Positions 1 through 64,000 of a stretch of 64,000 nt of DNA are shown one piece after another. Position numbers and translations under genes: made by a program. The DNA is from Candidatus Loosdrechtia aerotolerans. Lineage in GTDB: Bacteria; Planctomycetota; Brocadiia; Brocadiales; Brocadiaceae. The notes beneath the pieces were generated by a model. It was not told the origin of the DNA and ran no database searches. It saw nothing but the letters and a program-made list of their open reading frames with translations. The DNA is taken from assembly GCA_021646405.1 (NCBI GenBank), contig SOER01000015.1:1-64000 (forward strand), in the 5' to 3' direction. The stretch's first letter is position 1. Every line of letters starts with the position of its first letter.

Positions 1-3
1 GTC

Positions 4-67
4 ACCCCTTCGGGGTTTACAATTCTTCTGAGGTCTTTTGCTATAATCATGGCATCCCTTCGGGATG
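4..67. repeat. Paired CCCTTCGGG hairpin repeats
   Basis: Two short perfect hairpins with TTCG-type loops lie at 4-16 (ACCCCTTCGGGGT) and 53-67 (CATCCCTTCGGGATG), about 36 bases apart. Paired ATCCCTTCGGGAT hairpins of this kind are, as far as I recall, widely dispersed intergenic elements in environmental bacteria. I see no coding capacity here. The 1-506 stretch consists of this pair, the second repeat pair at 308-375 and a 30-base dispersed repeat at 439-468. Confidence 0.5.
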
Positions 68-307
68 AAAAACAATTGAACATAAAGAATCACTGTTGCA
101 TCATATCAACATCATTAACCTTATAACAACACCTCCCCGTAAACCCGCTTACATAAAATGAAAATTCCTATACAATCAAGCTAAGGAACCCTCATCAACA
201 TGCCATCACCCATCTACACCTAAAGGAGGTAACCACAAGGCTTCTGCCTGCGCATACCCGCGCTAGAATTCAGAGGAGTAACACATTCATTTTTGAAAAA
301 CGTAGAA

Positions 308-375
308 AGCCCCGTTAGGAGCGATACATTAATAGAAAAACAATAGGTACCACTCTTAAGCTCCGGAGGAGCGGC
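308..375. repeat. Paired AGCTCC-GGAGCG hairpin repeats
   Basis: Two related units in the same orientation, at about 308-326 (AGCCCCGTTAGGAGCGATA) and 358-375 (AAGCTCCGGAGGAGCGGC), lie about 30 bases apart across an AT-rich spacer. Each unit is itself nearly palindromic (CTCC/GGAG). From memory it resembles the dispersed GCTCC-TACGGAGC family found between genes in many uncultured-lineage genomes. A 62-codon open frame on the minus strand at 220-408 runs straight through it and is therefore treated as an artefact. Confidence 0.5.
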
Positions 376-438
376 CTGTTTCTCCCCATCATCATTCACA
401 AACAACATCCTGGTTACCCTTTTGCTCTTTATCCAACT

Positions 439-468
439 TGTGGGTAAGGATGAGCTCGGAGGGGGACA
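439..468 (-). repeat. 30-bp dispersed repeat, copy 1
   Basis: Read on the minus strand, these 30 bases match 58536-58564 (plus strand) with one inserted base and one substitution. Both start TGTCCCCCTCCG and end CCCACA. Two near-identical copies 58 kb apart in gene-free DNA mark a dispersed non-coding repeat. Confidence 0.6.
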
Positions 469-506
469 ACTGCCACACAGGAATTCTTTTTATTTACCAG
501 GAGCCC

Positions 507-1073
507 TTATTTCCCTGTCTCAACATCATATGCACGATGCGTTGTATCTTTGGACATTCCATGCTCAATTAATTTCCAATAATCCCGTTCTCTTTCATAG
601 GTTATTTTATAAGAATAATCTACCATTCTCCAGCGCCAGAAAAAGAAGTGGGAAATACCGGTCACATAGATATCAAGCCGCTTAGCATCCGGGTCAATAT
701 CTTCAAACATTGCAACACAGTGTTTTACTGTTTTTGGTGCTAACTCACCTTTTGCAATCACGGCGTATTTTTTATCTTCTTTATAGTCCTCATCGAGCTC
801 TGCTGCATATTCCATAATCTCCGGATAGTAAACATCCGGGTACTTCTCCCCTGTGTCTGTCGCTAAAAGTACTTCAACCGGCACCAGAATAGGTTTTTCT
901 AACGTATTTTTTAAATTATAAAACCATATAATATATCCAGTTTCTCCTCCTGTTCCTTTATTATGAATATATGTTTTTGGAGCATTCCACGAAAACTCAA
1001 GCGGAGACGCATTAACAATCTGTGACACTCCAAAAATGAGTAACAATCCTATAAAGACATATCTTAACTTCAC
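507..1073 (-). CDS. Secreted protein of unknown function
   Basis: 188 aa. It has a clear N-terminal signal peptide (hydrophobic run about residues 5-20, likely cleaved after VNA). The start is GTG, chosen because an AAGGAG ribosome-binding site lies 8 bases upstream. The mature part is rich in Tyr, Trp and charged residues, with no cofactor motif that I recognise and one Cys. It starts 4 bases after the stop of the 232-aa gene at 1078-1776, so the two are almost certainly cotranscribed and may act together outside the cytoplasmic membrane. I do not recognise the family. Confidence 0.7.
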   Translation of the reverse strand: MKLRYVFIGLLLIFGVSQIVNASPLEFSWNAPKTYIHNKGTGGETGYIIWFYNLKNTLEKPILVPVEVLLATDTGEKYPDVYYPEIMEYAAELDEDYKEDKKYAVIAKGELAPKTVKHCVAMFEDIDPDAKRLDIYVTGISHFFFWRWRMVDYSYKITYERERDYWKLIEHGMSKDTTHRAYDVETGK

Positions 1074-1077
1074 ACAA

Positions 1078-1776
1078 TTACTCCTTCCTGTAGATTCCTG
1101 TTACCTCTTTTTTCTCCCTCTTTTGCTTTACAACAAGAAGCCTTGTTGCCGTGTAAACGTAATCGCCCATGGGCGTGCCGTCGTTATCAGCTTCAACCCC
1201 CATTGCAAAAAATCTTACCGGATTTGCTATCCAGAAATCCGCAGGAGGCGCCTGCCATTTTACATGCCAGTACCTCTGTTCTGTACCTTTCTTTGTGTGG
1301 CTTGCATAATTCCCACTCCCCTCTATCTGCGTATCCTCATCATCTCCTACGTTAATAAAGGTACCTACCAATCGATTGTAATACCGGTCTTGTGCCGTTA
1401 TCTGAAATCCATGGAAATCCGTATCGGTTTGCTTAAAGGAGACGAGGATATCCACAACCTCACCCGGCTCGCATTCATCGAGCACAAACAACATGAACTT
1501 GCCCTTTCCGGAACCAATGGGATACTGATAGTGGCATGCTACATTTCCACAGGTATATTGATCTGGAGCATAAAGATTCCAACCATATTTACCATGTCCA
1601 ATCCCAAGGCAACCCAGAGGAGGGCTATCAGAATGTGCAGAGAGTGTATTGCAAAACAGAGAAAATAAAAATACACACACTACGATAGAATAAGCACCCC
1701 GTAATCCGCTCTTTATAAATTTCTTACCACACTTACGTTTTTCTTTGTTTAAGAAAGTTACATATAAAGTTCTCAT
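1078..1776 (-). CDS. Secreted protein with reeler/choice-of-anchor-V-like domain
   Basis: 232 aa. The ATG start has GAGGA 6 bases upstream. A signal segment follows a basic N-region (hydrophobic about residues 30-45, likely cut after LSA). The body carries a CGNVACH motif (C-x4-C-H), a phrase of the type PGEVVDILVSF, then FHGFQITAQD. That pattern resembles reeler and 'choice-of-anchor V' domains, where a C-x2-C-H sits at the same place. The C-x4-C-H could bind a c-type heme, as such motifs do in some tetraheme cytochromes c3, or could be a plain metal or disulfide site; the sequence does not decide. It is probably cotranscribed with the secreted protein downstream. Confidence 0.65.
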   Translation of the reverse strand: MRTLYVTFLNKEKRKCGKKFIKSGLRGAYSIVVCVFLFSLFCNTLSAHSDSPPLGCLGIGHGKYGWNLYAPDQYTCGNVACHYQYPIGSGKGKFMLFVLDECEPGEVVDILVSFKQTDTDFHGFQITAQDRYYNRLVGTFINVGDDEDTQIEGSGNYASHTKKGTEQRYWHVKWQAPPADFWIANPVRFFAMGVEADNDGTPMGDYVYTATRLLVVKQKREKKEVTGIYRKE

Positions 1777-1827
1777 AAATAATCCTCTTTATTTACAGGT
1801 ATCAATTACTTTTCTTACATAACATAC

Positions 1828-2382
1828 CTATACCAAAACACCCTCACGACGATAGCATTCGTCTTTAAGAGTGCCAATAAATGGTAGATTCCGGTATTTG
1901 TTATTGTAATCCAACCCATAACCAACAACAAATTCATTTCCGATTGTAAAACAACAATAGTCGGGCTGAATATGAAACTGCCTTCTCCCCAACCGGTTTA
2001 AAAGAACACAGGTCTTCAGGGTTCGCGGTTGATAACTCTTAATATCCTCCAATACTTTTTTCAGGGTACTCCCCGTATCGATAATATCATCGACAACCAG
2101 AACGTGTTTATCTTTTATGTCAATTTTAAAATGGCGGATGATCTTACTCTCCCCCATGGGTGAAGTAGATTCGCCATATGTTGCAACATCAATCGTATCC
2201 AATCTTATGGGAACAGGGATCTGCCGGATTAAATCGGTGAGAAATACGAGACTCCCCGTAAGGATTGCAATAATTGTCCAATCCTTATCCTGATAATCAC
2301 ACAATAATTTTTTCGATAATTCAATGAGCTTACTCCGGATTTTTTCCTCACTGATTATTACCCTTGCAATATCTTTTTCCAC
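1828..2382 (-). CDS. hpt: Hypoxanthine phosphoribosyltransferase
   Basis: 184 aa, normal length for the family. It joins hypoxanthine or guanine to PRPP to give IMP or GMP in purine salvage, in the cytoplasm. The diagnostic PRPP-binding loop VLVVDDIIDTGSTL is present near residues 94-107, preceded by the flexible-loop region with SPMGES, and followed by a VGYGLDYNNKYR-type C-terminal purine-binding segment. The start is GTG with GAGGGG just upstream. It lies 15 bases after the stop of the glutaredoxin-FTR fusion and so may be the last gene of that operon, though its function has no obvious link to the redox genes. Confidence 0.93.
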   Translation of the reverse strand: MEKDIARVIISEEKIRSKLIELSKKLLCDYQDKDWTIIAILTGSLVFLTDLIRQIPVPIRLDTIDVATYGESTSPMGESKIIRHFKIDIKDKHVLVVDDIIDTGSTLKKVLEDIKSYQPRTLKTCVLLNRLGRRQFHIQPDYCCFTIGNEFVVGYGLDYNNKYRNLPFIGTLKDECYRREGVLV

Positions 2383-2397
2383 TTTTTCCCCTCTCCG

Positions 2398-4341
2398 TTA
2401 CGTCTTGTTCTTTTCGTCACATTCCTTTGATTTCCTGCTATGTTTTTGGACGAAGCGTCTTGCACGAAAGGTAAGAAACCAGCTAAATGCTATTGCCGTT
2501 GGGACAAAAATGATCTTTGCTGTCGCTAAAGAAATATGAATAATATGGCTTGCCTCCAGACTTTCAAAAATAAACTCGGCAAGGTGCACGGTATAATACG
2601 AAAGAACAATTACTGACAGCCCCTCAACGGTATGCTGCATGACCATCTGGGTCTTTGTCGTCTCATCTACGCTTCGCTGAAGTTCTAAGCTTTGCCCCTG
2701 TACGATAAGATCTATTTTTGTACGTAATATCGTAATTAAATCCATCATTTCCCTTCGTATACCATTAATTCGTGTAAAAAGACGATGATAAAGGTCCCCA
2801 AAGTTATCTGCATCTTCCAGAAAAAATCTTGAAAGTAAGGGAAAAGAAGAATCTCTACTGTTTTCACTCCAGTCATGAAAAATTTTTCGTATCGTATCCC
2901 TTTTCAGGAGGGTATAGTTCATGCGATGGCGGGACTCTTCTGCCACACCGGAAATTTCACCAAAGTTGTTGCTCAGCCCATGCAACCACCCTTTTAATGT
3001 CTCGGGGAGGGCTCTGGGCAAATTTATGGTGATGGTACCCAATTTGGCAACAAGTGTGGAATCCAGTTGATTCAGTCTATCCTCTGCCAGAATATATCGT
3101 TGTTTTTCCAAAGCAAGAAGATAATGATTTATCTCCAGTGCCATGATATCTTCTATAACCTTATCAAGAGTATCATCCTCTGACATTACAATAAACGTAT
3201 CATTAACAGCACCGTCAGTTTCAAATCCTGCCAAAATCTGAGAGTTATTATAAATATAACTTATATATTTCTTTTCGGGTAACAGCCAATGAACCTCCTG
3301 CTCTACATCTGTGCTGTCTGGCACAATTACCGTACATTCAAAAAGTCTGTTGTTTTGTTTTATCGTATCTATCCTTTGAAAAATACTCTCACCATTCACC
3401 GCTTTTCCATTAAGTGATGTACATGCTATTTGATACGTATATATATCTGTGTCCTCTTTAACCCTCACGGTAATTTTTGTGTCATCAGCTATTGTAGTAA
3501 TATGCGCAGTGTTTTCATGCCATTGAACGACAGAAACATCCAGGTTCAGGGCACTTATTATCCTCAAAAAACCTGTTTTTGCCAGCGTCTTATCTGTGCT
3601 GTCCTGCAAAAATCCTGTTATCTTTATGTGGGTCTTATAAGAAACCGGGGATGTTATTACCGCTACCGGGGCTATTTCTTCCATGGATGCACTTCGTTCC
3701 CTCGAGTCCGGTATGTATTGAGGTAAGGAAGGGTCTCCGGCAAGATAACGATCTGATACAAAAAGCGAACAATAACACCGGCCGTATTTTTCTACATCCA
3801 GAAAACAGTAAGAGCACGGGCAGATAATATCACAGTCCAGTTGGTATTTACCGGCAGCTAAACGGCAGGGACACGCCCTGTATCCGTAACGCTTTTCATT
3901 GATAATAAGCCCCTGGATAAGATCGTCAACCAACTGCTGGTCCGGATTAATCTCATAACCCTGGTTTTTTGCCTCCTGAAGCACCCAGTCGCGCATCTTC
4001 CTGCCCTCTTCAGCTTTGGTCTCCGGTAATGGGTATCCACAACCCTTATTCTCATCCTCTTTGGATATACCTTTTTCTTTTTCAGCTTCCTGCACCGGTA
4101 ATCTCAACACATGCTTCAACCTCGATTCATGAAACCCGATAATACATATACCATCGATACAGGTTACCGGAAACGAACGCTGTTTACTCAGATGATAAGC
4201 TTCTGCAATGGCCTTCTCCTGTTCTTCACCCGTCAACACATCTACCACAACAGATTCATAATCTATGCTGTATTTCTTTAAAAACGACTCAACCTTATCA
4301 CACCAGTGACACGTTGATATTCTATATACCTTTACGTTCAT
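2398..4341 (-). CDS. Fusion: glutaredoxin / FTR catalytic-like / DUF3422-like membrane protein
   Basis: 647 aa with three parts. Residues 1-80 are a glutaredoxin-like fold with C11-x2-C14 (CHWC). Residues about 115-200 match the catalytic beta chain of ferredoxin:thioredoxin reductase, with C157PC159, C174PC176 and C189YC191; spacing x14 and x12 is the non-plant type, and an extra Cys is at 179. Residues about 230-640 resemble DUF3422, including TVEGLSV followed by SYY near a C-terminal membrane segment, and a second hydrophobic helix. The first two parts suggest that an Fe-S centre passes electrons from ferredoxin to a dithiol, here the attached glutaredoxin, tethered at a membrane. Its ATG overlaps the rubrerythrin-like stop (ATGA), implying translational coupling. 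The DUF3422 assignment is the least certain part. Confidence 0.8.
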   Translation of the reverse strand: MNVKVYRISTCHWCDKVESFLKKYSIDYESVVVDVLTGEEQEKAIAEAYHLSKQRSFPVTCIDGICIIGFHESRLKHVLRLPVQEAEKEKGISKEDENKGCGYPLPETKAEEGRKMRDWVLQEAKNQGYEINPDQQLVDDLIQGLIINEKRYGYRACPCRLAAGKYQLDCDIICPCSYCFLDVEKYGRCYCSLFVSDRYLAGDPSLPQYIPDSRERSASMEEIAPVAVITSPVSYKTHIKITGFLQDSTDKTLAKTGFLRIISALNLDVSVVQWHENTAHITTIADDTKITVRVKEDTDIYTYQIACTSLNGKAVNGESIFQRIDTIKQNNRLFECTVIVPDSTDVEQEVHWLLPEKKYISYIYNNSQILAGFETDGAVNDTFIVMSEDDTLDKVIEDIMALEINHYLLALEKQRYILAEDRLNQLDSTLVAKLGTITINLPRALPETLKGWLHGLSNNFGEISGVAEESRHRMNYTLLKRDTIRKIFHDWSENSRDSSFPLLSRFFLEDADNFGDLYHRLFTRINGIRREMMDLITILRTKIDLIVQGQSLELQRSVDETTKTQMVMQHTVEGLSVIVLSYYTVHLAEFIFESLEASHIIHISLATAKIIFVPTAIAFSWFLTFRARRFVQKHSRKSKECDEKNKT

Positions 4342-4691
4342 AATCTTTTTATATCGTAATCACCACCTATTTCAATCAGTTCAAATATTACACCGCACAT
4401 GCGGCATCGTGCATGATCTTTCACATTAGGTGTTTTTCCGAAATTAACCTCCCATCCGCAAACAGGACAATAGAATTTCACTTCATGTTCCCCGTCCCTG
4501 ATAGATTGTATCAGTTTCTGCAGGCCATTAACATGTCCTGTTTCCGCTTTAGCAAATTCTACAAACATCTCTTTTAATTGCGGATCGTGAGCCTTTTCTG
4601 CAAATTCGTTGTATATCCTTACAGCATCTTTCTCAAATTCAAGAGAAGTCTCAATCATCTTGATAACAGATAAATATCCATAGTACATCAT
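4338..4691 (-). CDS. Rubrerythrin-like protein (ferritin-like + rubredoxin-like zinc/iron knuckle)
   Basis: 117 aa. A short ferritin-like helical part (E20 and E50-x2-H53 visible as diiron ligands) is followed by a rubredoxin-like tail with C75-x2-C78 and C96-x2-C99. Rubrerythrins reduce hydrogen peroxide in anaerobes. This one is shorter than the classic 190-aa form and probably supplies half of a four-helix bundle, so it would work as a dimer. I chose the ATG at 4691; the longer frame would need a TTG with no ribosome-binding site. The stop overlaps the start of the glutaredoxin-FTR fusion, a likely electron donor in the same operon. Confidence 0.8.
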   Translation of the reverse strand: MMYYGYLSVIKMIETSLEFEKDAVRIYNEFAEKAHDPQLKEMFVEFAKAETGHVNGLQKLIQSIRDGEHEVKFYCPVCGWEVNFGKTPNVKDHARCRMCGVIFELIEIGGDYDIKRL

Positions 4692-4753
4692 TCGCTCTTT
4701 ATTCAGTCTCCCAACTCCCAACAAATAATTTATTTACCATATATATCCGGGTA

Positions 4754-4981
4754 TCACTCTATCTTATCACTATCATTACCAATCAGCCGGGTAATATGGT
4801 TTCGAATAATCTTCTCATGATCAACTTCGTTCCTGTGTAGCCCTTCAAGAAGGGTATGAATCTCCGGGTCTTTTACGATATCGTGTTGTTCCTGATATCG
4901 CCTTATCGCCTCAGCCTCCAGAGCAAGGGCCCGTTCGAGTATTTTCAAGTCTTGCTCTTTCATTTTCTGAATATCTTTCAT
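4754..4981 (-). CDS. Small two-helix ferritin-like protein
   Basis: 75 aa, predicted as two helices joined by a turn. E22, E24 and E52-x2-H55 are placed like the metal ligands of half-ferritins, which dimerise to build one diiron site; encapsulated ferritins (EncFtn) and rubrerythrin-like small proteins are the closest analogues I can name. The internal ATG at 4981 is preferred to the one at 4999: it has GAGGA 8 bases upstream and gives a 4-base ATGA overlap with the TPR gene. No encapsulin shell gene is visible nearby. Likely role: iron or peroxide handling with the rubrerythrin-like neighbour. Confidence 0.7.
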   Translation of the reverse strand: MKDIQKMKEQDLKILERALALEAEAIRRYQEQHDIVKDPEIHTLLEGLHRNEVDHEKIIRNHITRLIGNDSDKIE

Positions 4982-5727
4982 CGTCTGTTCCTCTTCCATT
5001 GTTTGTCCCTCTCCTCTGATGCCAGTTCTCTCAGGATACGATTTTCTTCCATATGTTCATCGGTTTTGCCAAGTTTTTCATAAATAAGGGAAAGGGCACT
5101 GTGTGCCTTATCCGACTTTGGATTCAACTCAACTGCTTTTTTCAACGCTACAATAGCCTCATCATACCTTTTCATTCTAAAGTAACATATACCCAGGAAA
5201 CAGTGTCCTTCTTCCAGATCAGGATTAATCTCTACTGCCCTCTTGCACGCAGTAAGGGCCTCATCGTGTTTTTCAATGAGACTATAAGCAACAGCCAGAT
5301 ACAGATAACCTTCGGCTTCCTTCTTATCCTTTTCTGCAGCAAATAAATCAATAGCCTTTTTATACTCAGAGATTGCATCATCAAACTTTTTATGAGCGAC
5401 ATAAGCAAAGGCAATATTGTAATGCGCCTTTGGTTCATCAGGATCTACTTCTATTGCTCTTTTCAATTCTGTTATAGCGTCATCGATCATGCCTTTTGCA
5501 TAATAGGTAATTCCCAAATGGAAATGGGCATCATAATGATCGGGATTTAACTCTAAGGCATTTTTAAACTCGGTGATTGATTCGTCGTATTTCTTCTGGT
5601 TATAACAGACAAGCCCTTTTCTGTTATGGGAACTCGCTTTATCTTCACAACCAATAACAATGCAACTTATCAAAATCAAACAGAGTATTCTTTTTGCACT
5701 ATTCACTTTTTGTTTTAACATAAACAC
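4978..5727 (-). CDS. TPR-repeat lipoprotein
   Basis: 249 aa. A signal peptide ends in a lipobox-like segment (ISCIVIGC), so the protein is probably lipid-anchored at about Cys27. Five clear tetratricopeptide repeats of 34-37 residues follow, plus a partial sixth, each with the usual G-x-x-Y-x-x-x-K and A-x-x-x-x-x-A-I-E-L-x-P pattern. TPR proteins act as binding scaffolds; the partner is not evident. It is the first gene of a coupled run (4-base overlap with the two-helix ferritin-like gene). A hexanucleotide tandem repeat and a palindrome lie just upstream of its ATG, which has AGGA 7 bases before it. Confidence 0.85.
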   Translation of the reverse strand: MFMLKQKVNSAKRILCLILISCIVIGCEDKASSHNRKGLVCYNQKKYDESITEFKNALELNPDHYDAHFHLGITYYAKGMIDDAITELKRAIEVDPDEPKAHYNIAFAYVAHKKFDDAISEYKKAIDLFAAEKDKKEAEGYLYLAVAYSLIEKHDEALTACKRAVEINPDLEEGHCFLGICYFRMKRYDEAIVALKKAVELNPKSDKAHSALSLIYEKLGKTDEHMEENRILRELASEERDKQWKRNRR

Positions 5728-5748
5728 ATCCTACTTAATAGACCATTC

Positions 5749-5763
5749 GGTAACCATGTTACC
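5749..5763. promoter_or_regulatory. Operator-like palindrome
   Basis: GGTAAC-CAT-GTTACC is a perfect 6-bp inverted repeat with a 3-base spacer, ending 22 bases before the ATG of the TPR lipoprotein. Its position in the 5' leader or core promoter is what one expects of a dimeric regulator's binding site. The regulator is unknown. Confidence 0.35.
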
Positions 5764-5778
5764 TTTAAAATAACATAT

Positions 5779-5814
5779 CTTATTCTTATTCTTATTCTTA
5801 TTCTTATTCTTATT
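5779..5814. repeat. (CTTATT)6 tandem hexanucleotide repeat
   Basis: Six perfect copies of CTTATT (AATAAG on the minus strand), 36 bp, between the agmatinase stop and the TPR-lipoprotein start, 52 bases upstream of the latter's ATG. The position fits promoter or leader DNA of the redox operon. Perfect short tandem repeats change copy number by slipped-strand mispairing. Confidence 0.9.
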
Positions 5815-5842
5815 CTTTCATTTCCATACAATTTATCCATGT

Positions 5843-6769
5843 TTACGATAAAAGAGTATACTTTTTAAAGAACCCTATATTTTTATAGACGAGATTAGCA
5901 GCTAAGAAATTCGGCGCTTCATTCCCCGGATTAGGTTTTAGCTCCACAATATCGAATCCAACAACCTTTCGTTTTCTATAGACTTTACGCAGAAAATCAA
6001 GCGTTCTGTACCACGCCAGCCCCCCCGGGACAGGAGTACCGGTAGCAGGCATAATTGATACATCCAGACCATCTACATCCAGGGTAATATAAACGACATC
6101 ATCTAATGTTTCTATGGCGTCCTCATGCCAATCGTCATTATGATAAATATCCTTTGCATAGAATACCGATACGGTATCTTTATTCTTTTTTACAAATTCT
6201 TGTTCTTCTTTTGATACTACCCGTACGCCAAAACTTGTTACCTTACAATGGAGATCTTCAACTATCCTCCTCGATACACTTGCATGGCTGTAAGAAGTAC
6301 CACCAAACTGTTCCATTAAATCAAGATGCGCATCGAGTTGCAGAATTGAAAGCTTTTTGTATTTCTCCTTATAAGCCTTTATTACTCCTTGCGACAGAGA
6401 ATGTTCACCACCGATCGTTACCAGAAATTTACCATCAGTTACCATCTCTTTACTCACCTGATATACCGTATCGATCACCCTTTTGGTATCGGTGTGAATT
6501 TCTTCTAGCTGCAATGTCCCAACCGTAAAAATTCCTGTGGTATAGATATCACCTAACTCATCGTCATAAGGTTCTATGTTAACAGACGCATTCAATATTG
6601 CTTGTGGCCCCATCTTCGTTCCCGTTTGGTAAGTAGCTGTTCCATCATAAGGTACTCCCATAATCGCAACTTTGGATCGTCTGTATGCATCGTTATCATT
6701 CTTAAAATGATACGGAAATGCACCAAATTGCTGTGAACTCAATACATGCTTTCGTATAGTACTCAGCAT
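5843..6769 (-). CDS. speB: Agmatinase / arginase-family ureohydrolase
   Basis: 308 aa, the usual size. These enzymes hydrolyse agmatine (or a related guanidino compound) to putrescine and urea with a dimanganese centre. All metal-ligand motifs are present: GGEHS, LDAHLDL and TLDVDGLD. The SHASV stretch corresponds to the agmatinase loop and the C-terminal GFDIVEL motif is typical. Agmatinase is favoured over arginase, but formimidoylglutamase or guanidinobutyrase cannot be excluded. I chose the ATG at 6769 because GGAGA lies 6 bases before it; the ATG at 6781 overlaps that site. It stands alone between the redox operon and the respiratory operon. Confidence 0.87.
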   Translation of the reverse strand: MLSTIRKHVLSSQQFGAFPYHFKNDNDAYRRSKVAIMGVPYDGTATYQTGTKMGPQAILNASVNIEPYDDELGDIYTTGIFTVGTLQLEEIHTDTKRVIDTVYQVSKEMVTDGKFLVTIGGEHSLSQGVIKAYKEKYKKLSILQLDAHLDLMEQFGGTSYSHASVSRRIVEDLHCKVTSFGVRVVSKEEQEFVKKNKDTVSVFYAKDIYHNDDWHEDAIETLDDVVYITLDVDGLDVSIMPATGTPVPGGLAWYRTLDFLRKVYRKRKVVGFDIVELKPNPGNEAPNFLAANLVYKNIGFFKKYTLLS

Positions 6770-6950
6770 ATCTATCTCCATATATATAGATCATATAAAC
6801 CATTCAGACTTAGTGATTCATAGTTAAAAGCGTTAGCAAAAGAACTATTTGGGGATTATGAAGAGTATAAGGCGATCAATCTCGTCCCTCCTCTGAACCT
6901 TAAACCACGGGCTTTGAACCTAATAGTTACGAAAACATTTATATAAATAA

Positions 6951-6979
6951 AAAAGGCATCTTGAGAAGATGCCTTTTTT
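6951..6979 (-). terminator. Rho-independent terminator of the respiratory operon
   Basis: Perfect 8-bp stem GGCATCTT / AAGATGCC with a 3-base loop, flanked by A-tracts and T-tracts on both sides, so it can act in either direction. It lies 30 bases after the stop of the octaheme HAO-like gene and ends that minus-strand operon. Confidence 0.9.
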
Positions 6980-7008
6980 ACTTTTTTACCATTAATTTCC
7001 ATATACCA

Positions 7009-8757
7009 TCATTCGTGTTTTGTCTCTCGTCTCTTCTTCCATATAGCAGCACCAAACATAAGAACAGCAACAATACCGACAATACTTCCTATGATACCGG
7101 CAATACCTTTTCTCTTCTTCTCCTCTAACAGGTTGTGGAGATCCTTTCCATGTTTCAATGCTACAGCCTGGCTCTCCAGGATATTAATCTTCTGATACAT
7201 CTTGGCAGCACCATACCACCAGGCAATATCCTGTTGACCGTGTGCCACGCCTTTATATGCATGGGCTTTATCACCAAACCACATATCGGCATAGGTAATT
7301 TCAATTTCTGAAGGATTGTTCCTTCCTGTTGCAAACAGCCCGTGCAGCCCGAGGATTGGTCCGATAACCGGTACCTTTCCTGCCTGGGTTTTGAAGGCTT
7401 TATATACTGATTCTCCCAGTATTCCTGGCCCAAGCGCATCTGCCAGTATATCCCCAAGGGGGAAGATATCCCTTTCTTTAATTGGTACCTCGAATGCATC
7501 CAACGCTACGATTTCATCCAAAATCGCCTGTGCCCTATCCTGCAATCTCCACATTTCAAACATAAAATCATTTAAATTTTCCCGGTATAAGCGTGCAAAT
7601 CTCGGACTGTGGCATTTACTGCACACTGCTACCCATTGCTCAGACCTCTTTTTATTTTCGGGAGAGTATATATCCAGCGTATAATTCATAGGAGGAAGAT
7701 TTATACCATGAGGATAATCTTTCAGTGATGACTTATAATCTATACCTTTTGGCGGTATTGTTCCCATCCTCCATACACCCTTTGTTACAGGATTATGGGC
7801 AAACGTTCCGTCACCCTGATCAAAATGACAAAACTGGCAGGTCGGTGTCCTGTAATCCTTACCGGGTACGATCTCTGCTAATGGTTTCTCCCAGTCCCAT
7901 TCATGCCCTTCCAAATGATAAATATATCCCATTTTTGATTCACCGTAAGTTTCTGCATCCGGATGATCAAATCCCATATGGCAACTCATACAGGCCTCAG
8001 GCCTTCTCCCTTCTGCGGCAGAAAATTTATGCCGGGTATGGCAGATATTGCATCGATCAGTGGCGTGGCAGAGATCACAACCAAACTGTGCAGCTGGGTA
8101 TCCTCTCCTGAACATTTCCGGGTACCACGGTGGAACAACATTCGCGGCAAGTCCCTCTATATGGTTCGGACGTCCGCGATCTGCTTCATGCATAAACTCT
8201 ACAACCTCTTTTGGATGGCACTCTCCGCACGTGGCAGGCGTAGGCATGATAAGTTCCCTGTGGTCTTCCCCGTGACAGTCTTTACAAAGCACCTGTTTTA
8301 ATTCTCTGCCGATTAATCTCTCTATTTGCGCCGTCTTTTCGGCAATCTTAGGATTCTTTCGCAGATTAGCATGGGTAGACTCTTCCCAGTCGTATACAAA
8401 TCCTGGCGTAACTTCTTTGTGACATTCTATACAATCAGATGGTTTATATTTCTCCAGAAGCTGATCGTAATACATGCCGTCCGGTTTTACATAATGCTTA
8501 ACAGGAAACCAGTACATGTGTAGTGGTACAGGTTTGTAAACATTTTCCCATGGACCGGCACCTTTCTCTAACCCGGTATTCGTAACAAACCAGTCTTTTA
8601 ACGTATCAGTAGGGTATAAAATATCGTAATAACTCATTGCTTTTTGCTGCATTTCTTTCAGTTCAGTATCAGACTGCGCATACGAGCTTCCAGGTTGCCA
8701 ACACCATACAAAAGAGACGGCAACGGAAAGAACCGCTCCAAACTTCAACAATTTCAT
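7009..8757 (-). CDS. Octaheme HAO-like cytochrome c, membrane-anchored
   Basis: 582 aa. A signal peptide is followed by eight CxxCH heme sites between about residues 109 and 382 (CIECH, CKDCH, CGECH, CDLCH, CNICH, CMSCH, CQFCH, CSKCH), with an SPRFARLY stretch after the last as in hydroxylamine oxidoreductases. A C-terminal transmembrane helix (about residues 548-570) and a basic tail anchor it. HAO-family octahemes oxidise or reduce nitrogen species; here the setting, at the end of a Rieske/cytochrome b operon, suggests an electron-transfer or catalytic subunit of that complex. Whether the HAO crosslinking Tyr is kept needs an alignment. The ATG at 8757 has GGGGAGG 9 bases upstream, better than the ATG at 8796. 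Confidence 0.9.
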   Translation of the reverse strand: MKLLKFGAVLSVAVSFVWCWQPGSSYAQSDTELKEMQQKAMSYYDILYPTDTLKDWFVTNTGLEKGAGPWENVYKPVPLHMYWFPVKHYVKPDGMYYDQLLEKYKPSDCIECHKEVTPGFVYDWEESTHANLRKNPKIAEKTAQIERLIGRELKQVLCKDCHGEDHRELIMPTPATCGECHPKEVVEFMHEADRGRPNHIEGLAANVVPPWYPEMFRRGYPAAQFGCDLCHATDRCNICHTRHKFSAAEGRRPEACMSCHMGFDHPDAETYGESKMGYIYHLEGHEWDWEKPLAEIVPGKDYRTPTCQFCHFDQGDGTFAHNPVTKGVWRMGTIPPKGIDYKSSLKDYPHGINLPPMNYTLDIYSPENKKRSEQWVAVCSKCHSPRFARLYRENLNDFMFEMWRLQDRAQAILDEIVALDAFEVPIKERDIFPLGDILADALGPGILGESVYKAFKTQAGKVPVIGPILGLHGLFATGRNNPSEIEITYADMWFGDKAHAYKGVAHGQQDIAWWYGAAKMYQKINILESQAVALKHGKDLHNLLEEKKRKGIAGIIGSIVGIVAVLMFGAAIWKKRRETKHE

Positions 8758-8865
8758 TATTTGCATCCTCCCCTTAAAATCTGCAATATTCTGCAATATA
8801 TTGTAATACTGATTCCTTTATCTCATGTCCGATTACGAATTTTACGATGAAGAATTCCATTTCCT

Positions 8866-9969
8866 TTAATAAATTTTTGGTAATGAAGCAGACGGAGACG
8901 GAGTTGGAGTTGGAGCCTCCTCCACTATGCCTGTCTTATATGGCCTTGTGTGCTCCGGAAAAAACCACTCATCAGGTTCGCCTCTATCCTTGAAAAACCT
9001 TAATCTCATCTCGTGATTCCGCGTATGGTGACAGGGGCCGCAAATATTATAGGGTGTCCCATACGTTCCTATTTTTGCTATCTTCTGTCCTTCCGGTGCA
9101 TTTCCAATTTCCATAAAATAACTAAATATTTCTCCTGCTCCATGGCAAGCCTCACAGGTAACTCCCTCTTCTGAATATGTTCCGGTACTTTCGTTATACC
9201 CGGTTGTATGGCATTTTAAGCAGGTTTTTCGATATTCTTCATTTCCCGCGATATAATCAGGGGCCGCCTTCACCTTTTCAAATGTTTTAAACTTAATTCT
9301 CATCCATCGTTCGACATGCGGGGTTGTCAATCCGGTATGGCATTTCAGGCACTTCTTACTACCGACATAGATAGCCTTATCTCCCGTAATACTGAATTGC
9401 TTAAAATCACCCAGTTCTATCCGTAAATTAGGATCGCTCTCTTCGGGTGTTAAGGTTGCCAGTTCATCCCAGAAGTCAAATAAAACCTCAGCATTTACCA
9501 CCCTTTGCTGCATTTGTCTTTTAGAATGATACATCCCTTCATGAGCACCCTCTTCATCAAGTGCTCTTCCATTGCCCCCATGGCAAACAGTACAACCGTA
9601 TATATCAAACGGTATATCTTTTGTGTTGGGATGCGAGGTTTTCAACTTTTCCTCATCAATGTGGCATGTCATACAACGGTCTACTTTCACCCCATTCTGC
9701 CCTCTTGCCCAGCTAATATCACCTTTCAGAAGAACCTGCTTAACTTCACAAACAGGGTTTCGCAGCGCCGCAAGGCGTTTTCCCAATAGCTCTTTTTCTT
9801 TTACCGTTGTGGCAACCTGATACTCCTTTTCCACCTTTACAGCCTGCTCCTCAAAATACTCCTTCTGATATTCCTTCCACTTTGGATTAAATTCATCGTG
9901 AATCCATTTGCCAGAGATTATTAAAAATATGGCACTAAAAACAAAAAATAACAGTCTTCGTAAGCTCAT
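8866..9969 (-). CDS. Hexaheme c-type cytochrome, N-terminally anchored
   Basis: 367 aa. One N-terminal hydrophobic helix (residues 5-20) serves as an uncleaved anchor or signal. A charged, coiled-coil-like stretch follows (about 30-70), then six CxxCH sites: CMTCH (99-103), CTVCH (126-130), CLKCH, CLKCH, CEACH and CGPCH. The C-terminus is Pro/Ser/Thr-rich. It belongs with the cytochrome b and Rieske genes just upstream and most likely takes the place of cytochrome c1/f, receiving electrons from the Rieske centre and passing them to the octaheme partner. The family is multiheme NapC/NrfH-like or cytochrome c554-like in general form; I cannot assign it more finely. Confidence 0.9.
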   Translation of the reverse strand: MSLRRLLFFVFSAIFLIISGKWIHDEFNPKWKEYQKEYFEEQAVKVEKEYQVATTVKEKELLGKRLAALRNPVCEVKQVLLKGDISWARGQNGVKVDRCMTCHIDEEKLKTSHPNTKDIPFDIYGCTVCHGGNGRALDEEGAHEGMYHSKRQMQQRVVNAEVLFDFWDELATLTPEESDPNLRIELGDFKQFSITGDKAIYVGSKKCLKCHTGLTTPHVERWMRIKFKTFEKVKAAPDYIAGNEEYRKTCLKCHTTGYNESTGTYSEEGVTCEACHGAGEIFSYFMEIGNAPEGQKIAKIGTYGTPYNICGPCHHTRNHEMRLRFFKDRGEPDEWFFPEHTRPYKTGIVEEAPTPTPSPSASLPKIY

Positions 9970-10020
9970 AAATCACCCGTTCTAAAAATACTCACAAAAT
10001 ATGAAGTATCCTGAAACAAA

Positions 10021-10743
10021 TCATATGTTGATCCAAGGTGTAGCAATCATATATTTCACGTTAAACATAAGTCTTAATACCATTTTTATTACCGTACCTA
10101 TCATGGTAAGAAGAAGTCCCATGGTAAGTACATACCGAACAACACCAAGTTTAAGGAAAAAATCCCTTTTTATCATTGCGGGAAGAACCAAACCCACAAA
10201 ATAAAAACCAACCAACAGTGCAACCCCAAGCGGTAATGGGAGATCATGCATAGGAGGGGGGGTTGGAAAGTCGTGTGTCCATTCTTCCCATGGCCAGAAG
10301 AATGCCCAGAAGGGGCCACGAAGCGCAGTACCTATATAAATCAGCACGTACCAAAATACATATCCTAAGACAAAGACAGATACAGCAAATTTTCTCTCTT
10401 TAAACGTATAATAGCCGTTCCCTTTAGGGTTATTATCCAGATACGGAATAAGTATTAACCCAAGAACAATGATGCCCGGAAGTACGACACCAGCAAACCA
10501 TGGATCAAAATATACCAGGAGCTCCTGCAATCCTAAAAAATACCATGGTGCCTTCGCCGGATTTTCTGCTTCTCCTGGATTAGATAATTCCCTCAACGGA
10601 GCATCGACAAAGTAAGAATAAGACAGCAGCCCTATAGTAACAAAAATAGCAGCCAAGAATTCTTTAGCAACCAGGTTGGGCCATGTAAATACTTTATCGT
10701 CCCGAAATTCACCTGCTCTTTTCTTTTCCTCCATAACTTCCAT
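10021..10743 (-). CDS. Cytochrome b C-terminal subunit (subunit IV / PetD-like)
   Basis: 240 aa, about five hydrophobic helices. It carries the Qo-site region of a split cytochrome b: A65-P-W-Y68 within a PAKAPWYFLGLQE stretch stands where mitochondrial enzymes have PEWY. The Pro-for-Glu change at the second position is, to my knowledge, common in menaquinol-oxidising enzymes of Gram-positive bacteria. The start ATG has GAGGAG 8 bases upstream. It lies directly after the cytochrome b N-terminal gene (57-base gap). The protein should contribute to quinol oxidation on the positive side of the membrane (anammoxosome, if the organism is anammox). Confidence 0.9.
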   Translation of the reverse strand: MEVMEEKKRAGEFRDDKVFTWPNLVAKEFLAAIFVTIGLLSYSYFVDAPLRELSNPGEAENPAKAPWYFLGLQELLVYFDPWFAGVVLPGIIVLGLILIPYLDNNPKGNGYYTFKERKFAVSVFVLGYVFWYVLIYIGTALRGPFWAFFWPWEEWTHDFPTPPPMHDLPLPLGVALLVGFYFVGLVLPAMIKRDFFLKLGVVRYVLTMGLLLTMIGTVIKMVLRLMFNVKYMIATPWINI

Positions 10744-10800
10744 TGAAGCACTCCTCAGAAATATCTTTAAATCAACTAAAATTTACCGAATACATTACAT

Positions 10801-11571
10801 TTACAGCGGACCTGATATACCACCATCTTTACGTACTCTCCAGAAATGAACCATCATCAGTGCAGAAGCTATGACCGGTATTGCAATACAGTGCCATACA
10901 TAGGCTCGCAATAAAGCTGGTGCTTCAATCATTGTCCCCCCCAATAAAGCAAATCGAATATCATTATCAGGGCGCATTCCTAATATATAGGAAAAGGGGC
11001 CTTCATGACCCAGCAGTGGCGTTGCCCTGGCCATATTCGTTCCAACCGTAATAGCCCAGTATCCTAACTGATCCCATGGCAGCAAATACCCAGTAAAGCT
11101 CAACAGGAATGTAAGAACAAGCAAAAATACACCAACCACCCAATTAAACTGCCTTGGAGGTTTGTAGGAACCTGTTAGAAATACGCGAAACATATGTACA
11201 CTTACGGTAATTACCATTGCATGCGCACCCCACCGGTGAGAGTTCCTTAACAGTCTACCAAAGGGTACCACATACATTAAATCAACAATATCAGCATACG
11301 CCCTGTTTACATCGGGAACATAATAAAACATCAGCAGGATCCCCGTTAGCGTCTCAAAGAGAAATATAAAAAAGGTAATACCTCCCATACACCATGTAAA
11401 GCGGATCTTTGTGGCATGTTCCCTTACTTTCGCCGGATGCAGGTGTAACCATATATTACTGATAATTTGAAGAACCCTGTTTCTCGGGGTATCTGCATAT
11501 CCATGGCGAAAGATAGACCTCCAAATTTCATTTTCGGTAATCTTCTTCTTCAAGTCAGAAATTAACTTCAT
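10801..11571 (-). CDS. Cytochrome b N-terminal subunit (cytochrome b6-like)
   Basis: 256 aa with four transmembrane helices. It binds the two b hemes of a quinol:acceptor oxidoreductase. The ligand pairs are H112-x13-H126 in helix B and H227-x14-H242 in helix D; the x14 spacing is the b6f/Gram-positive type. C61, in a TWCMGGITF stretch, aligns by eye with the Cys of cytochrome b6 (YCLGGITL) that holds the extra heme cn/ci covalently, so this protein may carry a third heme on the negative side. SHRWGAH and [11 protein letters not shown] are standard family motifs. An AGAGGG site precedes the ATG. Confidence 0.93.
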
Positions 11572-11627
11572 GTGAACGCCCTCTTCTCCTTTTCTCCTGG
11601 ATTAAGAATCTCCCATCTCATACAAAA

Positions 11628-13400
11628 TTATTTTCCTACCCCCTCCCTTTCTTCTAATGTTTTATTAATCTCTTCATTGGGTTTCCAGACTACTCGTTTT
11701 TGAGAAATTACGCCAACAGGGCAGTCTTTACAATTTCCACACCGAATACAACGGCCGGTATACTTAATTACAATACCATCTTTACTAACAAACGGCTGAT
11801 ATCCTTTCCCCTCATCGTATGCATCCACCTGTTTCAGGGCACCAACAGGACATACCATACTACATCGGCCGCAGAGTACACATTCATTTGTTTCAACATT
11901 GATACTGAGATCACACTTCAGACAACGGGCAGATTCGATTCTCGCCTGCTCTTCGGTAAGCCCCAATTCTACAAGGTCAAACGTTCCCGCTCTCTCTGAT
12001 ACAGGAAGCAGATCCATCGCTTGACGGGATACAGCATCATAATTTTCCTCCCGCAAATTGATGTCATCATCCACGAGAGTAACCCAGACTTTTTTCTTGG
12101 GCTCCTGGATTTCTACTCCTCTGATGAACCTATCAATTGACTTTGCAGCCCGATGTCCTTGTGCAATACATTCTATAACGGTACTTGGCCCCAGCGTTAC
12201 ATCACCACCGGCAAAGATACCCTTTTTATTCGTCATAAGACTATCATTTACACCAAGCGTTCCCCATTTCGTAACATCAAGTCCGGAATCATCACCAAGA
12301 AATTTCAGATCAGGTTCCTGACTAACAGCGGTAATAATACAATCGGTTTCAATGGTAAATTCTGAATTAGGAACAGGTTCTGGTCTTCTTCTTCCGGTGC
12401 TGTCAGGCTTGCCCAACCTCATTTTAATACATTCGAGGGCCTTTACCTTTCCATGTTCTTTTATAATCTTTATTGGTGCAGCAAGGAAGTGAAACTGAAC
12501 ACCTTCATGCTCGGCCTCTTCAACCTCCCACGGCAAGGCAGGCATCTCCCCGCGGGTTCTCCTGTAAACAATAGAAACTTCCGGGGATAAACGGTTTGAA
12601 GTTCGCGCTGCGTCAATTGCTGAATTTCCACCGCCGATCACTGCCACCTTTTTACCCGGGCTTCTCATATCACCATCATTGACCCTTTTTAAGAACTCCA
12701 GACAATCCATGACACCCTCGGTCCCCTCTTCTCCGGGCACCTCAAGCCTCTTTCCCTTTTGCGCACCTACAGCTATGAATACGGCTTTGTACCCTTCGTT
12801 CAATAAATCTGAAACCGTCTTTCCGGGATGCCCGATAGGCGTGTTGGTCTTTATCTCCACTCCCCGTTCTAAAATATCGCTCACATCAAACATAATTTGT
12901 TCGCGAGGGAGCCTGTAGGAGGGAATTGCCCACATCATCATACCGCCCACCTGGGATTCTTTTTCAAAAACAGTCACCCTGTACCCCATACCTGCGAGGT
13001 CATTCGCTGCTGTTAAGCCAGCAGGGCCAGCACCGATAACGGCGACTTTCTCATCCTTCTGCTGTATTTTTGGTTTGGGAATTTTTATCTTATTTTTATA
13101 TATATGATCGGTAACAAATCGTTTAAGGGCATCAATGGCAACAGGTCGGTCAAAGTCCCCGCGCTTACATTTACTCTCACAGGGATGAGGGCAGATGTAA
13201 CCACAAACGGCAGGAAATGGGTTGGTTTCTTTCATCAACTTATATGATTCGATATATTTACCCTCTTGAATAAGGCGGATATACCCTGGTGCATCCATGT
13301 GTGCTGGACACCGGTGTTGACAGCGAATATTTTCTTGCAACCAATCCAAATCGACGAGCGCCCGTATCCCTCGCTTTTCTGTTAATGTTGATTGGTTCAT
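11628..13400 (-). CDS. FAD- and Fe-S-dependent NAD(P)H oxidoreductase (GltD/NfnB-like) with ferredoxin tail
   Basis: 590 aa. The N-terminus has the GltD-type Fe-S domain (C27, C31, then C66, C70, C74, C78). An FAD-binding VIGAGPAGLTA follows at about residue 121, then an NAD(P)-binding VIGGGNSAID at about 257 and a second FAD segment with GIFAGGD. The C-terminal 100 residues hold two ferredoxin clusters (CVLCGRCSMVCP and CIRCGNCKDCP; the latter has x2, not x3, before its last Cys). Lying between the Rieske and cytochrome b genes, it probably couples the quinone pool and NAD(P)H, for example by making NAD(P)H through electron bifurcation at the bc complex. That role is inference; free glutamate synthase small subunit is unlikely given the context. 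Confidence 0.88.
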   Translation of the reverse strand: MNQSTLTEKRGIRALVDLDWLQENIRCQHRCPAHMDAPGYIRLIQEGKYIESYKLMKETNPFPAVCGYICPHPCESKCKRGDFDRPVAIDALKRFVTDHIYKNKIKIPKPKIQQKDEKVAVIGAGPAGLTAANDLAGMGYRVTVFEKESQVGGMMMWAIPSYRLPREQIMFDVSDILERGVEIKTNTPIGHPGKTVSDLLNEGYKAVFIAVGAQKGKRLEVPGEEGTEGVMDCLEFLKRVNDGDMRSPGKKVAVIGGGNSAIDAARTSNRLSPEVSIVYRRTRGEMPALPWEVEEAEHEGVQFHFLAAPIKIIKEHGKVKALECIKMRLGKPDSTGRRRPEPVPNSEFTIETDCIITAVSQEPDLKFLGDDSGLDVTKWGTLGVNDSLMTNKKGIFAGGDVTLGPSTVIECIAQGHRAAKSIDRFIRGVEIQEPKKKVWVTLVDDDINLREENYDAVSRQAMDLLPVSERAGTFDLVELGLTEEQARIESARCLKCDLSINVETNECVLCGRCSMVCPVGALKQVDAYDEGKGYQPFVSKDGIVIKYTGRCIRCGNCKDCPVGVISQKRVVWKPNEEINKTLEEREGVGK

Positions 13401-13444
13401 AACTATAACCTTCTTTCAAAAAATAATAAAATATTCCATACATA

Positions 13445-13966
13445 CTACACAATTAACTCTGTTTCGAGGGGTACAATTTTACTTGTATCTACGACAAGCT
13501 TCCCGTTATCGTCCAAAAACATATCGTAGTGATACAAAGGCCGGGGAGCTGGCCCGGCGAAATTTACCCCGTTTCGGTAATATTTACTTCCATGGCAGGG
13601 ACATTCATAGATGTTCTTTTCCTTGGAAAACTCTACAGCACATCCTAAATGCTGACATACTACCGATATTGCTTTGAAACTATTGCCATCGCGTACAACA
13701 AATATCTTTTTTGTTTTTAAGGTTGTTACCGAATTTACAGGAAAATCATTCGGAGTCCCTACCGTAAACTTTGGTGATGGTTCATAAAGTACCTTTGGGT
13801 AAAAAAACCCTTTGTATCCGAAGAATTGCACCAGATATGCGCCTATCGTAGCAAAGAACAGGCCCCACCCGGCTAACGTTAAGAAACTCCTTCGGGAGAG
13901 CTTAGGGAACCAAATTCCTTGCTCCGTATCGGACGTATTGCCTTTGGTTTTCTCATTTGTCTCCAT
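13445..13966 (-). CDS. Rieske [2Fe-2S] protein
   Basis: 173 aa. A twin-arginine motif (SRRSFLT, residues 24-30) precedes a single membrane anchor (about 30-50). Cluster ligands are C104-x-H106 and C122-x2-H125, with the disulfide pair C109/C124, in the canonical CQHLGC and CPCHGS boxes. It should shuttle electrons from quinol at the Qo site to the c-type heme subunit. It is the first gene of the respiratory operon, with GGAGG 7 bases before its ATG and a promoter about 150 bases upstream. Confidence 0.95.
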   Translation of the reverse strand: METNEKTKGNTSDTEQGIWFPKLSRRSFLTLAGWGLFFATIGAYLVQFFGYKGFFYPKVLYEPSPKFTVGTPNDFPVNSVTTLKTKKIFVVRDGNSFKAISVVCQHLGCAVEFSKEKNIYECPCHGSKYYRNGVNFAGPAPRPLYHYDMFLDDNGKLVVDTSKIVPLETELIV

Positions 13967-14095
13967 AGTTCAACCTCCTACTTCTTAAACTCCTATAAAG
14001 TTTTTGTATATCAGATTTTTATCTATTTTTTATGTCTCTTCCACATTTCTACTACAGCATAATCAATGATCTTAATACGAACAATCGAATATCGC

Positions 14096-14124
14096 ATCTT
14101 ATATTTAACCGTGAGAAAAGTCAA
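14096..14124 (-). promoter_or_regulatory. Sigma-70-like promoter of the respiratory operon
   Basis: On the minus strand TTGACT (14124-14119) is followed after 17 bases by TAAGAT (14101-14096); an overlapping TATAAG at 15-base spacing is also possible. Predicted start of transcription is about 14088, giving a leader of about 120 bases before the Rieske ATG. Confidence 0.5.
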
Positions 14125-14154
14125 GTATATTTCATGTAAACGTACAATAATATA

Positions 14155-14400
14155 TCATGCCTTTTTTACCAGCAAGTGATATACACCTTGTACATTTTCT
14201 ACCTTAATAATCTTATGGCCTTCCTCTTTTAAACTCCTGGGTACACTCCTCATTGGTTCACCATCATCCAGTACCACTTCCAAAACCTTGCCAGCCTCCA
14301 TCATTTCCAGCTTTAGCTTTGTTTTTACAAAATTCATAGGACAGAGTACACCTCTTAAATCGATGCTGTCATCGGGTTTTATAATTTCATCTTCTACCAT
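14155..14400 (-). CDS. TusA-like sulfur carrier protein
   Basis: 81 aa, full length for the family. C20 in LRGVLCPMNFVK is the persulfide-carrying Cys; the usual CPxP reads CPMN here. The DDGEP and SVPRSLKEEGH stretches also fit TusA. TusA proteins carry sulfur to tRNA thiolation, molybdopterin or sulfur oxidation systems. Here it follows cysteine synthase and a JAMM peptidase, the place where CysO/ThiS-type carriers sit in other genomes, so a part in cysteine or cofactor sulfur supply is likely. Confidence 0.82.
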   Translation of the reverse strand: MVEDEIIKPDDSIDLRGVLCPMNFVKTKLKLEMMEAGKVLEVVLDDGEPMRSVPRSLKEEGHKIIKVENVQGVYHLLVKKA

Positions 14401-14430
14401 ATATGATAAAACTCCATACTATTCTAATTC

Positions 14431-14847
14431 TTATGGAAAACGTATTTCCTCTTCCTCAAATTGTTTCTTTTCTTCCCGGTAAATCCAGGATCGTATTTCT
14501 GTCTTTTCCCCTTGTTCTATAGCGATGATCATATAGGAATATCCAAACCATGCGCGCTCCGTATCAAACGCAGATGGAACAGCCGGATGATCAGGATGAG
14601 AGTGATATATCCCTAATATTTGAAGCCCCCTTTTTGCTGTTTCCCTATCAATGTAAGCAAATTCTTTGCCATCTATTTCATACCTGTCATGGGTTCTTTC
14701 GGTATTCTTATTCTTTACAGGATAAACTTCAATAATTCTCTTTTCCGGATTGTTCCTGCCGACCAATAGTCCACAACACTCCAGTGGATAATTTTCTTTC
14801 ACATGCTTTTCAATATCGTGAAGTTTACTCGCATCAATAAACAACAA
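14431..14847 (-). CDS. M67-family JAMM/MPN metallopeptidase (Mec-like)
   Basis: About 138 aa. The zinc-site motif HSHPDHPAVPSAFD (H-x-H-x10-D) follows a Glu in the PLECCGLLVG strand, the full JAMM set. Bacterial M67 enzymes such as Mec release cysteine from the C-terminus of a sulfur-carrier protein. No ATG is available near the N-terminus. I chose a TTG at 14847, 10 bases after GGAG, because the family normally begins right before an [FLI]-I-D-A segment; a TTG at 14901 that overlaps cysteine synthase is the alternative. It is adjacent to cysteine synthase and a TusA-like gene, which agrees with cysteine synthesis by way of a protein-bound thiocarboxylate. Confidence 0.8.
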   Translation of the reverse strand: MLFIDASKLHDIEKHVKENYPLECCGLLVGRNNPEKRIIEVYPVKNKNTERTHDRYEIDGKEFAYIDRETAKRGLQILGIYHSHPDHPAVPSAFDTERAWFGYSYMIIAIEQGEKTEIRSWIYREEKKQFEEEEIRFP

Positions 14848-14885
14848 GGTCTTTAAGCTCCACTGTATTTTCAGAAAATGGTATT

Positions 14886-15836
14886 CTACACACCAGCCCA
14901 AAAACTGGTACTTAAATAACGCTCACCCCTGTCCGGAAAAATAGTAACAATCAATCCTTTATCAATTTCACGTGCAATCTTCAATGATGCTACAAGTGCT
15001 GCCCCTGCTGAGTATCCCACAAAAAGCCCTTCTTCTGCTGCAAGCCGTCTAATAGCTGTGTAGGCATCCTCTGTCTCAACAGCAATCTTTCTGTCCGGAA
15101 AATGTTCATCATAGATGCCAGGAACAATCGAGGTAGCCATATGTTTCATACCCTCCAGCCCATGGATAGAGGTTGACGGTTCAACAGATATTACCTGGAT
15201 GTCCGGGTTGTATTCTTTTAACCGTTTACCGGTGCCCATAAGGGTACCACTGGTACCCAGGCATGCAACAAAATGGGTTATCTCACCTGCTGTTTGCTCC
15301 CAGATCTCCCTTCCTGTGGTATAATAATGCGCCCGCCAGTTAGCAGGATTATTGTACTGATCTGCATAAAGGTATTTTAAAGGTTCCTCTTTTACGATCC
15401 TTTTTGCCTCCAGCATAGCACCATCAGAACCAAGCAACGGATCGGTAAACACCGTTTTAGCTCCAAAGGCACGTACAATTCTTTTACGCTCATCACTCAC
15501 ATTCAAAGGCATTACTAACGTTACTTTGTACCCCTTTAACGCCCCGATAAATGCATACGCAATACCGGTATTTCCAGAAGTTGAATCTATAATAGTCCTA
15601 TCATGATCGAGAGCACCTGATCGTTCAGCCTCCTCTATAATACGCAGGGCAGGACGGTCCTTTACAGAACCACCAGGATTAAACCACTCTGCTTTTACAT
15701 AAATTTCAACATCTTTATTTCTTAATTCAGCAGGGATTTTATCAATTTTTAAGAGCGGCGTATTTCCAATCCTGTCGAGAACTGAACTGTTGGGTATCCG
15801 CTGTATCTGCTTAGTATTCTTTGTTACCGTACTCAA
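14886..15836 (-). CDS. cysK: Cysteine synthase (O-acetyl- or O-phosphoserine sulfhydrylase)
   Basis: 316 aa, PLP-dependent fold type II. K59 in NPGGSVKDR forms the internal aldimine; STSGNTGIAYA binds substrate and phosphate, and GTSGTLMGTG is the second glycine loop. It makes cysteine from an activated serine and sulfide or a thiocarboxylated carrier. The neighbouring JAMM peptidase and sulfur carrier make a CysM-like, carrier-dependent enzyme as likely as a classical CysK. The start is a TTG with AAAGGT 8 bases upstream; no ATG is available. Confidence 0.9.
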   Translation of the reverse strand: MSTVTKNTKQIQRIPNSSVLDRIGNTPLLKIDKIPAELRNKDVEIYVKAEWFNPGGSVKDRPALRIIEEAERSGALDHDRTIIDSTSGNTGIAYAFIGALKGYKVTLVMPLNVSDERKRIVRAFGAKTVFTDPLLGSDGAMLEAKRIVKEEPLKYLYADQYNNPANWRAHYYTTGREIWEQTAGEITHFVACLGTSGTLMGTGKRLKEYNPDIQVISVEPSTSIHGLEGMKHMATSIVPGIYDEHFPDRKIAVETEDAYTAIRRLAAEEGLFVGYSAGAALVASLKIAREIDKGLIVTIFPDRGERYLSTSFWAGV

Positions 15837-15858
15837 ATACTATTACCTTTCTTCCGTA

Positions 15859-16278
15859 TTATATAAATAATTGTGTTTCAGCACCTTCAGCTATTTCCAA
15901 TAGGGTAGTTAATCCAACGATATCATCCACTTTTGTTCTTACCAGGAAATCGTCCAGTTCCATAAGTTTTACGGCTGCGCTGCATGCATAAATTTTTAAA
16001 TTTCCCATTGCCCTTACATCGTTCAGTATCTCTTTGAGCGGGATAGGATTCAGCTCCTGAATCCGGTTTGCCAATCGTTCGCCCTCTGCACCAAACTCGG
16101 CAGCAAGTTTTGCAACATCAAAATCCTCATGAACAAACCTCTTCAATGCCCAGAAAAAGAGAAATAGGTAAGTCTCCCTTCCCATTGAAGCTGCAGTAAT
16201 AGCTAAGGTAATCATCTGATAAAGCTTATCGTAGGTACCACTATGAGCAAATATAACGCACTTTTTCGTATTTCCCAT
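15859..16278 (-). CDS. DsrE/DsrF-like family protein
   Basis: 139 aa with the N-terminal VIFAHSGTYDKLYQMI strand-turn-helix and a later KIYACSAAVKLM segment, typical of the DsrE/F/H and peroxiredoxin-like (DrsE) superfamily. C113 or so, in the YACSAA motif, is the usual persulfide Cys. Such proteins relay sulfur to TusA or bind to dissimilatory sulfur enzymes. It lies 12 bases after the siroheme-protein stop, in the same transcription unit as the TusA-like gene, which supports a sulfur-relay role. Confidence 0.75.
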   Translation of the reverse strand: MGNTKKCVIFAHSGTYDKLYQMITLAITAASMGRETYLFLFFWALKRFVHEDFDVAKLAAEFGAEGERLANRIQELNPIPLKEILNDVRAMGNLKIYACSAAVKLMELDDFLVRTKVDDIVGLTTLLEIAEGAETQLFI

Positions 16279-16290
16279 GGCGGTATCTAT

Positions 16291-17181
16291 CTATGACTGT
16301 GTAAAGGCATTTACAACCTTTTCCTTAAAACTATCCAAACCGACCCGATTTATTGTTGTGCCAATCCTCTCCTTCGGTTTACCGTTTTCATGATACCATT
16401 GTATTGTTGCGGCAATAAAGTCATTTACTTTACTATCGGGCAAGAAATTAACTACCTGATCTGCTTCCCGGGGATGCCGCCCGTGTTTTCCACCAACACG
16501 CACCAGCCACCCTGTTTTTTTATCTTTCCATGCGTCTGTCGGGCAAGCCCTTATACAATCACCGCAGTACACACACTTGGACTCATCAAACATTGGTCTG
16601 CCTTCCTTATCAGAAACAATAGCACCTTCAAGACATGCCTTTGCACACAGGGTGCACCCGTTACATAAGTCTTTACTCCATTCCGGATAAACCACACCCT
16701 GAAAACCGAGATCCATTTCCCTTGTCCTTGCACAATCAATCGGACAACCAGAGAAGCTCATTTTAAACTTGTGGTGACAGGGAGTACCAAAAAATTTCTC
16801 GTCCACTTCCAGGGCCTTGGCCTGCGTATCCATAATTCCATTCGGATTATACTCACATCCCCCGCAAGCAGTTGGAACCCTTACCCGCGGACCACAGGAG
16901 GCAACTTTTTGCCCGATGGTAGCCAGCTCCTTTACAACAGCATCAAAATCATCAATGTGCACACCAACAATCTCTACTGATTGGCGAAAACTCAAGTGAC
17001 AATATCCCAGCCGACTATATTTCCTGGCAACTTCTGCAATCTTTACCAGTTTTTCTGGTGTAATTCTTCCACCGGGAACTTTTAAACGAACGGTAAAAAG
17101 GTCCTTTTGGTTTTGTTTTATGAAACCGCCGGATTTTAATTCATTCAGATCAACCCTCTGTTTTACAATTCCTTGATCCAT
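16291..17181 (-). CDS. Siroheme sulfite reductase-like protein (AsrC/dissimilatory type)
   Basis: 296 aa, a single-module form of the nitrite/sulfite reductase family. N-terminal ferredoxin-like domain (about 20-90), then Cys-rich siroheme/[4Fe-4S] segments (C106, C109 and C146-x3-C150 in SGCPIDC), then two inserted ferredoxin clusters: C173, C176, C179, C183 and C203, C206, C209, C213. This is the layout of anaerobic sulfite reductase subunit C and related small enzymes. It probably reduces sulfite to sulfide for the cysteine synthase downstream; nitrite as substrate is not excluded. AGGAG precedes the ATG. A siroheme synthase gene sits just upstream. Confidence 0.85.
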   Translation of the reverse strand: MDQGIVKQRVDLNELKSGGFIKQNQKDLFTVRLKVPGGRITPEKLVKIAEVARKYSRLGYCHLSFRQSVEIVGVHIDDFDAVVKELATIGQKVASCGPRVRVPTACGGCEYNPNGIMDTQAKALEVDEKFFGTPCHHKFKMSFSGCPIDCARTREMDLGFQGVVYPEWSKDLCNGCTLCAKACLEGAIVSDKEGRPMFDESKCVYCGDCIRACPTDAWKDKKTGWLVRVGGKHGRHPREADQVVNFLPDSKVNDFIAATIQWYHENGKPKERIGTTINRVGLDSFKEKVVNAFTQS

Positions 17182-17320
17182 TTAAACTCCTGATATTTTT
17201 ACATATTTTATTTATATACAAGTACTTAACAAAATAACAATTATAGAAAATACCTTAATCTTTATGATAGCACTTCATAAAATATCTTGCAAGAAAAAAG
17301 AGTCTATAGAAGTAGTGAAC

Positions 17321-17962
17321 TTATTTATCATAAGAAATCTTTTCTGAAATAATCCCTCCTATTTGCTTTTTTACTTCATTCACACCTTCTTTCTTCAGTA
17401 CTTCAAGCATGTCAGGTCCTGCAATCTGTTGTAAAATATCACGCCGCACCGACTCTTCTTTTATTTCAGAAAGGATTTTCCGGCGCGTCTCTGATAAAAA
17501 TTTTGTAAATTCGCTATATTCATTCCCAAACTGCTCTTCCAGTGATTCCCGGATAGTACGTGCCAGGGCGGGACTGGCCCCACTGGTTGATATACTGATA
17601 CATAAATCACCCCGTATAACGGAAGAAGGCACAATAAAGGAGCAGAACTCCGGCTTATCAACAACATTCACCAACTGCCCCCTCTCAACAGCATCGTAGT
17701 AAATGGCCTTATTTACCTCTTCATCATCTGTTGAAGCAATAACAATGAGTGCATCCTCAAGAAATTCTTTCTTATATCTCTGTCTGATTCGTTCAACACC
17801 CTGCTCTGTTTCCAATTCAGGACAAAACTCAGGAGACACCACTGTTACCTTTGCACCAGCCTCTTTTAAGCTGCATACCTTGCGCCAGGCAACATTGCCT
17901 CCCCCCACAACTACACACTTCTTATCTTGTATATCAACAAATATCGGATAATATTTTGCCAT
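17321..17962 (-). CDS. Precorrin-2 dehydrogenase / sirohydrochlorin ferrochelatase (CysG N-terminal/Met8-like)
   Basis: 213 aa, the stand-alone bifunctional enzyme (without the methyltransferase domain of CysG). It oxidises precorrin-2 with NAD and inserts iron to give siroheme. An NAD-binding VVGGGNVAWRK at residues 14-24 and the SISTSGASPALARTIRE box at about 125-140 are diagnostic. It precedes the siroheme sulfite reductase-like gene by 139 bases, so cofactor and enzyme are made together. Confidence 0.9.
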   Translation of the reverse strand: MAKYYPIFVDIQDKKCVVVGGGNVAWRKVCSLKEAGAKVTVVSPEFCPELETEQGVERIRQRYKKEFLEDALIVIASTDDEEVNKAIYYDAVERGQLVNVVDKPEFCSFIVPSSVIRGDLCISISTSGASPALARTIRESLEEQFGNEYSEFTKFLSETRRKILSEIKEESVRRDILQQIAGPDMLEVLKKEGVNEVKKQIGGIISEKISYDK

Positions 17963-18068
17963 CTTACTCTCATACCAGACGTTAAATAATGTAAAATTAG
18001 TACTTCTAAAAATTATGTAAAAATTTTTCTCTCTTTGATCACAATACCGATAAAAAGCAGATTACAGG

Positions 18069-18102
18069 ATTTCAGAATGCAAATAACTTTACATTCTGAA
18101 AT
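18069..18102. terminator. Hairpin after lysA, possible terminator
   Basis: Perfect 11-bp inverted repeat (ATTTCAGAATG / CATTCTGAAAT) with a 12-base loop, 115 bases after the lysA stop and 107 bases before the siroheme synthase start. No strong T-tract follows on the minus strand, so it may be a weak terminator or an RNA-processing or regulatory hairpin. The rest of the 17963-18216 gap shows nothing else that I can identify. Confidence 0.45.
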
Positions 18103-18216
18103 TTTCATTTTGCATTCACAGTACAAATCTGCATAAATAAGATTTCCTATGAATCTTATTATATTGAATATATTAAGACTTAATGGGGGTAAAGACCGGA
18201 ATCTGACAGGCAAGTT

Positions 18217-19500
18217 TTATATATCCTCACCCCGAATCAAATCTTCATACGTCTCACGTTTTCGGATAATGCGGTACTGATCCCCATCTACCAGCACTTC
18301 ACAAGGACGTGGACGAGAGTTATATGTGGAACTCATACTAAAACCGTAAGCACCGGCACTGAATATTGCTAATACATCCCCTTCATTTACTACCGGCAAG
18401 ACCCTATCTCTGGCAAATGTATCACTTGTTTCACAAACAGGGCCCACAATATCTACTACCCCTACATTCATATCTTTTTCGGAAGGATTTTCTCCTTCCG
18501 GCATTTTTATAACTGTATTTACAGGCCATATTTTATGAAATGAATCATACAGGGCCGGACGCAAGAGATCGTTCATAGCAGCATCACAAATGACAAAGCT
18601 CTTACCATGCAAGATTTTTTTTGTATAGATTACCCGGGTAATCAGGATCCCTGCGTTTCCAACGATAAACCTTCCCGGCTCCATTATCAAACGACACTGT
18701 AACTTTTTTACGAACGGAAGAATTTTTGACGCATAATCCTTCGGCCGTATTACCTTTTCTCCGGTATAAGAAATACAGTAGCCGCCGCCAATATTGAGAT
18801 AGGCAATATCTACACCCGCATCCCTGCACCGGTAAACAAGCGATGTAATCTTTTCAAGGGCATGAATATAGGGATCAACGGTATAAATGGGAGAGCCAAG
18901 GTGCACATGCAGCCCGCAGATATCAACATGCGGATAGCGATGCTGAGACTGTTTTATGATATGTTCGGCTTCGATGCTATCTATACCAAATTTGTTCTCC
19001 TTTTTCCCCGTTGTAGTCTTTTCATGAGTCTTTGCATCGATATCCGGGTTAATCCGCAAGGCTACCTTTGGCATTCTCTTCAATTCCCCGGCTAACCGGG
19101 TAATGTGTTCCAGTTCATTCGTGGACTCCACATTAAACATAAAGATATCATTTTCCAGGGCATACCGTATTTCTTCATCCGTTTTCCCAACTCCCGCAAA
19201 AACAACTTTTGAAGGACTGGCTCCTGCTTTGAGGGCACGAAACAACTCCCCACCTGAAACTACATCAAAACCGGAACCCTCATCTGCCAAGATTTTACAA
19301 ACGGAAAGGTTCGAATTAGACTTCACGGAAAAACAGATCAGAACATTATTATCCTGAAAAGCAGCTTCTAATTCATGGTAACGCGCCAGAATTGCATTTT
19401 TACTGTAAATATAAGCAGGCGTTCCTACTTCTGATAGAATATCCTCTATCTTCACTTTTTCACAAAAAAGCGTTGTATCTCTGTATTCAAAAGCATCCAT
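18217..19500 (-). CDS. lysA: Diaminopimelate decarboxylase
   Basis: 427 aa. Last step of lysine synthesis: meso-diaminopimelate to lysine and CO2, PLP-dependent alanine-racemase fold. K60 in CFSVKSN binds PLP; GSGFDVVSGGEL, HVHLGSPI, MEPGRFIVGNAG, VCETSDTFARDR and GAYGFSMSSTYNSRPRP are the family motifs in order. It starts 8 bases after the argH stop, so the two are cotranscribed. Confidence 0.95.
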   Translation of the reverse strand: MDAFEYRDTTLFCEKVKIEDILSEVGTPAYIYSKNAILARYHELEAAFQDNNVLICFSVKSNSNLSVCKILADEGSGFDVVSGGELFRALKAGASPSKVVFAGVGKTDEEIRYALENDIFMFNVESTNELEHITRLAGELKRMPKVALRINPDIDAKTHEKTTTGKKENKFGIDSIEAEHIIKQSQHRYPHVDICGLHVHLGSPIYTVDPYIHALEKITSLVYRCRDAGVDIAYLNIGGGYCISYTGEKVIRPKDYASKILPFVKKLQCRLIMEPGRFIVGNAGILITRVIYTKKILHGKSFVICDAAMNDLLRPALYDSFHKIWPVNTVIKMPEGENPSEKDMNVGVVDIVGPVCETSDTFARDRVLPVVNEGDVLAIFSAGAYGFSMSSTYNSRPRPCEVLVDGDQYRIIRKRETYEDLIRGEDI

Positions 19501-19508
19501 ATCATTCT

Positions 19509-20912
19509 CTACCTGTTCATTCCTTTTCGTTCTTTGCCCAATTTATTTTCCCAATACGAAATCCGTTTTCTCACAAGTCCTGGTGCTGTAGAACCACGAC
19601 TTTTATAATTTTTTATACAATTCTCAACCCCGAGCACCTTATAAACATCATCTTCTATAGCAGAAGAGAACGCCCTGAAACTCTCCAACCTCAGGTCTGT
19701 AAGACTACAATGCACCCTGATGCATTCCCGCACAATTTTTCCTACGATTTCGTGGGCCTTCCGGAATGGTAAACCCTTTTTAACAAGATACTCTGCCAAT
19801 GCAGTGGCGTCGATAAATCCTTTCTGGCAGGCAGCAAGCATCCGTTCTTCATGAAAACTTGTGTTAGCCACAAGTTCGGCGAGAATAGATAACGAGGCCT
19901 GAACGGTATCAGCAGCATGAAACAGCGCAAGCTTATCCTCCTGCATATCCCGGTTATAGGTTAACGGTAATCCCTTGAGCAGTGTAAACAAAGAGTTCAG
20001 ATACCCGAATATCCGTCCGCTTTTTCCCCTGATCAATTCCAGTACATCCGGATTCTTCTTTTGCGGCATGATACTTGAGCCGGTGCAATAGTCGTCGCGA
20101 ATCTCAATAAACTGGAATTCATCATTACACCAGATGATCCATTCCTCGCATAAGCGGGAAAGATGCAGGATGATCATAGAGAGGCAAAATGAATATTCAA
20201 TACAAAAGTCCCTATCGCTTACCGCATCCATACTGTTTTCACAAACCCCTCTAAAACCAAGCAATTTTGCGGTAAAGAGAGAGTCGGTTTGCAGCGTTGT
20301 ACCCGCAAGCGCACACGCACCAAGAGGTGATGTATCAAGCCGGATATAACAGTCCTCAAGCCGCGTTTTATCCCGTTCAAACATTTCTACATATGCTAAT
20401 AAATAGTGTGATACCAATACCGGCTGAGCATGCTGAAGATGGGTAAAACCCGGCATGATGAGACCCGGATACTGTTTCCCTTTTTTCACAAGTTCCTTCT
20501 GCAGTGCAGTCAGGAGTTTTCTTGTCTGCTGTATGTTGCCACGCGTCCAGAGGCGTAAATCAAGGGCAACCTGATCGTTTCTGCTGCGTGCGGTGTGAAG
20601 TTTTTTGCCAGGCTCACCAATACGCTCTATCAGGGCCGATTCGATATTCATATGGATATCTTCAAGGGATTTTTTGAATTCGAATTTGTCGTTAAGGATG
20701 TCTGATAAAATCTCATTGAGCCCTTTCACAATTGCTCTCTTCTCTTTTTCCGTAATAAGCTTGCATTTAGCAAGCATGGTTGCGTGAGCAATGCTCCCTT
20801 CTATATCATATTGATAAAGCCTCCAGTCGAATGAGATTGACTCAGTAAATGATTCTACTGAGGGTGCTGTTTGTTTTGTAAATCTCCCCCCCCACAATTT
20901 TTTTTGTTTCAT
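19509..20912 (-). CDS. argH: Argininosuccinate lyase
   Basis: 467 aa, full length. Splits argininosuccinate to arginine and fumarate, in the cytoplasm. The fumarase-superfamily signature GSSIMPQKKNPD is present at about residue 280; HTARSRNDQV and TGFTHLQHAQP are the other substrate-site motifs. The N-terminus (KKLWGGRFTK) matches the family, which fixes the ATG although its ribosome-binding site is weak. It heads the argH-lysA unit. Confidence 0.96.
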   Translation of the reverse strand: MKQKKLWGGRFTKQTAPSVESFTESISFDWRLYQYDIEGSIAHATMLAKCKLITEKEKRAIVKGLNEILSDILNDKFEFKKSLEDIHMNIESALIERIGEPGKKLHTARSRNDQVALDLRLWTRGNIQQTRKLLTALQKELVKKGKQYPGLIMPGFTHLQHAQPVLVSHYLLAYVEMFERDKTRLEDCYIRLDTSPLGACALAGTTLQTDSLFTAKLLGFRGVCENSMDAVSDRDFCIEYSFCLSMIILHLSRLCEEWIIWCNDEFQFIEIRDDYCTGSSIMPQKKNPDVLELIRGKSGRIFGYLNSLFTLLKGLPLTYNRDMQEDKLALFHAADTVQASLSILAELVANTSFHEERMLAACQKGFIDATALAEYLVKKGLPFRKAHEIVGKIVRECIRVHCSLTDLRLESFRAFSSAIEDDVYKVLGVENCIKNYKSRGSTAPGLVRKRISYWENKLGKERKGMNR

Positions 20913-21056
20913 ACCATTTGTCTTTCTAGAAAACGGCTTGAAGTAAGATCAATACAGATATCCATAACAATAGAACAGCAACGCACAACAAACGTGCATT
21001 TGCCTAAACGCAAAGGGTTACTCTCTGTAAATCTCAAAATAAAAGATAAAAAGGTT

Positions 21057-21085
21057 ACTATAGCTAAATGATGTGATCTAGTCAA
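21057..21085 (-). promoter_or_regulatory. Sigma-70 promoter of argH-lysA
   Basis: On the minus strand TTGACT (21085-21080), 17-base spacer, TATAGT (21062-21057): five of six bases match consensus at each box. Predicted transcription start is about 21050, giving a leader of about 138 bases. Confidence 0.7.
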
Positions 21086-21148
21086 TATAATTCATTAAAT
21101 TATAGAGCGTTACAATCACTGGGCAGACCGGGAAATTTAAGCTCATAG

Positions 21149-21201
21149 ATCTGACGTTCAAGAGGTTTCCGTCAGGTTGTGGAATTTCTTGAATGTCAGA
21201 T
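21149..21201 (+). repeat. 48-bp dispersed repeat, copy A (with inverted ends)
   Basis: Begins ATCTGACGTTCAAG and continues to about 21196 in line with copies at 58007-58055 (plus) and 58814-58861 (minus). In this copy the sequence runs on to CTTGAATGTCAGAT, which is the inverse complement of the start with one mismatch, so the whole 53 bp can fold into a hairpin with 14-bp arms. Confidence 0.75.
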
Positions 21202-21514
21202 AGATTTATTGTATCTCTGTATTTCTTCCGGGCTCAGTTTACAAGTTATGAGACAAAATTGATATGGGTTTCATATTCTGTTCGGTCTTATCTGTTGAAT
21301 ACTCTATACAGAACAATATCGCTGAGGAAGGCAGGTAAGAAAAAAAGGAGGAAAACATCTAAGAAAAGCAGGAAGGGCGGAAAGGGGGGAGACAGGAAAG
21401 AGAAAATTGATAAAATATGTAGAGCATTATATCTTTATCTACCAGGATATTCTTATTTTTCAGCCCTTGTATAAAAGAAAATCTTACCGGAGAGTGGTGA
21501 AGAAAAATAAACAT

Positions 21515-21802
21515 TTACGGCAGGAGAAACACTTTCATTAGCCGATAGAGTATATAAGATAAAAGACCAGATATAATAAAAAGAATAAGAATCTCCAGAA
21601 AGATAATCCTGTCCCTTTTCTTCATTACTTTCTGGATCTTTTTAATATTCTGAGGAGTAACCCATAACCCTTCCCAGTAATATTTGCCCAGATTTCTATA
21701 CTCTTCACACTCCTTTAAATGCTCTTCCCTGACCTTTCCTCTTATCTTTTCTCTCAATTCCCTGATCTTTAGAACCAGGGTATCGTTATTTTTATTTCTC
21801 AT
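21515..21802 (-). CDS. Small membrane protein of unknown function
   Basis: 95 aa. The first 65 residues are charged and helical (Lys/Arg/Glu-rich); one strong transmembrane helix follows (about 68-90). No family recognised and no clear ribosome-binding site. It is the last gene of the long minus-strand glycan locus, 48 bases after another small membrane protein, and could be an accessory of the Wzz-like protein upstream. Confidence 0.55.
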   Translation of the reverse strand: MRNKNNDTLVLKIRELREKIRGKVREEHLKECEEYRNLGKYYWEGLWVTPQNIKKIQKVMKKRDRIIFLEILILFIISGLLSYILYRLMKVFLLP

Positions 21803-21850
21803 GGTTATTTATTTCAATTCTACCATTCAAAAATTTCTACCGAACAAACT

Positions 21851-22093
21851 TTAGAGTTCAAGATGTAAAAGGTAAACAAATAGGAGAAATACAAAGATCA
21901 GACTAAATATTCCTAAAAACACCCCTAAAAGAATACCCCCTGTATACTGTAGTGGACGAACCATTGTTTTTAAAAAAAGAAACGGTGCAGGAGGGATAAG
22001 CCCCTTTTCTTCCGATTCTCTTTGAATTTGATAAAAAAACCTTTTCCTTTCTCTTTTCTCCAGGATAACAACTATCTCATTATCGTCTGTCAT
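21851..22093 (-). CDS. Small membrane protein of unknown function
   Basis: 80 aa. A charged cytoplasmic N-terminus (about 1-45) precedes one long Gly/Leu/Phe-rich transmembrane segment (about 50-78). It starts 6 bases after the Wzz-like stop, so it is cotranscribed with it. No family recognised. Confidence 0.6.
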   Translation of the reverse strand: MTDDNEIVVILEKRERKRFFYQIQRESEEKGLIPPAPFLFLKTMVRPLQYTGGILLGVFLGIFSLIFVFLLFVYLLHLEL

Positions 22094-22099
22094 ATATAG

Positions 22100-23515
22100 T
22101 TAACTTTCTGTTGATTCTATAGATATTTTACTTTCCGTTGATATTTTACCTTCTGTTGATTCTATAGCCTTTAATAACCTATATACCCTTAATTTTCGTG
22201 TTTCCTCAAGATAATTTATAAAAAAGCAGTAGAATACTCCCCCAACAAAACCAGCCAGGCTTGCCACAATTGCATTCAGCCATAGAATGGGAAAGGATGG
22301 CCTTACAGGTGGAACCGCTTCTTCCACCAGAACGGCTACCTGCGGAGCTCTCCTTATTTGGGCTTTAACCTCCTCTAAATTAACATACAGCGTATCAATG
22401 AGCCTTTTGTATCTGTCTACCTCTACCGTTAAGGTGTCTAACCGGCTTTTCAGTTTCGGTATCTCGCTTATTCTGTTTTCAACCCTCCTGAGTACCTTCT
22501 TTACACCCCTTATGTTTGCTTCTGTCTTCTCATTATTAATATAAAGGTTAACTAACTGTCTCCTTAAATTTTCGTAGAAGGTATCCGGCGCCTTGATTTG
22601 GCTCTTTATTATATTTTCTACTTCCTTATCAATATTCTTTTTTACCTTTTCATAATTTTCCTGTAAAATCATATATTCAGGATGCGTTTCTTTTATTTCA
22701 ACTCTTAAGGAAGCCTTTTTAGCTTCTAAATCTACTAGCTGTGCACGCAACTTTTCTAACAGCGGGTTCGTAACCAGAAATTCAGACCCCTTGATAGCCA
22801 TAGCTTCTTCTCTGAGTTTCTTCTCCATTATCTGAATTTGTTTTTTACCTTCATAATATGAAACCCTGGCATTTTCTAATTGGGACTTAAATACCGACTT
22901 CATAGATATAAGCTGCTTCACTTCTTCATCAAGATTGGCTGTTTTATTTTTTTGCTCAAATAATCTCAACATGCCTTTCGCCCTGGAAAGTTTCCTTTTA
23001 TTTTTTCTAATATCTTCTTTTATAGTATTCTGCTTTCTCAGTTCAGATGCAAGCGAATATCTGTTCATTAATTGTCTGAAATATTTTACATATGAATTCG
23101 CAATACTTGCTGCGATATGAGGATCCTTATCCCTTGCATAGATCTCTATCATATATTCATTGGTTAAAACAAAGTCCATATCTTTTCGCATAAAGGACTT
23201 GACTGTTTTATGGGGAAATTCCTGTTGGGCAAGTTCAGCAATGGTTCTACTTTTAAGGATACCAAGATATGGTCCATGTGGATCTTCTTGAGTAAATGGA
23301 ACAAACGGTCGCCTGCTTGCTGACGTCTGTGGCATAATAAAAGTGGTTACATCAGGTTCTTTCGGAACAAAGAATACTGCCTTTGCTTCATAGACAGGAT
23401 GGAGGCGCTTTGAAAGGACTACGGCAGAGACGAAAGCAGACAGAGTTACAATCACTATTACCCATTTTCTACTATATAATACGAACCAATACTCAAGTAG
23501 GGTCTTTTCTCCCAT
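22100..23515 (-). CDS. Wzz/GumC-like polysaccharide chain-length determinant
   Basis: 471 aa. An N-terminal helix (about 15-35) and a C-terminal helix (about 420-442) flank a long periplasmic coiled coil (about 150-400), the plan of Wzz/Wzc-type polysaccharide co-polymerases. A Pro-rich PPVRPSFP box precedes the second helix, as in the family. There is no attached tyrosine-kinase domain; instead the C-terminal tail is a short Ser/Thr/Glu/Ile-rich repeat. Expected role: sets chain length and works with the Wza-like exporter at the other end of the locus. I chose the ATG at 23515; a GTG two codons upstream is possible. Confidence 0.87.
   Translation of the reverse strand: MGEKTLLEYWFVLYSRKWVIVIVTLSAFVSAVVLSKRLHPVYEAKAVFFVPKEPDVTTFIMPQTSASRRPFVPFTQEDPHGPYLGILKSRTIAELAQQEFPHKTVKSFMRKDMDFVLTNEYMIEIYARDKDPHIAASIANSYVKYFRQLMNRYSLASELRKQNTIKEDIRKNKRKLSRAKGMLRLFEQKNKTANLDEEVKQLISMKSVFKSQLENARVSYYEGKKQIQIMEKKLREEAMAIKGSEFLVTNPLLEKLRAQLVDLEAKKASLRVEIKETHPEYMILQENYEKVKKNIDKEVENIIKSQIKAPDTFYENLRRQLVNLYINNEKTEANIRGVKKVLRRVENRISEIPKLKSRLDTLTVEVDRYKRLIDTLYVNLEEVKAQIRRAPQVAVLVEEAVPPVRPSFPILWLNAIVASLAGFVGGVFYCFFINYLEETRKLRVYRLLKAIESTEGKISTESKISIESTES
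22106..22167 (-). repeat. In-frame 17-bp direct repeat in the wzz-like 3' end
   Basis: TTCTGTTGATTCTATAG occurs at 22106-22122 and again at 22151-22167, 45 bp apart, so the period is 15 codons and stays in frame. It encodes the repeated IEST-type tail of the Wzz-like protein and may vary in length. Confidence 0.7.
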
Positions 23516-23697
23516 CAGCACACGATAGATACATTACTTTGCAAAAATGCCAAATGATATTTTGATGCAATCTTTAACAAAGCGTTGTAGATATTTAAAC
23601 TATATCCTTTCCTGATAATATCTCTCATAAGAAACCAAGGGGTCGGTATGCTATCACCTTCGTAAGCTAAAAGCAAACAAATTTTACCGAACCTCTT

Positions 23698-25410
23698 TTA
23701 AAGGGTATTCTCATTTTTTACAAGAAAATTATTTACAACGAGGTAATCAACCCCTGTCTTCAAAAAACATAAAACAGCATCTTTTGGAGAGCACACGATA
23801 GGTTCCTGTACATTAAAAGAGGTGTTTAACAGAACAGGCACACCTGTTTTCTTTTCAAATTCCTTCAGAAGATTCCAATACAATGGATTCGTTTCTTTAT
23901 TAACAGTCTGCGGCCTTGCCGTTCCATCAATATGGGTTACGGCAGGGATATCCTTCCGCTTCTCAGGACTTACCGGAAAGGCAAATAACATGAATGGTGA
24001 CGGATCAGAATTCCCGAAATAATCGTAACTCTTCTCTTCCAGAACAGAAGGTGCAAATGGTCTGAAGAGTTCCCGTTGCTTTACTTTCAGATTTATAATA
24101 TCCCTTATTTCTGCTTTTCGGGGATCTGCAAGGAGACTCCGGTTCCCTAATGCCCTGGGTCCCCATTCCATACGATTTTGAAACCAGCAGACTAATTTCC
24201 CATGAGCCAGGAGAGCAGCAACTTCGCTACATAAATGCTTCTCAGATAGCTCAACATAAGAAAGGCCTGATGCATTCAGTGTTTGCATACATTTTTCTCT
24301 GGAGAAAGCAGGCCCAAGATAGGCATTATTCATTTGGTAGACACGCGGTTTACCGGTATATTGATGAAATACATAAAGCGCAGCTCCCAATGATGTCCCT
24401 GCATCTCCTGCTGCTGGTTGTATAAATATCCGTTTCACTGGCGTATTATAAAAAAGTTTGCCATTGGCAACACAGTTGAGAGCAACCCCGCCAGCCATAC
24501 AGAGATTATCTACGTTCGTTTGGGCAAGAAGATGATTTACCAATTTAAAGAGGACTTCTTCAAGCACAACCTGGGCGCTCCTGGCAATGTCCATATGCCT
24601 TTGATTAACCTCATCCTGCGGTAAACGGTTTTTGCCCAGCTTTTTTGTTATCTCTTCAGAAAATATTCCCTGCCTCGCAAGATGATAATCAAGGTACCGT
24701 GTATTGAACCTGAACAACCCGTCCTCACAGCTAGGCAGCACCTTTTCCCTAAAAAAGTCAGCAAACCCCGGTTCACCATACGGTGCCATCCCCATTACCT
24801 TATATTCATCGGACTGCATTCTAAAACCAAGAAACCCTGTCACAGCCGCATAAAACTGGCCGAGGGAATGGGGAAGTTTTATAGAGCTTATCTTTTTTAT
24901 GTCAGTACCTTCTCCAAACCAGGAAACTGTCGTGTCCTCTTCCCCTGCCCCATCAACAGTAAGTATGGCTGATTTTTCGAAGGGAGAAGCATAAAAAGAA
25001 CTGGCTGCATGGCAAAGATGGTGATCAACGTAGCGGAGTTTATAATTACCCTTACCAAAGCATTCCCCAAGGAGTCTCCTCATAGTAAAAAGCTCATACC
25101 ATTCATTTCTTATCTGCCCTATGCCACGCCCTGATTTAGCTTTAAAGGTTTTTAAAGAAAAGGGAAACACCATGAGGGCATTTGATATCCTGATTCTCAG
25201 TTTCCATGGTTTCCATGAAACAGCAACCACATCAATATCCTTTATGGTTGCACCGATCTCCCGTAAACAATACTCTATGGCATTGGCAGGGAAACCGACG
25301 TGGTGCTTTTTTCGTGTAAATCTTTCCTCTTCGGCTGCAGCTACTACCTTGCCATCCACTACAATAGAAGCAGAGGCATCATGCATATTATTTATACCAA
25401 GAACTATCAC
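23698..25410 (-). CDS. NodU/CmcH-family carbamoyltransferase
   Basis: 570 aa. These enzymes transfer carbamoyl from carbamoyl phosphate to a hydroxyl group, often on a sugar, by way of carbamoyl-adenylate. The N-terminal ASKHA fold begins GINNMHDASASIV; LCMAGGVALNCVANGKL is the ATP-site core, and the C-terminal domain has EWGPRALGNRSLLADPR and HIDGTARPQTV. It probably carbamoylates the glycan made by this locus. The start is a GTG that overlaps the EF-hand stop by 4 bases (GTGA), so the two are translationally coupled. Confidence 0.92.
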   Translation of the reverse strand: MIVLGINNMHDASASIVVDGKVVAAAEEERFTRKKHHVGFPANAIEYCLREIGATIKDIDVVAVSWKPWKLRIRISNALMVFPFSLKTFKAKSGRGIGQIRNEWYELFTMRRLLGECFGKGNYKLRYVDHHLCHAASSFYASPFEKSAILTVDGAGEEDTTVSWFGEGTDIKKISSIKLPHSLGQFYAAVTGFLGFRMQSDEYKVMGMAPYGEPGFADFFREKVLPSCEDGLFRFNTRYLDYHLARQGIFSEEITKKLGKNRLPQDEVNQRHMDIARSAQVVLEEVLFKLVNHLLAQTNVDNLCMAGGVALNCVANGKLFYNTPVKRIFIQPAAGDAGTSLGAALYVFHQYTGKPRVYQMNNAYLGPAFSREKCMQTLNASGLSYVELSEKHLCSEVAALLAHGKLVCWFQNRMEWGPRALGNRSLLADPRKAEIRDIINLKVKQRELFRPFAPSVLEEKSYDYFGNSDPSPFMLFAFPVSPEKRKDIPAVTHIDGTARPQTVNKETNPLYWNLLKEFEKKTGVPVLLNTSFNVQEPIVCSPKDAVLCFLKTGVDYLVVNNFLVKNENTL

Positions 25411-25880
25411 AAAATCTCTTCTTCCTCCTTTTCTTCTCTATGTTTCTTTGTTTTTTTAGCCTGTTTGACCTCTTCCGCAGTCACAAATCCATCCTCATCA
25501 GTATCCAATTTAAGGAAAAGTTTAACAGCCTTCTCTCCGGCTTTTTTCTGTACAAAATCGGTAATTTCTTCTTTCGTTAGCTTCCCATCTTCATTCGTAT
25601 CAACTTCGGACAGTTTAAATTTTTTTATCTTTTCTCCTTTTAATTCATTTTTTGTTAAAAAACCATCGGTATTGGTATCCATTTTTTCAAACTTTCCGGT
25701 AATCCTCTCCCCGGATTTTTCTTTTACAAAGAGAACTATCTCATCTTTGGAAACCTTTCCATCCTTATCAGCATCGGCAGCAGCAAGTTTTGACAGTAAG
25801 CCCTGACCCTTCACTACAGGTATTGAAATGAGAAATGCCACAGAAAAAACAATACAAACATGTAAACCTTTCGTCTTCAC
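25407..25880 (-). CDS. Secreted EF-hand calcium-binding protein
   Basis: 157 aa. A signal peptide (about 1-25) is followed by four EF-hand loops with canonical acidic ligands: DADKDGKVSKDE, DTNTDGFLTKNE, DTNEDGKLTKEE and DTDEDGFVTAEE. The C-terminus is a KKTKKHREEKEEEE tail. Being exported, it probably binds calcium at the cell surface, perhaps cross-linking or sensing the acidic glycan of this locus. GTG start. Coupled by overlap to the carbamoyltransferase gene, an odd pairing worth noting. Confidence 0.88.
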   Translation of the reverse strand: MKTKGLHVCIVFSVAFLISIPVVKGQGLLSKLAAADADKDGKVSKDEIVLFVKEKSGERITGKFEKMDTNTDGFLTKNELKGEKIKKFKLSEVDTNEDGKLTKEEITDFVQKKAGEKAVKLFLKLDTDEDGFVTAEEVKQAKKTKKHREEKEEEEIL

Positions 25881-26017
25881 TTTTTATCTTACCCAATAAA
25901 GTTCATAAAAATATATTCACAATAGATTCGATACCGGTAAATACCGGTAACAACAAATACTGCCCTGTGAAAATCCAGGAGCAACATTTTAACGTATTCC
26001 CATAATTATTCAACTAA

Positions 26018-27469
26018 TTATTCAACAGCATTTACTATTGTTGGGGTAGTTATTTCCCTTCTTGTATAGACTGAACCTGCTGCCTGAATAAAGCTCATTA
26101 AAATCCAGAGAAGTATTCCCATATAAACAGAATCAAATTGCATACTTATTAAAAGGACAGAGATGGAGAACAAAAGACCCCTTACGATACCAACATCTTC
26201 TGGATCTGACACCTTAAAGTTTAAAATGATTATCTTGATAAAAGAATAAGAGATAATCAGAAGATAGACGGCTAATCCCAGAAGACCCGCATCTCCGGCA
26301 ACCCGAATAAAATTGTTATGGGCCCCCCAGCCAAAAAAATAAGATGTATATATATGGCTCTTTCCTATCCCTTTTCCTATCCAGGGATGCTTTAATATAC
26401 CCAGGATACCCTCTTTGTTTAATTGTAATCTTATCCGAAACTCACCCCATTTTATTTCTTGTAAAACTATATCAAAGAAATCCTTATAATAACCACTCAG
26501 ATACAGTATGAGGGCACATACTATTAAAAGAGAAGCGAAATGGAGTGAGTATCTCGGCCATCTTACCAGTAAAATAAACGGAATGGATACCACAAGGACA
26601 AGTTGAACGTATCTTGAAAAGGTGAGAATAAGGGCGATAAACATGATACCTATAAGAAAAGAAATTACTATCTTTAATCTACGACTCAATGACCAGTACA
26701 GCAAGACACAGAGACAGAATATTATGCCCGTGTTGAGGAAAAATGCTAAAAATACGTAAGTACCTAAAAGGGCTGGTACTCTTAAGAGGTCTCCCATCGG
26801 GGTGACTTCAAACATATGGCGCAATTCTTTCCTTTCTATAAAACCTACCAATGGTATTCCTGTCATAATAAAAATAAGCTCCTGTATAATAGCTACCAGA
26901 GCAGAAAAGGCAGTTATAATAATAAACCATTTGATTGCATAGGTAAGCATCTCCTTATCAGAACAAGAATTGACAATCAAAAAGGAAAGCGGCATGATTA
27001 AGAGAAAAGTTAAGATACTGAAACATGAAGATATCCGGCCATTGATGGTAGTAAGGAACAGGAGAGTAAAGAAGCAGAGATTTAAGATATCTAAAACGGT
27101 AACTTTGATAACTTTTTTTTCTAAGGATGTTTTTATCAAAAATATCAAAAAAAAGATTACTATAGTTAAATCGCTTAAGTCTAACTTGGAAGGTGAGAAC
27201 GCAATTGTTTGCAAGGTTATCAAATAGATGATAATAAAACATTCTCTCATATTCCAGGCAGTCATCTTCTTAATGAAAAAAACAGCAATAAAAGTGATTA
27301 CGAAGAACACAAGTATGAGGGATGAAAACCCATAGGGAATATTTATCCCAAAGGATCTTAAACTTAAATAAGAAGGGGAATAGGAATCCAGTGTTATCAC
27401 CAGACCAAAGAGGAATCCAACGAAGAGAAACACCAGGAAAGAGATAGTTACATTGGCAGCTTTAATCAA
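26018..27469 (-). CDS. O-antigen ligase / Wzy-like polymerase
   Basis: 483 aa with 11-13 predicted transmembrane helices. Residues about 350-400 form the large periplasmic loop with HPWIGKGIG, then GAHNNFIRVAGDAGLLGLAVYL, the H-N-x-x-[IL]-R pattern of the Wzy_C/O-antigen-ligase family. It would polymerise repeat units or ligate glycan to a lipid acceptor at the outer face of the membrane. A TTG start overlapping the GH39-like stop by 8 bases is the only sensible one. Polymerase and ligase cannot be told apart from sequence alone. Confidence 0.85.
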   Translation of the reverse strand: MIKAANVTISFLVFLFVGFLFGLVITLDSYSPSYLSLRSFGINIPYGFSSLILVFFVITFIAVFFIKKMTAWNMRECFIIIYLITLQTIAFSPSKLDLSDLTIVIFFLIFLIKTSLEKKVIKVTVLDILNLCFFTLLFLTTINGRISSCFSILTFLLIMPLSFLIVNSCSDKEMLTYAIKWFIIITAFSALVAIIQELIFIMTGIPLVGFIERKELRHMFEVTPMGDLLRVPALLGTYVFLAFFLNTGIIFCLCVLLYWSLSRRLKIVISFLIGIMFIALILTFSRYVQLVLVVSIPFILLVRWPRYSLHFASLLIVCALILYLSGYYKDFFDIVLQEIKWGEFRIRLQLNKEGILGILKHPWIGKGIGKSHIYTSYFFGWGAHNNFIRVAGDAGLLGLAVYLLIISYSFIKIIILNFKVSDPEDVGIVRGLLFSISVLLISMQFDSVYMGILLWILMSFIQAAGSVYTRREITTPTIVNAVE

Positions 27470-29732
27470 GTGTATCTTCTTTCAGAATGAAAAGATATAC
27501 AGAATTAGGTTCAACAGTAATATCCTTCACGAATGTTCTTTCTTTAATCACAATCTCTTTTTCTCTCTTTGAGCCTTCCAGAGAGATTTCATTCCAGTTG
27601 TTGATAGTATCAAGGGCATTATAATAGGAAGAACGATATGATCCTCTGTACCTTTCAAATGCATTTTTAAAATCTGCTTGTATTTTTTTGGGAGGATATT
27701 TGTTCCACTTCGTATGTATTTTTTTTATCCATTGATTTAAATTTTGTTTTATACCAGAGGTATTCTTGTATTTTTTTATATTCTTTTCTACAAACCCTAT
27801 TTCCTTATTTGTATATCCAGAGGATAGAAGATAATCTTTCGCTGCTTTCATACCTTCTTTTGAGGCCTCTTCTTTTGCAGTCCAGACAGCCTGATCTATA
27901 ACACCTCCCATTCCACAAGGGGCATTGGTTTTTGTCGGCTCTGTACTTTTATTGAAGGTACAGGCGTTACTATAAGTATCGTCAATTGTATACGTAATAA
28001 GTTTCGCCTTTCCGGTAAAAGGGATGTTGGTAAAATGAACCTGTATCTGCCTCGGTCTCACATCATCTATGACATCTTTAAGTGTATTTGCTATTTTCCG
28101 GGTCTCTGAATACTCTATCTGTGAAGTATTCAGTATATATTCGAGTCTTTTTTTATCACCAAGGAATGGATAAATATTCTTAATAAAATTTATAGCCTCA
28201 GTTTTCCCGAAATCGTTAATGGTAGGGATTAATTTATTGATGCATTCTAAGAGAGCTTTGTCTTTCCTCTTCCCGCTGTTTTTCTCCATGCATTTTTTTA
28301 ACTCTATTTTTTCTTTCTCCAAAAATTCTGTTGTTGTCTCAATCTTATGAAGTATATGTTTCTTAAGTTTTTCGGTATCATGAGGAGTATAATGAGAAAT
28401 CATAAGAGAGATTCTTTTTCTGTTATCACTAAGAGTAGAAAAAGCAACGATACTTTCTTTTTCCGGAAACTGTGTGGAGATAAGTCTTCGCGAGTGATCG
28501 GTATTTTTCCCGGCAACAATTGTTAATGCTTTTAAGGCATTATATACAGGTTTGGTTATCCCCCATCCGGTTTGTTGTCTCCTGGTGAATATACCCCAGT
28601 TACCAATAAACAACTTGTTTTGTCGGTTTCCTTTAATTGCATTCTCCAAACCATCATCAAACACATTAAAATCATGTCCGTGCCAGCCAATGCCTGCCTT
28701 CCACATATAATAAATAGCTTGAATACAGTAGGCAGCGTTCTCCTGTCCATCGAGGTAGTCGGCAGGGTAAGAATTGGCCCAATACGTCCAGTCGGAAGGA
28801 AAAAGGATTATTGTTTCTTCTTCAATGCCTGATTCCTTTAACCATCCTCTTATGGTATCCGCATCTTTCAGAAACCCTTCGGGAATTGCCCCAAAGGAAT
28901 GCCAGTTAATAAAATCCAGAGGAAGGCGATAATGAGCCACATAGGTAATAAAATTTCTTAACAGAGGTTGCTTCTGCGGGTCTGCCCAGCCACCATCTGC
29001 ACTGCAGAGATCGCTTACGTATGGGGCATACTCCGGGTAATCGCAAGGGACTTTTGGTGCTTCTACACTCCATGGTCCTATACCTCCCACTTTAATATTT
29101 TTACTTACACTTTTCGCTGCCCGTGCGGCCTCTTCATAATATTTGAAGAAACTCTCTTCCGAACCCAGCCAATCTCTGTTCGGTTCATGACCTACATAAA
29201 AACCCAAATTCCTGACATGAAGACCATTTCTGAAATACGTTAGTGTCTCTTTTACTACTTCGCCCCAAAGATGGTAATTTGCAGGCGGGGATGTTTGTTC
29301 GATATTAAAAGAGCCGGTATTTTTCCCAATCTTCCGGTAATCACCGGGCCTTGAGGAAAGCCACGAACGCATAGGAGCGGGATCAAATCCAATTATCAGA
29401 GTTGTATTGTATTCTTTTGATTTTTCTATAACAAGAGAAACTCCTTCATTGGAAAGATACTCCCTCATATCCCTTTTAAAACTTTTAAAATCAGTACCGC
29501 CTAACGGTATCGTGAGTTGTATTGTCGATGGTCTGTTCTCGCTGAAAAACTTATGTAAGATATATATGTCTTTCTCCGAAGGATGAGTTATCCATAAGCT
29601 GCTGGAAAGTATATCAGGAATGCCCCCCCAATCTTTCGAAGCATCAACCCTTATATGCTCTGTAGCTAATACTTCAAATGATAAGAACAGGAGAAGTAAA
29701 GTAAGCAGATATATTGGTTTTCTTCTGTCCAT
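27462..29732 (-). CDS. Secreted GH39-like glycoside hydrolase (PslG-like role?)
   Basis: 756 aa. A signal peptide (about 6-23), then a TIM-barrel-like domain (about 30-400) of the GH39/clan A kind: VGHEPNRDW (about residue 180) is the place of the acid/base Glu and DFINWHSFG lies after it. Where GH39 enzymes carry T-E-[FW] with the nucleophile, I read FPSDW (about residue 311), so the nucleophile may be Asp or activity may be lost. The last 300 residues are helical, Lys-rich and unfamiliar. A hydrolase inside an export locus recalls PslG, which trims or releases polysaccharide; that parallel is inference. Confidence 0.65.
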   Translation of the reverse strand: MDRRKPIYLLTLLLLFLSFEVLATEHIRVDASKDWGGIPDILSSSLWITHPSEKDIYILHKFFSENRPSTIQLTIPLGGTDFKSFKRDMREYLSNEGVSLVIEKSKEYNTTLIIGFDPAPMRSWLSSRPGDYRKIGKNTGSFNIEQTSPPANYHLWGEVVKETLTYFRNGLHVRNLGFYVGHEPNRDWLGSEESFFKYYEEAARAAKSVSKNIKVGGIGPWSVEAPKVPCDYPEYAPYVSDLCSADGGWADPQKQPLLRNFITYVAHYRLPLDFINWHSFGAIPEGFLKDADTIRGWLKESGIEEETIILFPSDWTYWANSYPADYLDGQENAAYCIQAIYYMWKAGIGWHGHDFNVFDDGLENAIKGNRQNKLFIGNWGIFTRRQQTGWGITKPVYNALKALTIVAGKNTDHSRRLISTQFPEKESIVAFSTLSDNRKRISLMISHYTPHDTEKLKKHILHKIETTTEFLEKEKIELKKCMEKNSGKRKDKALLECINKLIPTINDFGKTEAINFIKNIYPFLGDKKRLEYILNTSQIEYSETRKIANTLKDVIDDVRPRQIQVHFTNIPFTGKAKLITYTIDDTYSNACTFNKSTEPTKTNAPCGMGGVIDQAVWTAKEEASKEGMKAAKDYLLSSGYTNKEIGFVEKNIKKYKNTSGIKQNLNQWIKKIHTKWNKYPPKKIQADFKNAFERYRGSYRSSYYNALDTINNWNEISLEGSKREKEIVIKERTFVKDITVEPNSVYLFILKEDTLD

Positions 29733-29762
29733 GGTAGTTTTCTTAAAAAAGTTAAGAATCCT

Positions 29763-30908
29763 TTATTGTTTAAGAAGATTTTCATAAAGTATTCCGTATC
29801 GTTTTATCATATCTTTTACATGAAAGATTGTTTTTACCCTTTCTTCATTATACCCACCCATGTGCTTCTGTATTTGAGTATCAGATAAAAGGAGACAGAG
29901 GCTACCGGCCATTTCTTCAGGTTTTCCGGGAGATACTAATACACCTCCCTTTCCCTCCACAATAATCTCTGGTATACCGCCTACCCGTGTAGCAACAACA
30001 GGCTTCCCCATAGCCATTGCCTCTAAAAGGACTATACCGAATCCTTCCCATAAAGATGGCAGGCAGAAAATGTCCATACCTGCAATGTACTCAGCTACGT
30101 TCTCTTTCCAACCGGTAAATGTAACAATATCCTGAATATCCAAACTGATTGAGAGCCGTTCTAAATCTCTCCTAAGGGGACCATCGCCGACAACAACAAA
30201 ACGTGCCTGCGGAACCTGATCCTGAATAATCTTCACAGCCTTAAGAAAATCATCTATTGCTTTTTGTGGTTCGAGTCTGCCTACCGTTCCTATTACCGGA
30301 AAGTCTCTCCCTGCCCCTTGCCGGAACATAATACCCTGATTGAGCAATCTTTCCACCTCAATTCCGTGGTAAATTAACGTTACTTTCATACCGGAAGTAA
30401 TCTTAGCCTTTATCCCGACGTCCTGCATGTTATCAGAGATGGCAACATAATGATCTGTAAATCTGTCTAGGAATTTTTCCAATACCCAAAAAAACCTTCT
30501 TCTCATAGAACTTCCATATGGGTAATCAAATGACCAGCCGTGAATGGTCCAGAGAACCAAAGGAATAGTATTCATTTTTGCGGCAATACGGCCAATGAAT
30601 CCGCCGACAGAGGTGTGGGTATGAACGATATCATATTTCTCCTTTCTCATAATCTTATATAAACGGAAAAATACGAAAAGATTTTTTACCCGGAAAGGTG
30701 TTCTTGAAATTTTTAATGGATAAACATTCACACCTTCTTTGAGAAGCTGATTGTAAAAGTGACTATCAGCAGGAACTGCAAAAGAGAGTTCAAAACCTGT
30801 TTTAGGTATGTATCTGGCCAGCATCAATAAATTATATCCAACACCTCCTGTAGTCGTAGCTGATATGTGCAGCACCCGGATTTTACCTTTGTTTGTAAAC
30901 TTCTTCAT
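29763..30908 (-). CDS. Glycosyltransferase family 4
   Basis: 381 aa, GT-B fold. N-terminal acceptor domain with GGVGYNLL and HTHTSVGG; C-terminal nucleotide-sugar domain with VIGTVGRLEPQK and EGFGIVLLEAMAMGKPVV, the E-x7-E retaining signature. It adds a sugar to the lipid-linked or acyl-linked intermediate of the locus. Its start overlaps the previous gene's 3' end by 26 bases. Donor and acceptor cannot be read from sequence. Confidence 0.92.
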   Translation of the reverse strand: MKKFTNKGKIRVLHISATTTGGVGYNLLMLARYIPKTGFELSFAVPADSHFYNQLLKEGVNVYPLKISRTPFRVKNLFVFFRLYKIMRKEKYDIVHTHTSVGGFIGRIAAKMNTIPLVLWTIHGWSFDYPYGSSMRRRFFWVLEKFLDRFTDHYVAISDNMQDVGIKAKITSGMKVTLIYHGIEVERLLNQGIMFRQGAGRDFPVIGTVGRLEPQKAIDDFLKAVKIIQDQVPQARFVVVGDGPLRRDLERLSISLDIQDIVTFTGWKENVAEYIAGMDIFCLPSLWEGFGIVLLEAMAMGKPVVATRVGGIPEIIVEGKGGVLVSPGKPEEMAGSLCLLLSDTQIQKHMGGYNEERVKTIFHVKDMIKRYGILYENLLKQ

Positions 30909-31998
30909 AAGCCCCCAGAGTTTTTCTTGCCGTAATATCCCAGGAAAATTCCTCCGACCTTTTTACGCCCATATTTGATAACCATTCCTGTAACTCATTA
31001 TCTGTCAGGATATGTTCGATTACATTCCTCATATCCTCTACAGATTCCGGATTAAAGTAAGATGCCGCCTGACCGCAAACTTCCGGCAGTGCCCCTCCAC
31101 GAGAGGCTATAACCGGTGTGCCACACGCCATGGCCTCTATGACCGGCAAACCAAACCACTCTGTAAATGAAGGCATAACGAAAGCAACAGCACCACTATA
31201 CAACCCCGAAAGGTCTTCTGTAGGAACATACCCGATAAACCTCACATGCTTTTCTATTCCAAGCAGAGATGGCAGATTCATTACTCTGGAAAATTTTTGT
31301 TCCAGCCTTGCCGCAATAACGAGATCTGTTTCTTCTTTCAGCTTCAAGGGTAACTGAGAAAATGCCTCTATGAGTTTGGGAATATTTTTATGGACTTTTA
31401 ATGAACCAACATACAAAAGATACCTCTTTGTTAGCCGATATTTCTTCTTGATCTGAACCACCTCTGTTTCAGATTGTCGTGTAAATTCACGACCAACCCC
31501 GTGGTAGATAACAGATATTTTTTGCCTGGCTGCAGGGTACAGATTGATTATCTCCTGTTTCGTAAAATCAGATATGGTCAGGATTCTGCTGGAACAGGCC
31601 AAAGCCATTCGGGTTATAAGAGTCCCGTACACCTTTACTTTGTAAGAGAGTCTCTTTTTTTCATTTTTTGTGAGTGTATCATGTACCGTTATAATTAACG
31701 GGCATGGGGTAAAAAAAGGAACGAGCCAGTGATTGGTAGCATGAAATATGTCCAGATTATCCTGATATATCCTATACCAAAAATACGGTTGTTTATGGAG
31801 ATCGTAGATAGATACCGATAAAACCTTACTGTGAAAATTGGAAGATTTAATAGATTCCTCAGCAATTGATTTTTCCGATGAGAAATATATAATATACTCG
31901 TTCTTGCTATCTATCAGGGTTAAGTGCTTTATTAACTCTCTTATGTATCTGCCAACACCCTCATAGTGTAAAGAACGGGCATCAATTCCTATCCGCAA
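30883..31998 (-). CDS. Glycosyltransferase family 4
   Basis: 371 aa. N-terminal GIDARSLHYEGVGRY is characteristic of mannosyltransferase-type GT4 enzymes; LLYVGSLKVHKNIPKL and EWFGLPVIEAMACGTPV mark the donor-binding domain. TTG start with AAGGAG 7 bases upstream. Overlaps both neighbours (16 bases with the GT9 gene, 26 with the next GT4), so it is part of one translation-coupled run. Confidence 0.92.
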   Translation of the reverse strand: MRIGIDARSLHYEGVGRYIRELIKHLTLIDSKNEYIIYFSSEKSIAEESIKSSNFHSKVLSVSIYDLHKQPYFWYRIYQDNLDIFHATNHWLVPFFTPCPLIITVHDTLTKNEKKRLSYKVKVYGTLITRMALACSSRILTISDFTKQEIINLYPAARQKISVIYHGVGREFTRQSETEVVQIKKKYRLTKRYLLYVGSLKVHKNIPKLIEAFSQLPLKLKEETDLVIAARLEQKFSRVMNLPSLLGIEKHVRFIGYVPTEDLSGLYSGAVAFVMPSFTEWFGLPVIEAMACGTPVIASRGGALPEVCGQAASYFNPESVEDMRNVIEHILTDNELQEWLSNMGVKRSEEFSWDITARKTLGAYEEVYKQR

Positions 31999-33160
31999 GA
32001 GATACTCCTTCTTTTCTTATTGTAGTTACAAGCCGATTAACAGTATCGAGAACTTCATCTACCGAAATGGTATCCAGGCTCCGGCATCGTATATCTTTAC
32101 AGGCCGGGTTGAAGGCACCGTGATGTGTATAACAATTGTTACTGCAAGAGAGCTTGCCTAATAATCTTATACGTAATGGACCAGGCGGACAAGACAAAAC
32201 CTGCCGGGGTATTGTATGGCCAAATATACCAATATAGGGAGTTCCTGCCGCCTCGGCAATATGTAACGGCCCCGAGTCGTTACCGATGAAGATATCCGAT
32301 ACCTTGATTATTGCTGCCAGTTGCGGAAGAGTAACTTTACCAATAACATCTATGAGATCACTGCTGTGGATACTGCGGGTGAACCTCTCATCGTTTTCTT
32401 CTTTACCTCCCAGAATGACTACCCGTGCCTGTAATTCATTTATGAGCGTCTTGATAAGTAAGAGATAATTTTCTATGGGCCAACACCTGTAGCTTGTATT
32501 CCACATCGCCCCCGGATGTACCGATATCAAGAAAGAAGAAGAGCCCTTTCCTGTAAGATGTTCTGCAAAATTCATATCTTCTTCCGGTATACTAAGCCTT
32601 ATTCCTTTATTTTTTATTTTTAAACCCGCTGCCTCCAATAATAATATATTCTGTTCAGTAATAGGAATGTCTCTCTTAAAGCTCAAACGAACAGTATTCA
32701 AAAAACCGGCTCCTCCATCTCCATCGAAACCTATTCTGTGGGGAGAACCGGTAAGGTATACCATTATTAATGTCCCATTCGTTCCTTTCCCCCTCGCAGG
32801 TACATATACGAGATCGTACTTCTTTTTCCGTAAAAAGAGGATCAAAGCAATCCTCTTCATAAAACTTTTATGTATACCTTCCGGATCATAACGTATGATT
32901 TCAGATATATGCTGTTTTCGCGGAAAGAGTTGAAAAGCCTTCGTCGCATGGGGAAATGCAAGGATAGATATGGATGCCTCCGGGAAATTTTCAAAGAGCG
33001 TTTCCAGGGCAGGGAAAATCCTTAAAATATCTCCTATACCGCCCGTTTGAACAACCAGGATATTTTTTATAAAAGAGGCTCTTATCGTTGGCTTCTCTTT
33101 ATGAAAGACAAGCATGCATTTCAATAACAAAGATACTATTATCTTTATGATATTCCTCAT
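31982..33160 (-). CDS. Glycosyltransferase family 9 (heptosyltransferase-like)
   Basis: 392 aa. Has the GT9 plan: N-terminal VVQTGGIGDILRIFPAL, central SVHPGAMWNTSYRCWP and C-terminal FIGNDSGPLHIAEAAGTP (acidic ND in the donor site). GT9 enzymes add heptose to lipopolysaccharide core, so an LPS-like or lipid-linked acceptor is suggested. A Cys-rich stretch (CSNNCYTHHGAFNPACKDIRC) near residue 345 resembles the Cys cluster seen in many GT9 proteins. It overlaps the next gene by 17 bases. Confidence 0.9.
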   Translation of the reverse strand: MRNIIKIIVSLLLKCMLVFHKEKPTIRASFIKNILVVQTGGIGDILRIFPALETLFENFPEASISILAFPHATKAFQLFPRKQHISEIIRYDPEGIHKSFMKRIALILFLRKKKYDLVYVPARGKGTNGTLIMVYLTGSPHRIGFDGDGGAGFLNTVRLSFKRDIPITEQNILLLEAAGLKIKNKGIRLSIPEEDMNFAEHLTGKGSSSFLISVHPGAMWNTSYRCWPIENYLLLIKTLINELQARVVILGGKEENDERFTRSIHSSDLIDVIGKVTLPQLAAIIKVSDIFIGNDSGPLHIAEAAGTPYIGIFGHTIPRQVLSCPPGPLRIRLLGKLSCSNNCYTHHGAFNPACKDIRCRSLDTISVDEVLDTVNRLVTTIRKEGVSLADRN

Positions 33161-33167
33161 ATATCGA

Positions 33168-34358
33168 TCAGGTATTTTTTGTCTTCAGTAATGATTCAAT
33201 TAATTGGGATGCCTTCCCCACTCTCTCCTCCCAGGTCCATCCCCTTGCAGTTTCTTTATACCTTTGAATCATTGAGGGATTTTTCCCATGAGTGAGAGCC
33301 AGTTTGATATTTTGTATAAATTCTTCAGTTTCTCTTGAAAGAAGAACCACATCCCGATAATCTTCTAATTCAGGAATCCAGGAGGAGACAACTGGTTTTC
33401 CAGCAGCCAGATACTCAAAGGTTTTTGTGGGCTGGCATGCCTTGAGAAAACTTTCCCCCTGATAGGGAATCAGGCATACATCAAAGCCTTTCAGGTAAGC
33501 AGGTAATGCCTCCTGTGGTTTTGCCCCCAAAAATACAATATTCTTTTGTTCAAGGATATATTGCGGCGGAGATTCTCCACAAGGACCAACAAAAACAAAA
33601 TTCCATTGAGGCTGTGATACTGCCGCTGCCCGTATCCATTCCCAGTTCATTTTCGTATTTACCATACCGCCAATGAAACCAATAATCGGTTTTGGAATGG
33701 ATTCCAGTTCGGAGGCTATTTTTACATCGGACGAATTCGCTCTTTTAAATAATTCAATATCCACAGCCGAAGGTAAATAATGCGTATTGGGATTCTGTTT
33801 TTTGCGGAGATGAAAGAGGTGTCTTGATGTGGCAAATACGACATCTGCCCTTTTGGTTAATTCTTCCTCTATGGCTGATAATTTCTTTCTTTTATCAAAA
33901 TGATGGCTAAAGAAAAAACCGACATCGTCGTTACAATCGTAACATACCACTTTTTCATTGAACTGCCCTTGCGGCATAACTACATACGGGTGATATATCC
34001 AGAGGACAGGTGAATCAAATCCTAGTTTTGCTGCTGCCCTTTTAATAGCTAACGTCGCATATGCATGATTACCTTTGTCTATGATATTCGAATGGCCATA
34101 CTGTATGAGTAATGGCGGATGGGAATAAACATAAAAATTCTCCCTGATTTGACGAATACCCCGAAACCACAACCAGGTATTTTTCAAGTACCGCTTCCAC
34201 CAGTCCGGACGGATAACCAGATTACTGTATGCTACGGGTGGATCTACAAACAAGACCCTGTTGTTCTCTGCCAGTCTTGTCATCATCTGGTGCATCACAA
34301 GAGGGATTGAATCCCATACAAGCCATGAGATACAAATGATATTCTCGTTTTTTAACAT
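33168..34358 (-). CDS. Glycosyltransferase, GT4-like
   Basis: 396 aa, GT-B. N-terminal half with WLVWDSIPLVMHQMM and YHPYVVMPQG; C-terminal half with PIIGFIGGMVNTKMNW, then CQPTKTFEYLAAGKPVVSS, the donor-site motif. It resembles the glycosyltransferases of exopolysaccharide loci annotated as UDP-galactopyranosyl or GumK-like, but I cannot fix the sugar. AAAAGG ribosome-binding site before the ATG. Confidence 0.88.
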   Translation of the reverse strand: MLKNENIICISWLVWDSIPLVMHQMMTRLAENNRVLFVDPPVAYSNLVIRPDWWKRYLKNTWLWFRGIRQIRENFYVYSHPPLLIQYGHSNIIDKGNHAYATLAIKRAAAKLGFDSPVLWIYHPYVVMPQGQFNEKVVCYDCNDDVGFFFSHHFDKRKKLSAIEEELTKRADVVFATSRHLFHLRKKQNPNTHYLPSAVDIELFKRANSSDVKIASELESIPKPIIGFIGGMVNTKMNWEWIRAAAVSQPQWNFVFVGPCGESPPQYILEQKNIVFLGAKPQEALPAYLKGFDVCLIPYQGESFLKACQPTKTFEYLAAGKPVVSSWIPELEDYRDVVLLSRETEEFIQNIKLALTHGKNPSMIQRYKETARGWTWEERVGKASQLIESLLKTKNT

Positions 34359-34485
34359 CTACCTTTTAATAAAGAATCTTTATTCCTGTTAAGTATTGTA
34401 ATTCAGTACATGGGATACAACTCAACCCCTGGCTGTGAAAAAGCCCTCTTTTTGTTATGGTAAACAGTTCCTTCGCCGGCACAGA

Positions 34486-35829
34486 TTAAATCCTGTATAT
34501 AGTCTCTTCTTCCCTGCATACTATCCTGTTCACAACTTCCACCCCTTGCAAAACAGAGTGATCCATATTTCCAACCTCATATTTCCATCCGCCAAAACGT
34601 CCACGGGAATATATATCACGTCCCGATAAGAACATCTGAATATCCTGTAACACCCTGTCCCTCCCTAAAAAGGGTACAGGATATGAGTAGGGGATTTCAC
34701 TGACAAATTTTGAAATAATAAAAGGTCTGTCATCCTCCTTCAAAAGATCTGAGTTGATCAGTCCCTGTATAGTATTTTCAACTATAGTATCTTTAGAAAC
34801 CTTTTTATATCCTGAGAAAGAGACTTCTGCAAGGAAGGAAAAATGGTCCCCCCCGGGTATCATATTGGGCGAATAATTTGAGAGGTAGGTTACACGATAG
34901 AAAGGTGAATCATCCTGAGGAAAGTACATCCAGTTCTTTTTACTGGGACACGGTTTGTGAATACCGATACCTACCATGTATCCCCCGCTCCAGCGAAATT
35001 CCTCAATAGACTTTTCTATTTCCCCTGGTTTGCTTTCCACTTTGTCTAAAAGCTCCGGTAAAGGGATAGAAGAGATTAATATATCATAAGATAATTTTTC
35101 TCCATCCTGGAAAAGAACCTCTTTCTTGTCTGTTCTAATTTTTACAACGTTTTTGTTTAATTGCAGATGGCTATCTGTGTATGGCAAAAATTTATTAAAC
35201 AGACCTCCGATGCCTCCAAATAATGGATATTTGAATGTATGATTGGGTCCCCAATTACTGTCATCCTTCTGGAGTATAGCGTTTTTCAGGGTTTTCTTTA
35301 TATCTATTATGCTAACCCTTTCTGCGATCCAGTTGTAATCTAACTTGTTAAGAGGATATGCCCATACTTTATTGTTGTAAGGAATCATAAAATATTTGGC
35401 AATTCCATCTCCAAAGAAACAATGAATCCATTCTTTAAAGTTTTGGTATGAGCCTTTTGTATTCAGGTTGTTGAGAAGCCCCAAAACACATTCAAGTACC
35501 ATTTCCTTATCCGGGTGCATATGGAAGTTATTCTGAAAAGGATATTTGATAAAATAATCCTTAATCCATACCCAACTCTCTCTTTTGAAGGTAAGTACAT
35601 CATCCCCCAGTAATTCATCAACAAGTTGATTAAATACATCATTATTTGAAAAAATAATGTGACCGCCCATGTCCCAGGTAAAACCTTGTTTATCTTTAAC
35701 ACTGGCAGAAAGCCCGCCAATATAATCATTTTTTTCGTAGATCTGCCAGTTTCTATAATTGAGTTTATGTAATTGATAGGCGGCACCCAACCCGGTGGGG
35801 CCGGCTCCCAGGATAACAATTTTCTTCAT
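34486..35829 (-). CDS. FAD-dependent UGM/protoporphyrinogen-oxidase-like flavoprotein
   Basis: 447 aa. N-terminal FAD-binding GAGPTGLGAAYQLHK, then YEKNDYIGGLSASVKD and DMGGHIIF, which resemble UDP-galactopyranose mutase and the amine-oxidase superfamily. The FGGIGGLFNKFLP segment and C-terminal GRFGGWKYEVGNMDHSVLQG complete the flavin site. In glycan loci such proteins usually act on nucleotide sugars or lipid-linked sugars; ring contraction is possible but not shown. A 127-base gap precedes the next gene and holds nothing notable. Confidence 0.85.
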   Translation of the reverse strand: MKKIVILGAGPTGLGAAYQLHKLNYRNWQIYEKNDYIGGLSASVKDKQGFTWDMGGHIIFSNNDVFNQLVDELLGDDVLTFKRESWVWIKDYFIKYPFQNNFHMHPDKEMVLECVLGLLNNLNTKGSYQNFKEWIHCFFGDGIAKYFMIPYNNKVWAYPLNKLDYNWIAERVSIIDIKKTLKNAILQKDDSNWGPNHTFKYPLFGGIGGLFNKFLPYTDSHLQLNKNVVKIRTDKKEVLFQDGEKLSYDILISSIPLPELLDKVESKPGEIEKSIEEFRWSGGYMVGIGIHKPCPSKKNWMYFPQDDSPFYRVTYLSNYSPNMIPGGDHFSFLAEVSFSGYKKVSKDTIVENTIQGLINSDLLKEDDRPFIISKFVSEIPYSYPVPFLGRDRVLQDIQMFLSGRDIYSRGRFGGWKYEVGNMDHSVLQGVEVVNRIVCREEETIYRI

Positions 35830-35838
35830 AGTATAATG

Positions 35839-37143
35839 TTATTTTTTGGAAGATAGCATCGTTACCGTACTATAGATATCTTCCATTTTCTGTGTAATAA
35901 TCTCCCATGTATAATTGTGAAGTACCTTCTTTTTCCCCCACTGTCCCATACGTTTGCAAAGTTCAGGATCCTGAAGGAGGATAAGAATCTTTTCAGCTAT
36001 TTCTTCCGGAACTGGATTTACCAGAAATCCACCCTCACCATTGCTGGTAAGTTCTAAAAGAGGAGGAATTTTGGTTCCGATAATCGGTTTCTCAAAGACC
36101 CATGCCTCAAGAAACGTTCCTCCGAGACTCTCCTCCATCGATGGCATACAGAATATATCACATGCCTTTAACAATGCTGCCTTTTCACTTTCTGATACAA
36201 AACCCAAAACGAGAACTTTCGGGTCATGATAACGCTGAAATATTTTTTCAGAATTGCCTTCTTCAGGCCCTGCAAAAATGAAATAGGTATCGGATTGTTT
36301 CTCCCACACAAGACGTGCCGCCATTAAAAGTTCTTCAATTCCCTTATATTCCACATTTCGTCCAAGAAACAGAACAAGCTTTTTATTATTGAGTCCGTAC
36401 TTCTGCCGAATATTTAATGAGGAATCATCGGTGATCAAAGGCCCAACACCAACCCTAAAAACCCTTTCTGATGACACACCGTTTTGGATGAAAAAATTTT
36501 TTTCAAAATCAGTCATGGCTATAAGAACATCTGCCTCGGACGATAGCTTATACCAGAAGCTGTCTGTCCAGCCCCTTGGGCTAAGATGAAGCTGCGGATT
36601 ATACCGAAACGGCCTTTTGCTGGTTCTGCACTCCTGCATCTCTCTGAGCCAGCCTTTGTGGCACAGATGCAGAACGGGGGTATAGACAAAGGGTATTCCA
36701 AGCCGTCGTGCCGCCCTGAATGCGGCATAACCAAGGTAGGAAACACCTCCATGAACACAATGTATAACATCAGAATCTTTTATAAGATGAATTAATTTTT
36801 TCATGTAAAAATTCGATAACCACTCCATCATTAACCTTATAAAGGCATCGGGCAGCTTTGGGCTTTGCATCCTGGCCAGGGGTAAATTCATAAATTTTTC
36901 TATCAGACTTAACGGTAATCTGATCACTGTTGCCCTGTTATCTTTGTACTCCACTGCATGAGCGGGGGCGTTTCGTATACACGCTACCCATAGTTCATGG
37001 GAAAGCTTGTCTTTCTGGTTGTTAATTAAGGTTATCACCCGTATGTCATGCCCTTCGGACAGCCTCTTAACAAGTTCATGTGTATGCAGTTCACACCCGC
37101 CTACAGCAGGCCAGTATACCGGCAGAATATAAGTAATCTTCAC
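35839..37143 (-). CDS. Glycosyltransferase family 4
   Basis: 434 aa. N-terminal GGCELHTHELVKRL glycine loop; C-terminal LVLFLGRNVEYKGIEEL and ESLGGTFLEAWVFEKPII donor-site motif (E-x7-E present). Insert of about 40 residues rich in Arg/His around 155-200. GTG start. It lies 9 bases before the flavoprotein gene, which may act on the same intermediate. Confidence 0.92.
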   Translation of the reverse strand: MKITYILPVYWPAVGGCELHTHELVKRLSEGHDIRVITLINNQKDKLSHELWVACIRNAPAHAVEYKDNRATVIRLPLSLIEKFMNLPLARMQSPKLPDAFIRLMMEWLSNFYMKKLIHLIKDSDVIHCVHGGVSYLGYAAFRAARRLGIPFVYTPVLHLCHKGWLREMQECRTSKRPFRYNPQLHLSPRGWTDSFWYKLSSEADVLIAMTDFEKNFFIQNGVSSERVFRVGVGPLITDDSSLNIRQKYGLNNKKLVLFLGRNVEYKGIEELLMAARLVWEKQSDTYFIFAGPEEGNSEKIFQRYHDPKVLVLGFVSESEKAALLKACDIFCMPSMEESLGGTFLEAWVFEKPIIGTKIPPLLELTSNGEGGFLVNPVPEEIAEKILILLQDPELCKRMGQWGKKKVLHNYTWEIITQKMEDIYSTVTMLSSKK

Positions 37144-37279
37144 TTAAAAGACAGCCCCACATATTTTACCGATGTAAATATCCTCTCTATAGGTACCACG
37201 AAGATGCTTATATCTTAAATCTTTATTCAATTTACACGTCCATATGCTATAAAGAGATTCTTTATCAACATTGCCAATT

Positions 37280-38503
37280 TTAACAACCCTCTTGTTTTCT
37301 CTTCCGTATTGCTTCTTCATAAATTGTAAAAAGCTGTTTAAGGTGTATCTCTTTACGATAGCGCTCGTTTACCCTTTTCTGGCATTCAAGCCCCATCTTT
37401 TTTGTCAGCAAATCATCATCTAATAGTTGAGAAATCCTGTGAGTTAGCTCTCTGATATCTCCTCTTTTCACAAGGAATCCTGTTTCACCGTTTACAAGCC
37501 ATTCTTTTATCCCACCTGAATCAAATGCCACCACAGGTTTACCAGCAGCCATGGCCTCAATTCCCACAAGCCCGAAGGATTCCGGAACCATCGAAGGGAT
37601 AACAACGATACTACAGTTTGCGTAATATTTGTTCAACTCTTCGGTTGGTAAATTACCAAGAAAACGGACACGGTCATTCAGTCCCAGTTTTTCAACGAGT
37701 GCTGATGCATCTTCCTGTAATTTTCCTTCTCCAATAATCTCTGCTACCCAATCCCGTGTTTCCAGAAGGTTCAGACTTTCTATAAATTGCAAAATGCCTT
37801 TAATGCGGTCAAGTTTTCCAACGAAGAGGATTTTTTTAGTATTGTTTTTTATTTCTTTTTCTTGAATTAAAGCGTTATCGACATAATGAGGTATCACCGC
37901 AATGTTTTCTTTCGGGAAACCGTTTTTTATAAGCTGTTCACCTATATAAGAACTGGGAACTGTTATCTTGTCTACACTTTTTGAAACCTTTAATTCATAC
38001 ATCATCAGTAAGAACTTATGGAGATTCCACAAAAGATTACCCTTCTCCGGATGGAAAGGATAACAACCATTTCTAAAACACTGCAATCCCATTGGATAAT
38101 TACATATCTCATCAAAGGCAGGTATTATCTTCCACCTGAAACCCGGACAAAACAGCCGGATGTCATGAACAGTTTTGACAATGGGTTTCAATCTAAGAAG
38201 ATATTTTAAAATTAACGGGCTCAAAAAATATTGGGTATTATGCAGATGAATAATATCAGGGTTTTCCCTGGCTACTATTTCATAAAATGAGTCTTTCATC
38301 CTCAAACTACTCTTCAATCCATAAGAGCCCTTAATAAAGTATTCCTTTCTTCCCGGAACATGTATTGATTCTTTCTCTGAAGATGCAATTATGACAACTT
38401 CATAGCCCCTATCCTCAAGGGCTTTACAGATATTCAGCAGATATTTCTCTGTTCCACCAATGTTACCGTAGTATTCATTGATATGGATTATCTTCTTTAT
38501 CAT
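37280..38503 (-). CDS. Glycosyltransferase family 4
   Basis: 407 aa. N-terminal NIGGTEKYLLNICKALEDRGY, HLHNTQYFLSP, then KKILFVGKLDRIKGI and ESFGLVGIEAMAAGKPVVAF, the complete GT4 set. No strong ribosome-binding site before the ATG. It follows the GNAT gene by 93 bases and heads the glycosyltransferase half of the locus. Confidence 0.92.
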   Translation of the reverse strand: MIKKIIHINEYYGNIGGTEKYLLNICKALEDRGYEVVIIASSEKESIHVPGRKEYFIKGSYGLKSSLRMKDSFYEIVARENPDIIHLHNTQYFLSPLILKYLLRLKPIVKTVHDIRLFCPGFRWKIIPAFDEICNYPMGLQCFRNGCYPFHPEKGNLLWNLHKFLLMMYELKVSKSVDKITVPSSYIGEQLIKNGFPKENIAVIPHYVDNALIQEKEIKNNTKKILFVGKLDRIKGILQFIESLNLLETRDWVAEIIGEGKLQEDASALVEKLGLNDRVRFLGNLPTEELNKYYANCSIVVIPSMVPESFGLVGIEAMAAGKPVVAFDSGGIKEWLVNGETGFLVKRGDIRELTHRISQLLDDDLLTKKMGLECQKRVNERYRKEIHLKQLFTIYEEAIRKRKQEGC

Positions 38504-38596
38504 ATGAGCGAGGTTTGTTATTCATTATCTTTCTTGCTCAACTTCAATAGTTAATTCATGAAATGGTAAGATAATGAATATGCTTGTCTTCATCTC

Positions 38597-39664
38597 TTAG
38601 AACCCATCCGTATCCCCATATGTGATATGCCAATTCTCTTGATTTAAGAGATATTTAGTATCAACTTCCTTTGTTAAAGGCGTAATAGTTACCTGAATAG
38701 GCTTAAATTCCTTATGCCTCTTAAAACCCAACTTTCTATGATACGTGCATAATGGGTCATGAGCCAAAAGGGCACTGAGAACATAATCAACATCTTGTTT
38801 AAGAAGCAATTGCAGGGCACCTTTCAGTAAAGATGTAGTTTTATTATCGCAGGAAAGGATGTCAATTATATATCCTACCCTTGCATCGTTGTTATCTTCA
38901 ATCTTTGTAACTGCATATCCGATTAATTCTCCACCCTCTTCTCCAATAAGTATACTATATTGCTTATTTTTATATCTCCAATTCAGATAGGATAAATTTC
39001 TCACAACCATAATTCCGTATCTATCCTTCACGGTATTCCAGAACTTATCTATCCTTTCGTCAAACATATTAACCGTTTTTACAATAATATTTCCATCGGT
39101 AGTTCTCGCCATAAGATTGAATTGGTAAAATATCTTGCTAAATGCATGGATGAAATTTATTATCCATTTAGGACACCATGGAAACCTTCTCTTTAATGCA
39201 CTTCTGAAGCTCAATCTTTTAAAGAGCTGAACCATCCCACCGAGATCCTTATACCCCAGGAACAACTTCCCTACCTGGTATGCTATTTCATTAGGAAATC
39301 CAAAGGTGAAAGAGGTCGTTTTTTTACTATTCTTGGAATGCTCTCTCACCAATTTCCAGAAAAGCTGTGCATTTTTCCTTGCCAGGGGATCTATCATAAT
39401 ATCTACATACTGCCCTGCTGTAAGCAGGCCATTATTGTATTTTATTTCCGTTGGCATATTGGCATAGTGACTTATAATTCTGCCGTTACTCTCCGCAACG
39501 ATAATCCATTCTTCCATGTCCCTGACGGCCGGATTATCTCTAAACTTCCAGTCCCATTCCTCGATAGTTCTTGTTTTATGGAAAACGGTATTAAAAAGGC
39601 TATTAATAGCCTCTTCATCACCCGGTTTGTAGGGCCGAATATGTATTATGGGTCTATCTACCAT
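38597..39664 (-). CDS. GNAT-family N-acyltransferase
   Basis: 355 aa with two GNAT-like halves. The N-terminal IRPYKPGDEEAINSLFNTVF is a GNAT beta1-alpha1, VDIMIDPLARKNAQLF fits the acyl-CoA-binding strand and loop, and a second unit (about 230-330) has YAVTKIEDNN and HRKLGFKRH. It probably transfers an acyl group from CoA or ACP to an amine. Its start overlaps the PIG-L deacetylase stop by 7 bases with GGAGAT 9 bases upstream, so deacetylase and acyltransferase are made together and likely act on the same aminosugar. Confidence 0.8.
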   Translation of the reverse strand: MVDRPIIHIRPYKPGDEEAINSLFNTVFHKTRTIEEWDWKFRDNPAVRDMEEWIIVAESNGRIISHYANMPTEIKYNNGLLTAGQYVDIMIDPLARKNAQLFWKLVREHSKNSKKTTSFTFGFPNEIAYQVGKLFLGYKDLGGMVQLFKRLSFRSALKRRFPWCPKWIINFIHAFSKIFYQFNLMARTTDGNIIVKTVNMFDERIDKFWNTVKDRYGIMVVRNLSYLNWRYKNKQYSILIGEEGGELIGYAVTKIEDNNDARVGYIIDILSCDNKTTSLLKGALQLLLKQDVDYVLSALLAHDPLCTYHRKLGFKRHKEFKPIQVTITPLTKEVDTKYLLNQENWHITYGDTDGF

Positions 39665-40419
39665 CCCATTATATCTCCCAATTTTCGATATTCATCCAAT
39701 GAACAGGCCAGGAATGGTTCAACATAACCATTTCCATTGTTCATGACGGAGTAATATCGTGACATGCCAGTAACTGCTCCTACCAGGTCTGCAAGCTCAA
39801 GCTGTGATTTATGTTCATGAAGTGCCCTGATTTTCATCTCCAAACATGCAGTGATATCCGAGATTACATTGAAGGTTGGTAATGGAGTCCATATCCCATA
39901 TAAATAACATACACAAGACGCAAGAGAACTTGCAGCAGAAAGAAAAATCTGACTGGTTGCACTATGGTCATGATGATTATCAAGGAAAAAGGGAAGGAAG
40001 ACTGCTTCCGGTTTATGATTCATAAGTATTTCAAATAGTTCTTTTACCGTTTTTCGGGAAAGAGCAAGTTCTGAGTCTCTGTTGTTAAGAAAGATAAGTT
40101 TATTGATACCCACGGCAGCGGCGGCCTTCTGTGCTTCGTCTCTTCTTATTAATACTAATTCTTCTTCCTTGTATTGATGATTCCCCTTTCTGCCATCGGT
40201 CATGTATACCACAGTAATTTCGGATCCCATGAGATGATACTTATATACTGTGCCACCACATGCGATAATATCATCATCCGGATGAGGAGAAAGCACAATG
40301 ACCCTTTTTTCTTTCAGGCTATCTACATATGGGACTCTCAAGTAGGGAAAAATATCTATGGATTGTTTTATTCTTGCAGGAAGTAAATTCCTATAGATAT
40401 ACCGGAGGAGTCTTCTCAT
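39658..40419 (-). CDS. PIG-L (LmbE)-family N-deacetylase
   Basis: 253 aa. The zinc and catalytic motif SPHPDDD (H46, D48, D49) and the downstream NHHDHS (about 147-152) identify the family, which removes acetyl from GlcNAc in GPI, mycothiol and bacillithiol pathways. Here it should expose an amine on an N-acetyl sugar of the glycan. The ATG overlaps the preceding hydrolase's stop by one base (TAATG), and its 3' end overlaps the GNAT gene. Confidence 0.92.
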   Translation of the reverse strand: MRRLLRYIYRNLLPARIKQSIDIFPYLRVPYVDSLKEKRVIVLSPHPDDDIIACGGTVYKYHLMGSEITVVYMTDGRKGNHQYKEEELVLIRRDEAQKAAAAVGINKLIFLNNRDSELALSRKTVKELFEILMNHKPEAVFLPFFLDNHHDHSATSQIFLSAASSLASCVCYLYGIWTPLPTFNVISDITACLEMKIRALHEHKSQLELADLVGAVTGMSRYYSVMNNGNGYVEPFLACSLDEYRKLGDIMGW

Positions 40420-42086
40420 TAAAAATATCCGAGATCTCGCAACGTTTTACTTATTTTTTCAGATTCTTCATTACTCAAAACCCCCTCTCCTCTTTTTACC
40501 TCAACTTTAGAAGCTGAACTGTGAGTAACTGGATGATTCTCCAAATATTCTTTTGTAAAAACCTCGCTGAGAACTCTGCCATCCATGTCATCAGGAACGG
40601 GAATCCCTAAAATATTAAGAATGGTAGGGGCAACGTCAATAATTTTTGCGCCATGAATAGTCGAGTTTGCTTTTATACCCGGTCCCTTTAGGATAAAAAT
40701 GCCTTCAAATCTGTGAGTACCGGAACTTTTGTTTGGTAAACCAAAGAATCCTTTACGGTATATCTCCTTTTGTGCAATGCACTCGGCCCCTTTCATTTTT
40801 ACAAATATATCGGCTGCATCATCAAGATAAGGGCCCTCGTATATTTCCTCTTTTTTTACTGCCTCGATGTCTAAAGGTTTTCCACTCGTCGGGTCTTTCA
40901 ATTCTTTTAGTTTCTCCATAATGGAATTCCTGACATCTTCATATTCTTTCCCCCTCTCAACGATACCACAAGGTTCTCTACCCTTCAGGTTAATGTATAC
41001 TCCCTGTTCTGAGTAGTTTCCAGCATATGCCCTGGTTCTTTTCCAATCAATAAAAAATGGAATGTTAAGTCCTTCCCTCGGATCAACAACCTTTCCAAGA
41101 GCCTTAAGTTTATCTAAAGGTACTACCCATGCTACCCCGGGAAATCCGAACCTTCTCAAAGCCTTGTAAAAGATATGGGGAAACCGTATTCGCCATAAAG
41201 GAGAAAAGATATTTTTAAACGCCAGGAAGCCTTCTTTGTGCAGCCAATTATTTATGAAAAATGCGAGCTTTTCCGGCCCGGCTCCATGGTCAGAGACAAC
41301 CATTACGGGAATATCATCATCTATCCTTTTCAAGATTTCTCCGATAGCTTCATCTATTTTTTCGTAAAACTCACCGATAACATTTTCATATTTTTTTGAT
41401 AAAGCAGGCTCATGAAGGGGATGTTCTTTATCAAAGAACTTCCAGAAATGATGTTGCATGGTATCAGCACAAAAAAATACAGGCATAAATACATCCCATT
41501 CCTTATTATCCATGAGATAGAGGATTGATTGCTTCCTTACCTCAACTATTTGCCTCCACTCCTCAATGAACCTATCAAGATTATTGGTATAAAAACTCTC
41601 AAGGTCCCCGTAATGAACACGATACTCGCCAAATCGCTCTTGTATTTCCTCCATAAGCTCCGGAGGATGGGAAAAATTTTTTCCTCCATTCATGGCATGT
41701 TGTAATCCCGGAATTACAAAACCGTTTATCTTCTCAGGAGGATGAGTAATTGGCAGATTAATAATTCCGGTCCGTAATCCGGAATCAGAGAGTATCTTCC
41801 AAATGGTTTTTGCCTTAATGTATCTGGCATTCATTGCGGGTCTCACATAACCATATGAAGGGGAAGCATAGAAATCAAAGACTCCGTGTTTCCCCGGATT
41901 TTTCCCCGTCATAAGGGAAACCCATGCGGGAGGTGTTACCGGTGGAGTAGTCGATTGCAACTGTCCGGAAGTGCCCTCCTCCATAAGCTGAGCTAAATTG
42001 CGCAATTTACCATTTCTTATCAATGGCTTGATGATATCAAACGTTCCACTGTCGATACCTATTATCACCATCTTTCTTTTATGCAT
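40419..42086 (-). CDS. Alkaline-phosphatase-superfamily hydrolase (type I phosphodiesterase-like)
   Basis: 555 aa. N-terminal IGIDSGTFD holds the first metal-binding Asp; PPVTPPAWVSLMTGKNPGKHG carries the nucleophile Thr/Ser region; MVVSDHGAG is the C-terminal Asp/His pair and GTHRFEGIFI the last His. Such enzymes split phosphodiesters or phosphomonoesters of lipids, nucleotide sugars or glycan modifications. It is related to the two plus-strand genes at 61.9-64 kb. I chose the ATG at 42086 (AAGGGCG upstream); the longer frame starts with TTG. A signal peptide is absent, so it probably works in the cytoplasm. Confidence 0.85.
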   Translation of the reverse strand: MHKRKMVIIGIDSGTFDIIKPLIRNGKLRNLAQLMEEGTSGQLQSTTPPVTPPAWVSLMTGKNPGKHGVFDFYASPSYGYVRPAMNARYIKAKTIWKILSDSGLRTGIINLPITHPPEKINGFVIPGLQHAMNGGKNFSHPPELMEEIQERFGEYRVHYGDLESFYTNNLDRFIEEWRQIVEVRKQSILYLMDNKEWDVFMPVFFCADTMQHHFWKFFDKEHPLHEPALSKKYENVIGEFYEKIDEAIGEILKRIDDDIPVMVVSDHGAGPEKLAFFINNWLHKEGFLAFKNIFSPLWRIRFPHIFYKALRRFGFPGVAWVVPLDKLKALGKVVDPREGLNIPFFIDWKRTRAYAGNYSEQGVYINLKGREPCGIVERGKEYEDVRNSIMEKLKELKDPTSGKPLDIEAVKKEEIYEGPYLDDAADIFVKMKGAECIAQKEIYRKGFFGLPNKSSGTHRFEGIFILKGPGIKANSTIHGAKIIDVAPTILNILGIPVPDDMDGRVLSEVFTKEYLENHPVTHSSASKVEVKRGEGVLSNEESEKISKTLRDLGYF

Positions 42087-42129
42087 TTTTTTTCGCCCTT
42101 CAGATAAAAACAATTAATTCTCTCCGCCA

Positions 42130-43608
42130 TCAAAAAAATATCATCCAATTTCTCCGGTCAGGATTACTTCTTAAACTGTTAACCGACGAAGTTATCTTTT
42201 GCCGGAATTCTTTAAGAGAATAGACAAAGAGTGCGTATAATATCAGTGTCAAAAATAAAAGTCCAATAGTATTTTTGTAATATTGGCAGGTTAATAACAG
42301 TGTAAAAAAGATACCAGTTGCTAGAATCAAAATCTTCCGTAATGAACCCTGTATCTCCAGTCTTCTTATACCCCAGATACGCTGTAAAAGGTAATTCCTT
42401 AAGAGGGTTTCAATTATCTTTGTTGCAAGAAAGGCTATTGCAGCACCAACAAAGCTATAATAGAAAATTAATGGTATGACAAGAATAAGATTTATACCAA
42501 ACATCAGCAGTGCCCAGGGAACATACCGTTTTATCTCCCTGGATGCGGAAAGGGTCAGGGTTACAGGAATATTAAAGATGTGAAAGGCATAAGCCCAGCC
42601 AAGAATGGTTAATGCAGGAGCTGATGGAAGGTATTCCATGCCAAAGATAAAGGTGATAATTTCTTTAGGAAAAAATGTAGTTGCAAGGGTAAGAGGAACT
42701 ATGATTAACGTAAAAAGTACTTTTGTTGATTTTGCAATAACATCCCGTACCATAGTTTGATTTTCTATATTTGAAGACATTCTGGGAAGAGCTGCTAACC
42801 GGAAACTTTCAGGAATCATCAAGGCATTCTGACATACGGAAGAAGAAGAATTATAATATCCCATAGCCGTCTCTTTCATAAAAGGACCAGGGAGTTTGGA
42901 AAGAAGAAGGATATTAATATTATTTGTAGCATGTTGAAGGAATGTGATAACAGCGAAGGGTGTTGTTTTCACCAACAAATCCTTTACAATAGAAAGATTG
43001 AAGGAAAATTTATATTTAAGAAATTTCTTTCTTACCCAACTGCCTGAGATCACCGCCCCAAGCAAACTACCGAAACAAGAGATAAAAATGATACCATTTA
43101 AACCATATCCCAAATAAAGGGCGATGATATTGAAAATAGTACTTAAAAAGGATATCAGAATTGAAACAAAGGAGGAAACCTTAAACCTCTCAAAGGCTAT
43201 ATATAAGATCGAGAAAGATCCTGAGAACGCAGAGAATATTGCTGCAACCCCGGCTATGGAAATAAGGTATTTAACATCTTTACTGTATCCCAGAATGTTT
43301 ATCACTAAGATAAGAACGGGATAAAGGAGAAGCATAATCCCTACCCTGAGGGAAAGAATATTGTTAAATAATACTTCAACCCTTGACCTGTCTCTGGATA
43401 TCTCCCTCACAGCCATAGGAAACAGACCAAAATTGCCAAAAGAGGAGAAGAATACCATCAGGGTGCCGATAAAAGCGTATAAACCAAAATCTTTTGGACC
43501 AAGAACTCTTGCTGCGTAGGCAATGAAGAAAAGAGAAAACAATTTACTCATTATCTTGGAGATAAAGACAAATCCTGTATTTTGTATGACACTGTTTCTA
43601 ATAATCAA
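42130..43608 (-). CDS. Wzx-like flippase (MOP superfamily)
   Basis: 492 aa with 12-14 predicted transmembrane helices. The N-terminal GFVFISKIMSKLFSLFFIAY and VLGPKDFGLYAFIGTL are typical of polysaccharide exporters of the RfbX/Wzx group. It would flip the lipid-linked or acyl-linked glycan across the membrane. TTG start with GTGAG upstream. It sits between the free ACP and the hydrolase, joining the acyl-chain genes and the glycan genes. Confidence 0.9.
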   Translation of the reverse strand: MIIRNSVIQNTGFVFISKIMSKLFSLFFIAYAARVLGPKDFGLYAFIGTLMVFFSSFGNFGLFPMAVREISRDRSRVEVLFNNILSLRVGIMLLLYPVLILVINILGYSKDVKYLISIAGVAAIFSAFSGSFSILYIAFERFKVSSFVSILISFLSTIFNIIALYLGYGLNGIIFISCFGSLLGAVISGSWVRKKFLKYKFSFNLSIVKDLLVKTTPFAVITFLQHATNNINILLLSKLPGPFMKETAMGYYNSSSSVCQNALMIPESFRLAALPRMSSNIENQTMVRDVIAKSTKVLFTLIIVPLTLATTFFPKEIITFIFGMEYLPSAPALTILGWAYAFHIFNIPVTLTLSASREIKRYVPWALLMFGINLILVIPLIFYYSFVGAAIAFLATKIIETLLRNYLLQRIWGIRRLEIQGSLRKILILATGIFFTLLLTCQYYKNTIGLLFLTLILYALFVYSLKEFRQKITSSVNSLRSNPDRRNWMIFF

Positions 43609-43617
43609 AGAATTATC

Positions 43618-43950
43618 TCACTTTTGCCCAGGCTGTGTAGTATTAAGGTGGGTATACAGGAACTCTACGAGATCCGATATTTTTAAATCATTCACATCAT
43701 AGTCGTCTGATAGAAAAAGTTTTTGGAATGGCAATCCCTGCCTTTGAAAGCGTTTTTCAATTGCAGCAGCAAGTTGCACTAATTGAATAGATTCTAAAGC
43801 AAGATCAGCTATAAGGCGTGTTTCTGCTCCTATCGTATCGGAAAAACCTCTCTCCCAATCAGAGGATATATCGTTCAAAATAGAGAGGAGATCACACAAT
43901 ATCCTGTCCCTGTTAAGGTGGTTTTTATCTTTTAGTTCAACTGTTTCCAT
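43618..43950 (-). CDS. Discrete acyl carrier protein
   Basis: 110 aa, longer than housekeeping ACPs. IADLALESIQLVQLAAAIEKRF holds the phosphopantetheine Ser (LES in place of the usual DSL). An N-terminal extension of about 40 residues is hydrophilic. It lies 63 bases after the PKS/PPTase gene and is probably loaded by that PPTase. As a free ACP beside synthases that lack a thioesterase, it is a good candidate to carry the finished chain to the acyltransferase. Confidence 0.88.
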   Translation of the reverse strand: METVELKDKNHLNRDRILCDLLSILNDISSDWERGFSDTIGAETRLIADLALESIQLVQLAAAIEKRFQRQGLPFQKLFLSDDYDVNDLKISDLVEFLYTHLNTTQPGQK

Positions 43951-44013
43951 TTTTCTTAATCTTTATATTGTATGTATTAAGGGTTTATAAAAGTAATACG
44001 AACGCGACCGACG

Positions 44014-47000
44014 CTATACCAGTGAAATTGCAAAAGCGAAGTCATTCTCGTATCGCGTATATGCGATAAAAGACATTCCCCGATATGCAGGGAACTGATT
44101 TGCTAATTCTCCTGCAAGGGAGAGAAACACTCTCCCGGTCTCTTCCTCCAATTTTTGTATTACAAGATTGTTCGGAAACCCTATCATCCCTTTCCCGAAT
44201 GCCTTTGCAACAGCTTCCTTGGCACACCAGAGGCGAAGCATCCATTCTTCTTTTTTCAGTTGAAAGACAGGTGCAAGTTTCGCTTCTTCCTCTGCACTGA
44301 AAATTATCCTCTCTAATTCCTTGTGATTCTGATTTGTCCGTTCCATATCAACGCCTACACCGAGATATCCGTTTCGTTCTCCAGCAACAGCCACTGCACT
44401 CCCCGCTGAATGGGTAATAGAAAGAGATATATGGCATCCAAGCATTTCTATAAACTTACCTTTGACAACAGGACGGCCATTTTCATCCGCCGCAATTTCA
44501 ATATCAGAAGGAGACACTTTTCGCTGATATCGGTTCCTCAAGAAGAGGCGGACTGCATCCTTAGCTACAAGCCTGCCAAGCAGCCATTCTGTTCTCCGTT
44601 TCTCAATCCTGGTAAGATGAAACCATGTCTCCAGCTCTTGCTGATTGAGGATATTCCGGGCAAGGGTCTGAATTTGTGATTTGCATTCATTTTCCGAAAT
44701 GCGGCAACATTGAAACCCTAATGAAGAAGGCAAACAAGAGATAAGTTCCGGATATGATGTGCTTAACCGAACATCGAAAAGAGCGCTATTTTTGGCTATG
44801 AATTTCGACATGATTTCTTGTTGTATGAATAAGAATTGATCCATTGTTTGCAGATACTCTTGCATAATTTTAGGCCGAAAACTATCATATGGCCGGAAAT
44901 GCATCCCTTGCATTGACTGCATCGATGATAAATGGTCTGTTATCGGTGAAAAATCAAACGAGGGAGAAGTATTGATATCCTTATCATGTAGTTGTTTTTT
45001 ATCATCTTTCTGATGATGAGAATTTTCTTCTTGAAGTGGTATCTTATTTTGTACGTGATGTTTTACATCTGTCTGATTTGAAGAGGTTACCGGAAAAACT
45101 GGTGTATCTGCCGATATACTGCTTTTACCGGTATTCTGCATTTGTAATACGGGTAATTCCAATGTCAGCTCTATTGTACCTTGCTTCTTTACAGATGTTG
45201 TAGTATGTTCCTCTTCGACCTCAAACGAAATACGCTGTGGTTCTCTTCGCGAGTAAAGATAATCCAGGTGCATGTTTACACCATGAGCAGCCAGTAATCC
45301 AATCATGTAGTTAAGTTGCGTGATGCCCGGGGTATGGGGTACGTTAGAAGGTACAGCTACATATTGACGATTTTTGAGTATATCATCAACAAAACTCGTA
45401 AGGTTTCTCCTGGGGCCTACCTCTACAAATATTCGTACTCCTGCATCATATAACGATTCAATAGTTTCACGAAAGCGCACCGGCTGAGCCCACTGCTCTG
45501 ATGCAATTCTCCTGATTTCAAGAGGATCCTGAGGATAGGGTTCTGTTGTGGCACATGAATATACCGTGGTATGTGGAGGCACAATCCTCCTATTTTGGAA
45601 GAGAGAAAAAAAACGATTACATACCGACTGGTACATCGGTGTATGATAGGGGCGGTTGAATGGCAATAGGCTGCAAATGGCTCCCTGGTTTTGCAGGTGG
45701 TTGATGGCATTGTCTGCCGCCGATTCTGTGCCGCAAAGAATCACCTGATGCGGACAATTATCCATTGCAATGTAAAGAGATTCTGTATTTTCTAAAATCA
45801 GGGATGATACTACTGCAGGGTCAATATTACCCACGGTTATAAGTTTTGCAACTGGAATTTTTTCCGTTACAAAGGGAGTAAGGTGAAACAGATCGAGATT
45901 GAATGAAATAATCTCATCTTCATTTTGAATATCCAGAGCGCCTGATGCAAGTAAAGCGGTATATTCTCCGCTACTGTGGCCAACCAATACATGAGGCTGG
46001 ATTCCCAAACGACTAAGCAATTTAAACAGGGCATAATCCGCATAAAATGCCGCCGCTACCGCAAAGTCCAAACGCCAAAGTTCACTCTCCAATTTTACAG
46101 GAGAAGCAGGTTGAAGATGTCTCGGTGGAAATAATACCTGGCTGGGAAGAATATCCCTTTTGCTATTCAGGAAGGCGCGGTCTGCAAGGTCGAAACATTT
46201 TCTCATCTCTGGAAAATTTAAACTTAAGTCGGCAAGCATATTGACATATTGTGAACCTTCGCCGGGAAAAAGGAATGCCAGTGTTCCTTCTTGTGCAAGT
46301 GGTTTCTCAAAAAAGAAGATTCCGCTTTGATCTTTGATTTTTGTACACTGAGGATCGGCTAAGCGTTTCATGAGATACGTAAGCTTCTTCTCCAGATCTT
46401 TCACAGAATTTGCAATAATGGCAGACTTGTAATGTGATTCTGAAGATGTGCAATTCAGCGTATAAGCCAGATCTTTCATTTTTAGTGTTGGCTCACGGGA
46501 CAGGAGCCGGAGAAGTTGCTCACCATTTTTAATCAGGTCATCACGAGTGTCTCCTTGAATAATAAAGACCTCCGTATCCCATGTATGTATCAGGCTGGGA
46601 GCACTGTCTTCATTGATTTTAGTGTATTCCTCTAAAACAGCATGTGCATTAATTCCCCCGAAACCAAACGCACTTACCCCTGCCCGCCGCGGCTCAGGCT
46701 TCCCGTGAATCCACGGCCGTGTTTCAGTGTTAATGTAGAAAGGAGTTTTCTCAAGTTCGAGTTTTGGGTTTGCCTCATCGTAGTTCAGGGATGGAGGAAG
46801 TGTCTTATGATAAAGAGCCAAAGCTGTTTTAATAAACCCGGCGATACCTGCTGCTGTTATAAGGTGTCCAATCATAGATTTTACCGACCCCACGGCACAT
46901 AATGAATACGGTCCGTTTCGTGGAGCAAAGACCCCGTTTAATGCCTTGATTTCAGTAATATCTCCCAGTGGTATGCCGGTACCGTGGGCTTCTATGAACC

Positions 47001-48018
47001 CTATAGTATCAGGTGAAACGCCAGCAACTTTATAAGCCCGTTGTAAAGCCAGAACTTCTCCTTCCAGACGTGGCGTAAGCAGGCCGAGTGCACGACCGTC
47101 ACTAGCAACGCCAATACCTTTGATTATAGCATAAATCCGGTCATTATCCCGTTCTGCATCTTCCAGGCGTTTCAGTATAACCATTCCTACTCCTTCACCA
47201 ATCAGGATCCCATCGGCGTCCTTATCAAAGGGACGAACCTGTCCCCTTCTCGATAATGCATTGATTCCAGAGAAACAATACAGAAGGGGAGGCGATGCAA
47301 AAGAATGTATTCCACCAGCAATTACCATATCACACTGCTTACAAAGCAAATTTTGAATTCCAGTTTCAATAGCAATCAAAGCAGAGGCGCAAGCCGCATC
47401 CACAACATAATTTGGGCCCATAAGGTCAAGCCGATTGGCTATACGGCCAGTTATTACATTCGAAGTGAGACCCGGCACAAGTTCCATACCGAGGGGGGGG
47501 AGGCTCGATCTCAATTCGTTTTTAATCGCTTCCAGTTTTTCCTGGGAATACTCGGGATGAAGATGCTTTAAAATCTGAATGGTTTGATCAATAATCAAAC
47601 AATGTTGAATAACATTTGTATGACCACGGCTAAAATGTGAGCCTTTACCTATAATTACTGTACTCTGTTCCCGATTGAAAGGCCGGTCTAAATAACCAGC
47701 ATCAGAGAGCGCCTCATACGCAGCCCGTAAGGCGAGAAAATGGCCTGGTTCTCCCCCTTCAATGGTACTTGGCATGATACCATACTTAAGGGGATTAAAC
47801 TGGGCAAGATCTTTAAGATATCCCCCTTTTTTACAGTAAATCCGGTCTTTAAGCATTGCATCTGGACCTAAAACGTCTTCATTTCCCCAACCTACGGGAG
47901 GATCCGAAATTGCGTCTACTTTCGATACAATATTCTGCCAGTATGTCTGTACGTTTGGGGCACCGGGAAAGATACAAGACATACCGATAATGGCAATGCT
48001 ACCGCTAACTGGCTTCAT
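44014..48018 (-). CDS. Polyketide synthase KS-AT-phosphopantetheinyl transferase
   Basis: 1334 aa. Ketosynthase (about 5-465) with C210 in VDAACASA and both His in EAHGTG and KSMIGH, so it should be active. Acyltransferase (about 590-900) with S682 in GHSSGEY and a later RPYHTPM. A 200-residue Gln/His/Ser-rich linker follows (about 905-1110). The C-terminus is a Sfp-type phosphopantetheinyl transferase: D1224 in GVGVDME and WCAKEAVAKAFGKG. There is no ACP, reductase or thioesterase. The start at 48018 has GGGAG upstream and overlaps the giant synthase by 14 bases; the longer frame would overlap by 86. With the upstream protein it forms a two-component synthase that self-activates. Confidence 0.92.
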   Translation of the reverse strand: MKPVSGSIAIIGMSCIFPGAPNVQTYWQNIVSKVDAISDPPVGWGNEDVLGPDAMLKDRIYCKKGGYLKDLAQFNPLKYGIMPSTIEGGEPGHFLALRAAYEALSDAGYLDRPFNREQSTVIIGKGSHFSRGHTNVIQHCLIIDQTIQILKHLHPEYSQEKLEAIKNELRSSLPPLGMELVPGLTSNVITGRIANRLDLMGPNYVVDAACASALIAIETGIQNLLCKQCDMVIAGGIHSFASPPLLYCFSGINALSRRGQVRPFDKDADGILIGEGVGMVILKRLEDAERDNDRIYAIIKGIGVASDGRALGLLTPRLEGEVLALQRAYKVAGVSPDTIGFIEAHGTGIPLGDITEIKALNGVFAPRNGPYSLCAVGSVKSMIGHLITAAGIAGFIKTALALYHKTLPPSLNYDEANPKLELEKTPFYINTETRPWIHGKPEPRRAGVSAFGFGGINAHAVLEEYTKINEDSAPSLIHTWDTEVFIIQGDTRDDLIKNGEQLLRLLSREPTLKMKDLAYTLNCTSSESHYKSAIIANSVKDLEKKLTYLMKRLADPQCTKIKDQSGIFFFEKPLAQEGTLAFLFPGEGSQYVNMLADLSLNFPEMRKCFDLADRAFLNSKRDILPSQVLFPPRHLQPASPVKLESELWRLDFAVAAAFYADYALFKLLSRLGIQPHVLVGHSSGEYTALLASGALDIQNEDEIISFNLDLFHLTPFVTEKIPVAKLITVGNIDPAVVSSLILENTESLYIAMDNCPHQVILCGTESAADNAINHLQNQGAICSLLPFNRPYHTPMYQSVCNRFFSLFQNRRIVPPHTTVYSCATTEPYPQDPLEIRRIASEQWAQPVRFRETIESLYDAGVRIFVEVGPRRNLTSFVDDILKNRQYVAVPSNVPHTPGITQLNYMIGLLAAHGVNMHLDYLYSRREPQRISFEVEEEHTTTSVKKQGTIELTLELPVLQMQNTGKSSISADTPVFPVTSSNQTDVKHHVQNKIPLQEENSHHQKDDKKQLHDKDINTSPSFDFSPITDHLSSMQSMQGMHFRPYDSFRPKIMQEYLQTMDQFLFIQQEIMSKFIAKNSALFDVRLSTSYPELISCLPSSLGFQCCRISENECKSQIQTLARNILNQQELETWFHLTRIEKRRTEWLLGRLVAKDAVRLFLRNRYQRKVSPSDIEIAADENGRPVVKGKFIEMLGCHISLSITHSAGSAVAVAGERNGYLGVGVDMERTNQNHKELERIIFSAEEEAKLAPVFQLKKEEWMLRLWCAKEAVAKAFGKGMIGFPNNLVIQKLEEETGRVFLSLAGELANQFPAYRGMSFIAYTRYENDFAFAISLV

Positions 48019-51000
48019 TCTTTTTCTCCCGAATTGGTGCAGCACAGCCAACAACCCTATTGAGATCTTTACTGCCTGACGCTTCCACACCTTCCATAAG
48101 GGCCACTATCTGCCCGGATGCATTAAGAAAGTATATGTTAGTCGAGATAATATGACCGTTCATACTAGCGGATGCATGTAAGTAGCAATAAACAGATGTA
48201 TCAATACGGGAGCTAAAGCGGCGGTACAATTTAAAGCCGGTAGGGAGCACTGTCATGTTATAATGAAAACGTGCCCAGAGAAGGGCTAGTTGTAAACCAC
48301 TGTCGATAAGTACCGGATCAACCAACCACTTGCCCCTGGTTTGTTTATGAAAAAATCCATCTGGTGAAGATGTACGAAGGCGAGCGCGTATTCCATACTG
48401 ATTAATTCCTTCTATAAGAGAAATACCATGAAAACAAGAGCCGTGAAATAACCACTCCCGGTAGATATCTGTTACTCCCATAGGAAATGGATTCAGTTTA
48501 TGCAATGTATCAGAATTGTACGATGGAGGAGAAGCAAGTTGCCTCTCCATCTGTACAGTAGCACAATAATTGGGATAGTGTATTTGTCCCAACTTGGTAA
48601 TCTCCACAGCAATATCCAGAACCTTACTGCTGGAAGAATGACTGGTTCGGGGTTTTGCTGCTATATGGATTTGTGCACTCCTGCCTTCTATAACAATTCC
48701 TTTACGAATTGCCAGAGATTGGATACCTGTGATCTCCCAATCGGGGTAAGCTTGTTGAATAACCTCTGCCATTAGCTCCATTGCAACAGCCATTGGCAAT
48801 ACAGGTTTCCCATACAACTGGTGATCATGAAGGTATAGGTCAACGGAAGGATCCAATGTCCTTACTAATTCTATAGTGCCATCATCTTCCATCTTCAATT
48901 GCGATCCATTAAGGAAGGGGAATGCATCCACATCAGAGGATGATGGGGTAATTCCGATATCAACCCAGGGCCCATTCCCGAGAACAACTTCGACTTCTCC
49001 TTTCCGGCCAAATTTGAGTTCCTCATCAAAGACACGGTATCCCGCAAGAGGTGGAATAAGCTGGACGCCTCGTTCCTTAAACAACCTTTTTACATCAACA
49101 GAAACCATTCCTTTCCTATCCCAGGGGCCCCAGTTGATTGCTACCACCCGCCCCGGCCATTGTTTATCTAAATAAATTGCAAGTTTATTCATAACCTCAT
49201 TTGCGGCCGCATAATCACCCTGGCCCCTGTTGCCAAAACATCCAGCCATTGAGGAGAAGAAAACCAGAAATTTAAGTGAATCAGCCCGTAATTTACGGCT
49301 CAGGATAAAGGCACTATTGACTTTTGTATCAAAAACCCGGTCAAAAGAATCAGGAGACTTATCACTGATTAATTTATCCTCGATAATTCCGGCACCATGA
49401 ATAACACCATCTAACCGACCATGTGAATGATAGATTTCATCAATGAGATTGCTCAATGCTTGCTCATCAAGAACGTCTACCTGATAATAGTATACGGCTG
49501 AACCAGCCTGCTGCATTGCTGATAAATTATTCCGCATTTCTCTTTCCAGCATTAGACGGGAGTAAGCAGCCTCAACCTGTGCAGGAATAACTCTTTGCCC
49601 CGATTCCCGCATTCGGTTGATCAATGCTGTTTTTAGTTCCTGGGCTGAGACAAGACAAGCAGTGTCAGGCGATTCATGAGGAGCAGGTAGTGGGCTACGT
49701 CCAACAAGCACAAGGGTAGGACGGTATTGTTTCGAGAGTGCGCAGGCAACCTCAGCCGTGATACCTTTTGCTCCTCCGGTAATGAGGATAACCCAGCTTG
49801 AGTCGATAGCCAGATTAGCCTGCATGTCCTTATCGAATAGAGCTTTCTTTGGCCGCAAGATTAATCGCTGTGCATCCCTATAGCCTACTTCAACCTCTGT
49901 ATCTCCACTAGTCATCTCGCAGAATAAATAATTTGCTGCATCCGGAATTGATAGTTTAGGATCTATGTGAACTACTTTGCAGCAAACACGCGGCCATTCT
50001 AGTGCCAGAGTCTTTACTAATCCGGCAATACTACCCTGACCGGGGAAAAAATGAGTGAATTCGTTTGTATTACTAGCAAACACACCTCCCATTCCGGTTG
50101 CCGCAACCAACCAACTACACCCCATTTCTGCTGTACGTCTGATATCATGGCCTGCAGCTCTGGCAAGATAAAAGAGACTCTTGATTTCCAGGCAAAGACG
50201 AGCTTTCAAACTTTCCATATCCATCTCTTCCAGGGTTGTCTTCAATTTTAATGGAAGAAGATGAATAATACCGGCAAGTGAACCGTAATTTTCCCGGATA
50301 AGAATAAGGAGTTCATCTACTGCAGTTGGGTTCATCAGGTTTGCTGTATAGAGATGTGAACTTACTTCACGAGTTTCATCTCCCATCCGCACGAGAACAG
50401 CACACCCCCCGAGCTGATTTATTTTATCAGAAAATGCCAGTGCAACACCTTGTTCATCATCGGTAATAATGAAAACTGCATTAGGAGTTAACTGTTGTTG
50501 TTGTTTGTTAAGTAGAGTATTGATTGATGCGAAGAGAAAGCGTGGAACATCGGCTTTGTTATCCGTTTCGTTGGAATTCGAGTGAGTTTGTACTATTTCT
50601 TGCTCCTTTAGAACCGGTATATTCGTTTGATCCTCAAGAGGTGATTGAGACATGGCATCCATATAGTCAATGATGCCCTGCAAGGTCTTTATTTTGACCA
50701 ATTCCTCCATGTCAACACTTGTCTGTCTATCACCAGAGAGGTAGAAACGTTGAAGAGCACCCAGTATTTCAACCCGTTTGATAGAATCTATACCAAGATC
50801 TGCTTCAATATCGAGATCAAGACCAAGCACCTCCTGTGGATAACCAGTCCGCTCGCTTACCACCTGAAGGAGCTGTGCCGTCAATTGCTTTCTATCAAGC
50901 AAAGGTTGCTGTTTCTCTTCTGAAGGAGTCTGGTTGGTTGTGATCTGCCGTTGCTCTGGAACCGATTTATCTGTATGCTCTCCGGATTGTGACTGTACTG

Positions 51001-54000
51001 CAGCACTTATATAATTAATGATAGCACGCAAGGTTTTTATTTTAGTTAACTCTTCCATTGCAATATTTACCGATCCATACCGTGAAAGGTAAGTTCGTTG
51101 AACAGAACCAAGGATCTCAACCCGCTTAATGGAATCAATTCCCAAATCAGCTTCAATATCAAGATCGAGGCCAAGCATTTCCTGTGGATAACCGGTTCTT
51201 TCACTTATAGTATGAAGGAGTTGGGCTGTCAACTGTTCTTTATCAACAACAGAAGATGGCGTTTGTACAGAAATTGGATTGACCTGTCCTGAATCTTCAG
51301 TACGTGCCGGAATATCGGAAGATTCAGAATAAACTGGCTCTTTTTTCGTCTGGAAAAATTCCTGAGGTGGTGGTAATACTGTTTCCACCAATTGAGAGTC
51401 AACAGAGTTTTGTGTCTGAACGCATGTTGTATCTGATGGTTCTGTAGAGAATACAGAATTTGATAGTGGATTTTGCCAACCTGTTGGACTCTGGAGATAA
51501 GCCTGCATGACTTGTTGCTGAGTTTCCAGAAACCGGCCCATTAGTTTTTGGAATTGAAGCATGACATGATTCTCCTCTTCACTTGCCGTTGGTTTCATGG
51601 ATAAAGCTGCCTGGGAATGGGGAGAAACCGCCGATTCAGAGACGAAGGATGAAGATCCCGGATAATCCGGCTTAGATTCAGGTATTTTGGGAGAAGTTTC
51701 TATATTCGCTGTAGTAGAATCGGGCATTAACATAGACTTTTCAACTTCACGCATGACATGTTCAATATTTTTGTGATTACCAACTTTTTCTTGTGTTTGT
51801 GATTTTATTGGCGGTTTCATTTCTGTAGTCCTGTGAAAGGGATAAACTCGACTTCCGGTTACCATAAAGGTAGTAAGTGACGGAGGAATACTCCTCGTTT
51901 CATCAATGAGGGCATCAAGCTTAAGCTGGCGTACTTGTCTTCCCTTGTAAAGATGATCGAGTTGGAGATGTACTCCATGAGCCATAAGTTGACCCAGTGC
52001 ATGGTGGAGTTGTAAGATACCGGACCGACCGGAGACATTGAGAGCCACGGCCAGGAAATGCTGTCCTTCAAGTATCTGCTGTGTCAAACTTGTCAGTATA
52101 TTTCTCGGTCCAACTTCTATAAAGATGCGTGCTCCGTCATGGTACATTGCATTAATCTCGTTGACAAATTTTACCGGATTGATCAGATGCTTTCCAAGAA
52201 GTGCCGTGATGTCTTCAGGGTCCTGAGGATAGGGCATCGAAGTGGTGTTAGAAAAAACACTCAACCGAGGCGGAGCAATGGTAATAGTTTTAAGAAACTC
52301 TGTTAAACGCTTTTGTGCTGACGCAACCAAAGGAGAATGGAATGCGCAGGACACCGGTATGGGGCGTGCACGCATCCCTTGTGCCTCAAAGCATTTTATG
52401 GTCTCTTCGATACTAGATCGTTTTCCTGATACGATGGTCTGCCTTGGGGCATTAAGGTTAGCAATCCAAATATCCTTAACTGATGACAGAACTTCGCTGA
52501 TAGCTTCCGGTCCTGCATCGACGGCAGCCATTGCCCCGAGATCTTGTCCGGCCATTTCTATGATAAAACGCCCTCTTGCTTCGGAAATCGCATACAACGC
52601 CTCTTCGCTGAAAACATGAGCGGCACAGAGGGCAACGTACTCACCGTAACTATGTCCTGCAACCATATCCGGGTTGAGTCCTAGAGCTTGTATTAAATAA
52701 AACAGACCCATTTCTGCTGCACCAAGCGCCGGTTGCGCAATATTCGTTTTCATAAGTGCTTCCAGGCAAGCACGATCTTCGTCTTTATTAAAGCGGGAAG
52801 GTGGAAAAATATAGGAACTAAGGGGTTTAGGAAAACAAGTAGCCAGAGTACGGTTTGCAAGTTCGAATTGTTCCCGTATTTCAGGAAATAGTATTGCTAG
52901 ATCAGAAAGCATATCAAGATACTGCGAACCTTGGCCAGGAAACAGGAATGCAATTTTACCAGAAACAATATTTGATCTCCCGGCAAAGTAAATCCCCTTC
53001 GGGTCTTGAATTTGATTACAATCCGGTCTTTTTAAAAGTTCGATAGAGAGCGTTAATTTTTGATATAAATCATCAAGAGAAGTTGCTACGAGGGCAAGTT
53101 TAAGTCCGGAACTGCTCTCTTTAAATCGCTTCCATATTGTATAGGCTAAATCGTTCAGGTTCGGCTTGGCACTGTGCGACAGCGCATGATTAAGTTTCTC
53201 CAAGGTGTTTACCAAATCCTCTTGAGAGTTCCCCGCAAAGAGAAAGAGTTCGCTTGGCCAGTGATTTAAGACGGAATCAAAAGTTGGCATGGGAAAGTTT
53301 TCCGTATGTTCTTCAAGTACGGCATGAAAGTTTGTTCCGCCAAAACCAAAGGCGCTAACACCGGCCCGGCATGGTTGGTCAGCAACCCTGGAAATCCATG
53401 GGTGTGCTTCGGTATTTACATAGAATGGACTTCCCGTTAGTATCGAATTTGGTTTCTCAATACCAATCGTTGGTGGGAGGGTTTTATAATAGAGCGATAA
53501 TGCAATTTTAATCATGCTCGCTACTCCAGCCGTGGATTTTGTATGCCCGATCATTGATTTAACCGATCCGATAGCACAACTCTGAGGTATTGCACCAGCC
53601 CTTTCAAATACTCGCTTAAGCGTTTCAATTTCTGCACGGTCTCCGGCGACCGTTCCCGTGCCATGGGCTTCAATTAATTCAACAGTAGCAGGAGAGAAAC
53701 CCGCTTTAAGGTACGCCCGGTCCAGTGCTAAAGACTGGCCCTCCGGGTGGGGAGCTGTCAACCCTTTCGCCTTTCCATCACTGGAAGCTGAAACGGCCTT
53801 TATTACAGCGTAAATTTTATCTCCATCCCGCTTAGCATCAGCAAGGCGTTTTAAAACAAGAATAGCGACCCCCTCGCTAATTACAATACCATCGGCGTTC
53901 TCATCAAAAGTCTTGCACCTCCCCCGGGGTGAAAGGGCCTGTGTTTTACTAAAACAGAGATATGAAAACGGATTCTGCATCGTATCAGCACCACCAACAA

Positions 54001-56725
54001 TTACTACATCGCTGGTTTCACTCTCAAGCTCCCTGACTGCAAGGTAGACCGCGGCGAGGGAGGAAGCACATGCAGCATCTACCGTGTAGTTAGCTCCACC
54101 GAGATTAAACCGATTGGCCACTCTGCCGGCAGTGACGTTGAGAAGAATACCGGCAAAAGAATCTTCTGTCCAGTCCGGAAGCCGGGCCAGGGTGTCAGGA
54201 GGAATGGTATCCATAAACATCGGTAAAGAGGAGCGGAAGGTATACAACTGCCCTAAATCAGAAATTCCTCCGCTCGTCCCGAGAATTACCGAGGTTTTTT
54301 CCCGGGGAAACGGACGGTTTGCATATCCTGCATCCTCAATTGCCTTTTGAACTACCTCAAGGGTAAGTAACTGGAGCGGTTCGATCGAAGACAGAGAATT
54401 TGGCGGCATGCCGTACTTGACCGGATCAAAGGGAACGGGGTCAATAAACCCTCCCCATTTGGAATAAATTTTATCACGAGCATCACGATGAGGATCGAAA
54501 TAGAGTTTCCAATCCCATCGGTCTGCAGGAACTTCAGTAATTGCATCAACCTTATTCAGGATGTTCTCCCAATAGGTTTTTACATCACCTGCTTTTGGTA
54601 ATATACATGCCATACCAATAATCGCAACATCAGAGGGCTTTATTTTTGTGGAAGTTGAAATTCGAGTTATTCCCGGCTCTGCCAACTGCATCAACCGTTC
54701 GGTACTTCTTACAGAAATATCATGGTGAAGATCTGTTACAGTACAGACACGATCACGGAGCGCTGCTAGTTGCCCAATCATGTACATTCCCTGATTATAT
54801 TGCTCTTCACTATTGAGAATTTTATATTTAGGGGTATTCATATCCGACCTGTCCTGTGGATTGCGGATAACACCTTTAGAGGCAATTCGTAACCGCCCAA
54901 GATTCATCTCCTCAAGAAGAGTGCGGATTTCTTCAGCAGATCTTCCTTCAGCAGTTAACCGTAATTTCTCTTGGAAAAATGTCTTTATGTAAGGTGTAAT
55001 GGCGCAGCGGGTGGCATGTCCCGGCCCACTTTCCACAACAGCGGTTTTTGTACATTGTATTGCGACTTCTTGAAAATCTTTGTTAATGGCATTGGTAGCT
55101 AATGCGTCTTCGGTGAAGAGATATGCAGTGCCGAGAAGTACCCCGATCTGTATTCCCCGTTCGGCTAACGGGGCTGCCATGGCCGTGACCATCGATGCCG
55201 AGAGCGCGTCATGAATACCGCCGGCAAAGAGGATACAATAGTTAGTCATTTCTTTGTCATGGAGGGACTCCAAAAGTACGTCAATTGCAGAGTTCCATAA
55301 CACAAAACTTGACCGGGGCCCAATATGACCACCACATTCCCGACCCTCAAGAATAAAACGCCGTGCCCCGTTTTCAATAAACATCTTAAGAAGGCCCGGT
55401 GAAGGAACGTGAAGATACGTGCCAATACCATCCTGTTCAAGTATCCGGGATTGATCTGGCCGCCCACCGGCAATAAGAGCAAGCGAAGGCTTATATACCC
55501 GGACAACATCAAGCTGTTTTTGAAGGAGATCCGGGGAAACAAATCCGAGTATTCCAACCCCCCAAGGTTTGTTACCAAGAAGGTTTTTTGTTTCCTCCAG
55601 TATTTCTTTAATTTCTGCTGCATTCAGCATAGCCAGTGCTAAAAATGGCAGTGCCCCATTTTCAGCTACACTGGCAGCAAAGGAAGGTACATCACTAATC
55701 CTCGCCATAGGTCCTTGAACAATTGGATAGTGTGTTCCATGCGACTGCGCAAGCGGAGATCCTTGTTTGAGTGGAGAGAACATTTTCGCTGTTTGAATAT
55801 GCGAAACAATTGCCTGGCGGAACCCACCAAGAATCCCCCCTACTGTATGAAATTGCTGTGCCAGATTTGCAGCAAATGACGCATCCTGGCCGAGAAACCA
55901 GATATTTTGATCCGGAGAATCCCACCCCACACGATTCCTGATCTCCTGATACCAGGTAGCAAGGATATCAGAGCGGGAACGAGAGTCTGAGGAAAGGGCA
56001 TGAACTATACCGGATAATTCCTGAACAGAAGAAATACCCGACCGGTTGTATACCCGATATGCCTCACTAACCTCACTTCCGATACAAATATTTTCACTAC
56101 CATCCATACGGGATATAACTGTCTTAACCGCTTCAGGTAATGCAGATTCCTTCGCTAATGCAAGTTGAACATCTAAAACTATCCCTGCCGCACCTGCAGC
56201 GTAACAGGCCGCTGCTGTATGCAGCCCGATGCCCCCCTGCACCCAAACAGGCAATGATGCATTCTTTAATACCTGCTGGAGGAGTATGAAGCTTGTTTCT
56301 TCACTCACCCGTCCACCCGCTTCATTCCCTTTAATAATAAATCCGTCTACCCCGGTCTTATTTCCCAGAAATGTCTGGTCAAGAGAGGTCACTTCCAGGA
56401 GAACGGTAACGTTCCGGTGCTTTAAGAGCTGGATGTGGTTGCTGAGGGTTTCAGAATCAGCATGCACAAGGATGACGGTAGTAATTTGTTCAGGGAGCTT
56501 GGATATAATGTTAGTTACAAAACGGTCCTCTCTTCCTGAAAGTTTAACACCACAACCTTTTTCTGCATAGGTAACCAATTGAGAAATGGAATGGAACGCG
56601 GCCTGTTCATCATAAGTATACTCGAGATCTATAATTCCTGTTTCCCCGGCCCGGCTGGCAGCAATTGCGATTGATGGATTTATCAGATTGGGAGGTGTTA
56701 GAGCAATGATTTGAAATGTTTGCAT
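48005..56725 (-). CDS. Giant iterative polyketide/PUFA-like synthase NMO-NMO-KS-AT-ACP-ACP-KR-DH
   Basis: 2906 aa. Two nitronate-monooxygenase-like (PfaD-type) modules lead: about 1-290 (NEAGGR, QGGIGLHT) and about 330-640 (GRECGGHIGP, FAGGIHDA). Then KS (about 697-1135; C886, EAHGTGTVAGD, KSMIGHT), AT (about 1250-1600; S1359 in GHSYGEY), a long disordered linker, two ACPs with pantetheine Ser 1865 and 1981 (both LGIDSIK), KR (about 2310-2560; TGGAKGI, Tyr about 2505 in YAAAN) and a hot-dog DH (about 2610-2890; H-x3-G-x4-P and D-x3-Q). The FMN modules probably serve as enoyl reductase. The set can extend, reduce and dehydrate a chain iteratively. No release domain. The layout is closest to PUFA synthases and heterocyst-glycolipid (hglE) synthases. 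Confidence 0.93.
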   Translation of the reverse strand: MQTFQIIALTPPNLINPSIAIAASRAGETGIIDLEYTYDEQAAFHSISQLVTYAEKGCGVKLSGREDRFVTNIISKLPEQITTVILVHADSETLSNHIQLLKHRNVTVLLEVTSLDQTFLGNKTGVDGFIIKGNEAGGRVSEETSFILLQQVLKNASLPVWVQGGIGLHTAAACYAAGAAGIVLDVQLALAKESALPEAVKTVISRMDGSENICIGSEVSEAYRVYNRSGISSVQELSGIVHALSSDSRSRSDILATWYQEIRNRVGWDSPDQNIWFLGQDASFAANLAQQFHTVGGILGGFRQAIVSHIQTAKMFSPLKQGSPLAQSHGTHYPIVQGPMARISDVPSFAASVAENGALPFLALAMLNAAEIKEILEETKNLLGNKPWGVGILGFVSPDLLQKQLDVVRVYKPSLALIAGGRPDQSRILEQDGIGTYLHVPSPGLLKMFIENGARRFILEGRECGGHIGPRSSFVLWNSAIDVLLESLHDKEMTNYCILFAGGIHDALSASMVTAMAAPLAERGIQIGVLLGTAYLFTEDALATNAINKDFQEVAIQCTKTAVVESGPGHATRCAITPYIKTFFQEKLRLTAEGRSAEEIRTLLEEMNLGRLRIASKGVIRNPQDRSDMNTPKYKILNSEEQYNQGMYMIGQLAALRDRVCTVTDLHHDISVRSTERLMQLAEPGITRISTSTKIKPSDVAIIGMACILPKAGDVKTYWENILNKVDAITEVPADRWDWKLYFDPHRDARDKIYSKWGGFIDPVPFDPVKYGMPPNSLSSIEPLQLLTLEVVQKAIEDAGYANRPFPREKTSVILGTSGGISDLGQLYTFRSSLPMFMDTIPPDTLARLPDWTEDSFAGILLNVTAGRVANRFNLGGANYTVDAACASSLAAVYLAVRELESETSDVVIVGGADTMQNPFSYLCFSKTQALSPRGRCKTFDENADGIVISEGVAILVLKRLADAKRDGDKIYAVIKAVSASSDGKAKGLTAPHPEGQSLALDRAYLKAGFSPATVELIEAHGTGTVAGDRAEIETLKRVFERAGAIPQSCAIGSVKSMIGHTKSTAGVASMIKIALSLYYKTLPPTIGIEKPNSILTGSPFYVNTEAHPWISRVADQPCRAGVSAFGFGGTNFHAVLEEHTENFPMPTFDSVLNHWPSELFLFAGNSQEDLVNTLEKLNHALSHSAKPNLNDLAYTIWKRFKESSSGLKLALVATSLDDLYQKLTLSIELLKRPDCNQIQDPKGIYFAGRSNIVSGKIAFLFPGQGSQYLDMLSDLAILFPEIREQFELANRTLATCFPKPLSSYIFPPSRFNKDEDRACLEALMKTNIAQPALGAAEMGLFYLIQALGLNPDMVAGHSYGEYVALCAAHVFSEEALYAISEARGRFIIEMAGQDLGAMAAVDAGPEAISEVLSSVKDIWIANLNAPRQTIVSGKRSSIEETIKCFEAQGMRARPIPVSCAFHSPLVASAQKRLTEFLKTITIAPPRLSVFSNTTSMPYPQDPEDITALLGKHLINPVKFVNEINAMYHDGARIFIEVGPRNILTSLTQQILEGQHFLAVALNVSGRSGILQLHHALGQLMAHGVHLQLDHLYKGRQVRQLKLDALIDETRSIPPSLTTFMVTGSRVYPFHRTTEMKPPIKSQTQEKVGNHKNIEHVMREVEKSMLMPDSTTANIETSPKIPESKPDYPGSSSFVSESAVSPHSQAALSMKPTASEEENHVMLQFQKLMGRFLETQQQVMQAYLQSPTGWQNPLSNSVFSTEPSDTTCVQTQNSVDSQLVETVLPPPQEFFQTKKEPVYSESSDIPARTEDSGQVNPISVQTPSSVVDKEQLTAQLLHTISERTGYPQEMLGLDLDIEADLGIDSIKRVEILGSVQRTYLSRYGSVNIAMEELTKIKTLRAIINYISAAVQSQSGEHTDKSVPEQRQITTNQTPSEEKQQPLLDRKQLTAQLLQVVSERTGYPQEVLGLDLDIEADLGIDSIKRVEILGALQRFYLSGDRQTSVDMEELVKIKTLQGIIDYMDAMSQSPLEDQTNIPVLKEQEIVQTHSNSNETDNKADVPRFLFASINTLLNKQQQQLTPNAVFIITDDEQGVALAFSDKINQLGGCAVLVRMGDETREVSSHLYTANLMNPTAVDELLILIRENYGSLAGIIHLLPLKLKTTLEEMDMESLKARLCLEIKSLFYLARAAGHDIRRTAEMGCSWLVAATGMGGVFASNTNEFTHFFPGQGSIAGLVKTLALEWPRVCCKVVHIDPKLSIPDAANYLFCEMTSGDTEVEVGYRDAQRLILRPKKALFDKDMQANLAIDSSWVILITGGAKGITAEVACALSKQYRPTLVLVGRSPLPAPHESPDTACLVSAQELKTALINRMRESGQRVIPAQVEAAYSRLMLEREMRNNLSAMQQAGSAVYYYQVDVLDEQALSNLIDEIYHSHGRLDGVIHGAGIIEDKLISDKSPDSFDRVFDTKVNSAFILSRKLRADSLKFLVFFSSMAGCFGNRGQGDYAAANEVMNKLAIYLDKQWPGRVVAINWGPWDRKGMVSVDVKRLFKERGVQLIPPLAGYRVFDEELKFGRKGEVEVVLGNGPWVDIGITPSSSDVDAFPFLNGSQLKMEDDGTIELVRTLDPSVDLYLHDHQLYGKPVLPMAVAMELMAEVIQQAYPDWEITGIQSLAIRKGIVIEGRSAQIHIAAKPRTSHSSSSKVLDIAVEITKLGQIHYPNYCATVQMERQLASPPSYNSDTLHKLNPFPMGVTDIYREWLFHGSCFHGISLIEGINQYGIRARLRTSSPDGFFHKQTRGKWLVDPVLIDSGLQLALLWARFHYNMTVLPTGFKLYRRFSSRIDTSVYCYLHASASMNGHIISTNIYFLNASGQIVALMEGVEASGSKDLNRVVGCAAPIREKKNEAS

Positions 56726-56889
56726 ATAATTTAAAATGGCATATTTATATAGTTAGCGAAAACACAGATCATGTAATTCAGTTAAACACCCGGATTATTC
56801 AAGCAGTTTTCATTAAAATGAATGGCATTCTTATTGCCGTAAAAAGGATTTCGAGATAATATTTAGGCATACTTCAAATAAACTTCTAA

Positions 56890-57750
56890 TTAAGGCTGGG
56901 TTATTATAGGTTGAACAATAATAGGTGCACCTTCTTTACCCGAAAAGATTTCCTCTATACGATCAGCCAATACGACCCCCTGTTCAAGATACACAAGCGG
57001 CCGCACGATGTTCTCAAAATGTTTGAAAAATCGATCAACATTAGCAATAAAAGTCCGGGGTACATAAACGACATCGCCTCTTTGCAAGACGACGTTTCGG
57101 GACAACTTTCCTTTCTTTCGTGCATTATCAAAATCAAGATTATAGGCATTAACTTCCGGGTTCTCAAGTCCGCCTCTGATGAGTAAAACACTCGTATCTT
57201 TTCCATCCATAGTAAACCCGCCGGCCATCGAAATTGCTTCGTATATAGTCATCGGTGGGTCAATACGGTATACACCGGGATTCCTGACCTCTCCTAAAAT
57301 AAATATCTTTTGACCTTTGAATAACGTAACCTCTATACTTATCTGAGGAGATACTAGATAAGTGGAATAGGCCTCTTTTATTTTCTCCCTAAGCTGGTGT
57401 ATGCTCAACCCTTCAGTTCGTATTTCACCTATCAAAGGAAAGCTATTTACACCGTCAGGCAAAACACGTACTTTTTTGTTTAAGTCACTATGCCTGTATA
57501 CCGTTACCTCAATTTCATCTCCAACACCTAATATGAATTCAGATATAACAACCTTTTCTTCTGCATCTACAGTATCAGAAAGTTCTCCATCTGTGTTATC
57601 CTTCACCTCTGTTGATTTTTTAATTATGGCGCTCCCATGATTTCTAAAACCCCTTTTTTTATAAACGCCACCAGATGTTATCACTCCCTGATTCTCTATA
57701 AAGAAAAGAATTACTAAGAATATTGAACAAATAGTAAAAACTCGTTTCAT
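56890..57750 (-). CDS. Wza-like polysaccharide export protein
   Basis: 286 aa. An N-terminal signal segment (about 3-22; no clear lipobox Cys) precedes a Poly_export domain (about 75-150; ILGVGDEIEVTVYRH, VRVLPDGVNSFPLIGEI) and one SLBB-like repeat (about 150-240; IFILGEVRNPGVYRI, TIYEAISMAGGF). It should form the outer-membrane or periplasmic export channel with the Wzz-like protein at 22.1 kb. It is the first gene of the locus, just behind the promoter at 57850-57878. The 164 bases to the giant synthase hold no clear terminator. Confidence 0.9.
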   Translation of the reverse strand: MKRVFTICSIFLVILFFIENQGVITSGGVYKKRGFRNHGSAIIKKSTEVKDNTDGELSDTVDAEEKVVISEFILGVGDEIEVTVYRHSDLNKKVRVLPDGVNSFPLIGEIRTEGLSIHQLREKIKEAYSTYLVSPQISIEVTLFKGQKIFILGEVRNPGVYRIDPPMTIYEAISMAGGFTMDGKDTSVLLIRGGLENPEVNAYNLDFDNARKKGKLSRNVVLQRGDVVYVPRTFIANVDRFFKHFENIVRPLVYLEQGVVLADRIEEIFSGKEGAPIIVQPIITQP

Positions 57751-57849
57751 AAAAATACAATACCGAGTATAATATCCTTAAGAACATAAGTGCTTATAAA
57801 TAAAGATCTTATGCATAACCAATTCCCGCACCCTAAATTATGAGCGGCG

Positions 57850-57878
57850 ATTATAGTTTAGCTATTCTTATAAGTCAA
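57850..57878 (-). promoter_or_regulatory. Near-consensus promoter of the glycan/PKS locus
   Basis: On the minus strand TTGACT (57878-57873), 17-base spacer, TATAAT (57855-57850): a perfect -10 box and a five-of-six -35 box. Transcription should start at about 57843, leaving a leader of about 93 bases before the Wza-like ATG. All genes down to 21.5 kb lie in the same direction, with no strong terminator that I could find between them. Confidence 0.75.
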
Positions 57879-58006
57879 GAAAAATAAATCCACAAATTTA
57901 AATATCTATCTTATATAGTATCCCGCAAAATTCTTACGATTTATTTGATTTTTATACTTCCCAGAAGAAACAGGGAATGGTGTAAAAGCAGGAAAAACTA
58001 TCATAT

Positions 58007-58055
58007 ATCTGACATTCAAGAAGTTTTTATCAAGTTAAGGAAATTTTTTGTAAAA
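58007..58055 (+). repeat. 48-bp dispersed repeat, copy B
   Basis: Starts ATCTGACATTCAAG and ends TTTTTTGTAAA, colinear with copies at 21149-21196 and 58814-58861. This is the most diverged copy: the central GGTTGTGG reads AGTTAAGG. Confidence 0.65.
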
Positions 58056-58129
58056 GTTGATATAGTATAGCATCAAAGTTACCATGAGACCTGGTGAGGA
58101 ACTCTATCCTTTTCCCTCCCCCTTCATCC

Positions 58130-58373
58130 CATATGCATCAAGCTAAGCTTCAGTAACTTGCTCGCTTGTTGCTGGCCTGTTCCCAAACCATGCGCTGAGC
58201 CTGCCTCTTCCTCTTGTTCCCAAACTCTGTTTGGGAACACAATGGGCCTCGAAACTCTGTTTCGAGGATGAAACACGAAACAGAGTTTCGTTTGAAATGG
58301 TGTTCCCAAACAGAGTTTGGGAACAAGCCTGTGGCAGGCCAGCAGGCTAATAAGGCTTAGCTTGATGCATATG
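58130..58373. mobile_element. MITE-like palindromic element with 19-bp terminal inverted repeats
   Basis: The ends CATATGCATCAAGCTAAGC (58130-58148) and its exact complement (58355-58373) form 19-bp terminal inverted repeats. The 10 bases CCCTTCATCC occur directly before (58120-58129) and after (58374-58383), as a target-site duplication would. Inside lie nested palindromes: CTTGTTCCCAAACTCTG... near 58213 is mirrored near 58325, each arm itself a hairpin, around an inner CGAAACTCTGTTTCG-type hairpin. No open frame, so it would need a transposase from elsewhere. Confidence 0.75.
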
Positions 58374-58535
58374 CCCTTCATCCCCCTCTGGAGGGAGACA
58401 GCCTCCTTGCGGAGGCGATAGTTTGCTGCTTTTCGTTATCTCAAAATAAAATATTTACCCCCGGGCAATCAGAGAAAAAGCCCTTCGGGCTTTGGAAAAA
58501 ATACGGCAAGGTATCTTCAGTCCGATGCATGCACC

Positions 58536-58564
58536 TGTCCCCCTCCGGCTCATCCTTGCCCACA
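58536..58564 (+). repeat. 30-bp dispersed repeat, copy 2
   Basis: TGTCCCCCTCCGGCTCATCC and the nine bases after it match the minus strand of 439-468 with one indel and one substitution. Confidence 0.6.
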
Positions 58565-58592
58565 TATTTTCAACCCGATAACTGGACATGAA

Positions 58593-58740
58593 GCACGAAA
58601 TCCGAAACACGAAACTTGTCCTGAGCGGAGCGAACGGATCCGAAATAAACTCCAAAATACAAAATTCCAATAAAAACCGTGTTTTGAACATTTGAAATTG
58701 AGAATTTGTTTCGTATTTCGTGTTTCGCATTTCGGATTTC
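58593..58740. repeat. CGAAA-type degenerate heptamer arrays in inverted orientation
   Basis: The left arm (58593-58615) is a run of CGAAATC/CGAAACA units; the right arm (about 58706-58740) is the same kind of array reversed (TTTCGTA/TTTCGTG/TTTCGCA units). An AT-rich centre including a GTCCTGAGCGGAGCGAAC stretch lies between. From memory, arrays like this recur as non-coding junk in many environmental genomes. Two minus-strand open frames of 71 and 95 codons that cross it are rejected as genes. Confidence 0.55.
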
Positions 58741-58813
58741 ACTAACGGAGGGGGAGGGATCTTTTCTCTTTATCTCCTCTCCCACGTATTAGATTGTCTC
58801 AACACCTGCATTC

Positions 58814-58861
58814 TTTACAAGAAATTCCACAACCTGGCAGGAAACCCCTTGAATATCAGAT
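58814..58861 (-). repeat. 48-bp dispersed repeat, copy C
   Basis: On the minus strand starts ATCTGATATTCAAG, contains CAGGTTGTGGAATTTCTTG and ends TAAA. It is the closest match to copy A at 21149 and lies opposite in orientation to copy B about 760 bases away. Confidence 0.75.
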
Positions 58862-58887
58862 ATATTGGTAAATGATAGGTAACTTCA

Positions 58888-58911
58888 GAAGAAGAAGAAG
58901 AAGAAGAAGAA
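58888..58911 (+). repeat. (GAA)8 trinucleotide repeat
   Basis: Eight perfect GAA units in gene-free DNA, just after copy C of the 48-bp repeat. A plus-strand frame across it would encode nine arginines in a row; this is not a credible gene. Confidence 0.9.
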
Positions 58912-59165
58912 GAGACAAAATAGTAAGTAAGATGAGGAGTGTTGTTTTAAGCAGAATGAAAACATACAACAAATCTCAAATACCATTTACATTTATACTG
59001 TTCAAGACAACGTTCTGTTATCAGATTGGAATTACCCGCCATCCCCAGCAAGTAAATTTACGGAGCTATTGCAAGAACAGATTTTGTAATATTTTTCCTC
59101 TAAAGCCCGGAAAATTTCAAAACCTGTTCTGCAATAACTTCAGGAAATATACTACTGATAATTAT

Positions 59166-59594
59166 TTAGTTACATAAACCTGCCGACCATGAACCGCTGG
59201 CACCGGCTGAGTTAACCCAAGTACCGGAAGCAGTCTTACCCTTTTTGCCGGTATGGGTACCTGTGTATGTAAACCATTCAGCGCAACCGCTGCCGATAGG
59301 ATTTGTTGCTGTTAATTGTACATTTACAGCATCAAAAGAACCTGTCACATTCCAAATACCGCAACCAACTGCATCAACAGTACCTGTTAGTTGCCCGGGT
59401 CCGGCTACCTGAAGATACCATACATATCCGTAATTATCGCAAATTGGAGGAACATTAAAACCCTGTTTTACACCAAGAAATGTACTATCGTCTCCAATCT
59501 TGGCAGGTCTCTCATCAGCAGGCCCTGCATAGACAGGAACAGTAAAAGCTGTTATGACAAACATTACAAATAAAATACCTAATAATTTTTTCAT
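59166..59594 (-). CDS. Small secreted protein of unknown function
   Basis: 142 aa. A clear signal peptide (about 1-23, VYA cleavage site) is followed by a Gly/Thr/Ser-rich, beta-strand-like mature protein with five Cys, suited to disulfides. A KKGKTASGTWV stretch and a SGSWSAGLC tail stand out, but I recognise no family. The ribosome-binding site is strong (AAGGAGGGG 3-6 bases before the ATG), so high expression is plausible. A near-perfect 13-bp direct repeat (TGTTGAA[TC]ACATT) lies about 95-120 bases upstream of the ATG and could be a regulatory site. Confidence 0.75.
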   Translation of the reverse strand: MKKLLGILFVMFVITAFTVPVYAGPADERPAKIGDDSTFLGVKQGFNVPPICDNYGYVWYLQVAGPGQLTGTVDAVGCGIWNVTGSFDAVNVQLTATNPIGSGCAEWFTYTGTHTGKKGKTASGTWVNSAGASGSWSAGLCN

Positions 59595-59808
59595 TTTCCC
59601 CTCCTTTTAAAAATATCCTATAGAAACAGTTTCGCATCTTTCCATACACTTCAAAACAGATATTATTGTACTACCTCCTTTCTGTAATGTGTTCAACAAT
59701 GTATTCAACAAGTAATGAAAACCAGGTATCTTACTCACACATCCTTTGCCCGATCTTTAAAAAACTCTCCATGCCGGTCATTTCTTTATATAACTTTAGA
59801 TATATAAT

Positions 59809-61500
59809 CTACTGGATTCCAACCGCATCAAAGGCTGTCTGTACCGCAGAGAGTTCTGAACCGATACCGTAAAGGTCTATCGTTGTCTGTTCTATTGCAT
59901 CCCTTGCATCTACAAATTGAGAATCAGAAGAGAGGTAAAACATCGCATAGTAGTATATTTGTTTTGCCTTTTCGAAACCAATATTTGTTGTTATCAGATA
60001 AGCTGCTTTATTCGGGATACCGGAATTTATATGAACTCCGCCGTAATCCGTCCACGGCCAACAATTTGCATGATATTGCTCTGTGGTATGTTCGGGCTGT
60101 CCCCAACTGGACAATGGGTTATCAGGATTGTAGTCATTTTCCGGGTAATTATCGGTTCTGAAAGATGGGTCATCCATTCTCCTCAGGGTATAATATGCCT
60201 CATATCCGGACGTTTCATCAATCTTCATGATACCCTCGCCAATCCAGTAAGGAAGGTCATAACCATATTCAATGGATGACAACATCCCCATAACATCGGA
60301 CCATGATTCATTCAGCGCCCCTGACTCCTTACAATATACGAGGTTGTTTATAGCTTCAGTAATACCATGGGCAATCTCATGGGCTACAACATCTAACGAC
60401 CCTGAAAGAGGGTGGAACATGGTATTTCCATCTCCATATACCATCTGATTCCCATTCCAAAAGGCATTATCGTACGCACTGCCATAATGTACAGTTGACG
60501 TGATACCACCGGAGGTATTAAAACCACTGCCAAAAAACCAGGAGAAGTTACCAAAATTGTTCTGATAAAAATCATGAACAAGATTTCCATGGAAATGTGC
60601 ATCTACCCCTGCAGGGTCTTCCCAATAGTTATCACTGTCGGTCATTATTGAACCAGGAAGGTTTTCTGTATTATTGGCAGTATACGTTCTGACTTTTATA
60701 AATGTGCGATTGGAATTTGGGATATTACCAAGATAGAAAACTCCCGTTTTCTCATACGTATCAAACGTCTTTAATACGCCATCCACACCAATACCGGTTC
60801 CCGTTGCAAAGTCAATATGCATAACCCTGTTTTCAACGAGGATAACGGAGCCATTATTTGCATCTACATATACCCTATATCTCGATGGTACCGGATTGGA
60901 AGTAAAAGGAAAATCTATCCTATAGATAAGATAAAATTTCTCTTCCCAGGGGAGTATAGCGAGACCACCATCAAACTTTTGGTCAGAAATATCTACTGCA
61001 GTTTTAGCAATAGCTGCTGCCTTCTCCGGAGAAATAGCAGGTATCACCCCGACAGGGATATTTGGCTCAAAATGGTTTGCAATCGTAGTTATTATTCCCT
61101 TATCTACTCTTACGGTGATTTTACCACCAATAACATCTAAACTACCCTTTTTCTGCTTAAACTGAATAAAATAACCTTTTGGCGTACTATCAGTGTGATC
61201 CCATTCAATTTCTTTTTCCGGATCTTGAATACCAAACAATACCCTATTCCGTTTGATAAAGTCTTTTGATAATTGCACCGCAGATTTTTTATCAGATGTG
61301 GCAAGCCGGCCGGAAATAAACTTTACAATATCTTTTTTCTTATCCCATTTAATATGGAGATTTTCAGAAGATATTTCTTTTATCCTTAAAATAGCATTCC
61401 TCTGCTCCTTTGTGACAAAGGAAGGTATCTCTTCGGCTATAATAAAGCTGCACTGAAAAATTATCAGAAAAAAGATTATACCCTTTATACAGTTTTTCAT
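59809..61500 (-). CDS. Secreted M4-family (thermolysin-like) metalloprotease
   Basis: 563 aa. Signal peptide (about 1-22), then a propeptide with FTP- and PepSY-like parts (about 30-200; includes GGKITVRVDKG), then the catalytic domain. The zinc motif VAHEIAHGITE (about residue 370) and the third ligand Glu in GALNESWSDVMG (about 394) are intact, as is the GGVHINSGIPNKAAYL His of the active site. It should be exported as a zymogen and mature by self-cleavage. GGGGGAT precedes the ATG. Its leader is about 190 bases long and contains a strong hairpin. Confidence 0.93.
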   Translation of the reverse strand: MKNCIKGIIFFLIIFQCSFIIAEEIPSFVTKEQRNAILRIKEISSENLHIKWDKKKDIVKFISGRLATSDKKSAVQLSKDFIKRNRVLFGIQDPEKEIEWDHTDSTPKGYFIQFKQKKGSLDVIGGKITVRVDKGIITTIANHFEPNIPVGVIPAISPEKAAAIAKTAVDISDQKFDGGLAILPWEEKFYLIYRIDFPFTSNPVPSRYRVYVDANNGSVILVENRVMHIDFATGTGIGVDGVLKTFDTYEKTGVFYLGNIPNSNRTFIKVRTYTANNTENLPGSIMTDSDNYWEDPAGVDAHFHGNLVHDFYQNNFGNFSWFFGSGFNTSGGITSTVHYGSAYDNAFWNGNQMVYGDGNTMFHPLSGSLDVVAHEIAHGITEAINNLVYCKESGALNESWSDVMGMLSSIEYGYDLPYWIGEGIMKIDETSGYEAYYTLRRMDDPSFRTDNYPENDYNPDNPLSSWGQPEHTTEQYHANCWPWTDYGGVHINSGIPNKAAYLITTNIGFEKAKQIYYYAMFYLSSDSQFVDARDAIEQTTIDLYGIGSELSAVQTAFDAVGIQ

Positions 61501-61594
61501 TTAATCCCCCTTTTCTTTTAAATACCTCGTAATATTTGATCTTTTCGGGAATCCATTGTACCCCTCAGCCAGAGGTTAAAATATTTACCAAATA

Positions 61595-61623
61595 ATACTC
61601 ATCCAGGCAAGGCGGATGAGTAT
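61595..61623 (-). promoter_or_regulatory. Stable leader hairpin upstream of the M4 protease
   Basis: A perfect 10-bp stem (ATACTCATCC / GGATGAGTAT) with a 9-base loop, between the promoter at 61701-61728 and the protease ATG. A small second hairpin (CCTC / GAGG) is at 61563-61575. This is too short and too generic to name a riboswitch class; a protein- or sRNA-binding leader is possible. Confidence 0.45.
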
Positions 61624-61700
61624 ATTTTGTAATTTCAAATTCCACTACCAGTGCAATAGCATACAGGAATTTTAACGTTAAAATAATAATGCGTTTAGTA

Positions 61701-61728
61701 TATATATTATTTAGATTGGTTTTGTCAA
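61701..61728 (-). promoter_or_regulatory. Sigma-70 promoter of the M4 protease gene
   Basis: On the minus strand TTGACA (61728-61723, perfect), 16-base spacer, TATATA (61706-61701). Transcription start at about 61694, 194 bases before the ATG. Confidence 0.65.
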
Positions 61729-61891
61729 TAAAATTTACTAAATTACAATGGACAAGAATAAACAACCAAAGTTAACAAGAGGTCTATAAATGGAAGTTTT
61801 TTCTGTACTTAAGACACAGTCTCTAACAAAGATTGTATGACTTCTACCACCCGCAAAATCGTATACATAAATAATGAAAATTCCTATAGTA

Positions 61892-61919
61892 TTGATATTC
61901 ATACTTTTTATGTTATAAT
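61892..61919 (+). promoter_or_regulatory. Sigma-70 promoter of the plus-strand hydrolase gene
   Basis: TTGATA (61892-61897), 16-base spacer, TATAAT (61914-61919, perfect). It lies inside a longer open frame, which supports the downstream ATG at 61960 as the true start. Confidence 0.65.
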
Positions 61920-61959
61920 CCCCATACTCTTAAACAGGAAACAAAGAAGGTTAAATAAT

Positions 61960-63438
61960 ATGGACAAAAAAATCATGAGAAATAAAGGTAAAAAAGTCGT
62001 TGTCGTTGGTCTTGATTGTGCAGCACCGCAGTTGGTTTTTGATGAGTGGATCAATGATCTGCCTAATATTAAAAAGCTTGTTGATAGTGGAGTGTATGGT
62101 GAACTGGAGAGTATTATACCGCCGATTACGGTGCCGGCCTGGACATCCATGGTAACTGGTAAAGATCCGGGAGAATTAGGGTGTTACGGTTTTAGAAATA
62201 GAAGAGATTACTCTTATGACCGGTTATCATATGCGAATTCTCTCGCAATAAAAGATGCTACTCTCTGGGATATCCTTTCGAAAGAAGGAAAAAAATCTAT
62301 CCTGATTGGTATACCACAAACCTATCCTCCAAAGCCGGTTAATGGTTATCTGATCAGCTGTTTCCTTACACCTAACACGAAGAACCAATATACCTATCCC
62401 GTTGAACTGAAAGATGAAATTGAAAAAATTGCCGATGGCTATATGTTAGATGTTAGTGATTTCAGATCAGAAAACGAGCAAAAGATACTTGATGATATTT
62501 ATACAATGACTCAAAAGAGGTTTAAGGTTGCCAAACACCTCTTAACAACCAGGGAATGGGACTTTTTTATGATGGTAGAAATGGGAATTGACAGGATACA
62601 TCACAGGTTCTGGAAATACTTTGATAAAGACCATGTAAAATATGAAAAAGGCTCCCGGTTCGAACGAGCTATATTTGATTATTATAAATACATTGACCAG
62701 GAGATCGGATTGGTCTTGTCACTACTGGATAAAGATACTACCGTACTCATTGTATCAGACCACGGTGCTAAAAGAATGGACGGTGGTATATGTATTAATG
62801 AGTGGTTATTGAAGGAAGGGTTTCTTGCTATAAAAGAAAATCCTCATACTGTTACACCTCTTGAAAAATTAGAGATTGACTGGAAAAGAACAAGGGCATG
62901 GGGTGAGGGTGGTTATTATTCGAGGTTATTTTTAAATGTAAAAGGAAGAGAACCCCAGGGCATTATTGAACCTGAGGATTATGAAAAAGTACGAAATGAG
63001 TTAAAAGAAAAACTTGAGGCTTTAGGTGATGAAAACGGTAATCCAATTGGTACCAAGGTTTTTAAGCCGCAGGAACTCTATAAAGAATGCAACGGCATAC
63101 CGCCCGACCTTATCGTCATATTTGGTGACCTGTACTGGAGGTCCATAGGAACTGTTGGACACGGAAAGATTCACATCTTTGAAAATGATAGTGGTATTGA
63201 TTATGCAAACCATTCTCAACATGGAATATTTATAATGAGCAGTTTGGATAATATCAGCAGAAGGAAGTTACATAACTTACATCTTATGGATGTTGCACCA
63301 ACAATCCTTAATGTTCTCAATATAGAAGTACCGGATAACATCCATGGCACAGCAATAAAAACTGAAAAAGACGTTTATGACGAGCACGAAGAGAGAGAAA
63401 TAAGAGAAAGACTTGAAGCACTGGGATATATCGAATGA
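61960..63438 (+). CDS. Alkaline-phosphatase-superfamily hydrolase (type I phosphodiesterase-like)
   Basis: 492 aa. VVGLDCAAPQ with the metal-binding Asp, PPITVPAWTSMVTGKDPGELG with the nucleophile region, LIVSDHGAK with the Asp/His pair and a later HSQHGIFIM His: the same order of motifs as the gene at 40.4 kb, and similar length. No signal peptide. The start at 61960 is supported by AAGAAGG 9 bases upstream and by the promoter at 61892; the frame extends to 61837 but that part is not conserved-looking. It is followed 62 bases later by a paralogue. The substrate may be a phosphorylated lipid or nucleotide sugar. Confidence 0.85.
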   Translation: MDKKIMRNKGKKVVVVGLDCAAPQLVFDEWINDLPNIKKLVDSGVYGELESIIPPITVPAWTSMVTGKDPGELGCYGFRNRRDYSYDRLSYANSLAIKDATLWDILSKEGKKSILIGIPQTYPPKPVNGYLISCFLTPNTKNQYTYPVELKDEIEKIADGYMLDVSDFRSENEQKILDDIYTMTQKRFKVAKHLLTTREWDFFMMVEMGIDRIHHRFWKYFDKDHVKYEKGSRFERAIFDYYKYIDQEIGLVLSLLDKDTTVLIVSDHGAKRMDGGICINEWLLKEGFLAIKENPHTVTPLEKLEIDWKRTRAWGEGGYYSRLFLNVKGREPQGIIEPEDYEKVRNELKEKLEALGDENGNPIGTKVFKPQELYKECNGIPPDLIVIFGDLYWRSIGTVGHGKIHIFENDSGIDYANHSQHGIFIMSSLDNISRRKLHNLHLMDVAPTILNVLNIEVPDNIHGTAIKTEKDVYDEHEEREIRERLEALGYIE

Positions 63439-63500
63439 GTATAATATCCAATTACATTGTTACACTATTTCTGATAAGCTCTCTGGTTTGAGTAACTATA

Positions 63501-64000
63501 ATGATCCACACATACAGGAAACAAAAAGATAGAAAAGTAGTAATCATTGGGCTGGATGGTGTTCCCTATACCTTGCTCGTTAACTATATATCCAGGGGAT
63601 TGATGCCGCAATTTTCTGAGTTATGCAAGAATGGAAAGCTCCTCAGGATGAACTCCTCCCTGCCAGAGATATCGTCAGTGGCATGGAGTAGCTTTATGAC
63701 AGGGAAGAATCCCGGCCAGCATGGTATCTTCGGTTTTATGGAAATAGACAGACAAAGCTATGAGTACAGATTTCCGAATTTTACTTCCCTCAAAGAACGG
63801 CCCTTCTGGGAGAAAGAAAACATTCAAACGGTTGCCCTTAATATTCCGCAAACATATCCCGCAATGCCAATACATGGTGTAATGGTAAGCGGTTTTGTTG
63901 CACTTGACCTCAAGAAAGCAACATATCCGGAAAGGATCTTTGATTATCTCAACAAAATAAATTATAAAATAGACGTCGATTCTAAAAAAGCCGTAGAAGA
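63501..64000 (+). CDS. Alkaline-phosphatase-superfamily hydrolase, partial (runs off the window)
   Basis: The first 166 codons are present and open to the window end. VVIIGLDGVPYTLL, SSLPEISSVAWSSFMTGKNPGQHGIFGF and LNIPQTYPAMPIHGVMVSGFV line up with the start of the two complete paralogues. No stop within the window, so length is unknown. The ATG at 63501 has no strong ribosome-binding site, but no nearby alternative is better. It is cotranscribed with the gene before it, most likely. Confidence 0.85.
   Translation, partial: MIHTYRKQKDRKVVIIGLDGVPYTLLVNYISRGLMPQFSELCKNGKLLRMNSSLPEISSVAWSSFMTGKNPGQHGIFGFMEIDRQSYEYRFPNFTSLKERPFWEKENIQTVALNIPQTYPAMPIHGVMVSGFVALDLKKATYPERIFDYLNKINYKIDVDSKKAVE

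Follow-up and report, generated by a model that had tools for sequence, protein, structure and literature searches.

What is made by two iterative type I synthases whose genes, along with one for a free acyl carrier protein (ACP), are inserted between wza and wzx of a Wzx/Wzy glycan locus? This arrangement was met in a stretch of 64,000 nucleotides from Candidatus Loosdrechtia aerotolerans (GCA_021646405.1, contig SOER01000015.1, positions 1-64,000, forward strand; hereafter the window), for which an earlier note had proposed an acyl-glycan pathway in a "probable anammox bacterium". The latter is borne out by the presence of hydrazine synthase.

Organization of the locus

ORF and domain analyses confirmed that the synthases are located between a Wza-like gene and the free ACP, with the flippase next (Table 1). 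Wza, Wzx, Wzy and Wzz occur together with glycosyltransferases, which identifies a Wzx/Wzy-dependent exopolysaccharide locus. From 57750 to 21515 every gene runs in the same direction with intergenic gaps of -86 to 176 nt, followed by a gap of 602 nt. The single direction claimed down to 21.5 kb therefore stands, whereas the downstream genes are not exclusively glycosyltransferases and export parts as had been stated: they also encode a cytosolic-type phosphodiesterase, a PIG-L deacetylase, a tandem GNAT, an FAD oxidoreductase, GH39-like and EF-hand proteins, a carbamoyltransferase and a Wzz-like protein. The near-consensus promoter proposed ahead of wza was found at 57878-57850 with 11 of 12 consensus positions matched. 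Although promoter-like matches across the region are at chance level (47 seen, 44 expected), a TTG-N20-TA-N2-AT element is present at -67 to -128 before wza in 7/9 genomes, against an expectation of about 2% per 200 nt.

Table 1. Features of the synthase-bearing glycan locus in the window
Feature	Position	Strand	Basis
Promoter-like element TTGACT-17-TATAAT; placement upstream of wza conserved in relatives	57850..57878	-	motif match
Wza-like outer-membrane polysaccharide export protein, 286 aa, locus gene 1; backbone, follows species grouping	56890..57750	-	PF02563, SLBB
Synthase PKS1, 2906 aa, psiER(FabK-like)-ER(FabK-like)-KS-AT-ACP-ACP-KR-DH	48005..56725	-	domains; TIGR02813 1287 bits
Synthase PKS2, 1358 aa, KS-AT-PPTase	44014..48090	-	domain scan
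Free ACP, 110 aa, DLALES serine motif	43618..43950	-	domain, motif
Wzx-like flippase (MOP family)	42130..43608	-	PF01943/PF13440
NPP-type phosphodiesterase, alkaline phosphatase superfamily; synthase-linked allele	40419..42113	-	family scan, allele comparison
PIG-L family N-deacetylase, HPDDD and HHDH motifs	39658..40419	-	PF02585, sequence
Tandem GNAT, N-myristoyltransferase-like fold, candidate N-acyltransferase; synthase-linked allele	38597..39664	-	Pfam, model, allele comparison
GT4 glycosyltransferase GTa; synthase-linked allele	37280..38503	-	family scan, allele comparison
GT4 glycosyltransferase GTb; synthase-linked allele	35839..37143	-	family scan, allele comparison
FAD/NAD(P)-binding amine-oxidase-like protein; backbone	34486..35829	-	family scan, allele comparison
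Glycosyltransferase GTc; backbone	33168..34358	-	family scan, allele comparison
GT9-family glycosyltransferase	31982..33160	-	family scan
GT4 glycosyltransferase	30883..31998	-	family scan
GT4 glycosyltransferase	29763..30908	-	family scan
GH39-like glycoside hydrolase-related protein	27462..29732	-	family scan
Wzy/O-antigen-ligase-like polymerase	26018..27469	-	PF04932
Small EF-hand protein	25407..25880	-	family scan
Carbamoyltransferase, NodU/CmcH type domains; in synthase-positive and synthase-negative loci	23698..25410	-	PF02543, PF16861
Wzz-like chain-length protein	22100..23521	-	PF02706

Architecture of the synthases

The domain inventory described earlier was reproduced: KS, AT, two ACPs, KR, DH, two enoyl-reductase-like barrels and a fused PPTase were identified, no thioesterase domain was found in the synthases, and PKS1 and PKS2 each contribute a KS-AT pair. 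Both KS domains retain the Cys and two His motifs (DAACAS, HGTG, GH), hence the KS of PKS2 is not a chain-length factor. Of the two FMN-type enoyl-reductase-like modules, both barrels are indeed there, but the GGH motif (ECGGHIG) is kept solely in the second of these FabK/NMO-like barrels of PKS1, the first lacking a histidine at this site in the window as well as in each of five relatives. On TIGR02813 (PfaA subfamily) PKS1 scored 1287.4 bits, above the curated cut-off of 1010.1, and PKS2 scored 613, below it. The sole DH, located in PKS1, is PKS-type (PF21089/PF14765). As no FabA-family match was obtained in the synthases (low-scoring remnants are possible), a PUFA is improbable as the product. 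In the KS tree the synthase falls into a separate clade bearing tandem FabK-like barrels, apart (SH-aLRT 98) from the Fischerella paralogues L168/L169, which are HglE-like rather than established HglE. With this clade, and with neither a FabA-type DH nor a chain-length factor, the PUFA label of the earlier note is not supported.

Distribution of the synthase pair and of linked alleles

Five of the 33 Brocadiaceae genomes examined carry the synthase pair, namely the genome of the window and four Candidatus Brocadia genomes, which represent two genera. The order Wza-PKS1-PKS2-ACP-Wzx is common to the window, G020, G022, G011 (Ca. Brocadia sp. AMX1) and G032 (Ca. Brocadia MAG_8, a mosaic in which the arrangement is split over contigs), and its recurrence in four further genomes indicates more than chance. 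All five pairs of this type sit inside Wza-Wzx-Wzy loci, two anammox genera having kept the union of synthase and glycan export locus, and PKS1 identity between relatives is 61-67%, a divergence similar to that of backbone genes. The free ACP is found in 5/5 synthase-positive genomes and is missing from synthase-negative loci. Besides, the site is empty in three Brocadia genomes (the one-contig genome G024, G030 and G031), where Wza and Wzx are 94-97 nt apart and the locus is otherwise kept; the one-contig congener of the window, G001, has no synthase pair, and a related locus in G007 carries a stand-alone KS after Wzx instead. Stand-alone KS genes beside GNAT (G022:C17, G011:C110) were dropped as independent support owing to common descent and their cytochrome assembly context. 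Recent horizontal transfer of the synthase, to which its higher GC might point, was dismissed as well, since its GC3 equals that of its neighbours.

Alleles of G020 were compared with those of the window, which belongs to another genus, and of its synthase-free congener G024. GTb (79% identity to the window, 50% to G024), GTa (70% vs 46%), GNAT (59% vs 34%) and the phosphodiesterase (71% vs 39%) are closer to the window, whereas the backbone genes for the FAD protein (72% vs 83%), GTc (67% vs 85%) and Wza (54% vs 85%) are closer to the congener. In AU tests, with p values uncorrected for multiple testing and those of phosphodiesterase and GTb close to 0.05, Brocadia monophyly was rejected for GNAT (p 0.003), GTa (0.003), GTb (0.03) and the phosphodiesterase (0.04), and a synthase-positive clade was rejected for the FAD protein (0.004), GTc (4e-6) and Wza (0.007). 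Wzx leans to the synthase-linked set (AU p 0.27). Membership of PIG-L in the exchanged set was supported neither by identity comparison nor by AU tests, its alleles showing no covariation with the synthase. The genes that are co-inherited are those for synthase, ACP, phosphodiesterase, GNAT, GTa and GTb.

Candidate enzymes for acyl transfer

The synthase-linked gene set narrows acyl transfer to one candidate enzyme, the tandem GNAT. Fold search with its predicted structure (pLDDT 86) returned N-myristoyltransferases first among the best 50 matches (E 2.6e-14, TM about 0.55), a ranking that the very many PDB entries of these enzymes may favour, and with 10% identity and an rmsd of about 6.5 Å the likeness is at fold level alone. 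GNAT did not match the N-myristoyltransferase sequence family, and Pfam gives Acetyltransf_9 only. The PIG-L gene shares 7 nt with the GNAT gene. Among 707 ORFs around 80 homologous synthases, two match the GNAT profile, each immediately following an ACP or PKS gene, and in another phylum the gene of a GNAT homologue overlaps the synthase ACP gene. A PKS-specific GNAT family was nevertheless ruled out, as it occurs in 91/392 planctomycete genomes, partly near deacetylases or sulfatases; relatives in other planctomycetes lie among polysaccharide deacetylases and glycan genes. Moreover, GNAT and PIG-L families occur in synthase-free loci too, so that GNAT may draw on a different donor, acetyl-CoA included. 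No signal peptide was seen in the phosphodiesterase, and its candidacy as a specific transferase was rejected after a fold search had matched it to NPP and phosphonoacetate hydrolase folds alone.

Proposed pathway and rival readings

Comparative evidence links the synthases to particular alleles of glycosyltransferases, GNAT and phosphodiesterase, which lends partial support to the pathway proposed earlier, and judged from the genes an acyl-glycan would be the best reading of the locus product. We tentatively propose, with confidence just short of even, that the genes at 35.8-56.7 kb form an exchangeable cassette which lipidates a Wzx/Wzy surface glycan by ACP/GNAT acyl transfer. Chemical steps, acceptor and chain are all inferred, following a logic like that of Nod factor synthesis. 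The fused PPTase would activate the ACPs, and PKS1 and PKS2 would jointly and iteratively build one long chain, for which full reduction is possible, before it is handed to the free ACP. On a lipid-linked repeat unit made by GTa, GTb and other transferases, PIG-L would de-N-acetylate an amino sugar, whose free amine would receive the chain from ACP through the NMT-like tandem GNAT. The acylated unit would then be flipped by Wzx, polymerised by Wzy/Wzz and exported by Wza. It is conceivable, although we lean against it, that anammox bacteria possess a Wzx/Wzy-exported polysaccharide with a dedicated PKS-made fatty tail on an amino sugar of its repeat unit, and that its lipidated and non-lipidated forms persist as ancient alleles of a single surface locus, exchangeable across genera.

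The missing thioesterase, formerly read together with the free ACP as a sign of direct transfer onto a sugar, turned out to be weak evidence, because PUFA-type systems often lack a dedicated thioesterase; relatives elsewhere, moreover, carry an alpha/beta-hydrolase gene. The replacement of the thioesterase here is better seen as the pair of PIG-L and NMT-like GNAT.

We consider it unlikely, if far from negligible, that the synthase product is instead a lipid aglycone or anchor, be it a fatty acid, a hydroxy-acid or an alcohol, to which GTa/GTb directly add sugars, with GNAT performing ordinary N-acetylation; the correspondingly unlikely outcome would be a small glycolipid or a lipid-anchored glycan, comparable to what is known from heterocyst glycolipids. 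Covariation of GTa and GTb with the synthase is what this reading would have, but the GNAT allele covaries equally; HglE-type synthases are related and their products glycosylated, but the locus proteins scanned contained no HglB-like thioester reductase. UDP-glycosyltransferases or sulfotransferases in homologous synthase loci also agree with it. No priming sugar-phosphate transferase was detected among the locus genes scanned, a lack in its favour that is uninformative on the synthase since synthase-negative alleles keep the same backbone.

Rather improbable is that the synthases make a lipid or secondary metabolite of their own, with synthase and glycan genes inherited as a single haplotype that yields no common product. 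In other phyla, homologues of the synthase are mostly found away from glycan loci, beside an alpha/beta hydrolase gene and without Wza-Wzx-Wzy genes nearby, hence the synthase family needs no glycan, and one replacement event could also yield haplotype linkage. The five Brocadiaceae pairs, however, share insertion point and operonic order in two genera with PKS1 about as diverged as the backbone, and the covarying block (GNAT, glycosyltransferases, phosphodiesterase) is functionally coherent. Supply of a ladderane precursor can be dismissed as extremely improbable: the host is an anammox bacterium and PUFA have been proposed as precursors of ladderanes (PMC2649909), but the ladderane maker Kuenenia was reported without any PKS-like enzyme (PMC2649909), the pair is restricted to 5/33 Brocadiaceae genomes and absent from G001, and it sits inside a glycan operon.

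The acyl-glycan reading, if true, would add a route to amphiphilic exported polysaccharides, leading from an iterative PUFA-type synthase into a Wzx/Wzy system via an N-acyltransferase, and would offer a testable genetic basis for differences in surface hydrophobicity between anammox strains, whose aggregation and granule matrix are relevant to wastewater treatment. Synthase-positive and synthase-negative alleles at one locus provide a ready natural comparison between strains.

Comparison with known systems

In the literature covered, most subscription journals lying outside it, we met with no previous description of a PUFA-type synthase within an exopolysaccharide locus, nor with one of a PKS in Brocadia glycan loci. 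PKS1/PKS2 resemble the PUFA synthases PfaABCDE in the KS-AT-tandem ACP-KR core, the FabK/PfaD-like ER and the PPTase. In contrast to Pfa, the ER of PKS1 is duplicated and fused N-terminally, with a first copy devoid of the GGH histidine, there is neither a chain-length factor nor a FabA-type DH, the DH being PKS-type, and the PPTase is fused to PKS2. Core, ER and PPTase are also common to secondary lipid synthases, and a glycan-locus setting is described for no type in the sections consulted of Shulse and Allen (2011; PMC3098273). HglE is likewise an iterative type I, Pfa-related synthase with a product destined for a glycolipid, whereas the window locus adds a polymer export system.

By gene content, the locus may further be likened to the Nod factor (lipo-chitooligosaccharide) pathway NodE/F-NodB-NodA-NodU (PMC5080398), which shares a dedicated acyl supply including a separate ACP, an N-deacetylase, an N-acyltransferase and a carbamoyltransferase, the last not being specific to synthase-positive loci. 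Among the genes scanned, family scans yielded no Nod orthologue, NodA, NodB and NodC included, and no GT2 of the chitin-synthase type; the place of NodB is taken by PIG-L, that of NodA by the tandem GNAT, that of NodE by the iterative PKS and that of chitin oligomers by a Wzx/Wzy polymer. Finally, homologous synthases sharing the region of about 690 residues N-terminal to the KS form a widespread PKS1-PKS2-ACP-phosphodiesterase-alpha/beta hydrolase module, in which the ACP likewise lies beside PKS2, often with a type I phosphodiesterase. The Brocadiaceae locus lacks the alpha/beta hydrolase and continues with Wzx, PIG-L, GNAT and glycosyltransferases instead.

A synthase pair within a glycan locus

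The genome to which the window belongs (3.26 Mb, 99% complete, with the window as contig C6) encodes hydrazine synthase alpha, and its host is thus an anammox bacterium, as the earlier note had held probable; by taxonomic placement, it shares a family with the Candidatus Brocadia genomes and differs from them in genus. The two synthases, PKS1 and PKS2, had been described as embedded in a Wza-Wzx-Wzy glycan locus read in one direction, which gene content, shared strand and small gaps corroborate. The Wza gene lies upstream of the synthases, while a free ACP gene comes after PKS2 and the downstream part encodes Wzx, a phosphodiesterase, a PIG-L deacetylase, a tandem GNAT, GT4 enzymes, a FAD enzyme, GT9, a GH39-like protein, Wzy, an EF-hand protein, a carbamoyltransferase and Wzz, all on a single strand with small gaps between the genes. 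A promoter-like element 5' of wza is retained in seven of nine genomes. Type I phosphodiesterase genes like those at the window's end are multiplied in related glycan loci, and radical SAM genes, some of them B12-binding, occur in sister loci, with none in the window's locus.

Coordinates of the synthases and of further features in the window and in sister loci
Feature	Sequence	Position	Strand	Description
PKS1	window	48005-56725	-	two FabK/NMO-like barrels, KS, AT, two ACPs, KR, PKS-type DH
PKS2	window	44014-48090	-	KS-AT-PPTase; KS, AT and PPTase motifs intact
Inverted motifs	window	58180-58330		GAAACTCTGTTTCG / TTGGGAACA, repeated; located 5' of the locus, within a long intergenic stretch
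EF-hand protein	window	25407-25880	-	small, several calcium-binding loops; overlaps the carbamoyltransferase gene start
tRNA-Pro (AGG)	window	24693-24785	-	ARAGORN call, probably false, within the carbamoyltransferase ORF
Type I phosphodiesterases	window	61837-64000	+	two more genes, one complete, one truncated by the window end; divergent from the locus
Radical SAM	L143	12747-13622		sister locus
Radical SAM	L151	3139-4605		sister locus
Radical SAM	L037	12871-14436		sister locus

Architecture and relatives of the synthases

Two enoyl-reductase-like modules had been read in the synthases, and both barrels are indeed present in PKS1; however, only the second retains ECGGH, whereas the histidine of the first has been lost, in five relatives as well as in the window. 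PKS1 exceeds the curated cut-off of the PfaA model, but neither a FabA-type DH nor a chain-length factor was found in the window's synthases, and a PUFA is therefore not the expected product. The KS of PKS2 is lost in three synthase-positive Brocadia genomes (G020, G022, and G011), and in PKS2 homologues of a fourth, G032, and of genome G041 (L051, L052, and L044) AT and PPTase are separated by an additional DH-like domain.

A scan of genome contigs recovered synthase homologues in many phyla. Their layout is often PKS1-PKS2-ACP-phosphodiesterase with an alpha/beta hydrolase next in order, and 36 loci belong to the corresponding gene cluster. In the KS tree, the window groups with Brocadia and one Tectomicrobia sequence inside the clade of this widespread module, whereas HglE-like Fischerella paralogues stand apart. 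Judged from these sequences, the breadth of the module and the position within its clade indicate that the Brocadiaceae arrangement is a local union with a glycan locus, the feature that the earlier note had singled out as new. Fischerella and other Cyanobacteria (L102, L103, and other loci) carry the same synthase-ACP-phosphodiesterase module together with a HlyD-domain protein; no description of the module's product was found.

Two linked allele groups

The glycan locus is also found in other Brocadiaceae. In the window and in the four synthase-positive Brocadia genomes, wza and wzx are separated by the synthases and ACP. Three of these genomes (G020, G022, and G032) have one more ORF, or remnants of ORFs, after PKS2 and ahead of the ACP; in the synthase-free G024, G030, and G031, wza and wzx are direct neighbours, with 94-97 nt between them. 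Genome G007 has a stand-alone KS 3' of wzx, and G001, the congener of the window, is without FAD, GNAT and close GTb genes. Stops break GNAT genes of G031 and the FAD gene of G008 (L149 and L156), suggesting decaying alleles.

Pairwise identities and trees divide the locus into two allele groups: the FAD enzyme, the glycosyltransferase GTc and Wza follow genus, while GNAT, the glycosyltransferases GTa and GTb and the phosphodiesterase follow the presence of the synthase and run counter to genus. Identities of the carbamoyltransferase and Wzz track genus and Wzx leans to the synthase side, with AU tests favouring neither grouping for these three proteins or for PIG-L. PKS1 identity between genera is 61-67%, similar to the divergence of the genus-following backbone genes, and synthase GC3 is the same as that of its neighbours; the synthase haplotype thus looks old rather than recently arrived. 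From a handful of genomes, we infer from this pattern that a single surface locus may exist as two alternative haplotypes, both of long standing.

A candidate acyl transferase

The GNAT of the locus was predicted with a mean pLDDT of 86, and the best 50 PDB matches listed for the model are all N-myristoyltransferases, enzymes that move a long acyl chain onto an amine, although the likeness is at fold level only (identity 10%, TM about 0.55). Its gene overlaps that of the PIG-L deacetylase. A Brocadiaceae GNAT profile, run on 707 ORFs around 80 synthase homologues from the genome scan, found two further GNATs, one in Chitinivibrionales whose gene overlaps the ACP gene (L112) and one immediately 3' of PKS1 (L084). 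The GNAT is a candidate for acyl transfer. Some family members in other planctomycetes lie near polysaccharide deacetylases and sulfatases, so that the acyl donor of the family may vary. The preference of Wzx proteins for the unit cognate to them (PMC6436433) would accord with acylation ahead of flipping, although the AU test of Wzx favours neither grouping here.

Comparison with known systems

The synthase pair within a glycan locus is real, conserved and more specific than could be seen at first reading, with an acyl-glycan as its candidate product. In the passages of Shulse and Allen that list synthase types (PMC3098273), none is placed in such a locus. Planctomycetes go unmentioned in a survey from 2026 on PUFA-type hybrids (PMC13291983), and Rattray et al. 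(PMC2649909) found no PKS in Kuenenia. By gene content only, and with no claim to membership in that pathway, the locus would follow the same logic as Nod factors (PMC5080398): its own acyl supply, an ACP, an N-deacetylase, an N-acyltransferase and a carbamoyltransferase.
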